Assembly (NCBI GenBank): GCA_017615125.1
Contig: JAGAAS010000073.1
Coordinates: forward strand, 1-36,090
Length of the DNA: 36,090 nt
Direction of reading: 5' to 3'
Source of the DNA: Bacteroidaceae bacterium
Lineage (GTDB): Bacteria > Bacteroidota > Bacteroidia > Bacteroidales > Bacteroidaceae
This document shows, one piece after another, positions 1 to 36,090 of this stretch; positions within the stretch are counted from its first letter, which is position 1; the number at the start of each line of letters is the position of its first letter. The translations under genes were made by a program, and so were the position numbers. The notes below the pieces were generated by a model. It was given only the letters and a program-made list of their open reading frames with translations, did not search any database and was not told the origin of the DNA.

Positions 1-2
1 AC

Positions 3-1724
3 TACAAATGGTGTTATCTGCCCCCTACGTCGGATGTGGACGAGGAGGCGGAACGGCTATCGCACGAGCTGGGCATGTCCCCAGTAGTGTGCCGATTGCT
101 TGTCGAGCGCGGCATCCGCTCTTATGAGGAAGCCAAGAAGTTCTTTCGCCCCAGCCTGAACCAGCTGCACGACCCGTTCCTGATGGACGGCATGAAGGAT
201 GCAGTGGACCGCATAAACCTTGCATTGGGCCGCAAGGAGCGCATCATGGTCTATGGCGACTACGATGTGGACGGGACGACGGCGGTGACGCTTGTCTATA
301 AGTTCCTGGGGCGCTTTACGTCGAACATCTGCTACTACATACCCAACCGCTACGAGGATGGGTACGGAGTGACGGACGCGGGTGTGGACTATGCCCGCGA
401 GCAGGGCGTGAAGCTGATTATCGTGCTCGACTGTGGCGTGAAAGCTGTGCGCGAGATTACCCGCGCCAAGAAGCTGGGCATCGACTTCATCGTCTGTGAC
501 CATCACATGCAGGACGACGAACTGCCCCCTGCCGTCGCCATCCTCAACCCCAAGCTCATAGGCTCGCACTACCCATACCCCCATCTGAGCGGGTGCGGCG
601 TGGGCTTCAAGTTGATGCAGGCCTTTGCGATGAACAACGGGATGGAGTTCAGCCAGCTCACCCCCTACCTCGACTTGGTGGCCGTGAGCATCGCCTCCGA
701 CATCGTGCCCATTATGGGCGAGAACAGGATACTTGCCTATCATGGGCTGCGCCAGCTCAACCACAGTCCCAGCACGGGGCTGAAAGCCATCATACAGGTG
801 TGCGGGCTGAAGGACAAGGAGCTGAAGATCAACGACCTTATTTTCCGGATAGGTCCCCGCATCAATGCGTCGGGACGCATACAGACAGGCATGGAGGCTG
901 TGGACCTGCTGGCGGAGAACGACTTCCGCAAGGCTCTCGCCCTCGCCAAACATATCGACGAGTACAACGAGACACGCAAGGACCTCGACAAGGCTATGAC
1001 GGAAGAGGCGAACGTTATCGTCGACAGCCTGGAGAACTTCGAGGACAAGCACTCCATTGTACTTTACAACGAAGACTGGCACCGGGGAATCATCGGCATC
1101 GTTGCCAGCCGACTCTCCGAGCTGTTCATACGCCCGTCGGTGGTGCTCACGAAGTGCAACGACCTGGCGACAGGCTCGGCGCGCAGCGTGTCGGACTTCG
1201 ACGTCTACAAGGCGATAGAGAGCTGCCGCGACCTGCTGGACAACTTCGGCGGACACCCCTATGCCGCCGGGCTGTCGATGAAGGTGGAGAACGTGCCTGA
1301 GTTCAAGCGCCGTTTCGAGAAGTACGTCTCCGAGCACATCGAGCCTATGCAGATGGAGCCCCTCATGCACATCGACGCCGAGATTCCCTTCCGTGAAATC
1401 ACGATGAAGCTCTACAACGACCTGAAGAAGTTCGAGCCCTTCGGCCCCGACAACCAGAAGCCAGTCTTCTGCACGCGACGTGTCTTCGACTACGGCACGA
1501 GCAAGGTGGTGGGCCGCAACCAGGAGCACATCAAGCTGGAGATGGTGGACAACGATTCGCTGCGCGTGATGAACGGCATAGCGTTCGGGCAGAGCCAGCA
1601 AGTGAGATACATCAAGTCGAAGCACTCCTTCGACATCTGCTATACCCTTGAGGAGAACACGCATAAACGCGGCGAGGTGCAGCTACAGATAAGCAGTATA
1701 CGCCCCAGCACCGATGAACAGTAG
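3..1724 (+). CDS. recJ: Single-stranded-DNA-specific exonuclease RecJ (5' end outside window)
   Basis: This is a 5'-to-3' single-strand DNA exonuclease used in recombination and repair. Numbering from the GTG at 36, the DHH phosphoesterase motifs are GDYDVDG (74-80), LDCG (131-134) and DHH (155-157). GCGVGFK, the DHHA1-type HRGIIGIVASRL and GGHPYAAG follow, so all the metal-binding and core motifs are present. The frame stays open upstream of that GTG to base 3, encoding YKWCYLPPTSD, which resembles the usual N-terminus of Bacteroidales RecJ. The real start is therefore probably only a few bases before the window, and the GTG at 36 is an internal codon. Its stop overlaps the recQ start by 11 bp, which suggests translational coupling of two repair enzymes. 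Confidence 0.95.
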   Translation, partial: YKWCYLPPTSDVDEEAERLSHELGMSPVVCRLLVERGIRSYEEAKKFFRPSLNQLHDPFLMDGMKDAVDRINLALGRKERIMVYGDYDVDGTTAVTLVYKFLGRFTSNICYYIPNRYEDGYGVTDAGVDYAREQGVKLIIVLDCGVKAVREITRAKKLGIDFIVCDHHMQDDELPPAVAILNPKLIGSHYPYPHLSGCGVGFKLMQAFAMNNGMEFSQLTPYLDLVAVSIASDIVPIMGENRILAYHGLRQLNHSPSTGLKAIIQVCGLKDKELKINDLIFRIGPRINASGRIQTGMEAVDLLAENDFRKALALAKHIDEYNETRKDLDKAMTEEANVIVDSLENFEDKHSIVLYNEDWHRGIIGIVASRLSELFIRPSVVLTKCNDLATGSARSVSDFDVYKAIESCRDLLDNFGGHPYAAGLSMKVENVPEFKRRFEKYVSEHIEPMQMEPLMHIDAEIPFREITMKLYNDLKKFEPFGPDNQKPVFCTRRVFDYGTSKVVGRNQEHIKLEMVDNDSLRVMNGIAFGQSQQVRYIKSKHSFDICYTLEENTHKRGEVQLQISSIRPSTDEQ

Positions 1725-3663
1725 CCTGCCGCCCCACACTCAGCCTTCTGTCGACTACGAGGCGCTGCTAAAGCAGCACTTCGGCTACGATAGCTTTCGT
1801 GGCATCCAGCGTCCGATCATCGAGAGCATTTGCAGCGGGCACGACACGCTGGGCCTGATGCCCACGGGTGGAGGGAAGAGCATCACCTTCCAGATTCCCG
1901 CGCTGGCACAGGAAGGACTTTGCATCGTCATCACCCCCCTGATAGCCCTCATGAAGGATCAGGTGGCGAAGCTGAAGGCACGTGGCATAAAGGCTGTCGC
2001 TATCTACAGCGGCATGGGGCGCGACGCCATCATAGGCAATCTGGAGAACTGCATCTTCGGCTCGTACAAGTTCCTTTACATCTCGCCCGAGCGCATCGGA
2101 ACCGACATCTTCAAAAACAAGGTGAGCAAGATGAAGGTCTCCTTCATCGCTGTGGATGAGAGTCATTGCATCTCGCAGTGGGGATACGACTTCCGTCCCT
2201 CCTATCTTGAGATAGCCCGCATCCGCGAGCTGCTGCCGGGAGTCCCCGTGCTGGCGCTCACGGCAACAGCGACGCCCGAGGTGGTGACCGACATCCAGCG
2301 GCAGCTACACTTCGGCAAGGAGAATGTGTTCCGCATGAGCTTCGCTCGCGAGAACCTTATCTACGTGGTGCGCGAGACAGAGAACAAGGAGGCGGAAATG
2401 GTACACATTCTCAATAGTGTCGCCGGCTCGGCCATCGTCTATGTGAGGAGCCGCGACAAGACGAAGGAACTGGCAAAGATGCTGACGGAGCGGGGCATCA
2501 GCGCCGTACATTATCATGCAGGGCTCGGCGACTACGACAAGGACCAGCGCCAGCAGGCCTGGACACGCGGCGATATACGCGTGATGGTAGCGACGAATGC
2601 TTTCGGTATGGGTATCGACAAGGCGGATGTGCGAATGGTCATCCACTACGAGATGCCTGACTCCATCGAAGCCTACTTCCAGGAGGCGGGACGAGCAGGG
2701 CGCGACGGAACGCCTGCCTTCGCGGTGCTCCTCTATCATCATCAGGACCAGTCGACGCTCACGCGCCGTGTTAGCGACAACTACCCCAAGAAGGATTTCA
2801 TACGAAAGGTGTATGAGAAGCTGAACTATTACTTTGTGATAGCTATGGGCGACGGGGCTGGCTGCCGCTACGACTTCAGCCTGGAGGATTTCTGCCACAG
2901 CTATCGCCTGCCTATGATTCAGACGGAGAGCGCCCTTCGTATCCTGACACAGATGGGGTATATCCGTTATGAGGAAGAAGTCGACTATGCCTCGCGTATG
3001 CGGTTCATCGTGCAACGCGACGAACTATACCGTCAGTGGGGTGAGACTCCCGAGCAGGAAACTATCGTGCGCACGTTGTTGCGCCTCTATACAGGCATCT
3101 TTACCGACTATGCGTTCATCGACGAGCGGTTCGTGGCGCGTCAGTGCGGGCTGGAGGATGCCAGAGTCTTTGAGGTGCTGATACGGCTCTCCCGCGCGCG
3201 TCTCATTAGTTATATCCCTGCGCGCAAGACACCGCAGATAACGTTCGTGCTCGCCAGGGTGGACAGCGGGAAACTTGTGTTTACGCACGAGTTGTACGAG
3301 GACCGTCGCGAGAGCTACGAACGCCGCATACGGGCGATGAAACTATATGCGCTCAGCGTAACCGAATGCCGAAGCCAGCTGCTCCTGCGGTATTTCGGCG
3401 AGATGAATGCGCCGGTGTGCGGAAAGTGTGACAACTGCCGGAAGAAACTTCCCGGCGGCTTGCGGATGAGCGAGCGCGAGGAGATAGCCCAGCAGATACG
3501 TGCACTTCTCGCCGACGGGCAGTGGCACACGACAGAGGAACTGCAGTCGGTGAATCATCCTCTTGAGAAGGTGCGCACAGTCATCGGACTCATGACGGAC
3601 GAGGAGGAGATTATCCAGCGTGACGGATTGATTTGTTTGAACGAAGAAAAAGAGAAAAAGTAA
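1714..3663 (+). CDS. recQ: ATP-dependent DNA helicase RecQ
   Basis: This is a superfamily 2 3'-to-5' DNA helicase that acts with RecJ in processing DNA ends and gaps. The 649 residues show Walker A TGGGKS (51-56), a DESH box (148-151, where most RecQ proteins have DEAH) followed by CISQWGYDFRP, and QEAGRAGRDG (motif VI) from about 323. The RecQ-C-terminal zinc cysteines are C552 and C569-GK-C572-DN-C575. A winged-helix region follows, then a short charged tail. No separate HRDC domain is obvious. It overlaps recJ by 11 bp and sits 3 bp before the aromatic biosynthesis gene, so all three probably share a transcript. Confidence 0.95.
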   Translation: MNSSLPPHTQPSVDYEALLKQHFGYDSFRGIQRPIIESICSGHDTLGLMPTGGGKSITFQIPALAQEGLCIVITPLIALMKDQVAKLKARGIKAVAIYSGMGRDAIIGNLENCIFGSYKFLYISPERIGTDIFKNKVSKMKVSFIAVDESHCISQWGYDFRPSYLEIARIRELLPGVPVLALTATATPEVVTDIQRQLHFGKENVFRMSFARENLIYVVRETENKEAEMVHILNSVAGSAIVYVRSRDKTKELAKMLTERGISAVHYHAGLGDYDKDQRQQAWTRGDIRVMVATNAFGMGIDKADVRMVIHYEMPDSIEAYFQEAGRAGRDGTPAFAVLLYHHQDQSTLTRRVSDNYPKKDFIRKVYEKLNYYFVIAMGDGAGCRYDFSLEDFCHSYRLPMIQTESALRILTQMGYIRYEEEVDYASRMRFIVQRDELYRQWGETPEQETIVRTLLRLYTGIFTDYAFIDERFVARQCGLEDARVFEVLIRLSRARLISYIPARKTPQITFVLARVDSGKLVFTHELYEDRRESYERRIRAMKLYALSVTECRSQLLLRYFGEMNAPVCGKCDNCRKKLPGGLRMSEREEIAQQIRALLADGQWHTTEELQSVNHPLEKVRTVIGLMTDEEEIIQRDGLICLNEEKEKK

Positions 3664-3666
3664 TAT

Positions 3667-4725
3667 ATGGAGGTTAAACCTATTCACGTAGCAAACGAAT
3701 GCCCAGGTCCTATCGGTAAGTCGAAAATTATCATCGCAGGGCCATGTAGTGCCGAGTCGGAAGAGCAGGTTATGCAGACTGCCAGTCAGCTGAAGGCGGA
3801 AGGAATACGTATGTTCCGAGCTGGCGTCTGGAAACCGCGCACCAAGCCGGGAGGATTCGAGGGCGTAGGAAAGAGAGGGTTTCCCTGGCTCCAGCGTGTG
3901 CAGAAGGAACTGGGCATGCAGGTGTGTGTGGAGGTGGGAAACGCATCCCATCTGGACGCCGTCCTCGAGAGCGGAATGGATATGATATGGATTGGAGCGC
4001 GTACTAGCACGAGTCCTTTTGCGATGCAGGAGATAGCAGATGTGCTGCGAGGCGTTGATATCCCCGTTCTGGTTAAGAATCCCATCAATGCGGACCTTGA
4101 ATTGTGGATAGGTGCTTTGGAGCGCATCAATCGGAGCGGCATCACACGCCTGGGAACCATCCACAGAGGTTTCTCTGCCTATGAGAAAACGTTGTATCGG
4201 TATCCTCCCCAGTGGCAGATGCCCATCGAGTTGCGCCGGAGGTTTCCCGAGCTGACGATCATTTGCGATCCCAGCCACATCAGCGGCAAACGCGAACTGG
4301 TACCTTCGGTGTGTCAGCAAGCTTTGGACCTTGGCTTCGACGGGCTGATGATAGAGTCGCATTGCTGCCCTGAGGAGGCGCTGACGGATGCTGCACAGCA
4401 GGTGACGCCGCAAGCGCTCGGGCAGATGCTTGCTTCGCTGGTGCTTCGCGACAAGGTGCCGACGGAGAATATCTTTGCCGACTGTCGTGAGCGTATTGAC
4501 AGGTGCGACGCAGCCCTTGTTGCCCTGTTGGCAGAGAGAATGAACATCTCGCGCGAGATGGGTGAGCTGAAACGCGAAAACAACATCCTTGTGCTGCAGT
4601 CGGAGCGCTACGAGAAGGTCGTAAATGATGCCGTAGTGGAAGGTGCCTCGAAAGGACTTTCGGAGGAGTTCCTGCGTAAACTGTTTGAAGTCATCCACGC
4701 CGAGAGCATCAATCAGCAGCTATAG
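3667..4725 (+). CDS. Bifunctional DAHP synthase / chorismate mutase
   Basis: This enzyme condenses phosphoenolpyruvate with erythrose 4-phosphate and also converts chorismate to prephenate. It therefore covers the first step of the shikimate pathway and the branch toward Phe and Tyr. Residues 1 to about 260 form the KdsA-like type I-beta DAHP synthase barrel. They include GPCSAES (25-31), RAGVWKPRTKPGGFEG, IGARTS, VKNP and CDPSHISGKRE. Residues from about 270 to 352 form an AroQ-type helical chorismate mutase with CRERIDRCDAALVALLAERM and a downstream KREN segment. Bacteroidales commonly carry this N-DAHPS/C-mutase order. The gene follows recQ by 3 bp, an unusual partner, and ends before a strong hairpin. 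Confidence 0.93.
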   Translation: MEVKPIHVANECPGPIGKSKIIIAGPCSAESEEQVMQTASQLKAEGIRMFRAGVWKPRTKPGGFEGVGKRGFPWLQRVQKELGMQVCVEVGNASHLDAVLESGMDMIWIGARTSTSPFAMQEIADVLRGVDIPVLVKNPINADLELWIGALERINRSGITRLGTIHRGFSAYEKTLYRYPPQWQMPIELRRRFPELTIICDPSHISGKRELVPSVCQQALDLGFDGLMIESHCCPEEALTDAAQQVTPQALGQMLASLVLRDKVPTENIFADCRERIDRCDAALVALLAERMNISREMGELKRENNILVLQSERYEKVVNDAVVEGASKGLSEEFLRKLFEVIHAESINQQL

Positions 4726-4764
4726 TTGAGGCTTTCAGTAAGAGAGAAAGTAGGAACAGAAACA

Positions 4765-4802
4765 CAGTAGGGAGAAGGCACGACATTGCCTTCTCCCTAC
4801 TG
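4765..4802. terminator. Perfect 16-bp hairpin between convergent genes
   Basis: Bases 4765-4780 and 4787-4802 are perfect reverse complements separated by a 6-base loop (CGACAT). The hairpin lies between the ends of the convergent DAHP synthase/chorismate mutase and pepD genes and is the only obvious terminator for either. There is no clean U-run on either side, so bidirectional termination is inferred from position and stem strength. Confidence 0.75.
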
Positions 4803-4825
4803 GCTTATCATAGAGGAAATCTCGT

Positions 4826-6277
4826 TTATTCCACTCCGTCCTCAACGACGTGAAGGATAAGATCGTAGAATTTCTGTACGCTGGGGATGTGCACGCGCTC
4901 GTCGGGGCTGTGGGGACTCATCAGCGTGGGGCCGAACGAAATCATGTCCATACCTTCGTTGACGGCGCCGATGATTCCGCACTCGAGTCCTGCGTGGATG
5001 ACCTTCACCTCGGGTTCCTTGCCGAACAGTTTCTTGTAGGCCTTGCGCATCTCAGCCAAAACGTGGCTCTCGACATTGGGCTGCCAGCCGCTGTAGGCTC
5101 CGCTGAAGTCAACCTTCATACCAGCCATCGTGAAACAGCTCTCAAGGCTTACTGCCTGGTACATTTTCATGCTGTCGCTGCTGCTGCGGACAAGGAGACT
5201 GAACTCGGCTTTTCCTTCCCCGATGGTAACGATGGAGAGGTTGCTGCTCGTTTCAACGGTGTCGGGAATGGTGGGGATGTAGCGCAGAACACCATTCTGG
5301 CAGGCGAGGATGGCGTTGATGAGGTTGTCGCGAATCTCCTCTGGTGTCTCACTTTCGGGAAACTCGCATTTGTCAACGGTAAGTGTGATGCCGTTCTCGA
5401 TAGTGTTCAGTTCTTCAGCGAAAAGTGTTTGGCAGCGCTTTGCAAGCGTTTTGAGTTTGCGCTCCTTGTTCTCGTCGACGGTAATGACGACAAAGGCATC
5501 GCGGGGAATCGCATTGCGCATGTTGCCTCCTTGCCACTGGCTGAGTCCTGCTCCGCACTGGAGAACGGCTTCACGCATGAAGCGTCCCATCAGTTTGTTG
5601 GCATTGCCGCGCCCTTCGCAGATCTCCAGTCCGCTGTGTCCTCCACGTAGTCCCTTGAGAGTGACGCGGAAGGCCTTGCGTCCCTCTTCCGGTTCAATCT
5701 CCATATACTGCATTGTAGCGGTGACATCGACACCTCCGGCACAGCCGATGTACAGCTCGCCTTCGGTCTCGGAGTCGAGGTTGAGAAGCACTTTCCCTTG
5801 AACGGTGCCGGCTTTCAGTCCGAAAGCACCATACATACCGGTCTCCTCGTCAGCAGTGATGAGTCCTTCCAACGGGCCGTGTTTCAGTTTCTTGTCAGCC
5901 ATAATGGCCATGATGGTAGCTACTCCCATACCGTCGTCGGAGCCGAGAGTGGTGCCGTGTGTCTTTACCCAATCGCCGTCAATATAAGCAGGAATCGGGT
6001 CAGTGAGGAAATTATGAGGGCTGTCGGCAACCTTCTGCGGCACCATATCCATGTGGGCCTGCAGGACGAGCCCTTTGCGTTTCTCCAATCCTGGAGTAGC
6101 GGGCTTGCGCATAACGATGTTGCCAGCATTGTCTTTCCACGTCTCCACACCGATGCTCTTTCCAAAGTCAAGCAGGAACTGCTGGATTTTCTCCAGATGG
6201 CCAGAGGGACGGGGGACCTGAGTCAATGCGTAAAAGTTTTTCCACACACACTGTGGTGCAAGTTCTTCAATTTTCAT
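4826..6277 (-). CDS. pepD: Aminoacyl-histidine dipeptidase (PepD-type, M20C)
   Basis: This is a cytosolic dinuclear zinc dipeptidase of broad specificity (Xaa-His and other dipeptides). At 483 aa it has the usual family length. The metal and catalytic motifs are in order: HMDMV (H75, D77), TLGSDDGMG (110-118), ADEETG with the adjacent glutamates E144/E145, and LNLDSE (D168). The end carries an ECGI segment and a FGPTLMSPHSPDE segment typical of PepD. There is no signal peptide. Its ATG overlaps the last 11 bp of the upstream membrane-protein gene, so the two are probably translationally coupled. Confidence 0.95.
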   Translation of the reverse strand: MKIEELAPQCVWKNFYALTQVPRPSGHLEKIQQFLLDFGKSIGVETWKDNAGNIVMRKPATPGLEKRKGLVLQAHMDMVPQKVADSPHNFLTDPIPAYIDGDWVKTHGTTLGSDDGMGVATIMAIMADKKLKHGPLEGLITADEETGMYGAFGLKAGTVQGKVLLNLDSETEGELYIGCAGGVDVTATMQYMEIEPEEGRKAFRVTLKGLRGGHSGLEICEGRGNANKLMGRFMREAVLQCGAGLSQWQGGNMRNAIPRDAFVVITVDENKERKLKTLAKRCQTLFAEELNTIENGITLTVDKCEFPESETPEEIRDNLINAILACQNGVLRYIPTIPDTVETSSNLSIVTIGEGKAEFSLLVRSSSDSMKMYQAVSLESCFTMAGMKVDFSGAYSGWQPNVESHVLAEMRKAYKKLFGKEPEVKVIHAGLECGIIGAVNEGMDMISFGPTLMSPHSPDERVHIPSVQKFYDLILHVVEDGVE

Positions 6278-7265
6278 GATATTTCCGGTTTATAAGTTGT
6301 AATAATATCCAGGCCGTTGCGCCGAAGATAAGGACGAATATAGTCTGGAAGGTATGTACGATAAGGGCGAATGAGGCAGCCTGGGGCTCGGCTATGCCGT
6401 AGAGTCCCAGCAGGGTGATGACAACAAAGTGCCAAGGTCCTGCGCCGTTAGGCGTCGGGATGATGATGGCGACGTTGATGGCCGAGAAGACCACAGCGGC
6501 AGCTAATGGTCCGAGTTCCGCCATAAAGGGGAAACTGTAGAAACAGATGTAGAATTCAAGGTAATAGCAAAGCCAGATGAGCAGCGTGTAGAGGATGAAA
6601 AGCCCCGGGCGCTTTATGTTCTTGAGTGAGATGAACCCTTCGACGAAGTTGTCGATGGTCTTCTTTACTCCCGTGACAGCAGGTTTCTTGCTGCGCTTGA
6701 AGAGATGGTGCACAAAGAAGAATAGTGCTATGAAGATGGCTACGATAACGTAGAACCACGGATTCTTGAGGAGAAGGCTTATTCCGCTCTCGCCCGTGCC
6801 TGTCTTGTCGAAGATGGTATAGAGCTTTTCGAACTGCCAAATCATCATCACAGCGAAGATGGCAAAGGCGAGGATGAAGTCGACGATGCGCTCGGCAACG
6901 AGTGTCCCGAGGGATTTGCTGAAGGGGATTCCGTCGTACTTGGCGAGCACTCCGCAACGGGATATCTCGCCAACGCGAGGAACAAGGATGTTGGAAGCGT
7001 AGGCAATGTAGATGGAAAGGACGCTGTTGATAGTTCTCGGGCGATAGCCTATCGGCTCCAGCGTGAGAAGCCAGCGGATACCGCGAAGGTAATGGCTGAG
7101 CAGAATGAAGATCAGAGAAACGAAAAGCCATACCATCTTCGTCTCTTCAGTGAGCAGAGTCCACACCTCGTGGAAATCGAAGTCGTGGTACATATAATAG
7201 AGGATGCCAGCTGCAATCAGCAGCGGCAGAAGCCACTTTGAGACGTTTTTGATAACTTTTTTCAA
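6267..7265 (-). CDS. Flippase-like integral membrane protein (UPF0104/YbhN, LPG-synthase TM family)
   Basis: This 332-residue polytopic membrane protein is related to the membrane half of lysylphosphatidylglycerol synthases and to YbhN-type proteins. About eight or nine hydrophobic segments can be seen. The loop RVGEISRCGVLAKYDGIPFSKSLGTLVAERIVD is spread over two typical conserved blocks (P-R-x-G-E and T-x-x-A-E-R). The later segment IIPTPNGAGPWHF is also characteristic. No soluble aminoacyl-transferase domain is present, so lipid aminoacylation is unlikely, and a transport or flippase role is inferred from the family only. It is first in an operon with pepD and has a good promoter 40 bp upstream. 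Confidence 0.85.
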   Translation of the reverse strand: MKKVIKNVSKWLLPLLIAAGILYYMYHDFDFHEVWTLLTEETKMVWLFVSLIFILLSHYLRGIRWLLTLEPIGYRPRTINSVLSIYIAYASNILVPRVGEISRCGVLAKYDGIPFSKSLGTLVAERIVDFILAFAIFAVMMIWQFEKLYTIFDKTGTGESGISLLLKNPWFYVIVAIFIALFFFVHHLFKRSKKPAVTGVKKTIDNFVEGFISLKNIKRPGLFILYTLLIWLCYYLEFYICFYSFPFMAELGPLAAAVVFSAINVAIIIPTPNGAGPWHFVVITLLGLYGIAEPQAASFALIVHTFQTIFVLIFGATAWILLQLINRKYHEN

Positions 7266-7296
7266 TGCTTTTCTTTCCTGTTTAGAAAAAAGGTCT

Positions 7297-7304
7297 TATT
7301 TTTG
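7297..7304 (+). promoter_or_regulatory. Possible -7 box for rsmA-mgtE
   Basis: TATTTTTG matches TAnnTTTG on the plus strand. No good TTG lies 19-21 bp upstream, so the -33 element is weak. It would give a leader of about 105 nt before rsmA. It lies only 4 bp from the opposing -7 box for the flippase operon. Confidence 0.45.
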
Positions 7305-7308
7305 TGCG

Positions 7309-7339
7309 CAAATATAAAGACGGAAAATGAAAAACGCAA
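7309..7339 (-). promoter_or_regulatory. Bacteroidetes-type promoter for the flippase-pepD operon
   Basis: On the minus strand the sequence reads TTG (7339-7337), 20 bases, then TATATTTG (7316-7309). This matches the Bacteroidetes sigma consensus TTG-N19-21-TAnnTTTG. It predicts a start site near 7302 and a leader of about 36 nt before the ATG at 7265. Confidence 0.7.
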
Positions 7340-7416
7340 CAAATTGTGACGTTTTTTCAGTCCGTCGGATAGGAAGATTATTCATTATATGGACGACGGT
7401 ATAGGAAATCAACGGG

Positions 7417-8214
7417 ATGAAACCAGTAAGACCAAAGAAAGCACTGGGACAGCACTTCTTGAGGGACCTTTCCATTGCGAAAGCCATCGCAGATACTGTC
7501 GACAGATTCCCAGAACTGCCCATTCTTGAGGTAGGGCCGGGGATGGGTGTCCTTACCCAGTACCTTATTCCCAAGCAAAGAACGCTGAAAGTGGTTGAGA
7601 TCGATGACGAATCGGTCCGCTATCTTTGTGAGCATTTCCCTGAGCTGGAAGAGAACATCATCGAAGACGATTTCCTCAAAATGCACTTGGACTATCTCTT
7701 CGACGGGAAGCCTTTCGTGCTTACTGGCAATTATCCTTACAACATCTCCAGCCAGATTTTCTTCAAGATGCTGGAAAACAGAGAGCGTATTGTAGGCTGT
7801 ACTGGAATGATACAGCGCGAGGTAGCCCAGCGGCTGGCAGCGCAACCTGGCAGCAAGGCATACGGAATACTGAGCATCTTCGTGCAAGTGTGGTATGATG
7901 TGGAATACTTGTTTACCGTTGACGAGCATGTCTTTAACCCTCCTCCGAAGGTAAAGAGCGCTGTTGTGAGCATGCGACGCAATGATGTGACAGAGCTTGG
8001 TTGCGATGAACCCCTTTTCCGCCGCATCGTGAAGACAACCTTCAACCAGCGTCGCAAAACACTGCGCAATGGGATGAAGTCCATCGTGGGCACCGGCTGT
8101 CCCTTGTTGCAAAACCCTCTTTTTGATTTGCGTCCCGAGCAGCTATCGGTGCAGCAATTCATCCAACTGACAAATGAAGTTGAACCTTATCTAACAATAG
8201 AAGTCAATGGCTAA
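7417..8214 (+). CDS. rsmA: 16S rRNA (adenine1518/1519-N6,N6)-dimethyltransferase RsmA/KsgA
   Basis: This enzyme dimethylates two adjacent adenines in the 3' hairpin of 16S rRNA late in small-subunit maturation. The protein is 265 aa, close to the usual length. The N-terminal KKALGQHFLRD block is diagnostic, as are the SAM-binding LEVGPGMGVLT (motif I) and the catalytic GNYPYNIS (motif IV). The C-terminal substrate-binding segment with FNQRRKTLRNGMK is also typical. Its stop overlaps the mgtE start by 8 bp, so the two genes are coupled, a pairing also found in other Bacteroidales. Confidence 0.96.
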   Translation: MKPVRPKKALGQHFLRDLSIAKAIADTVDRFPELPILEVGPGMGVLTQYLIPKQRTLKVVEIDDESVRYLCEHFPELEENIIEDDFLKMHLDYLFDGKPFVLTGNYPYNISSQIFFKMLENRERIVGCTGMIQREVAQRLAAQPGSKAYGILSIFVQVWYDVEYLFTVDEHVFNPPPKVKSAVVSMRRNDVTELGCDEPLFRRIVKTTFNQRRKTLRNGMKSIVGTGCPLLQNPLFDLRPEQLSVQQFIQLTNEVEPYLTIEVNG

Positions 8215-9583
8215 AGAGCAGAATATCATTGATATGGATTTAGTTCGCGACGTACAAGCGCTGATTGAAGCCCAGAATAGTGATGAGCTGAAGATGACGC
8301 TTGCCGAGATGCACCCAGCCGATATCGCTGAGCTGGCGGAGGAGCTGACTCCCGAGGATGCACGGTATATCTATCGCTTGTTGGACAACGAAACGGCAGC
8401 AGACGTGCTTGTTGAGATGGACGAGGACGAGCGAAAGGAACTCCTTGAGGATATTCCATCGGAAACGATTGCCCGCAAGTTCATCGACTCGATGGATACT
8501 GACGATGCTGTCGATATCATCCGTGATATGGACGAAGAGAAGCAGGAGGAAATCCTCTCGCACATCGAGGACATTGAGCAAGCAGGAGACATCGTGGACC
8601 TTCTGAAGTACGACGAGGACACGGCTGGAGGTCTGATGGGCACGGAGATGGTGGTTGTCAACGAGAACTGGTCTATGCCAGAGTGCTTGCGTGAGATGCG
8701 TCTCCAGGCTGAGGATATGGACGACATTTACTATGTCTACGTAGTGGACGATGAGGAGCGCCTTCAGGGCTTGTTCCCGCTGAAGAAGATGATAACGAGC
8801 CCCAGCGTCTCGAAGGTGAAGCATGTGATGGATAAGGATATCATCTCGTGTCACGTTGATACGCCTGTGGACGAGGTGGTTCAGCTCATTGAGAAGTACA
8901 ACTTGGTTGCCGTTCCCGTAATAGATAGCATCGGGCGCTTGGTTGGACAGATTACCGTTGACGATGTCATCGATGAGCTGCGTGAACAGACGGAGCACGA
9001 CTATCAGCAGGCTGCCGGTCTTGCGCAGGACATCGAGACGGACGACTCTGTATGGAAGCAGATGCGTGCTCGTGTCCCCTGGCTGCTGTTGGGAATGGTC
9101 GGAGGTATATTGGTGTCGGTAATTCTTGGCTTCTTTGACGACACGATAGCCAAGTATCCCGCCCTTGCTATTTTCATCCCTCTGATTGGAGGTATGGGAG
9201 GAAACGTAGGTACACAGTCCAGCGCTATCGTCGTACAAGGTCTTGCCAACAATTCGCTGTCAAGCAGTAATCTGTTCCGTCAATTGTTCAAAGAACTGAT
9301 GGTGGCCCTCATCAACGCATGCGTTATCTCAATGTTGGTATTTGCCTATAACTTCTTCCAATACGGAGGACATTCGCCTGTAGCCTATTCGGTTAGCATA
9401 TCCCTCTTTACTGTCATCATCTTTGCCTCCCTCTTCGGCACGTTTGTTCCTATGGTGCTTGACAAGCTGAAGATAGATCCTGCTATCGCGACTGGCCCGT
9501 TTGTTACAATCACGAACGACTTGGTCGGCATGTTAATTTATATGGGCATTACGGTTCTAATGTCGCGTGCGATGATTGTCTAA
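8207..9583 (+). CDS. mgtE: Magnesium transporter MgtE
   Basis: This is an inner-membrane Mg2+ channel gated by cytoplasmic Mg2+ sensing. The 458 residues follow the family layout. First is an acidic helical N domain, with HPADIAELAEEL and repeated D/E helices up to about residue 130. A CBS-domain pair follows at about 135-265, including DEDTAGGLMG. The last 180 residues hold the membrane pore, with the conserved IPLIGGMGGNVGTQSSA segment and five hydrophobic stretches. Translation probably couples to rsmA through the 8-bp overlap. The region after the stop is rich in A and T, with runs of T but no clear hairpin. Confidence 0.95.
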   Translation: MAKEQNIIDMDLVRDVQALIEAQNSDELKMTLAEMHPADIAELAEELTPEDARYIYRLLDNETAADVLVEMDEDERKELLEDIPSETIARKFIDSMDTDDAVDIIRDMDEEKQEEILSHIEDIEQAGDIVDLLKYDEDTAGGLMGTEMVVVNENWSMPECLREMRLQAEDMDDIYYVYVVDDEERLQGLFPLKKMITSPSVSKVKHVMDKDIISCHVDTPVDEVVQLIEKYNLVAVPVIDSIGRLVGQITVDDVIDELREQTEHDYQQAAGLAQDIETDDSVWKQMRARVPWLLLGMVGGILVSVILGFFDDTIAKYPALAIFIPLIGGMGGNVGTQSSAIVVQGLANNSLSSSNLFRQLFKELMVALINACVISMLVFAYNFFQYGGHSPVAYSVSISLFTVIIFASLFGTFVPMVLDKLKIDPAIATGPFVTITNDLVGMLIYMGITVLMSRAMIV

Positions 9584-9702
9584 AGGGCTTCTTTTGCACT
9601 GAAAGTCCATTTTTTTTAGAAAAAGCTTCTTTTATTTAAAAAAAAGAATTTTATTTGCGTGGTATTTTACAATACTGCGCAAATTATATATTAAACATCC
9701 AT

Positions 9703-11850
9703 ATGGAAGAAGAGATCGTAAAGAGCGAAGAAATCATCGCTACCCCTGAAGAACAGGTGCCCGCAGAGGCTCCCGCTGAAGAAGTTAAACCAGAAGCTAC
9801 TGTTGATGAAGGCCTCACTGAGGTGCTTCCCGAAGAGCCCGCTGTGGAGAACCCCGCTGAGCCTGTCGCAGAACCTACGGCGGAAGTTGCGGAAGACTCC
9901 GTTGAGGCTGTTGTAGAAAACGCTGTCGAGGAAGTGGCTGAGGCTGTGGCTGTGGAAGAGAAAGTCGAGGATATTGCCGAAGAAGTGGTTGCTGCCGTTG
10001 AGAAAACGGAAGAGCCTGAAGTAGTGGCAGAAGCAGTTGAGACAGTAGTAGAAAAAGCGGATGAAGCAGCAGAAGAGGCAGCGGAGGCTGTCGAGCAGGT
10101 AGTAGAGGAGGAAGTCCGTCCTGCTACGTGCGCAGAAGTGGTAGCTAAACTCAAAGAATTGGAAAAACATGCGGCAGATGTTCCCCGTGAAGAACTGGAA
10201 CAGCTGAAACAGATATTCTATCGTGTGCATAATGCTACTGTAGCAAGTGCACGCGAGGCATTCGTCGCTGCAGGTAATGATGCGGATGCTTTCATCGTGG
10301 CAGATCAATGCCCGGAAGACGCAGCCTTGGAAGAAGAGTTCAAAACTGTGATGAATTCCATCCGCGAGGTGCGTGCTGTAGCTCAGAAAGAGCTGGATCG
10401 TATCCGTGAGGAGAATCTTCAGAAGAAGGTAGCTCTTCTTGAGCGCCTGAAAACTATGATTGACAATGCCGACATCGAACAGGTTTCCTATGATGAGTTC
10501 CAGACTATTCAGCAGGAGTGGCGTTCTATTAAAGACGTGCCGCCAGAGAAGGCAACGGAATTGTGGAAGACTTATCAGAGCTATACGGAGAAATTCTATG
10601 ACATCCGCAAACTGAACAATATGTTCCGGGATTACGACTTCAAGAAAAACCTTGAAATCAAAACCCGTCTTTGCGAGGAGGCAGAGCAGTTGGCAGACGA
10701 TCCTGATGTGATAGGAGCTTTCCGCCGGTTGCAGAAGCTTCATCAGGAGTACCGTGAAACGGGTCCTGTAGCTAAAGATCTGCGCGAGGAAACCTGGAAT
10801 CGGTTCAAGGCTGCCAGCACAGTTGTTAACCGTCGTCATCAGGAGCATTTCGAATCTATCAAGAAGGAGGAGTCGGAGAACCTTGAGAACAAGATTGCTA
10901 TCTGCGAGATTATGGAGAGCATCGACTACGATGTTCTTACCAGCTATTCTCTTTGGAATGAGAAAACCAAAGAGGTGCTTGCTCTGCAGGATAAGTGGAA
11001 GACCTTAGGCTTTGCTTCTCACAAGCAGAACCAGAAGGTGTTCGAACGTTTCCGTGCTGCGTGCGATACATTCTTTACAAAGAAGAGCGAGTTCTACAAG
11101 ACAGCAAAGGACAGCCTTGCTTCCAATCTCGAGAAGAAGCTGGCTTTGTGTGAGCAAGCTGAGGCTCTGAAGGATAGCACCGACTGGAAGGCTACTGCTG
11201 ACAAACTAGTGGAGCTGCAGAAGGAGTGGAAGACGATAGGTCCTGTTCCCAAGAAGCAGTCGGAGGCAGTTTGGAAACGTTTCGTTTCAGCATGCGATGC
11301 TTTCTTTGCCAATCGTGCCGAAGCCACGAATTCACAGCGCTCCGAGGAACGCAAGAACCTGACGGCAAAGAAAGGTATCATCAAGAGTCTGCAGGAACTG
11401 AGCGAGAAAGTAGAAGCCGAAGGCGAGAATGTAGCAGACGAACTGGGCGACACCTTGCGTGGGCTGGTTGCCGAGTGGAATTCTGTGGGACATGTTCCTT
11501 TCAGAGAGAAAGATAAGCTATACAAACAGTACAAGTCCCTTGTTGACGATTTGTTTGACAAGCTTCATGTCAGCGAGTCGGCTCGTCGCGTGACAAGTTT
11601 CCGCAAGAGCATTCGCGAGGCAGGCTCCAATGTCGATAGGGAGCGAGAGAAACTCCTTCAGACCTACGAGCGTGTGAAGAACGAGATTAAGACGTATGAG
11701 AATAATCTCGGCTTCCTCAACATCAGCAGCAAGGGAGCCAGCGGGCTTATGGAAGAAATGCAGCGTAAGATGGAGCGACTGAAAGCTGATGCAGAAGAAC
11801 TGCTCAACAAGATCAAAGCTCTCGATACGCCCGATGATGCAGAGGAGTAA
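9703..11850 (+). CDS. DUF349-repeat protein with long acidic Ala/Glu/Val leader
   Basis: The function is unknown; the family is defined by DUF349 repeats and is common in Bacteroidetes. The ATG at 9703 is preferred: the open frame reaches a TTG at 9655, but that extension lies in an A/T-rich, promoter-like stretch. The resulting protein is 715 aa. Residues 1 to about 135 are low-complexity and very acidic (repeated E-x-V/A-x-E and P-A-E patterns). The rest is helical with repeated units of about 75 residues containing L-x-x-x-W-K-x-I/L-G motifs, such as WKTIGPVPKKQSEAVWKRF, which recur at least four times. The C-terminus is a predicted coiled coil. It appears to be transcribed alone, with a hairpin terminator after it. 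Confidence 0.85.
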   Translation: MEEEIVKSEEIIATPEEQVPAEAPAEEVKPEATVDEGLTEVLPEEPAVENPAEPVAEPTAEVAEDSVEAVVENAVEEVAEAVAVEEKVEDIAEEVVAAVEKTEEPEVVAEAVETVVEKADEAAEEAAEAVEQVVEEEVRPATCAEVVAKLKELEKHAADVPREELEQLKQIFYRVHNATVASAREAFVAAGNDADAFIVADQCPEDAALEEEFKTVMNSIREVRAVAQKELDRIREENLQKKVALLERLKTMIDNADIEQVSYDEFQTIQQEWRSIKDVPPEKATELWKTYQSYTEKFYDIRKLNNMFRDYDFKKNLEIKTRLCEEAEQLADDPDVIGAFRRLQKLHQEYRETGPVAKDLREETWNRFKAASTVVNRRHQEHFESIKKEESENLENKIAICEIMESIDYDVLTSYSLWNEKTKEVLALQDKWKTLGFASHKQNQKVFERFRAACDTFFTKKSEFYKTAKDSLASNLEKKLALCEQAEALKDSTDWKATADKLVELQKEWKTIGPVPKKQSEAVWKRFVSACDAFFANRAEATNSQRSEERKNLTAKKGIIKSLQELSEKVEAEGENVADELGDTLRGLVAEWNSVGHVPFREKDKLYKQYKSLVDDLFDKLHVSESARRVTSFRKSIREAGSNVDREREKLLQTYERVKNEIKTYENNLGFLNISSKGASGLMEEMQRKMERLKADAEELLNKIKALDTPDDAEE

Positions 11851-11885
11851 ATCCTGCCGGTAGATGTCCTGAACGGGAAAGTACG

Positions 11886-11930
11886 AAGCGCCACGAAGAA
11901 ATCAGTCTTGTGGCGCTTTCCTTTTATATA
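11886..11930 (+). terminator. Rho-independent-type terminator after the DUF349 gene
   Basis: AAGCGCCAC (11886-11894) pairs with GTGGCGCTT (11910-11918). Inner AAG/CTT pairs extend the stem across one bulged base, and a T-rich run (TTTCCTTTTATATAT) follows. It sits 35 bp after the DUF349 stop and before the end of the convergent M64 gene. Confidence 0.75.
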
Positions 11931-11968
11931 TCTGTTGAGGCAGAAGTAATTATCTGTTGATGCAGAAG
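11930..11968. repeat. Short direct repeat, 17 bp, two copies
   Basis: ATCTGTTGAGGCAGAAG (11930-11946) recurs at 11952-11968 with a single mismatch, 22 bp apart. It lies in the short gap between two convergent genes. No function is apparent. Confidence 0.6.
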
Positions 11969-11980
11969 CAGGGCTCCTTC

Positions 11981-13315
11981 TTATCGGCAAAGGTAGTCGA
12001 GATATTCGATGACTGCTTTTTGGCAAACAGGGCAGAGCGGATAGCTAAGTGCACGCATCAGGCAGTTCTCGTAAGGGCGCCAGATGCCGTGCTCCAGATA
12101 GCCTCCTCCCTCGGGAAGAGCCTGCCCGTAGACGGCATCGGAGTCTGCCTGCTGCTGAGCCCACGGTTTCCCGGAAATATCCGTGAGCGTAGTAAGATTA
12201 GCCTCAAAAGGTTCTACGCCCGGCTTGTATTGCGAAGAGATGTGGTTGCCTATTTCCACATACTCGTCGCCAAGTCCCAGCATCTGATGCCCGAATTCGT
12301 GAACATGCACGGCTCCCGAGCTGCCGAAACGATCGTGTCCTGCGCCTATGCCGTAGAAATTATAGATGCCCCCTCCTCCGTACTTGTCGGAGTTGGTAAG
12401 AATATAGATATAGTCGTAGGGAGCATTTGCTGCGATGTCGCGCACGGCTTGATAGTCGCGTGTCATCTGATAGCGCGAGGAGTTGAAGGTATCATAGGCG
12501 ATTTTCATGGAAGTATTTACCCACTTGTGCTCTGAGGGAATGCTGACTCCGCTTTCCTCCGCGGGAGCCCACACAGCGCGGATGTTGACGCGCTGCTCGT
12601 TGGAGGTCCAGGGCTCAAAGCGGAAGAACTCGCTGACAAAGACCCGACAGTCGGCGACAAACTGCTCCCGCTCGTGCTCGGTGTATCCTTCGGGCAGGAG
12701 AACGATGTCGAGACAATGACTTGGTTCCCCTGCGGGATGAAGGTTCATCACTTCGCACGAGGGGCTGAACGAGCGAACGAAGATGTCGTCGGGCTTGATG
12801 AGATACTCGAATTTCTTCACCCATGGCTGGTGCGTGAGCTTCTTCTCAGCTGCCTCTTCGGCTGTCATTCGTGTCCATATCTGCGCGAGGGCGTTGTGCT
12901 TGGGATAGGGGAAGACGACAGCTTCGGGCATTCCTGTGGGCACGCTGTCGGCTTCCGGCTCGCAGCGCCACTCGTCCCACAGCGTGCAGTAGTGAATGGA
13001 GTAGATTTCGCGCCCAGAGGCCTCGTCGACGAGCACAAAGCGTTGCGTACCGTAGTTGAACGAGTCGGTGAGCGCGACGTGCGAGCCTGCGTAGTAAGGC
13101 TCCTCCTTCAGCTCGTCGAAGAAGAACATTTCGTTGTGCGCATCGCCGCAATGATAGTAGTCAAGGCGCATAGTCTTGTCGAAGAAGTAGTCGTCGAAGC
13201 AGACAGGCGTGCTGTCAGCCGCAGGAGTGTTGTCGACAGTTTGATGGCGGCAGCCTCCGGGGGCAAGGAGCAGGGCGGCAGCCAGCAGAAGAGGGGTGAT
13301 GCTCATCGTTTTCAT
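11981..13315 (-). CDS. M64-family zinc metallopeptidase, lipoprotein (IgA-peptidase-like)
   Basis: This is a predicted surface or periplasmic zinc peptidase of the M64 family, whose founding member cleaves IgA. The ATG at 13315 gives 444 aa with a signal peptide ending in a lipobox-like APGGC. The longer frame to 13453 would run through the promoter and is rejected. The N-terminal half is a beta-rich domain (about residues 30-190). The catalytic half has LPEGYTEHEREQF and then the zinc site HVHEFGHQMLGLGDEY, an HExxH variant (HEFGH) with the downstream Asp/Glu. The segment ENCLMRALSYPLCPVCQKA follows. The true substrate is unknown. The gene stands alone behind a strong promoter. Confidence 0.85.
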   Translation of the reverse strand: MKTMSITPLLLAAALLLAPGGCRHQTVDNTPAADSTPVCFDDYFFDKTMRLDYYHCGDAHNEMFFFDELKEEPYYAGSHVALTDSFNYGTQRFVLVDEASGREIYSIHYCTLWDEWRCEPEADSVPTGMPEAVVFPYPKHNALAQIWTRMTAEEAAEKKLTHQPWVKKFEYLIKPDDIFVRSFSPSCEVMNLHPAGEPSHCLDIVLLPEGYTEHEREQFVADCRVFVSEFFRFEPWTSNEQRVNIRAVWAPAEESGVSIPSEHKWVNTSMKIAYDTFNSSRYQMTRDYQAVRDIAANAPYDYIYILTNSDKYGGGGIYNFYGIGAGHDRFGSSGAVHVHEFGHQMLGLGDEYVEIGNHISSQYKPGVEPFEANLTTLTDISGKPWAQQQADSDAVYGQALPEGGGYLEHGIWRPYENCLMRALSYPLCPVCQKAVIEYLDYLCR

Positions 13316-13338
13316 GGGGCAATTTTTTATTCCGAAAA

Positions 13339-13369
13339 CAAAGATAGTGCAAGCCGAGCGAAGAACAAA
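13339..13369 (-). promoter_or_regulatory. Bacteroidetes-type promoter of the M64 peptidase gene
   Basis: The minus strand has TTTG (13369-13366), a 19-bp spacer and TATCTTTG (13346-13339), a full match to TTTG-N19-TAnnTTTG. The start site is predicted near 13332. This gives a leader of under 20 nt to the ATG at 13315 and fixes that codon as the start. Confidence 0.8.
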
Positions 13370-13815
13370 ATAAACCTCGTTTATTTTTCTCCCGAGGCGC
13401 CGCCTATCTAAAACAATTAAGTTAAAGATAAGGCAAGATGGACGAAAAACCAAATATATTTGCTGAATTCTGAGTCGAAGTCATCGAAAGCCGAAGGATA
13501 AAAAGAGGGCAACGGGCGAAGGAAAAATCAGGAGGGAAAGAAAGTAGGGTAAATTTTGGAGAAGGAAAAAGATTTTTTCGAGAAGGGAAAAAATTTTTTT
13601 CTTTCTTCATACGGCGAGATTCTTTCTTCATAATTTACGATAGCCGACAGATAGCTGTGGATGGCCCTTTCGGCTGCTTCGTTTTCGTGTCGAAAGAGCG
13701 GGAAAAAGGGCGTGCTTTGTGGCTTTTGAAAGGCAGAATCTCAAGCTCATTTTCTGCGGAATCCTCTTTCCTTTTTAAAAAAAGGTAGAAACGGATGGTG
13801 TTTCAGAATTTTTTG
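13370..13815. other. Intergenic region without a convincing gene
   Basis: This is the upstream side of two divergent genes. It is purine-rich, with A and T runs around 13560-13610. It contains a 13-bp direct repeat TTCTTTCTTCATA at 13599-13611 and 13620-13632. Open frames here are low-complexity (Lys/Phe/Ser-rich) and have no plausible start context. I see no RNA gene. Confidence 0.6.
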
Positions 13816-13823
13816 TATCTTTA
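13816..13823 (+). promoter_or_regulatory. Possible -7 box for the GH106-like gene
   Basis: TATCTTTA matches TAnnTTTG at seven of eight positions and lies about 60 bp before the ATG at 13886. No clear TTG is found at the expected -33 position, so the call is tentative. Confidence 0.4.
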
Positions 13824-13885
13824 CAACCGAAATCAGCCTCTTCGGCACGAATGGGACGAAAGCCCGGAGGCAAGAAAAAGGAATC

Positions 13886-16522
13886 ATGAAAAAAGGAAAT
13901 CAAGGATACGCTGTCGCCCTTGCCGCAAGTTTGCTGTTGGCACTTTGCGCATTGCCGACGAAAGCCCAGCAGACGGAACTCTGGCCTGACGTGAAGGCGG
14001 AGGCTCGCCCGGGAGCGCGCTGGTGGTGGCTCGGAAGCGCCGTCGACAAAGAAAACCTGGAGTGGAGCATCCGCACGTATGCTGAGGCGGGGCTGGGCGA
14101 GCTGGAGATAACACCCATCTACGGCGTGCAGGGAAACGAGGAGAACGACATCCCCTTCCTGTCGCCCCGTTGGATGGAAATGCTGCGTTTCTGCTACGAC
14201 GTTGCCGACGAGGTAGGTATCCGCATCGATATGAGTACCGGAACGGGCTGGCCCTTTGGAGGCCCGTGGGTGAGTGACGACGATGCTGCCTGCAAGGCTG
14301 TGTTCGGCAAGGACGACTCGGGGAAGACGACCTTCGAGGTAGGGCGCACGCGGCAGAAGGTGAAGCGCGCGGCTCCCGGAGGAGAGGGCTGGGTGGTAGA
14401 CCACTACAACGCCGATGCCGTGCGCCGCTATCTGGCTCACATCGCTGAGGCCTTCAAGCAGACAGGCACTCCTGCACCGCACAACTTTTTCAACGACTCG
14501 TACGAGGTGTACGGCGCCGACTGGACGCCCGACTTCCTCCATCAGTTCGCCAAGCGAAGGGGCTATCGCCTTGAGGAGCATTGGGAGGAGTTTCTTCATC
14601 CCGAGGCGGATACAGCCCATCGCATCGTGAGCGACTACCGCGAGACGCTGGGCGAGCTGCTCAACGAGCGTTTTGCCCGCCAATGGACCTCGTGGGCACA
14701 TCGGCAGGGCTCCATTACGAGAGGACAGGCGCACGGGAGCCCTTCAAACCTTATCGACACGTATGCTGCCTACGATATCCCCGAGTGCGAAGGCTTCGGG
14801 CTGAGTCCCTTCGGCATCAAGGGCTTGCGCGTCGATAGCATTCGCAAGAAAAACGATGCCGACTTCACGGTGCTGAAGTACGCCTCGAGCGCTGCGCACA
14901 TCAGCGGCAAGCCCCTCGTGAGCAGCGAGACGTTTACGTGGCTTACCGAGCACTTCCGCACCAGCCTTTCGCAATGCAAGCCCGATATGGACCTGATGTT
15001 CGTGACGGGCGTCAACCACATGTTCTTTCACGGCACTTGCTACAGCCCCAAAGACGACGCGTGGCCCGGCTGGAAGTTCTACGCCTCGATGGATATGTCG
15101 CCTACCAACACTATTTGGCGCGACGCACCCGCTTTCTTTCAGTATATTACCCGCTGCCAGAGCTTCCTGCAGATGGGAAAGCCCGACAACGATTTCCTTG
15201 TTTACTTGCCCATCTACGATGTTTGGCACGAACAGCCCGGGCGCTACTTGATGTTCGATATTCACAAGATGCGCGAGAAGGCTCCCCGCTTCATCGAGGC
15301 AGTAAACACCATCTGCGAGTCGGGTTACGATGTGGACTACATCAGCGATGCCTTCCTCTTGCAGACGAAGGTGAAAGACGGGAAGCTCGTCACTCCCGGC
15401 AAGGCAGCCTACAAGGCTATCATTGTGCCTGGGGCAAGGCTGATGCCAGCCGAGACGCTGGCACAGCTGGAGAAGTTTGCCCGTCAAGGGGCGAAGGTAG
15501 TCTTCATCGGAGGCTTGCCGGAGGATGTTCCCGGCTACGGACATTACGCCAAGCGCCACAAGGCTTTCGAGAAGACGTTGGCAAAGATTCAGCAGGCGCC
15601 CATTCTCATCGGGGAAGACTATGACGCCACGCTGGAGCAATGTGGCGTTCGATACGAGAGTATGCGTCGGGCTTGGTGTGGCTTGCGTGCTATCCGACGT
15701 ATGAACGACACGGGATATCACTACTTCATCAGCAATCTTCAGGATCACGATGTGGAATATGTCGTCACGCTGGGTGTGGACTGTGCCGATGCGCTCTTTT
15801 TTGATCCGCTGACAGGACGTGTGGGACGTCCCATGATGAATGGCTCGAAGTTGCTCATTCAGCTGAAGTCCGGCGAGAGCATCATCCTGCAGACATTCAA
15901 CGAGCCCCTGCAAGCAGAAGTAGAAGACTGGCAGTATGCTCATCCGCAAAACATCAGCCTCGCTCTTGATCACGGCTGGAGCCTGCGGTTCGAGGAGAGT
16001 ACCCCTGCCGTCAGCCGCACATTCCGCATCGATAATCCTCAGTCGTGGACGGAAAAGCTGCCGTCAGTATGTCCTGAATTGGCTGTCAACATGGGAACGG
16101 GCATCTACGAAACGACATTCTCGTTGCCCGAGATGGAAGCCAGCGAGTGGATTCTGGACCTCGGCGATGTGAGGGAGAGTGCGCGGGTGTATGTCAACGG
16201 AACGTATGCGGGCACTGCCTGGTGCGTGCCCTTCCAGCTGCGTGTGGGCTCACTTCTGAAGAAAGGCGAGAATACATTGCGTGTGGAAGTCACCAACCTT
16301 CCTGCCAACCGCATCGCTCAGATGGACCGGGAAGGGGTTCAATGGCGTAAGTTCAAGGACATCAACGTAGCAGACCTTAACTATAAGAACACGCGCTACG
16401 ACACCTGGGCTCCCGTTCCCTCGGGGCTGAACAGCAGCGTGAAGCTCATTCCGTGCGATGTGGAGACAATGACTTCAATGGAGGAGAAGACGAAAGCAGA
16501 TTCAAACCTCAGATTACAATAA
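13886..16522 (+). CDS. Secreted GH106-like glycoside hydrolase (possible alpha-L-rhamnosidase)
   Basis: This is a predicted periplasmic carbohydrate-degrading enzyme of 878 aa. A signal peptide (about residues 1-27, ending PTKAQ) is followed by VKAEARPGARWWWLGSAVD. Then come a (beta/alpha)8-type domain with ELEITPIYG, DMSTGTGWPFGGPWV, NDSYEVYGADWT and CEGFGLSPFG, and further barrel and linker segments (SSETFTW, GVNHMFFHG). The pattern RWWWxGS plus GWPFGGPWV resembles GH106 proteins. The C-terminal 150 residues form a GH2-like sugar-binding beta-sandwich (LDLGDVRESARVYVNGTYAG). GH106 enzymes remove alpha-L-rhamnose, but the substrate here is an inference. No SusC/SusD pair is in the window. 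An ABC exporter gene follows after 46 bp. Confidence 0.75.
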   Translation: MKKGNQGYAVALAASLLLALCALPTKAQQTELWPDVKAEARPGARWWWLGSAVDKENLEWSIRTYAEAGLGELEITPIYGVQGNEENDIPFLSPRWMEMLRFCYDVADEVGIRIDMSTGTGWPFGGPWVSDDDAACKAVFGKDDSGKTTFEVGRTRQKVKRAAPGGEGWVVDHYNADAVRRYLAHIAEAFKQTGTPAPHNFFNDSYEVYGADWTPDFLHQFAKRRGYRLEEHWEEFLHPEADTAHRIVSDYRETLGELLNERFARQWTSWAHRQGSITRGQAHGSPSNLIDTYAAYDIPECEGFGLSPFGIKGLRVDSIRKKNDADFTVLKYASSAAHISGKPLVSSETFTWLTEHFRTSLSQCKPDMDLMFVTGVNHMFFHGTCYSPKDDAWPGWKFYASMDMSPTNTIWRDAPAFFQYITRCQSFLQMGKPDNDFLVYLPIYDVWHEQPGRYLMFDIHKMREKAPRFIEAVNTICESGYDVDYISDAFLLQTKVKDGKLVTPGKAAYKAIIVPGARLMPAETLAQLEKFARQGAKVVFIGGLPEDVPGYGHYAKRHKAFEKTLAKIQQAPILIGEDYDATLEQCGVRYESMRRAWCGLRAIRRMNDTGYHYFISNLQDHDVEYVVTLGVDCADALFFDPLTGRVGRPMMNGSKLLIQLKSGESIILQTFNEPLQAEVEDWQYAHPQNISLALDHGWSLRFEESTPAVSRTFRIDNPQSWTEKLPSVCPELAVNMGTGIYETTFSLPEMEASEWILDLGDVRESARVYVNGTYAGTAWCVPFQLRVGSLLKKGENTLRVEVTNLPANRIAQMDREGVQWRKFKDINVADLNYKNTRYDTWAPVPSGLNSSVKLIPCDVETMTSMEEKTKADSNLRLQ

Positions 16523-16568
16523 CGGAAAGAATGAATTCCAGGTTTTTTACATTCACAAAGCTAATCCT

Positions 16569-18404
16569 ATGACAATCGGTAATATGTTCAAGGGCATCAG
16601 GCCCTTTGTGAAACCCTATAAGTGGTTAGTTGTCGGCACGCTTGTCATGACCTTTGTCGGCTCCTTAATGGCGCAGGTAAATGCTGTGGTGCTCGACTGG
16701 ACTGTCGACAAAATCAACTCGCTCATCCCTCTTGGCGAGGGGCAGTGGGGCGAGGCCATCCGCATCCTTACCCTCATCAGCGGTATCCTGCTGGGCAAAG
16801 AGCTTGTAGCTGCCGTTATCACCTTTGCTCAGCGCTACTACGGCGAGCGGATGCGCATCCTCGTGTCGCGCGATATGGCCCAAGCCGTTATCGAGCGGAT
16901 GTTGACATTCCGCGTGGCGTTCTTTGCTGCCGACGACAACGAGCCAGGCAAGCTGCAGACACGCATCGACAGAGGAGTGGAGAGCCTTTCGAACACGGTG
17001 AAGAATTTCTTCATCGATATACTTCCCATGTTCACCAGCGCCATTCTCGCCCTTATCCTGATGTATGCCGCCAACGTCTATGTGGGCATCGTGGCAACTT
17101 GCATCGTGCCCATCTACTTCTGGATCACTTTCCGTCAGGCAAAGAAGCTCAAGGGATGGCGCCGCGGGATGCGCACCTACCGCGAAGCCAAGAGTCACGG
17201 CATCATGAACATCATTGAGAGCATCACCGTCATCAAGTCGTTCAACCGTGAGCGCATCGAGGGCGACAAGCAGCTCGCCTTGCAGAACGCGCTCACCGAG
17301 AACCAGATGACAACCCGTCGCCTGTCGTTCCTCTACGACGGCCTGAAGTCCTTCGTCGAGCAGATAGGTACCGTGCTCATCATCATCCTCACTGCCTACC
17401 TCGTGCTCTCTGGCTACCCGGGAATGACGATAGGTAAGATCATGTACCACATCATGCTCTTCAACAATGTGTCGGCACCCATCCGGCAGCTCCACCGCAT
17501 CTACGACGATATGAACGATGCTCTTATCTATGCCGAGGGCTACTTCGACATTCTCAACAACGATGTTGACGTAGAGCGCGGAGGCAGCTACCGCCCCGAG
17601 AAGGTCGTTGGCGAGTTCGACATTGAGCACGTCGACTTCACGTACCCCAACGGCACGAAGGCATTGCACGACATCAATATGCACATCGCTCCCGGCAAGC
17701 GCACCGCCTTCGTAGGACTCTCGGGCGCTGGCAAGAGCACCATCGTCAACCTCCTCGACAAGTTCTACGAGCCCGACTGCGGCAGCATCAAGCTTGACGG
17801 CGTGGATCTTCGGGAATGGGACACCCAGTACCTTCGTGAACATATCGGTCTCGTGCTCCAGAAAAACCATATCTTCGATGGCAGCATCGAGGAGAACATC
17901 CTCTATGGAAATCCCCACGCCACGCACGACGATGTGGTGGAAGCAGCCAAGAAGGCCTACCTCTACGATCAGGTCGTCGCCCTTCCCAAAGGTTTCGACA
18001 CCAAAGCCACCAACCTCAGCGGAGGGCAGCAACAGCGTGTCGCTATCGCGCGTATGTTCATTAAGAACCCGCCCATCATCTTCCTTGACGAACCTACTGC
18101 CAGCCTTGACGCTATCGCTACCGAGCAGATCAAGAACAGCATCGATGCTATAAAGATGAACCGTACCGTCATCATCATCTCGCATAACATCAGCCAGATT
18201 ATCGATAGCGAGATGACCTACGCGTTGCGCAACGGGCGTGTTGAGCAGAGCGGTGACACCGAAGAGGTGTACCGCCGAGGGGGTATCTACAAAGAGATTA
18301 TTGATGCTTCTGCACGCAGTCTTAACATCGGCAAGATTGCCGACCTGCTCGACGACGGGAAAATCAACGATTCCATCGTCATCAATGAGAGAGAAGATGC
18401 ATAG
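16569..18404 (+). CDS. ABC exporter, fused membrane and ATPase domains
   Basis: This is a half-size ABC exporter (TMD-NBD, 611 aa) that would work as a homodimer in the inner membrane. Residues 15-310 hold about six transmembrane helices. The ATPase part has Walker A GLSGAGKST (from about 384), NLSGGQQQR signature (about 482), Walker B IIFLDEPTASLD (about 503) and a switch-histidine segment IIISHNIS. All catalytic residues are present. The substrate cannot be deduced; lipids, peptides and drugs are all possible for this family. It lies 46 bp after the glycosidase and 73 bp before the S41 peptidase gene, so co-transcription is possible. Confidence 0.92.
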   Translation: MTIGNMFKGIRPFVKPYKWLVVGTLVMTFVGSLMAQVNAVVLDWTVDKINSLIPLGEGQWGEAIRILTLISGILLGKELVAAVITFAQRYYGERMRILVSRDMAQAVIERMLTFRVAFFAADDNEPGKLQTRIDRGVESLSNTVKNFFIDILPMFTSAILALILMYAANVYVGIVATCIVPIYFWITFRQAKKLKGWRRGMRTYREAKSHGIMNIIESITVIKSFNRERIEGDKQLALQNALTENQMTTRRLSFLYDGLKSFVEQIGTVLIIILTAYLVLSGYPGMTIGKIMYHIMLFNNVSAPIRQLHRIYDDMNDALIYAEGYFDILNNDVDVERGGSYRPEKVVGEFDIEHVDFTYPNGTKALHDINMHIAPGKRTAFVGLSGAGKSTIVNLLDKFYEPDCGSIKLDGVDLREWDTQYLREHIGLVLQKNHIFDGSIEENILYGNPHATHDDVVEAAKKAYLYDQVVALPKGFDTKATNLSGGQQQRVAIARMFIKNPPIIFLDEPTASLDAIATEQIKNSIDAIKMNRTVIIISHNISQIIDSEMTYALRNGRVEQSGDTEEVYRRGGIYKEIIDASARSLNIGKIADLLDDGKINDSIVINEREDA

Positions 18405-18477
18405 CCCCAGAATAAAATATTGATGCTTAGCAAAAAAAAAGAATCCAGTATATAACTACTCAGCGAAAGGAAATAAT

Positions 18478-21400
18478 ATGAAAAAGACGTTTCTCCTACT
18501 CCTCACACTTCTGCTTGCAGCACCCTGCGTGCTACGCGCCGAAAGCACATCTCTCACGCCTCTGTGGTTGCGCGATGTCAAGATATCGCCCGACGGTTCA
18601 CAGATAGCCTTCTGCTACAAGGGCGACATCTGGATCATACCCACACAGGGCGGCAGTGCCACACGCCTGACGACGCTTGACAGCTACGAGGCAAACCCGG
18701 TGTGGAGTCCTGACGGACAGAAGATAGCCTTCAGCAGCGATAGGTATGGTAACTTCGATATTTTCGTTATGCCTGCCTCAGGAGGCAGCGCCACACGCCT
18801 TACCTTCAACTCTGCTTCCGAGGTAGCACAGGCTTTCGCCTACGACGGCAGCGCCGTGCTCTTCAGCGCCTGCATACAAGATCCTGCCGAGAGTGCCGGC
18901 TTCCCATCGTCGGCCCTCACCGAACTATACTCAGTTCCCGTTAGTGGAGGGAAGACGACGCAAGTTCTCGGGACGCCTGCCGAGATGCCTTGCTTTGGTC
19001 CGGGAGGCAAGTTCTTCCTCTATCAGGACCGTAAGGGCGTAGAGGATGAATGGCGCAAGCATCATACCTCGTCCATCACGCGCGATATCTGGCGCTATGA
19101 TGTCAAGGAGGGACGGCATACCAATCTCACCAACCGTCCCGGGGAGGACCGCAACCCGGTGCTGAGTGCCGACGGGAAAACAGTCTTTCTCCTTAGCGAG
19201 CCTGCAGGAGGCACCCTCAACGTATGGTCGTTCCCGCTGGATGCCCCTGCCTCTATGAAGCAAGTAACGCACTTTTCCACCCATCCTGTGCGCTTCCTCA
19301 GTCAGGGAGCCGGCACGCTTTGCTTTACTTGGAACGGCGAGATTTATACTCTTTCCGGCACGTCGGAACCCCAGAAGGTTCCCATCACCCTCTCGCTCGA
19401 CGAGGAGAACCGTCCCGAGCGTGTCAGCGTATCGTCAGGTGCCTCGGGAGCTGCTGTGAGCCCCGATGGCAAGCAGATAGCCTTTGTTGTCAGAGGCGAG
19501 GTGTTTGTCACTTCTGTTGAATACGCCACAACCAAGCAGATAACCCACACGCCTGCTGCCGAGCGCGACGTCTGCTTCGGGCACGACAACCGCTCGATAG
19601 TCTACACCAGTGAGCGTGACGGACTGCGGCAGCTCTATACCGCCAAGATTCATCGCGACGACGAGCCTAACTTCCCCAACGCCACACTCATTGACGAGGA
19701 GCCCCTGCTTCCAGATCCTGTCGTGGAACGCTCTAATCCGCTCTTCTCGCCCGACGGCAAAGAGCTGGCATTCATTGAGGATCGCACACGCCTCATGGTG
19801 ATGGACGTAAAGACGAAAGCCGTGCGACAAATCACCGACGGCTCGAGCTGGTTCAGCCTCGGGAGCTCTTTCACCTACGCTTGGAGCCCCGATGGCAAGT
19901 GGTTCACGCTGGAGTACACCCCCAACGGGCACGACCCCTACTACGACATAGGGCTTGTGAGCGCTCAGGGCGGGCCGATCACGAATCTCACCGGCAGCGG
20001 GTATATGTGTGGCAATCCGCGCTTCGTGATGGACGGCAACGCCATCCTCTTCGGGAGCGAGCGCTACGGCATGCGCTCTCATGCCTCGTGGGGCTCACAA
20101 GAGGATGTCTTCCTTTGCTTCCTCAACAGAGACGCGTTTGACAAGTATCGTCTGAGCAAGGAGGACTATGAGCTGCGCAAGGAATTGGAGAAGAAAGAAA
20201 AAGAAAAGAAGGCCGCCGACGATAAGAAGAAAGAAAAAAACATTTTGAAGAAGGGAAAAGGCGAGGAGAAGAAAGAAGCCGGCGAGGAGAAGAAAGAAAA
20301 AGACGACGAGAAAGGCAAGGCTTCTGATGACAAGAGTAAGGCGGACACCAAGGACATCGTCGTCGAGCTGGAAGGCATCGAAGACCGTATTGTGCGCCTC
20401 ACGCCAAACAGCAGCAATCTGGGTGACGCTATCGTCAGCAAAGACGGCGAATCGCTCTACTATCTCTCTTCGTTCGAGTCGGGTATGGACCTCTGGAAGA
20501 TGGATCTCCGCAAGCATGAGACAAAGCTTTTGGCGAAGGGTGCCGGCAGCGGACGACTGGTGACTGATGCCGAGGGCAAGACAATCTTCTTGCTGGGAAG
20601 TGCACTCAAGAAGCTCGACGGCGACAAGCTGACACCCATCAGCTTTGCGTCGGAGATGAAGATAGACCACGCTGCCGAGCGTGAATATATGTTCGACTTC
20701 GTCCGGCGCGAGGAGCAGAAGCGATTCTACACCGAAACGATGCACGGCGTAGATTGGGACGCTATGTCGGAAGCCTATAGACGTTTCTTGCCGCATATTA
20801 ATAACAACTACGACTTTGCCGAGATGCTGAGCGAGTGGTTGGGTGAGCTTAACGTATCGCACACGGGCGGACGATTCCGTCCCCGCATGAGCACCGAGGG
20901 CACCGCCTCGCTGGGACTGCTCTACGACCTCTCCTACACGGGCAAGGGCATGAAGGTTGCCGAAGTTGTCAAGGAGGCGCTTTCGACCACGCGCACCTCA
21001 AGCTGCAGAAGGGCGATGTCATCACCCACATCAACGGCACAGAGATAACACCCGAGCAGGACATCAGCCTGCTGCTGGCAGGACAGGCAGGAAAGAAGAC
21101 ACTCGTCAGCGTCAAGGGCAAGGACGATATGGTTGTCCTTCCGCAGTCGTCAGCAGCAATGAGCGATTTGCTCTATAAACGTTGGGTAGAACAGCGTGCC
21201 GCCGACGTGGAGAAATGGTCGGGTGGAAGACTCGGCTATGTACATATCGAAGGGATGAACGACGCCAGCTTCCGTACCATCTACAGCGATATCCTCGGGA
21301 AGTACAACAAGTGCGAAGGCATCGTCATCGACACCCGTTATAACGGAGGCGGACGCATGCACGAGGACATAGAGATTCTCTTCAGCGGGCAGAAATACCT

Positions 21401-21782
21401 CACGCAGGTCGTTCGCGGAAGGGAGTCGTGCGATATGCCAAGCCGCCGATGGAACAAGCCGTCCATCATGCTCCAGTGCGAGTCGAACTACAGCAACGCG
21501 CACGGCACGCCTTGGGTGTACAGTCACCAGCATCTGGGTAAGCTGGTAGGAGCTCCCGTTCCGGGAACGATGACAAGCGTCAACTGGGTAACGCTGCAAG
21601 ACCCCACGCTCATCTTCGGCATCCCCGTTGTGGGCTATCGTACCGAAGAGGGCGGCTATCTTGAGAATAGCCAGCTGGAACCGGACATCTATGTGCTCAA
21701 CACGCCCGAATCGCTCGTGAAAGGCGAGGACACGCAGCTCCGCGTGGCTGTCGAGACGTTGCTGAAAGAGATAGACCAATAA
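18478..21782 (+). pseudogene. Tricorn-like S41 peptidase, interrupted by a single-base frameshift
   Basis: Restoring the reading frame would give one protein of about 1,101 aa, the normal size for Bacteroidetes tricorn-like peptidases. It has a signal peptide (1 to about 21) and PD40/WD40-like beta-propeller repeats (PDG-x-IAF motifs). A Lys/Glu-rich insert lies at about 565-625, followed by a second propeller part and the core. The core histidine is in NVSHTG (H795). The nucleophile serine is in ESNYSNAH (codon at 21492-21494). At 20971-20980 the PDZ domain loses one G. Reading VVK-GGAFDHAHLKLQKGDVI requires an extra base, and without it the frame hits a stop at 21048. The downstream catalytic part continues in the other frame to 21782. 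It could be a real null allele or a sequencing error. Confidence 0.85.
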
Positions 21783-21801
21783 TCGAATAAGAAAAGAGAC
21801 T

Positions 21802-22350
21802 ATGGAAACAGAAAGACAAGAACTCAATGGTGCATTCGAGTGGATGAACCGCGGAGGTAAGGAGTCGAGCCAGCGAAAGGGCTGCGGCTGCCTGCTCCTC
21901 GGCTGGGTGTTGGTGATAGGAGGCGGCTTGGCCTACCTTGCTGCGAAGGGGCAGTTCGTCATCTTCGGTGAGTCGGGCTTCGTAGGCATCGGCTTCGCGC
22001 TGGGTGTCGGCTTGTGCTTCATCATCTTCGGCAGCCTGTGGGTACGCATCCGCGAGCTCATACGGAAGCTGCTGGGCAAGGGCTCCTCGAAGAGCAAGAC
22101 ATCGTCCAGCGATACTACGACATCCTCACGCCGCACGGGATTCCCCTCGCAGAACAATCAGTCTTGGACACGTCAGAGTTCACGGCAGAACAATTCCAAT
22201 CAGAGTGCTACGGGCATTCCCAACCCCTGGGACACGAAGCAGAATCGCTTCTTCTCTTCTACGGAGGGTGAATCATCGTATCACTATGAGGAGACGGCAG
22301 AAACAAGCGAGACGACCGAGAAGAGGGACTCTGACGAGATTCCCGAGTAG
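21802..22350 (+). CDS. Small two-helix membrane protein, function unknown
   Basis: I do not recognise a family. The 182-residue protein has a polar N-terminus and two hydrophobic helices at about 29-48 and 57-80. A Gly/Cys-rich start to the first helix (GCGCLLLGW) and a basic juxtamembrane stretch are visible. The tail of about 85 residues is rich in Ser, Thr, Asn and Gln and ends acidic (DSDEIPE), probably disordered. It starts 19 bp after the S41 peptidase and ends 36 bp before the esterase-GH43 gene, all on one strand. Codon use looks like its neighbours, so it is likely a real gene. Confidence 0.65.
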   Translation: METERQELNGAFEWMNRGGKESSQRKGCGCLLLGWVLVIGGGLAYLAAKGQFVIFGESGFVGIGFALGVGLCFIIFGSLWVRIRELIRKLLGKGSSKSKTSSSDTTTSSRRTGFPSQNNQSWTRQSSRQNNSNQSATGIPNPWDTKQNRFFSSTEGESSYHYEETAETSETTEKRDSDEIPE

Positions 22351-22386
22351 TTTCCTTCGGTTGATGGGCAACGTTCGCGAAGAAGG

Positions 22387-25074
22387 ATGATGGGCGTGGA
22401 GAGAAAGACGTTCGTGAGGCTCCTGCTGCTTTTCTGCTTGTGGTCGATGGCGGGGAGAGCGCAGGAGGTCACCCGCACTATGCCGCTGTTCTACAACGAG
22501 CTGAAGGCGACGCTCACATACCCTATGTCGTGGGACAACGCCTCCTCGTCGCAGTCGTTCCGCAAGTGGCGGAAGAAGGGTAGGGCGAAGGTGCTCGAGT
22601 GTATGTCGCCCGCTCCTCCGCTCACCAAGGACTGGGATATGGAGATCGTTGCCGAGGAGCAGCGCGACGGCTACGTGGCGCGTAAGATTCTCTTCAATGT
22701 CAACGACTGGTGCCGCGTGCCTGCCTACCTGCTTGTGCCGGATGCACCTGAGGGTGCTGGGAAACAGTTTCCTGCTGTTTTGGCCCTTCACGATCACGGG
22801 GCTCACTTCTCCATCGGCAAGGAGAAGATGGTTCGTCCGTTCGGCGTGAGCGAGGAGGTGCTGGTCGATGCCGAGAGCTGGAGCTACGCCTGCTACGACG
22901 GTATGTTCGTGGGCGACAGGCTCGCGCAGCACGGCTATGTGGTGTTGGCTGTCGATGCTCTCCTTTGGGGCGAGAGAGGCAGGAAGGAGGGGCCTGACTA
23001 CGATGCGCAGCAGGCGCTGAATGCCAATCTCGAACAGATGGGGATGTCCTTCGGCAGCTTCATCGCCTGGGACGACCTGCGTTGCGTGTCATTCCTCAAC
23101 AGCCTTCCCTTCGTGAAGAAGAATCAGATTGCTACTCTCGGACACAGCATGGGCGCCCACCGGGCGTGGATGACGGCTGCCTTGACCGACGAGGTGGCGG
23201 CAGCTGTTGCCGTCTGCTGGATGAACACCACCGACTCGCTCATGACGCTCACCAACAACCAGAACAGGGGAGGCTCGGCCTACTCGATGCTCATCCCGGG
23301 CTTGCGCCGTTGGCTCGACTACCCCGACGTTGCCTCTCTCGCATGTCCCAAGCCCGTGCTGTTCATGAACGGAAGGTACGACAAGCTGTTTCCCGTAGCG
23401 GGCGTCGAGGATGCGTATGCCAAGATGCGTAATGTGTGGACGGCGCGTGGAGCAGAATCGGACTTTCATGCAAGGATTGTGGAAGGACCTCACTACTATA
23501 GCCTCGACATGCAGCGAGAGAGCATACAGTTTCTTGACAGCGTATTTGGCATTGCTTCCCAGCAGGAGTCGGAGAGCGGCGCCGTGCGCAATCCCATCCT
23601 CCCTGCCGACTACTCCGACCCTGATGTCATCCGGGTAGGCGACACTTATTATATGACCTGTTCCGACTTCCATTTCATGGGCATGCCCGTGCTGGAGTCG
23701 TTCGATCTTGTCAACTGGCGCGTTGTCAGCCACGCCTACGACTCCATCCCCCTGCCGGGCTATTCCTCTATGGAGCGCTACGCGCAGGGTTCGTGGGCTC
23801 CGGCGATACGCTATCACGACGGGAGGTTCTGGATCTTCTTCTGCACCCCTCACGACGGCCTGTTCATGACAACGGCAGAGAGAGCGGAGGGCCCTTGGGA
23901 GCCTTTACATCTGGTGAAGGCTGTGGATCGCTGGGAAGACCCCTGTCCCTTCTGGGACGACGACGGCAACGCCTATCTGGGGCATAGCCTGCACGGCGCA
24001 GGGCCCATCATCGTCCACCGGATGTCGCCCGACGGCAGGCAGCTGCTCGACGAGGGCGTGACGGTGTACGAAGGACCTGTGGCTGAGGGAACGAAGTTCC
24101 TGAAGAAGGACGGATGGTACTATCTGTGCATCCCCGAGGGAGGGGTGGCGACAGGCTGGCAGACGGCTCTGCGGGCAAGGAGCATCTACGGGCCCTACGA
24201 GGGCAGGAGGGTGCTGGAGCAGGGAAGCACGGCTGTGAACGGTCCTCATCAGGGCGCGCTCGTCGACACGCCTGAGGGCACGTGGTGGTTCTATCATTTC
24301 CAGCAGACCGACCCGCTGGGGCGCATCGTTCATCTGCAGCCCGTCGTGTGGAAGGATGGGTTCCCGTTCATCGGAGAAGATGTTGACGGCAACGGCATCG
24401 GCGAGCCCGTCGCTGCTGTCAGCCCCTTAGCCTCTTCACCCCTTAGCCCCTCAGCCTCTCAGGGCGACTGGGCGAACGGGCCTCACTTCGGCGTCACGTC
24501 GTTTGGCTCCCTGCTGTGGCAGTGGAACCATAATCCCCATCCGGCAAACTATGCAAGGAGCGACAGCACGCTGCGCCTCTATCCCATGCAGGCAAACACG
24601 CTCAGGCAGGCTCCCAACCAGTATACGCTCAAGACGGTAGGCTCCCACAGCAGGGCATGCGTGCAGCTCGACTACGGGGCGATGACGCTGGGGCAGCGGG
24701 CAGGCCTGGAGTGCCTAGGAAGCGCGTTCAATGCCATCGGCGTGGAGATGTGCGAGAAGAACGGTCGTGTGCTTCCATTCATCTATACGGAGTTCAACGG
24801 GGAGGTGACGTATCACGGCGCTCTCCCGGCAGGGAAGGACGATGCCCGTCGCGTCTGGCTCTATGTCGACGTGCAGTCGGAGGCCAACCGCCATCAGCTT
24901 TGGTACAGCGTCGACGGCATCACGCCCCGATTCTGCGGGCCTGTCTTCGAGGAACATCCCAAGGACTGGAAGGGCAGCCGTGTGGGGCTGTTTGCCTATA
25001 GCCTTCAGGCGGAGGGGGAGGAGCGAGGCGGCTTCGCGGAGTTCGCGCGTTTCGGCTATCACAGGATGGAATAA
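22387..25074 (+). CDS. Secreted alpha/beta-hydrolase - GH43 fusion (esterase plus arabinofuranosidase/xylosidase-type)
   Basis: This is a two-enzyme protein of 895 aa predicted to act on plant cell-wall polysaccharide. A signal peptide (about 1-25, ending GRAQ) precedes an alpha/beta-hydrolase domain of the acetyl-esterase/dienelactone-hydrolase type (about 30-390). Its nucleophile is S254 in GHSMGAH, with an acid in GRYDKLFP and a histidine in GPHYYS. From about 400 a GH43 five-bladed propeller begins. It has a base D411 (YSDPD), pKa modulator D518 (WEDPCPFWD), acid E567 (VAEGTKF) and GPHQG histidine. A Pro/Ala/Ser-rich linker then joins a C-terminal beta-sandwich like that of GH43 beta-xylosidases. 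All catalytic residues appear present. The start may be the ATG at 22387 or 22390. Confidence 0.88.
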   Translation: MMGVERKTFVRLLLLFCLWSMAGRAQEVTRTMPLFYNELKATLTYPMSWDNASSSQSFRKWRKKGRAKVLECMSPAPPLTKDWDMEIVAEEQRDGYVARKILFNVNDWCRVPAYLLVPDAPEGAGKQFPAVLALHDHGAHFSIGKEKMVRPFGVSEEVLVDAESWSYACYDGMFVGDRLAQHGYVVLAVDALLWGERGRKEGPDYDAQQALNANLEQMGMSFGSFIAWDDLRCVSFLNSLPFVKKNQIATLGHSMGAHRAWMTAALTDEVAAAVAVCWMNTTDSLMTLTNNQNRGGSAYSMLIPGLRRWLDYPDVASLACPKPVLFMNGRYDKLFPVAGVEDAYAKMRNVWTARGAESDFHARIVEGPHYYSLDMQRESIQFLDSVFGIASQQESESGAVRNPILPADYSDPDVIRVGDTYYMTCSDFHFMGMPVLESFDLVNWRVVSHAYDSIPLPGYSSMERYAQGSWAPAIRYHDGRFWIFFCTPHDGLFMTTAERAEGPWEPLHLVKAVDRWEDPCPFWDDDGNAYLGHSLHGAGPIIVHRMSPDGRQLLDEGVTVYEGPVAEGTKFLKKDGWYYLCIPEGGVATGWQTALRARSIYGPYEGRRVLEQGSTAVNGPHQGALVDTPEGTWWFYHFQQTDPLGRIVHLQPVVWKDGFPFIGEDVDGNGIGEPVAAVSPLASSPLSPSASQGDWANGPHFGVTSFGSLLWQWNHNPHPANYARSDSTLRLYPMQANTLRQAPNQYTLKTVGSHSRACVQLDYGAMTLGQRAGLECLGSAFNAIGVEMCEKNGRVLPFIYTEFNGEVTYHGALPAGKDDARRVWLYVDVQSEANRHQLWYSVDGITPRFCGPVFEEHPKDWKGSRVGLFAYSLQAEGEERGGFAEFARFGYHRME

Positions 25075-25145
25075 AAAAAGATGTTAAAAAATCGCCCTTC
25101 CGTGCAGTATCCTCTGCTCCCGTGCGTTTAGGATATAAAAACGTT

Positions 25146-25364
25146 ATGAAAATGACGACGAAAAAGAAAAGACTCAAAAGGCGCTCACTCGCCTGCCTGC
25201 TGGCAGCAGGGGTGCTGGCGTTGCTCGGCTTTGCCTCGTGCTCGTCACCCAAGAAGGTCGAGAAGGTTGTTATCGACGAGACGGGTCAATCCTTCAAAGA
25301 CAGCATCGGCCTCATTCGTGTGATGTACGGCGTGCCGCCGCGAAGGTATCTGAAGGAGTTGTAA
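25146..25364 (+). CDS. Minimal lipoprotein 1 paired with the radical SAM enzyme
   Basis: This 72-residue predicted lipoprotein has a basic N-terminus, a hydrophobic stretch (about 15-29) and a lipobox ending at C32 (GFASC). The mature part would be only about 41 residues. The C-terminus carries DSIGLIRVMYGVPPRRYLKEL split over positions 52-72, with the motif MYGVPPR-x-Y shared with the next gene. The ATG at 25146 is preferred over the GTG at 25122, since it gives a normal signal peptide. Family knowledge: Bacteroidetes have radical SAM enzymes with partner lipoproteins carrying a YG-x-P-type motif (NCBI families TIGR04133/TIGR04134, from memory). This member is much shorter than those I recall. 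It may be the substrate of the downstream enzyme. Confidence 0.75.
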   Translation: MKMTTKKKRLKRRSLACLLAAGVLALLGFASCSSPKKVEKVVIDETGQSFKDSIGLIRVMYGVPPRRYLKEL

Positions 25365-25387
25365 ACAGTTATTTCTGCATAGAGAGG

Positions 25388-25582
25388 ATGAAAATCAAGA
25401 CAGACAGGAAAAAGACATCGCTTCTCGCATTTCTCGTTGCCGGGCTTCTCGCGTTGCTCGGCTTCTCCTCGTGCTCACAGCCCGAGATTATCGTTCAAGA
25501 TCCCGATCATTATCACGACAGCATTGGCGACATCCGACTGATGTACGGCGTGCCTCCGCGTAACTATATAGAAAAGTTGTAA
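25388..25582 (+). CDS. Minimal lipoprotein 2 (paralogue of the previous gene)
   Basis: This 64-residue protein has a lipobox at C29 (GFSSC) and a mature peptide of about 36 residues. It matches the preceding protein at 15 of the last 21 positions (DSIG-x-IR-x-MYGVPPR-x-Y), while the linker between lipobox and motif has diverged. The start is the ATG at 25388; a longer open frame to 25238 overlaps the first lipoprotein and has no signal sequence. Its stop codon TAA shares its last A with the ATG of the radical SAM gene, so the two are tightly coupled. It is likely a duplicated substrate or partner of that enzyme. Confidence 0.78.
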   Translation: MKIKTDRKKTSLLAFLVAGLLALLGFSSCSQPEIIVQDPDHYHDSIGDIRLMYGVPPRNYIEKL

Positions 25583-26661
25583 TGGTTTCCCGATTGTCAC
25601 TTAGGCGCGTGCTCGCCCTCGAGGCGGTGCGCCAGATACAGAAGAGGAACATCGACGAGCATCCCCTGCGGCAGCTCTTCTGGGAGTGCACCCTGCGCTG
25701 CAACCTCCGCTGCCAGCATTGCGGCAGCGACTGCAAGGTGACGGCCGGCACGAAGGACATGCCCAAGGAGGACTTTCTGCGCGTGCTCGACGAGATTGCA
25801 GCCCGCACCGACCCCCACAAGGTCTTCGTCATCCTCACGGGCGGGGAGCCCACGATGCGTGCCGACCTCGAGGAGTGCGGACGTGCCATCTACGACAAGG
25901 GCTTCCCCTGGGGTATGGTCACCAACGGCATGATGCTCACGCCCGAGCGCTTCGAGTGCCTCCTGCGCAGCGGCATGCACTCCGCCACCGTCTCCCTCGA
26001 CGGCTTCGAGGACGACCACAACTGGATGCGCGGCAACCCCCAGAGCTTCCGACGGGCGGTGGAGGCCGTGAAGATGATGATTGCCCACGAAGGGTTCCTC
26101 TTCGACGTGGTCACCTGCGTCAACCGCCGCAACATCGGCCGCCTGCCTGAGTTCCGCGACTGGCTGGTGGAGCTGGGCCTGACGAACTGGCGCCTCTTCA
26201 CCGTCTTCCCCTCGGGGCGCGCCGTCGGCAACGACGACCTCCAGCTCACGCCCGACGAGTTCCACCGCCTCATGGCCTTCATCCGCGACACCCGCCGCGA
26301 CGGGCGCATCCGCGCCAGCTACGGCTGCGAAGGGTTTCTGGGCAACTACGAGGGCGACGTGCGCGACACGTTCTTCTTCTGCCAGGCAGGCGTCAGCGTC
26401 GCCTCCGTGCTGGCCGACGGCTCCATCTCTGCCTGCGCCAGCATCCGCTCCGACTACCATCAGGGCAACATCTACACCGACCATTTCATGGACGTCTGGG
26501 AGCAGCACTTCCGTCCCTTCCGCGACCGTTCGTGGATGAAGCAGGGCGAGTGCGCCGACTGCCGTTTCTTCCGCTACTGCCGCGGCGGAGGCATGCATCT
26601 CCGCGACGGCGACGGGCAGCTCGCCTTCTGTCACCTCCACCGCTTCGACCTGCTCCGGTAA
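25582..26661 (+). CDS. Radical SAM/SPASM peptide- or lipoprotein-modifying enzyme
   Basis: The protein is 359 aa. The radical SAM cluster motif is C40-NLR-C44-QH-C47, preceded by C36 and followed by C51. The GGEP motif (LTGGEPTMR) and a typical SVSLDG-like strand (ATVSLDGFEDDH) confirm the barrel. The C-terminal SPASM region has CQAGVS, ADGSISAC, GECADCRFFRYC and a final FCHLH, enough cysteines for one or two auxiliary clusters. N-terminal IDEHPLRQLFWECTLRCN resembles the TIGR04133 rSAM/lipoprotein-system family. The reaction is unknown; related SPASM enzymes make thioether or carbon-carbon cross-links in peptides. The gene is much richer in G+C than the rest of the window and overlaps the second lipoprotein gene by 1 bp. 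Confidence 0.9.
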   Translation: MVSRLSLRRVLALEAVRQIQKRNIDEHPLRQLFWECTLRCNLRCQHCGSDCKVTAGTKDMPKEDFLRVLDEIAARTDPHKVFVILTGGEPTMRADLEECGRAIYDKGFPWGMVTNGMMLTPERFECLLRSGMHSATVSLDGFEDDHNWMRGNPQSFRRAVEAVKMMIAHEGFLFDVVTCVNRRNIGRLPEFRDWLVELGLTNWRLFTVFPSGRAVGNDDLQLTPDEFHRLMAFIRDTRRDGRIRASYGCEGFLGNYEGDVRDTFFFCQAGVSVASVLADGSISACASIRSDYHQGNIYTDHFMDVWEQHFRPFRDRSWMKQGECADCRFFRYCRGGGMHLRDGDGQLAFCHLHRFDLLR

Positions 26662-26919
26662 TGTCCCTTCCCCGCACAGCCTTCCCCCCGCACCCCTGGA
26701 AGACCGAAGGTCATTATCCGATTGCCGTCCGAACGCTTGTTTCCTTAGACACCGCTAAGTTACAACATCTTTTTCACCCGCTGCACGTTATTGCACGTTA
26801 CTGCACGTTATTTTTGAAAAAAGTTTTTATTGTCTTGTAATGCACTGAAAGACACTTCGTTGAGAAGAGTTTTTTTACCGTTTTTTATCGCGCAGCCGAG
26901 TGCCGATGTGTCTTTCTGC
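26662..26919. other. Non-coding spacer between the rSAM gene and the BspA remnant
   Basis: I see no credible gene here. The first part is C-rich and the rest changes abruptly to A/T-rich sequence. It holds the 10-bp tandem repeats at 26781-26810 and T-runs near 26867-26886 that could help terminate transcription. It lies downstream of both flanking genes. Confidence 0.6.
26781..26810. repeat. Three tandem 10-bp repeats (yTGCACGTTA)
   Basis: CTGCACGTTA, TTGCACGTTA and CTGCACGTTA follow each other without gaps. The period of 10 bp is about one helical turn, so a protein could bind the same face three times. No palindrome within the unit is complete and no gene overlaps it. Confidence 0.8.
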
Positions 26920-27426
26920 TTACTTCGCTATGACTTTCACCGATTTCTCTCCAACTTTCACTATCGCCACATTGCCTGCATGGAGGCTTGTATCGATGGT
27001 GGCACTTCCATTCCAGCTGATGGCAGCACCAAGTAGAACGCCGTTGGCGTTGTAAATGCTGATACTTGTTCCGTCGTTTGCGCCATTCACAGTAACCTGT
27101 CCTTGTGTCAGCACGACGGTTGCCGGAGTCGCACTCCAAGTGATTCCATCTGGCGTTGGATCTCCTTCTTCGATAGATACAAATCTTTTCCAGCCCTCCG
27201 CAGCCTTATACTTTTCAATAGACCCTGCCGGCACATATAACGTGGCATTATTAAAGGTATTGTTACTAAAAGTGTTTGTATCTATAGTAAACGGACTTTC
27301 AATCTTTGAAATGACTTCGAGTATATCACAGTCGTAGAAAGCCATCCATCCTATGCTCGTCACGCTGTTGGGGATCGTTAAGGAAGTCAGACTGCTGCAG
27401 TCCTGGTATTTGTAAGTGCTTTTATA
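26920..27426 (-). pseudogene. 5'-truncated BspA-type leucine-rich-repeat surface protein remnant
   Basis: Only the C-terminal part of a surface or secreted LRR_5 protein remains, about 168 codons. It begins in mid-repeat (CSSLTSLTIPNSVTSIG) and goes on through SPFTIDTNTFSNNTF and LYVPAGSIEKYKAAEGW, which are hallmark BspA segments. It ends in a sorting-tail-like beta-sandwich (ISIYNANGVLLG to AIVKVGEKSVKVIAK) of the kind used in type IX secretion. A stop codon lies immediately upstream in frame (27427-27429) and there is no start or signal peptide. The likely break is near 27410-27430, where sequence becomes A/T-rich. It is read as a remnant at the edge of the inserted region. Confidence 0.8.
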
Positions 27427-27429
27427 TCA

Positions 27430-27745
27430 GTTATTTGCAAATAAAACGGTAGAAAAGTGGTGATGTAGATTCTGGAAAGGAAGAGAAAGATGAAGATTTA
27501 ACACTTTTAACTTTTCAAAACCACAAATAACATAAAAATGTGCAGTTCTTGAGCTGTTGTTATCTATGAATGTTTCTATGGCCACGAACCCAAACTGCGA
27601 CAGATTGTCGCAGTTTTACCTTTTTGCGAATATTCAACTGTATATAATGATGGTATTTTACCGAATAATTGCATAAAACGCAAATAAAAACGCCCTATTT
27701 ACGTTAAATTTTGTCTTTGTCTAACAATATTCAAGATAAATTTGT
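27430..27745. other. A/T-rich intergenic region at the start of the restriction island
   Basis: No gene is supported. It contains one good inverted repeat (27592-27616) and ends at the promoter of the XRE regulator. No tRNA or attachment site could be recognised. Confidence 0.55.
27592..27616. repeat. 10-bp inverted repeat with 5-base loop
   Basis: AAACTGCGAC (27592-27601) and GTCGCAGTTT (27607-27616) are perfect reverse complements. TACCTTTTTG follows on the plus strand. It could be a terminator whose gene is now lost, or an operator. Neither flanking gene places it at a clear transcript end. Confidence 0.6.
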
Positions 27746-27753
27746 TAACTTTG
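27746..27753 (+). promoter_or_regulatory. -7 promoter box of the XRE-WYL operon
   Basis: TAACTTTG matches TAnnTTTG exactly and lies 27 bp before the ATG at 27781. The -33 element is poor. TAACAA (27722-27727) and TTGTTA (27742-27747) form an inverted repeat overlapping the promoter, a possible operator for the XRE regulator itself. The palindrome found at the two later promoters is absent here. Confidence 0.6.
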
Positions 27754-27780
27754 TACCCACAATCTATAATAATAATTGCT

Positions 27781-28014
27781 ATGACAAGAGACATCAATCG
27801 TATCAAGGTGGTTTTGGCAGAGAAGAAGCGGACAAATAAATGGTTGGCAGAGACATTGGGTAAAGATCCAGCCACAGTTTCCAAGTGGTGCACAAATTCT
27901 GCTCAGCCAGGACTTGAAACTCTGCTTCAAATAGCAGAATGTTTGGAGGTAGACGTGAAGGAACTTATCAACTCCAGCAAAAATGATGTGATGTATATTC
28001 AAGTAACCAAGTAA
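27781..28014 (+). CDS. XRE-family DNA-binding regulator
   Basis: This is a 77-residue helix-turn-helix protein of the Cro/C1 type, acting as a small dimeric repressor or controller. The HTH lies at about residues 6-60, with the turn and recognition helix in KDPATVSKWCTNSAQP. The fold then ends in ECLEVDVKELI and a short tail. The ATG at 27781 is chosen: the frame is open to 27742, but that segment covers the promoter. Small XRE proteins of this type often stand beside restriction-modification genes as controllers. It precedes the WYL gene by 15 bp, and the two probably form one operon that regulates the island. Confidence 0.88.
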   Translation: MTRDINRIKVVLAEKKRTNKWLAETLGKDPATVSKWCTNSAQPGLETLLQIAECLEVDVKELINSSKNDVMYIQVTK

Positions 28015-28029
28015 AGAGTCTCTATATTT

Positions 28030-29067
28030 ATGCCAGTAAATAAGAACGCACAATTCAGATACCAAATCTTAGATCGGTGTTTTAGCGACTTCCGTCATAA
28101 GTATGACTTTGACACCCTCTTAGAGAAGGTTAATGACCACTTGGAGGATGTTCAAGGGGGTGATTCTATGATAGGTATTCGGCAATTGAGAGGAGACATC
28201 AATGCTATTCGCAAGATGCTTCCTGATGGAATATACCTTGACGCAAAGCCGTATTACGACAAGAAATGTTATTACCGCTATTCAGAGCGCGATTTTTCGA
28301 TATTCCAGAATGAGCTGTCACCAGACGAGGTTCAAAAACTGCGTTCCACCATTGAGATGCTTAGTCGATACCGTGGTGTTCCTAATAAAGCTTGGTTGGA
28401 AGAAGTTATCTCCAACCTTGAATATCGCTTTGGTATTAAGTCGAATAGTGATAATGTAGTCGCATTTGAGCAGAATGAACAATTAAAAGGTTTAGAATTT
28501 TTATCGGAGGTAATTGATACAGCCGTGAACCATATACCTATTATTATATATTATAAGACATATAAGGGAAAGGAGCTAACATCTACCTTTCATCCCTACC
28601 ACGTTAGACAATACAATAATCGCTGGTTCCTGTTTGGTTATGAGGAAGAATCCGGCAAGATTGCAAACAAGGCATTAGACCGAATTCAACACATATCATT
28701 GGCAAATGTTCCCTTTATACCAAATAGTACAATAGACTTTGGTCATTTTTTTGATGACGTGGTGGGTGTTTCCATTCCGAATGATGATATTCACAAGGAA
28801 ACCATCATACTTCAGTTTACAGAAACAAGATTTCCCTATGTCACATCCAAACCTATTCACAAATCACAAACGATTCTCAGTGAAAAAGAATGCACTATAT
28901 CATTGGAAGTCAAGCCCACTCGCGAGTTGGAACAGCAGATTTTATCTTTCGGTTCTGACGTTGAAGTTCTCTTACCTGAGGCATTCAGGGCAAAGATTGG
29001 AAGAAAAATTGCAGATATATATAAAAATTATTTTCCTGTGCAGAATGAATGCACAGATGGTATGTAA
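28030..29067 (+). CDS. WYL-domain transcriptional regulator
   Basis: This 345-residue protein has an N-terminal winged-helix-like region (about 5-80, with QLRGDINAIRKMLPDG). The WYL domain lies at about 155-225, with the triad in RWFLFGYEEE and the conserved arginine in ALDRIQHI. A C-terminal WCX-like domain (HKETIILQF to LPEAFRAKI) follows. WYL proteins such as BrxR and CapW repress defence operons and respond to nucleotides or nucleic acid ligands. Here the last codons overlap a perfect palindrome, and the stop codon TAA is part of the -7 box of the next operon, so the gene end and a probable operator are the same DNA. Confidence 0.9.
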   Translation: MPVNKNAQFRYQILDRCFSDFRHKYDFDTLLEKVNDHLEDVQGGDSMIGIRQLRGDINAIRKMLPDGIYLDAKPYYDKKCYYRYSERDFSIFQNELSPDEVQKLRSTIEMLSRYRGVPNKAWLEEVISNLEYRFGIKSNSDNVVAFEQNEQLKGLEFLSEVIDTAVNHIPIIIYYKTYKGKELTSTFHPYHVRQYNNRWFLFGYEEESGKIANKALDRIQHISLANVPFIPNSTIDFGHFFDDVVGVSIPNDDIHKETIILQFTETRFPYVTSKPIHKSQTILSEKECTISLEVKPTRELEQQILSFGSDVEVLLPEAFRAKIGRKIADIYKNYFPVQNECTDGM

Positions 29068-29072
29068 TTTTG
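29036..29072 (+). promoter_or_regulatory. Operator-promoter module A (before the kinase-fusion operon)
   Basis: A perfect palindrome CTGTGCA (29036-29042), 7 bases, TGCACAG (29050-29056) is followed 8 bp later by TAATTTTG (29065-29072), a match to TAnnTTTG. No TTTG is present at -33, where the palindrome sits instead. This arrangement suits either a repressor or an activator replacing the -33 contact. The same module recurs at 32751-32787 with identical spacing. Confidence 0.75.
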
Positions 29073-29108
29073 CAGCGACATTTGAAGTTGAACCCTAATT
29101 TGTTTTGC

Positions 29109-31637
29109 ATGAAGATGACTGCTGAGACAATGAACATGAGTAACGAGACTGAAAGATTTAACTACGCATTAGATCTTTTCTTTGGGATGAATCCAGCCAA
29201 AAGGTACTGGATTTTGCTGGCAATGTATTTTGCAAAGAATAAAAAGCTACAGACGATTGACAATTACGAAGGTAATGATTTCGTTATGGCTACCATGTCT
29301 GTTGATCTCATTGGGCACAGAAACATCGTTGATGAATGGAATCAGAAGGGTGTCAAGAGTCGTTCTGTCGTCGCAATTGTGGATGATGACAAGAAAGATA
29401 TCATAGATGAAATATATTATGGTTTCGATGTAGATGCCATTAATTATTTAAACAGTCAACCCAATAAAGAACTAGGTTTCTTTGGGCTTAGACAGATGGA
29501 GCCAACATACCTCGTTGAGGTAGCTGAAATATTAATTGGCATTTCAGATGATTGGTATGAAAAGAATACCAGTTGGGCGTTTTTATCTATACTTCGAAGA
29601 GCCAGAAGAAACAATCGTTTTGATGGACCTTTTTATCAGCCCGAAGAGCTAACTCGTCTTATTGTTGAACTATTAGACGCTCAAAAAGGCTCAGTATATA
29701 ATCCCTACGCAGGATTATGTTCTTTTGGTGCGACGATATCATCCAACTGCCGTTATTACGCGCAGGAACTTTCATTAGACTATGTAATAGGCAAGTTAAA
29801 CTTGCTGTTACACAATAGGACTAATGCTGTATGCGAGAAGGAAGACTCGCAAATCAAATGGAAAGGAGCATTAGGTTTTGACTATATTGTTAGTTCGCCT
29901 CCTATTGGTGTTAGGTGTAATAATAAATACAGGACAACAGAAAGAGATTATCTATTTCGTTCTGCCATGGATGTTCGCCATAAGGCTATCGGCGTATATC
30001 CATCTTCCATTTGCTTTGACAGTGGTTTGTCATCCACCCGAGTTTCAAAACTTGTTGAAAACGACTATATCGAAAGTGTGATATTGCTTGCGAATAAAAC
30101 CTTTCAGTACACTGGAATAGAACCAGTGATTATTGTTGTCAACAAAAATAAAAAGCAAAAAAAAGCAATACGCTTTGTAGATGCTTCTGATTGCTTTGAA
30201 ACAACTGGTAGAGACATCAAGTTGTCTGTTGACTCTATATTGTCGCTTTGCAAAACAGATGGAGATCATTCTCGATTGGTTCACGTTTCCGAAATTGAGT
30301 CTAATAATTTCAAACTTTATCCCAAACTGTACCTCAAGAAGGAACTTGAAGTGCCAGCAGGGATGAAAGTAGTTTATCTCCGAGAAGTTCTCAATTCACT
30401 ACCTTGTAAATCTCCGCGAGACAGCAGAGGACGTGTGTTCTCTTTTGTTAATAGAGACTCTATTAAAGCAAAAGGGATTATAAAGGCTGAAGATTTGGAA
30501 ATCCGTGCAATCGATAGTCGCAATTATCGTGTTGTCAACGAAGATTGTCTTATCTTTGTTAGAGGTGGGCAGTATACAGCCAAATATCTTATAACTAATG
30601 GTGAAGATGTCTATCTGCGAAGCATGTTCCGTCCATTTTTAGTTAATACGGATATTATAGAGCCTGCGTATCTGCTTTCTGAATTCTCTAAAGATTACTT
30701 CTCTGAGCAGTTGTATTCATACGGTTCAGGTTTTTCGGGTCCAAGAATATCAACTGATGAACTCTTGAACCTGAAAATTCTTGTGCCAGAACTTCGGGAA
30801 CAACAATTAAAGATGTCTCTTGACACTATCGAAAAGAACCTGGAGACATTGGAGAGTCAGAAAGAAGCTGAGTATAAGAATAAAATGGAGAATTTTGTCC
30901 TGAACCAGCGGCAAAGGAAACATGCTGTTGCGCAAGTACTCAACGAAATTCTTCCTTCTATGGAAAACATTGAGAGCTTCATTCTTGACAACGAAACCGT
31001 TTCAAAAGATTCAATCGTCTCTCGCAGATTCGGTACAACTTTGCAAACTTATTTGGCAACCGTAAGAAAGCAACTTGATAAGATTGTCTCAATGGTTGAT
31101 AACTTTACTAGTCAGGAACAGTACGGCAAGCCTGAAGTTATTAGAGTGGAAGATTTCCTTTCTGAATACTGTTCGTCCAAGAAGAATCTGGGGATTCCTG
31201 TGACGTACATTCATCACTACGAGGAAGAAGAGATAGAGCAAGAAGTGAAAATCTCCAAAAAAGATTTAACGCAGATGCTTGACAATCTCATTGCTAACGC
31301 CGTAAAGTATGGTGCGACTGACGATATTGAGCAGAAATATGGTTCAACGGATGAGAAACGTAGAGATTTTCAGATACGTATCGAAACCCATGCTATTCAT
31401 GATTATAAGGATCCCGTTGTTATTCGTGTTAGTAATAATGGTGAAGCCGTATCAAAGTCTATTTCTCTTGACAAGTTGTTTACTTGGGGAATTGGTCGCG
31501 GCACAGGTATCGGATGTTGGCAGGTGAAAGAGATTGCTGAACACTTTGGCGGTTCTGCTTCTTATGAAGAGTTTCCAAACGATCCTGACGGCTTTGTAAG
31601 TGAGTTTAGAATTGTTTTACCTTTAGACGATGATTAA
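29109..31637 (+). CDS. Fusion: degenerate N6-adenine methyltransferase - HsdS-like region - histidine-kinase ATPase
   Basis: The start at 29109 is chosen because the in-frame ATG at 29049 lies upstream of the predicted transcription start; 29115, 29130 and 29136 are alternatives. The 842 residues show three parts. The first is an HsdM-like fold with NPYAGLCSFG (198-207, motif I place) and SSPPIG (262-267) where active enzymes have NPPY/F, so methylation is doubtful. The second (about 420-565) resembles a target-recognition domain ending STDELLNLKILVPELREQQ, as HsdS repeats do, and runs into a coiled coil. The third is kinase-like: candidate phospho-histidine H605 (QRKHAVAQVLNEI), N-box DNLIANAVKYG (725-735), G1 SNNGEAV (775-781) and G2 GRGTGIG (796-802). 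It is followed 2 bp later by a receiver gene. I do not recognise this combination. Confidence 0.85.
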   Translation: MKMTAETMNMSNETERFNYALDLFFGMNPAKRYWILLAMYFAKNKKLQTIDNYEGNDFVMATMSVDLIGHRNIVDEWNQKGVKSRSVVAIVDDDKKDIIDEIYYGFDVDAINYLNSQPNKELGFFGLRQMEPTYLVEVAEILIGISDDWYEKNTSWAFLSILRRARRNNRFDGPFYQPEELTRLIVELLDAQKGSVYNPYAGLCSFGATISSNCRYYAQELSLDYVIGKLNLLLHNRTNAVCEKEDSQIKWKGALGFDYIVSSPPIGVRCNNKYRTTERDYLFRSAMDVRHKAIGVYPSSICFDSGLSSTRVSKLVENDYIESVILLANKTFQYTGIEPVIIVVNKNKKQKKAIRFVDASDCFETTGRDIKLSVDSILSLCKTDGDHSRLVHVSEIESNNFKLYPKLYLKKELEVPAGMKVVYLREVLNSLPCKSPRDSRGRVFSFVNRDSIKAKGIIKAEDLEIRAIDSRNYRVVNEDCLIFVRGGQYTAKYLITNGEDVYLRSMFRPFLVNTDIIEPAYLLSEFSKDYFSEQLYSYGSGFSGPRISTDELLNLKILVPELREQQLKMSLDTIEKNLETLESQKEAEYKNKMENFVLNQRQRKHAVAQVLNEILPSMENIESFILDNETVSKDSIVSRRFGTTLQTYLATVRKQLDKIVSMVDNFTSQEQYGKPEVIRVEDFLSEYCSSKKNLGIPVTYIHHYEEEEIEQEVKISKKDLTQMLDNLIANAVKYGATDDIEQKYGSTDEKRRDFQIRIETHAIHDYKDPVVIRVSNNGEAVSKSISLDKLFTWGIGRGTGIGCWQVKEIAEHFGGSASYEEFPNDPDGFVSEFRIVLPLDDD

Positions 31638-31639
31638 TC

Positions 31640-32740
31640 ATGCAGATAAATGTACTTTGGATAGATGATCAGCCCAATGAGGCGTTCATCGATAAGGCAG
31701 ACAAGGTGGGTATCTACATTGAAGTTCGCGAAAATGTAAATGCTGGGATAGATGAGTTGTTAAATTCATCTACAAGTTATGATGCTATTATTCTTGATGC
31801 GAACTGCATCAGCCATAATGATGGCTCAAAAGAAACAGACATTTCAGCACTTGGCTATGCTCTTCGCATGATTACAGCAAACCAGATAACCATTCCATGG
31901 TTCGTGTATTCTGGAGGTGGCTTTTCTGGCGAAGAATCAATCAATATCATTGTAAGAGCTTACGAAAGAACCTACGATGAAAATGGTTGGTATAAAAAGC
32001 CAGTAGAAATAAACGAGCTATTTTCCAAAATCAAGCAAGTAGTCCCCGATTCGGATGCCTACAAGATTAAGGAAAAGTATTCTGAAATCTTTTCGTTTTA
32101 TCCTAATGCAAAGGAGCTTGTTGACATTATATTATATATAGAAAGAAACAAGTCTAACAATCCTGCCGTCTTTAACCTAATTCGTAAAGAACTTGATTGG
32201 ATAATGGGCTATTTGTATGAGTGTGGAATGTTAAGGGATCCATATAAGGGCAGTAACCTAAGTGAGTGTAGTACCTTCCTTGGTAATAAGAATTTACAAA
32301 GCCTTGTGCCTCTGCATATCCAACGTAGTTTTCATTCAACTTCTTCTATATGCAACGAAGGTTCTCATAGATTGGTCGTTGATCAACTTGTAAAAGAAGG
32401 GAAAGCCCCCTATCTTGTTCAGTCTACAGTTTTGGAGTTTTTGAACATATTATTTTGGCTCAAAGATATGCCAAAGACGCCTGAAGGAAGGGAATACCTA
32501 AAAGGTATTGTTGAAGAACTACTGAAAGATGAAGTGCCACAAATAGAAGACTACGAAGGCAAGGATTTTATTGTAGAACAAGATGAGAAGAACAACTTCC
32601 ATTGCGGTCAATGCCGTCTATCATTTAAGGCTGCACAAAGCTATAAAGGTAAAATGGTAACTCTTTTTGATGTGACTGAGAATGATGCAAAGAGTAAGGA
32701 TAATTATCCATATTTTGCAAAATTCCGACTAAAAGAATAG
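31640..32740 (+). CDS. Receiver-domain (response-regulator-like) protein with unknown C-terminal domain
   Basis: Residues 1 to about 135 form a CheY-like receiver. They include the acidic pair D9/D10 (VLWIDDQP), phospho-acceptor D53 (YDAIILDAN), the Ser position S91 (WFVYSGGG) and the conserved lysine K120 before Pro (WYKKPVE). The remaining 230 residues show no helix-turn-helix or known output domain that I can name. A helical part with SICNEGSHRLVVDQLV, ending FLNILFWLKDMP, is loosely like HEPN/DUF4145 proteins but lacks the usual arginine. The last 60 residues are a separate small domain. The gene is 2 bp after the kinase fusion, so it is its likely phosphotransfer partner. Its output is unknown. 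Confidence 0.82.
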   Translation: MQINVLWIDDQPNEAFIDKADKVGIYIEVRENVNAGIDELLNSSTSYDAIILDANCISHNDGSKETDISALGYALRMITANQITIPWFVYSGGGFSGEESINIIVRAYERTYDENGWYKKPVEINELFSKIKQVVPDSDAYKIKEKYSEIFSFYPNAKELVDIILYIERNKSNNPAVFNLIRKELDWIMGYLYECGMLRDPYKGSNLSECSTFLGNKNLQSLVPLHIQRSFHSTSSICNEGSHRLVVDQLVKEGKAPYLVQSTVLEFLNILFWLKDMPKTPEGREYLKGIVEELLKDEVPQIEDYEGKDFIVEQDEKNNFHCGQCRLSFKAAQSYKGKMVTLFDVTENDAKSKDNYPYFAKFRLKE

Positions 32741-32750
32741 ATTATTTCTT

Positions 32751-32787
32751 CTGTACAGAATGACTGCACAGAAAGTTTATAACTTTG
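32751..32787 (+). promoter_or_regulatory. Operator-promoter module B (before the HsdMS-HsdR operon)
   Basis: CTGTACA (32751-32757), 7 bases, TGCACAG (32765-32771) repeats module A with one arm mismatch. TAACTTTG (32780-32787) follows after the same 8-bp gap. The sequence after the box (TGCA, then TTGAAC nearer the gene) is also similar. It lies in the 74-bp gap after the receiver gene, so the restriction genes have their own regulated promoter. Confidence 0.75.
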
Positions 32788-32814
32788 CAACAAAAATTGA
32801 CAATTGAACGAAAT

Positions 32815-35517
32815 ATGACAGAACAGAATAACATACAGTCTCAGCCTCGGGACATCATGCATTACGAGAGCGATATATGGGCGATAGCAGACTTGCTGCT
32901 GGCAGCCAGCGTGAAGCAGAGCGACTTCCCTGCTTATATGATGCCGTTCTTCGCATTGATGATGCTTGAAGGACGCATGCTGAATGCCATGAAGCGCGTG
33001 GAGGAAGAGGAAGGACTGACGGTGAAGGATGACCCTGAGGACTTTAAGGAGGCTTTCATCGACATGGATTGCGGATACAATGAATATATTGTGATGGAGG
33101 GCAAGACGCTGAGCTGTATCTGCAGTAATGACACTACTTTTGAACAGGACTTCGACAGTTACCTGAAAGCCTTTGACGATGTGCTGAAGAAACTATTGGG
33201 AATTGAGCGTGGGAAGGATGAAAAGAAGTACCTGAACATGGACTACTATGTGGCTGAACTGCGCAGCAAAAAGATCTTGTTGTCTGTCATCACGGCTTGG
33301 TCGAAGATAGACCTTTCGCCTTACGACAACTCTGCCATCACGACATTGGAGGAGCACATCAAACGTAAATGGGCCGACATCAGCGCATCTACGGCGGGAG
33401 AACAATACACGCCTGACGACATTATCTCGCTGATTGCGGACATCGTGGCTACCAAGGTGAATAAACCAAAGGATCAGAATATCCATGTTTATGACCCTAC
33501 TTGCGGTGGTGCGAACCTGTTGTTTGGTGTGGCAGACCGTCTTCAGACACAAGCAGGCTACAAGAACATCCACACTTGGGGTAGTGAGTATAACGATGCT
33601 CTCTATGCTTTAGCTGCCATTGAGAGCCGATTCCGCAGTCATTCACATATTTACTATGGCAACACACTTACAACAGCTCCTTGTATGGGACGTGATATTG
33701 ATGTTATTGTGGCCAATCCCCCATACGGCACCAAGTGGAGTGGTTATGAGAAAGAAATCAAGAACGACCAAAAGGGACAGTTCCCTGGCGGTTTGCCATC
33801 TGTGAGTGACGGACAGTTGCTGTTCATGCAGCATATCCTCTGGCAACTCGATGATAATGGTATTGCTGTAGAGGTGCATAATGGTTCTACTCTGTTCAGT
33901 GGCGATGCTGGAAGCGGAGAGAGCAACATCCGTAAGTATATCTTCGACCACGATTGGGTAGAAGCCATTATCCAGATGCCTCAGAATGAGTTCTTCAATA
34001 CTGGTATCTACACTTACCTATGGATCATGAACAAGCAGAAGCCATTTGAGCGTCAAGACAAGGTGGCTCTCATTGATGGCAGTAAGTTGTGGCGATTACT
34101 AAAGAAAGCTAAGGGCGATAAGCGTCGCGAGATGACAGAAGAACATCGAACCAAGATTGTTCAGGCTTTGACAGAGTTCAAGCCGAGTGACATCTGCAAG
34201 ATATTTGACCGCGAACACTTCTACTACAACAAACAGAGTTTAACGCTGACGGAGGTGGATGTAAACGGTGATTATCTAAAAGAGCCTGTTGCACTGAAAA
34301 AGATTAAGTCTGTTGTGTTGAACGATGAAACGTTGACGGAGTTGAAAGGTCTCGATACGAATGCAGGAAATGCGCTGAAAAACAAACTGAAGGCTGCTAA
34401 TATAGATGAAGACCGAATCGTGATTACACTCGAAGATGGCACTTGCTATAGTTGGGACCAAGAACAGGAAACTGTCATTTGTGAAAGCAAAGAAGGACGT
34501 AAAGCCTTGGGATGTGGAACATTTAAGTTTGACTTGAGCACTTCTAAGGGAAAGAAGTCACTTAAGGTTGTGCTTATTCCCCGTACAACAGCAGACTATG
34601 AGATTATACCACATCACTTTGATGAGCATGAGAACCTGCGTGAGATAGATGCTTTTATGCAGAAGTACGTTTTCAAACCATACGTTCTTGGTAAGAATGT
34701 GGTTGGTGTAGAAGTGAACTACAATAAGGAGTTTTATGTCCCAGATAAAAAATATGATATTATTGCTATTACCAAAGAAATAAAAAGAATATCAGACAAA
34801 TTAGAGACTCTTGTGTATTCTAAATTTGAACTATTAGACAATGTAATAAAAACTGGACTAAACCATAAGGTCTCATTCAAAGATACAGAAATAGATGGCA
34901 TAGGATTAATCCCCAAACATTGGAAAGTTAGGAGGTTGAAAGAAATTGGAATTATTAGTTCTGGAATGACCCCAAACACGAAGAAAGAAGCGTATTATAA
35001 CAAGGGAAAACACCCTTGGCTAAATACGGGATGCGTTCAAGATTGCGAGATACATACCCCAGCAGATTATGTCACAGACTTAGCCCTAAAAGAATGTAAA
35101 GGACTTGTATATTACCCTGTTGACACTATACTTATAGCCATGTATGGAGGTGGTACTATTGGTAATGTTGGAATTATGCGTATCCCTGCAACAATAAATC
35201 AAGCATGTTGTGCATTATCTTTAAACAAGAAAGTCGTACTACCAAAATATGTATTCTATTCCTTATACGCAAAAAAGAAATGGATAATTAGTCGTGGCTT
35301 TGGAGGTACTCAGGTTAATCTCAGCCAAGGGCAAATTGCTAATTTTGCGATAGAAATACCTCCTATAAAAGAGCAAATCTCAATAGTTAACTATTTAGAT
35401 GAAGAATTCTCAAAAATCGATGTTGCCATAAAAGAGATTACATTTCAAATTGACTCTTTAAAACTACTAAGAAATACATTAACGAAAGAGATTATATCTG
35501 GTCAACTTCATATATAA
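32815..35517 (+). CDS. Type I restriction-modification HsdM-HsdS fusion with one target-recognition domain
   Basis: This is a predicted N6-adenine DNA methyltransferase fused to its specificity module (900 aa from the ATG at 32815; the TTG at 32785 lies in the promoter). The N-terminal helical domain is followed by GEQYTP (195-200), SAM-binding DPTCGG (227-232) and catalytic NPPYG (301-305), all intact. After a linker region, residues from about 696 resemble half of an HsdS: IPKHWKVRRLKEIG, a recognition domain, GGTQVNLSQGQIANF, IPPIKEQ and a coiled coil. Two copies would be needed to read a bipartite site. The last 260 codons are clearly richer in A+T than the methylase part, which suggests recombination of the recognition domain. 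hsdR begins 11 bp later. Confidence 0.92.
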   Translation: MTEQNNIQSQPRDIMHYESDIWAIADLLLAASVKQSDFPAYMMPFFALMMLEGRMLNAMKRVEEEEGLTVKDDPEDFKEAFIDMDCGYNEYIVMEGKTLSCICSNDTTFEQDFDSYLKAFDDVLKKLLGIERGKDEKKYLNMDYYVAELRSKKILLSVITAWSKIDLSPYDNSAITTLEEHIKRKWADISASTAGEQYTPDDIISLIADIVATKVNKPKDQNIHVYDPTCGGANLLFGVADRLQTQAGYKNIHTWGSEYNDALYALAAIESRFRSHSHIYYGNTLTTAPCMGRDIDVIVANPPYGTKWSGYEKEIKNDQKGQFPGGLPSVSDGQLLFMQHILWQLDDNGIAVEVHNGSTLFSGDAGSGESNIRKYIFDHDWVEAIIQMPQNEFFNTGIYTYLWIMNKQKPFERQDKVALIDGSKLWRLLKKAKGDKRREMTEEHRTKIVQALTEFKPSDICKIFDREHFYYNKQSLTLTEVDVNGDYLKEPVALKKIKSVVLNDETLTELKGLDTNAGNALKNKLKAANIDEDRIVITLEDGTCYSWDQEQETVICESKEGRKALGCGTFKFDLSTSKGKKSLKVVLIPRTTADYEIIPHHFDEHENLREIDAFMQKYVFKPYVLGKNVVGVEVNYNKEFYVPDKKYDIIAITKEIKRISDKLETLVYSKFELLDNVIKTGLNHKVSFKDTEIDGIGLIPKHWKVRRLKEIGIISSGMTPNTKKEAYYNKGKHPWLNTGCVQDCEIHTPADYVTDLALKECKGLVYYPVDTILIAMYGGGTIGNVGIMRIPATINQACCALSLNKKVVLPKYVFYSLYAKKKWIISRGFGGTQVNLSQGQIANFAIEIPPIKEQISIVNYLDEEFSKIDVAIKEITFQIDSLKLLRNTLTKEIISGQLHI

Positions 35518-35528
35518 TTAATTTGCGT

Positions 35529-36090
35529 ATGAACGAACTGAAGATACAGCATGAATATGTGATGGAGTTCCTTTGCCGCCTAGAGGAGCAAGGTGGTCTT
35601 GGATATCGTAGCGTGAGCAATATCGTTGTAAGCAACGATCTGTTTATTCCCTCCATAATGGGTGAGTTTGTCAAGAACAGCCAGCCCGACACATGGGCGC
35701 GTCTGCTAAGGAAGTTCGGAAATGATGAGCAAACCTTGCAAACAGCGTTGAAGGACAAGGTGAAAGAGACTCTTTTGGATGCTCAAAATGTAGCCACATA
35801 CATCAACACGCACAAATCTATCACCTTTGAGGGTGAAAAGGTATGGCTCTTCTATGTATCAGGAACAGAACTGAAAGGAGATGAAGAATTCAAGCAGAAT
35901 ATTTTCTGTGCTGTGGAGGAATCGAGTCATACGCTCAAGATTGGCGAGACAAAGCTTTATACTATCCGTCCTGATATCATGTTCTTTGTCAATGGTATCT
36001 ACATTGGCTACATGGAGCTGAAGTCTTCCACAAAAGGACAGACAGCAAAGACTAATGGACGACAGAAGGTAGCCAAGGATTATCTTGCTA
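35529..36090 (+). CDS. hsdR: Type I restriction endonuclease HsdR, N-terminal part (continues beyond window)
   Basis: Only the first 187 codons are inside the window. The ATG at 35529 begins MNELKIQHEYVMEFLC. The PD-(D/E)xK nuclease site is seen in TIRPDIMFFVNGIYIGYMELKSS, split as D149 and E163-L-K165, the usual RPD...ELK arrangement of HsdR proteins. The helicase/translocase motor should follow downstream. It is 11 bp after the HsdMS gene and surely in the same operon, so the complete restriction enzyme is driven by module B. Nothing in this part is broken. Confidence 0.92.
   Translation, partial: MNELKIQHEYVMEFLCRLEEQGGLGYRSVSNIVVSNDLFIPSIMGEFVKNSQPDTWARLLRKFGNDEQTLQTALKDKVKETLLDAQNVATYINTHKSITFEGEKVWLFYVSGTELKGDEEFKQNIFCAVEESSHTLKIGETKLYTIRPDIMFFVNGIYIGYMELKSSTKGQTAKTNGRQKVAKDYLA

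Follow-up and report, generated by a model that had tools for sequence, protein, structure and literature searches.

A degenerate HsdM-HsdS-like protein fused to a histidine kinase and paired with a receiver protein beside type I restriction genes in a Bacteroidaceae bacterium

The signals that histidine kinases read are mostly chemical or come from the cell envelope. What, then, might be read by a kinase whose input half resembles the parts of a type I restriction enzyme, and what would its partner do with the message? The window analysed here (36,090 nucleotides, positions 1 to 36,090 of contig JAGAAS010000073.1, assembly GCA_017615125.1) raises this question in a run of genes that all lie on the forward (+) strand. 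The operon is headed by a small Cro/CI-type HTH regulator at 27782..28014, for which we chose the ATG at 27782 (the mechanical open reading frame begins at TTG 27742, and the HTH_3 match of 1.9e-8 was obtained on that longer frame), followed by a WYL/WCX regulator at 28030..29067 (WCX 7.4e-10, WYL 1.9e-8). Then come a sensor kinase of 842 residues (29109..31637), which joins a pseudo-HsdM, one HsdS half and a histidine kinase, and a receiver protein of 366 residues (31640..32740), in which a REC domain precedes a DUF4145/HEPN-like output region and a small C-terminal domain. The sensor frame from its first ATG spans 29049..31637, but ATG 29109 is the better start because a near copy of this cassette, L002, has the same frame without the earlier ATG. 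The receiver frame opens 2 bp downstream of the sensor gene, as the initial annotation had stated. Behind the pair lie a genuine HsdM fused to HsdS (32815..35517, in a frame that runs from TTG 32785; N6_Mtase 6.8e-50, Methylase_S 3.7e-23), whose motif IV NPPY is intact, and the 5' part of an HsdR gene (35529..36090; match to other HsdRs 1e-8), where the contig ends.

The first 164 residues of the sensor (29109..29600) have no Pfam match. Residues 165-412 (29601..30344) match N6_Mtase at 5.7e-23, and a profile of eight sensors finds the EcoR124II HsdM in the PDB at 1.3e-35. This methylase core is degenerate, as had been proposed for the window: motif I reads NPYAGLCSFG, motif II has E220, and SPPI replaces the NPPY/F of motif IV. 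Catalytic motif IV (NPP[YF]) occurs in 0/24 sensors and in 15/15 HsdMs, with NPP alone present in three of the 24; the count omits L039, L042, L070 and L083, which have no methylase segment. Motif I is altered across the sensors (NPFAGxxSFG-like in many), and the acidic motif II residue of the SAM pocket is kept in 22/24. Judged by motif IV, methylase catalysis is lost as a trait of the family.

The recognition region that the initial annotation called HsdS-like does resemble HsdS, but as one half and not as a whole HsdS. Residues 461-586 (30489..30866), which contain VPELREQQ, are the sole significant domain of the window's sensor under a local HsdS HMM (i-Evalue 7.6e-11); Pfam Methylase_S reaches 0.0028 over residues 466-587, below the family cut-off, and the eight-sensor profile matches the HsdS chains 3okg_A (4.3e-8) and 5ybb_D (5e-8). 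A two-half HsdS was rejected, since the local HMM gave a single significant domain in each of 19/28 sensors and none in the other 9/28. The HNH-type sensor L070 also carries one half; L039 and L042 are without the methylase part, and L083 is without both the methylase part and the half. In classical HsdS the recognition part is more variable than the methylase part, but only two of six comparable sensor pairs showed lower conservation in the half than in the methylase part, and a hypervariable recognition half was rejected. A heptad-locked signal helix was likewise rejected, as the spacing from the proline at the HsdS end to H605 is not heptad-locked. The sensor is thus, by its profile matches, a degenerate HsdM-like domain and an HsdS-like half running into a histidine kinase; it shares HsdM and HsdS likeness with type I restriction-modification (R-M) systems and differs from them in its missing motif IV, single recognition half and fused kinase, the genuine HsdM and HsdS being encoded separately in the same operon.

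The kinase begins with a helical DHp region (residues 561-680, 30789..31148) that was placed by PDB profile matches, shares residues with the end of the HsdS half and contains the presumed phospho-acceptor H605 (codon 30921..30923). A GHKL ATPase with N, G1 (NNG) and G2 boxes follows (residues 718-840, 31260..31628; HATPase_c 1.2e-11). H605 and the three boxes, pointed out for the window before, hold across distant relatives, which are mostly 14-34% identical to its sensor: H605, N730, N776, G778, G800 and G802 are invariant in 28/28 aligned sensors (a set that includes the window and its near copy L002 and omits the split kinase of L067), and position 726 is N in 24/28. The G1 box is N-x-G in all 28 (NNG in 22) and not the usual D-x-G. 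Pfam HisKA matches only 1/28 sensors; the eight-sensor profile finds DHp+CA kinases in the PDB, such as HprS (8.3e-10) and SrrB (1.7e-7). By alignment, the sensors have the presumed phospho-acceptor His in a DHp region, N box, G1 and G2 of a histidine kinase, and these profiles support a kinase fold for the C-terminus. The AlphaFold models of the two proteins were of low confidence (pLDDT 37.7 and 30.3), and in the very low-confidence sensor model helices are predicted at 561-628 and 636-667. Two further loci, L040 and L041, encode methylases without this kinase and were dropped from the set.

The REC domain of the partner (residues 1-134, 31640..32041) had been recognised by D9, D10, D53, S91 and K120, of which D53 (codon 31796..31798) is the presumed phosphorylation site. 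The window's receiver has no Pfam Response_reg match, and that family appears in only 2/27 receivers (best 0.037). A profile of the 27 receivers matches PDB receiver domains, with a best E of 6.8e-5 over positions 6-62, and CheY-length PDB domains align over profile positions 6-134. An acidic residue at position 9, D10, D53 and S/T at 91 are each found in 27/27 and K120 in 26/27, so the family has the acidic pair, presumed phospho-Asp, S/T and Lys of response regulators; relatives are mostly 17-39% identical to the window's receiver. Taken together, the matches and conserved residues of sensor and receiver go well beyond what chance would give. The alignment omits L043, L067 and L073 (split or cut by a contig end) and L074. 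Genes are split in three relatives, namely the receivers of L043 and L073 and the kinase of L067. A Pfam PDE8A_N match on the window's receiver (0.0035, below cut-off) was read as a receiver-like region.

The output of this receiver, previously taken as unknown, can now be given a tentative likeness. Residues 138-288 (32051..32503) form a helical region in which R182 and H243 are invariant in 27/27 receivers, window included, and which remotely resembles DUF4145 (PF13643), a HEPN family: hhalign gave 42.65%, with controls at no more than 0.24% (20 column shuffles) and 0.91% (reversed). An Abi_C-type output reached only 0.23% and was rejected; the comparisons drew on seq­uences numbering 7 for DUF4145 and 9 for Abi_C. 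Pfam itself finds DUF4145 in 1/27 receivers (0.0076). In the HEPN RNase motif, the catalytic His and an Arg are separated by 4-6 residues. Only 2/27 receivers (L039, L042), the window's not among them, have an Arg placed 5-7 residues ahead of the invariant His, so RNase activity of the receiver is doubtful; the remote likeness to HEPN/DUF4145 proteins lies in the output region, and the difference in its place behind a REC domain and in the rarity of this Arg. DUF4145 is counted as HEPN, and is reported fused to restriction subunits (type I R), in excerpts of two sources (PMC3710099, PMC3506569); among the HsdRs beside the pair it occurs in cis in 1/7 scanned (L077), and it was found inside the HsdR of L088 too. 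The C-terminal 67 residues (32537..32737) have a CxxC in their window form and a weak OB/S1-CSD likeness in some relatives (BOF 0.008 in 1/10 members, none in the window's own). Pfam gave no convincing DNA-binding domain among the 27 receivers (one had a weak WHD_CHMP7 match, 0.12), which led us to reject a classical transcriptional response regulator. By its profile, the sensor's partner is a receiver whose helical output domain is conserved.

That kinase and receiver are partners, as first supposed, is borne out by their neighbourhood: of the 26 receivers that receiver searches turned up, 24 adjoin a kinase of this kind. Distances among the kinases are correlated with those among the receivers (Mantel r=0.66, 0/2000 permutations, n=25; these tests leave out the near copy L002 and the split receivers of L043 and L073), and a WYL gene is present in 17/26 receiver loci; from these patterns, the kinase and receiver genes have been passed on together, in many loci along with the WYL gene. 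The cassette can precede different systems: positions 28732..32803 (+), comprising the WYL 3' part, kinase and receiver, are 93% identical to L002 by blastn, and in the two loci they stand before two different type I systems. With window positions 26501-36090 as query, L002 gave no match downstream of the cassette, and the sole other match (147 bp at 70%) lies upstream of it. Plasmid searches with receivers from the window, L076 and L081 returned only the same three Myroides records, and the L084 receiver gave no match; with the sensor as query, only three Myroides records among the best 20 of 376 reach the kinase. Phage records gave no receiver match with two queries, viral contigs gave no relative, and a genome-contig scan had MN60 as its only match; the whole-genome sampling covered Bacteroidota.

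A Methylase_S outside the sensor lies within 10 kb in 12/26 loci, with 0.59 expected. The type I setting proposed in the initial annotation thus stands for many relatives, but other systems adjoin too, among them Shedu, GmrSD, type III CRISPR (Csm, Cmr), a Gabija-like cluster, a TPR protein and unassigned proteins, and strict type I specificity was rejected. For ten of the 26 receiver loci, the stretch that was read contains no gene recognised as belonging to a defence system (three of these, L045, L066 and L067, are cut by a contig end). By its genomic association, the pair may have a role in defence. In L068 the WYL, kinase and receiver genes occur with no R-M match nearby, so the pair may carry its own output.

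We propose that the pair is a portable two-component alarm, in which an R-M-derived pseudo-enzyme would sense DNA or an attack on R-M and phosphorylate a REC-HEPN-like effector, an explanation that we hold about as strongly as we doubt it. The sensor would dimerise via its kinase helices, and its two pseudo-M/S arms would make an M2S2-like clamp. Once out-of-place DNA, or attack on the R-M machinery, engaged the clamp, the helix between the recognition half and H605 would change, the kinase would autophosphorylate at H605, and the phosphate would then move to D53. The phosphorylated receiver would free its DUF4145/HEPN-like domain, which would most likely act on RNA and arrest growth as a backup to restriction, and the WYL and HTH regulators would hold the operon low until infection. 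What the sensor detects may be DNA, its methylation or invaders. The locus's own HsdS is the best match of the sensor half in 0/14 loci, and on this count we rejected the idea that the sensor reads the target of its partner HsdS.

In another reading, the pseudo-M/S clamp is bait for phage anti-restriction factors and guards the adjoining R-M system. Ocr and ArdA are DNA mimics that act against restriction; mimics of this kind would bind the clamp, or SAM-depleting enzymes would empty its SAM pocket, and this rather than DNA would set off the kinase. Because one cassette stands before two different type I systems and the sensor half does not best match its own HsdS, a general mark of assault on R-M would be a more fitting trigger than any one sequence. 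Lost catalysis, an altered motif I and a retained motif II acid are what would be expected of a bait resembling HsdM, and several HsdR types, among seven scanned, occur with the pair. However, sensors beside Shedu, GmrSD and the TPR protein retain HsdS-like halves where anti-type-I factors should not matter, and the sensors that are without the methylase part (L039, L042), or without either part (L083), also count against bait, which leaves this reading doubtful.

The receiver might instead be no effector and serve as a phospho-switch that binds the adjoining nuclease and licenses or restrains it or its expression, which could, for instance, prevent self-restriction on arrival of the system in an unmodified host. 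We think this unlikely. The linkage to nuclease systems is strong, the DUF4145 inside two HsdRs might serve in interaction, Cmr6 in L074 is directly followed by an orphan receiver, and receiver and HsdM distances show a borderline correlation (Mantel r=0.22, p=0.053, n=13), but kinase distances are uncorrelated with those of the neighbouring HsdM (r=0.05, p=0.26, n=13) and the partners come from unrelated systems. Moreover, the receivers are without a convincing DNA-binding domain, a WYL gene is already there in most loci, and the L068 copy has no R-M genes nearby.

No named system of this layout was found in the open-access literature or in PADLOC and NCBIfam scans, in agreement with the earlier view that none had been described. 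The nearest in concept is Detocs (DtcA/DtcB/DtcC), which reportedly has a TPR-type sensor, a buffer receiver and a receiver-PNP effector. In an excerpt of its description, Detocs is a two-component defence of kinase and response regulator (PMC11728103), and it shares with the present pair the general idea of a kinase and receiver in defence islands. That the pair is a divergent Detocs system is nevertheless very improbable: Detocs is set apart by its description, the sensor here is R-M-derived, the output is HEPN-like and the pair is placed beside other defences, with no buffer receiver or other second receiver of the family found in the loci, no PNP-type domain in 27 receivers by Pfam, and no TPR in 28 sensors beyond a weak TPR_CHK1 (0.024).

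CapW/BrxR and CapK+CapS resemble the locus in having WYL at the operon head and a GHKL kinase controlling immunity; CapK is described with the domains HTH-STAS-GHKL, and its phosphorylation target is a serine in a STAS-wHTH repressor (PMC13373217), whereas here an HsdM/HsdS kinase has a receiver partner. Membership was rejected, as Pfam gave no STAS match in sensors or receivers. MADS and BREX-related systems are likewise multigene defences with a methylase, and the MAD2 profile weakly matches the sensor (3.9e-7); an excerpt on BREX mentions a minimal histidine kinase joined to a Schlafen RNase and describes no pseudo-methylase kinase with a receiver (PMC12839542). Cam2, as described in part of its source, is a receiver domain protein that occurs in type III CRISPR loci with no associated kinase (PMC11229360); it resembles L074 in this setting, but its membrane helices lie at the N-terminus and its REC at the C-terminus, where the present receivers have an N-terminal REC and a helical output. 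Finally, a non-functional remnant, in which a decayed HsdM-HsdS gene was joined to a kinase by chance, would account for the degenerate methylase motifs and for the split genes of L043, L073 (receivers) and L067 (kinase), but is hardly credible, being contradicted by invariant kinase and receiver residues in distant relatives, open reading frames kept in 28 sensors and correlated distances.

If the portable alarm is the true explanation, a dead type I restriction enzyme serving as kinase input would link DNA-level surveillance to phosphotransfer, and one alarm would be common to R-M, Shedu, GmrSD and CRISPR loci. It is possible, though we lean against asserting it, that the pair represents a new class of immune signalling, in which a dead R-M enzyme acts as a cytoplasmic receptor for nucleic acid or anti-restriction, is wired by His-Asp transfer to a REC-HEPN effector, and is interchangeable among type I R-M, GmrSD, Shedu and type III CRISPR in Bacteroidota. 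The pair suggests a likely role for the Myroides plasmid proteins that carry the labels 'N-6 DNA methylase' and 'hypothetical protein', and it bears on the question of a programmed backup to type I restriction.

The window is a complete contig of 36,090 bases, presumably from a Bacteroidota genome. We read its final 8.3 kb as a single operon of six genes, running from an HTH gene (27782-28014) through a WYL gene (28030-29067), the 842-aa sensor kinase (29109-31637), its 366-aa receiver (31640-32740) and an HsdM-HsdS fusion (ORF 32785-35517) to the start of HsdR, which is interrupted where the contig ends. A stretch upstream of the HTH gene resembles the Bacteroides promoter pattern. As judged by this locus, the closest named relative of the window is Prevotellaceae bacterium MN60. 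Outside the defence region, at 22387-25074, a single protein combines an alpha/beta-hydrolase region, a GH43 glycosidase and the C-terminal domain of the latter.

The sensor matches N6_Mtase (residues 165-412), Methylase_S (466-587, sub-threshold) and HATPase_c (718-840) in Pfam, with no Pfam match in its N-terminal 164 aa (29109-29600), and a profile built from eight sensors has PDB matches to EcoR124II HsdM, to HsdS chains and to complete DHp+CA kinases. H605, N730, N776, G778, G800 and G802 are invariant across 28 aligned sensors, a set that counts the window and its near copy L002; at E <= 0.1, Pfam detects HATPase_c in 26, N6_Mtase in 22, Methylase_S in 15 and HisKA in 1 of the 28. By a local HsdS model, 19/28 sensors, including the HNH-type sensor of locus L070, have a single significant recognition half and the other 9/28 have none; the proline closing this half is kept in 23/28, lying 40-47 residues upstream of H605 in 20 of those 23. 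Because the half and its end proline recur so widely, the usual core of the sensor is, by sequence comparison, an HsdS half feeding a kinase. What precedes the half is variable: methylase-like in most sensors, HNH in L070 and absent from the short sensors of L039 and L042. In the sensor of L083 (within 6759-9974) neither a methylase nor an HsdS part was seen, and its front part matches no assigned family.

Motif IV, NPP[YF], is present in 0/24 sensors having a methylase segment versus 15/15 genuine HsdMs in a joint alignment, which is uncertain for the most divergent rows (L043, L045, L080-L082); a bare NPP is retained by three sensors (L079, L080, L085). The motif II acid is kept in 22/24 (E in 21, D in 1), and motif I is frequently NPFAGxxSFG. 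Since motif IV is gone while the motif II acid and often motif I persist, the comparison suggests that the methylase part serves either to hold a bound cofactor or as a fold without catalysis; SAM may still be bound by this pseudo-methylase.

Profile evidence places the receiver domain at residues 1-134. D10, D53, P86, R182 and H243 are invariant across 27 aligned receivers, all 27 have S or T at position 91, and K120 is kept in 26. Region 138-288 is remotely like DUF4145 (hhalign 42.65%, with 20 column shuffles at <= 0.24% and the reversed alignment at 0.91%); Abi_C, tried as the output family, was rejected at 0.23%. PMC3710099 and PMC3506569 assign DUF4145 to the HEPN superfamily and report fusions of it to restriction subunits. 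Two HsdR subunits among the related loci (L077:336-3830 and L088:1-1830) have an N-terminal DUF4145. HEPN RNases have an Arg shortly before the His, and this Arg is found in only 2/27 receivers, so the HEPN-like domain may be non-canonical. Receivers of at least 366 aa (14/27) have an extra small domain, and ten such tails, when aligned, give weak OB-fold signals.

Receiver searches were positive in 7/301, 10/247 and 11/247 genomes, with the window's own genome counted every time, and the whole genomes sampled were drafts from one phylum. Together these genome searches gave 26 distinct receiver loci, some of them cut by contig ends; coverage beyond whole genomes extended to plasmid, phage and viral collections. 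A same-family kinase adjoins the receiver in 24/26 loci, the exceptions being L072 and L074, at an intergenic distance of -35 to +17 bp in 26 intact pairs, which include those from the kinase search. A WYL gene is present in 17/26 loci. A Methylase_S domain outside the sensor lies within 10 kb in 12/26, versus 0.59 expected from each genome's own count with the sensors' own hits counted in (P ~5e-14). Other defence genes adjoin 4/26 receivers. In L070:1185-5615 the receiver and a sensor joining HNH domain, HsdS half and kinase have a Shedu nuclease gene next to them; L083:6759-9974 places kinase and receiver within a type III-A operon (Cas10, Csm5), where a weakly matching Csx1-CARF protein and Cas6 come next; and L082 has AAA ATPase, BrxL-like and UvrD/Gabija-like neighbours. 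In the fourth, a type III-B CRISPR locus (Cmr1, Cas10, Cmr3-6, RT-Cas1), an orphan same-family receiver immediately follows Cmr6 (L074:4304-5155, minus strand), with no kinase in the stretch examined around it, and may be a type III ancillary protein that has so far gone unreported. Among the remaining 10 loci, L071 has a TPR protein as neighbour; in L039 (6852-9488) and L042 (11033-13717) the receiver is followed by a ~880-aa protein with no match in Pfam (E 0.01) or PADLOC (E 0.001); L045, L066 and L067 are cut by contig ends; and L044, L068, L072 and L073 have no R-M match. The orphan receiver of L072 (1481-2341), for which no same-family kinase was found in the stretch examined, has nearby an 871-aa frame that we read as MutS-like. 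A distal gene of L045 with RecD-like candidate matches was left out of the defence-neighbour count, and GmrSD adjoins the pair in L038, a locus from the kinase search beyond the 26.

Kinase and receiver distances are correlated (r=0.66, 0/2000 permutations, n=25), and again at 0.66 in the 13 loci where the kinase shows no correlation with the adjacent HsdM (r=0.05, p=0.26, n=13). Kinase and WYL correlate weakly (r=0.19, p=0.018, n=18), and the receiver-HsdM correlation is borderline (r=0.22, p=0.053, n=13). The window and MN60 have 28732-32803 in common at 93% identity, with different type I systems downstream (HsdM identity 25%) and WYL proteins 51% identical overall. A mobilizable plasmid of Myroides odoratimimus carries WYL, sensor, receiver, HsdM, HsdS and HsdR together, with the sensor annotated as 'N-6 DNA methylase' and the receiver as 'hypothetical protein'.

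These comparisons establish the parts of the pair, their conservation and co-inheritance, the loss of the methylase motif and the linkage to defence. From them we infer that the sensor dimerises via its kinase helices to form a two-armed pseudo-M/S clamp, whose occupancy would drive phosphotransfer from H605 to D53; the output would be the receiver's HEPN-like domain, probably as a backup that arrests growth. This mechanism is weakest on the ligand. The same cassette stands with different R-M systems, and the sensor's HsdS half best matches the HsdS of its own locus in 0/14 loci; both points favour a generic signal, for example foreign or structured DNA or anti-restriction factors, over the target site of the partner. 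In just 2/6 comparable pairs is the recognition half the less conserved of the two when set against the methylase part, which is likewise unlike a classical target reader.

We found no description of this sensor-receiver architecture in the open-access literature searched, including PMC12839542, PMC11229360, PMC7159879, PMC13373217, PMC3710099, PMC3506569 and PMC11728103. PADLOC 2023 names no such system for the window proteins or the 27 receivers, and among the 25 models listed for the sensor all are restriction-modification subunits except a weak MAD2 match. NCBIfam likewise names none for the window proteins, its sensor matches being HsdM and several histidine kinases, every one far below cut-off. 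With Detocs the pair has the two-component idea of defence in common, but it contains none of the specific Detocs parts tested. It would count as a novel variant within two-component-type defence, and there is a real chance that it deserves a class of its own.
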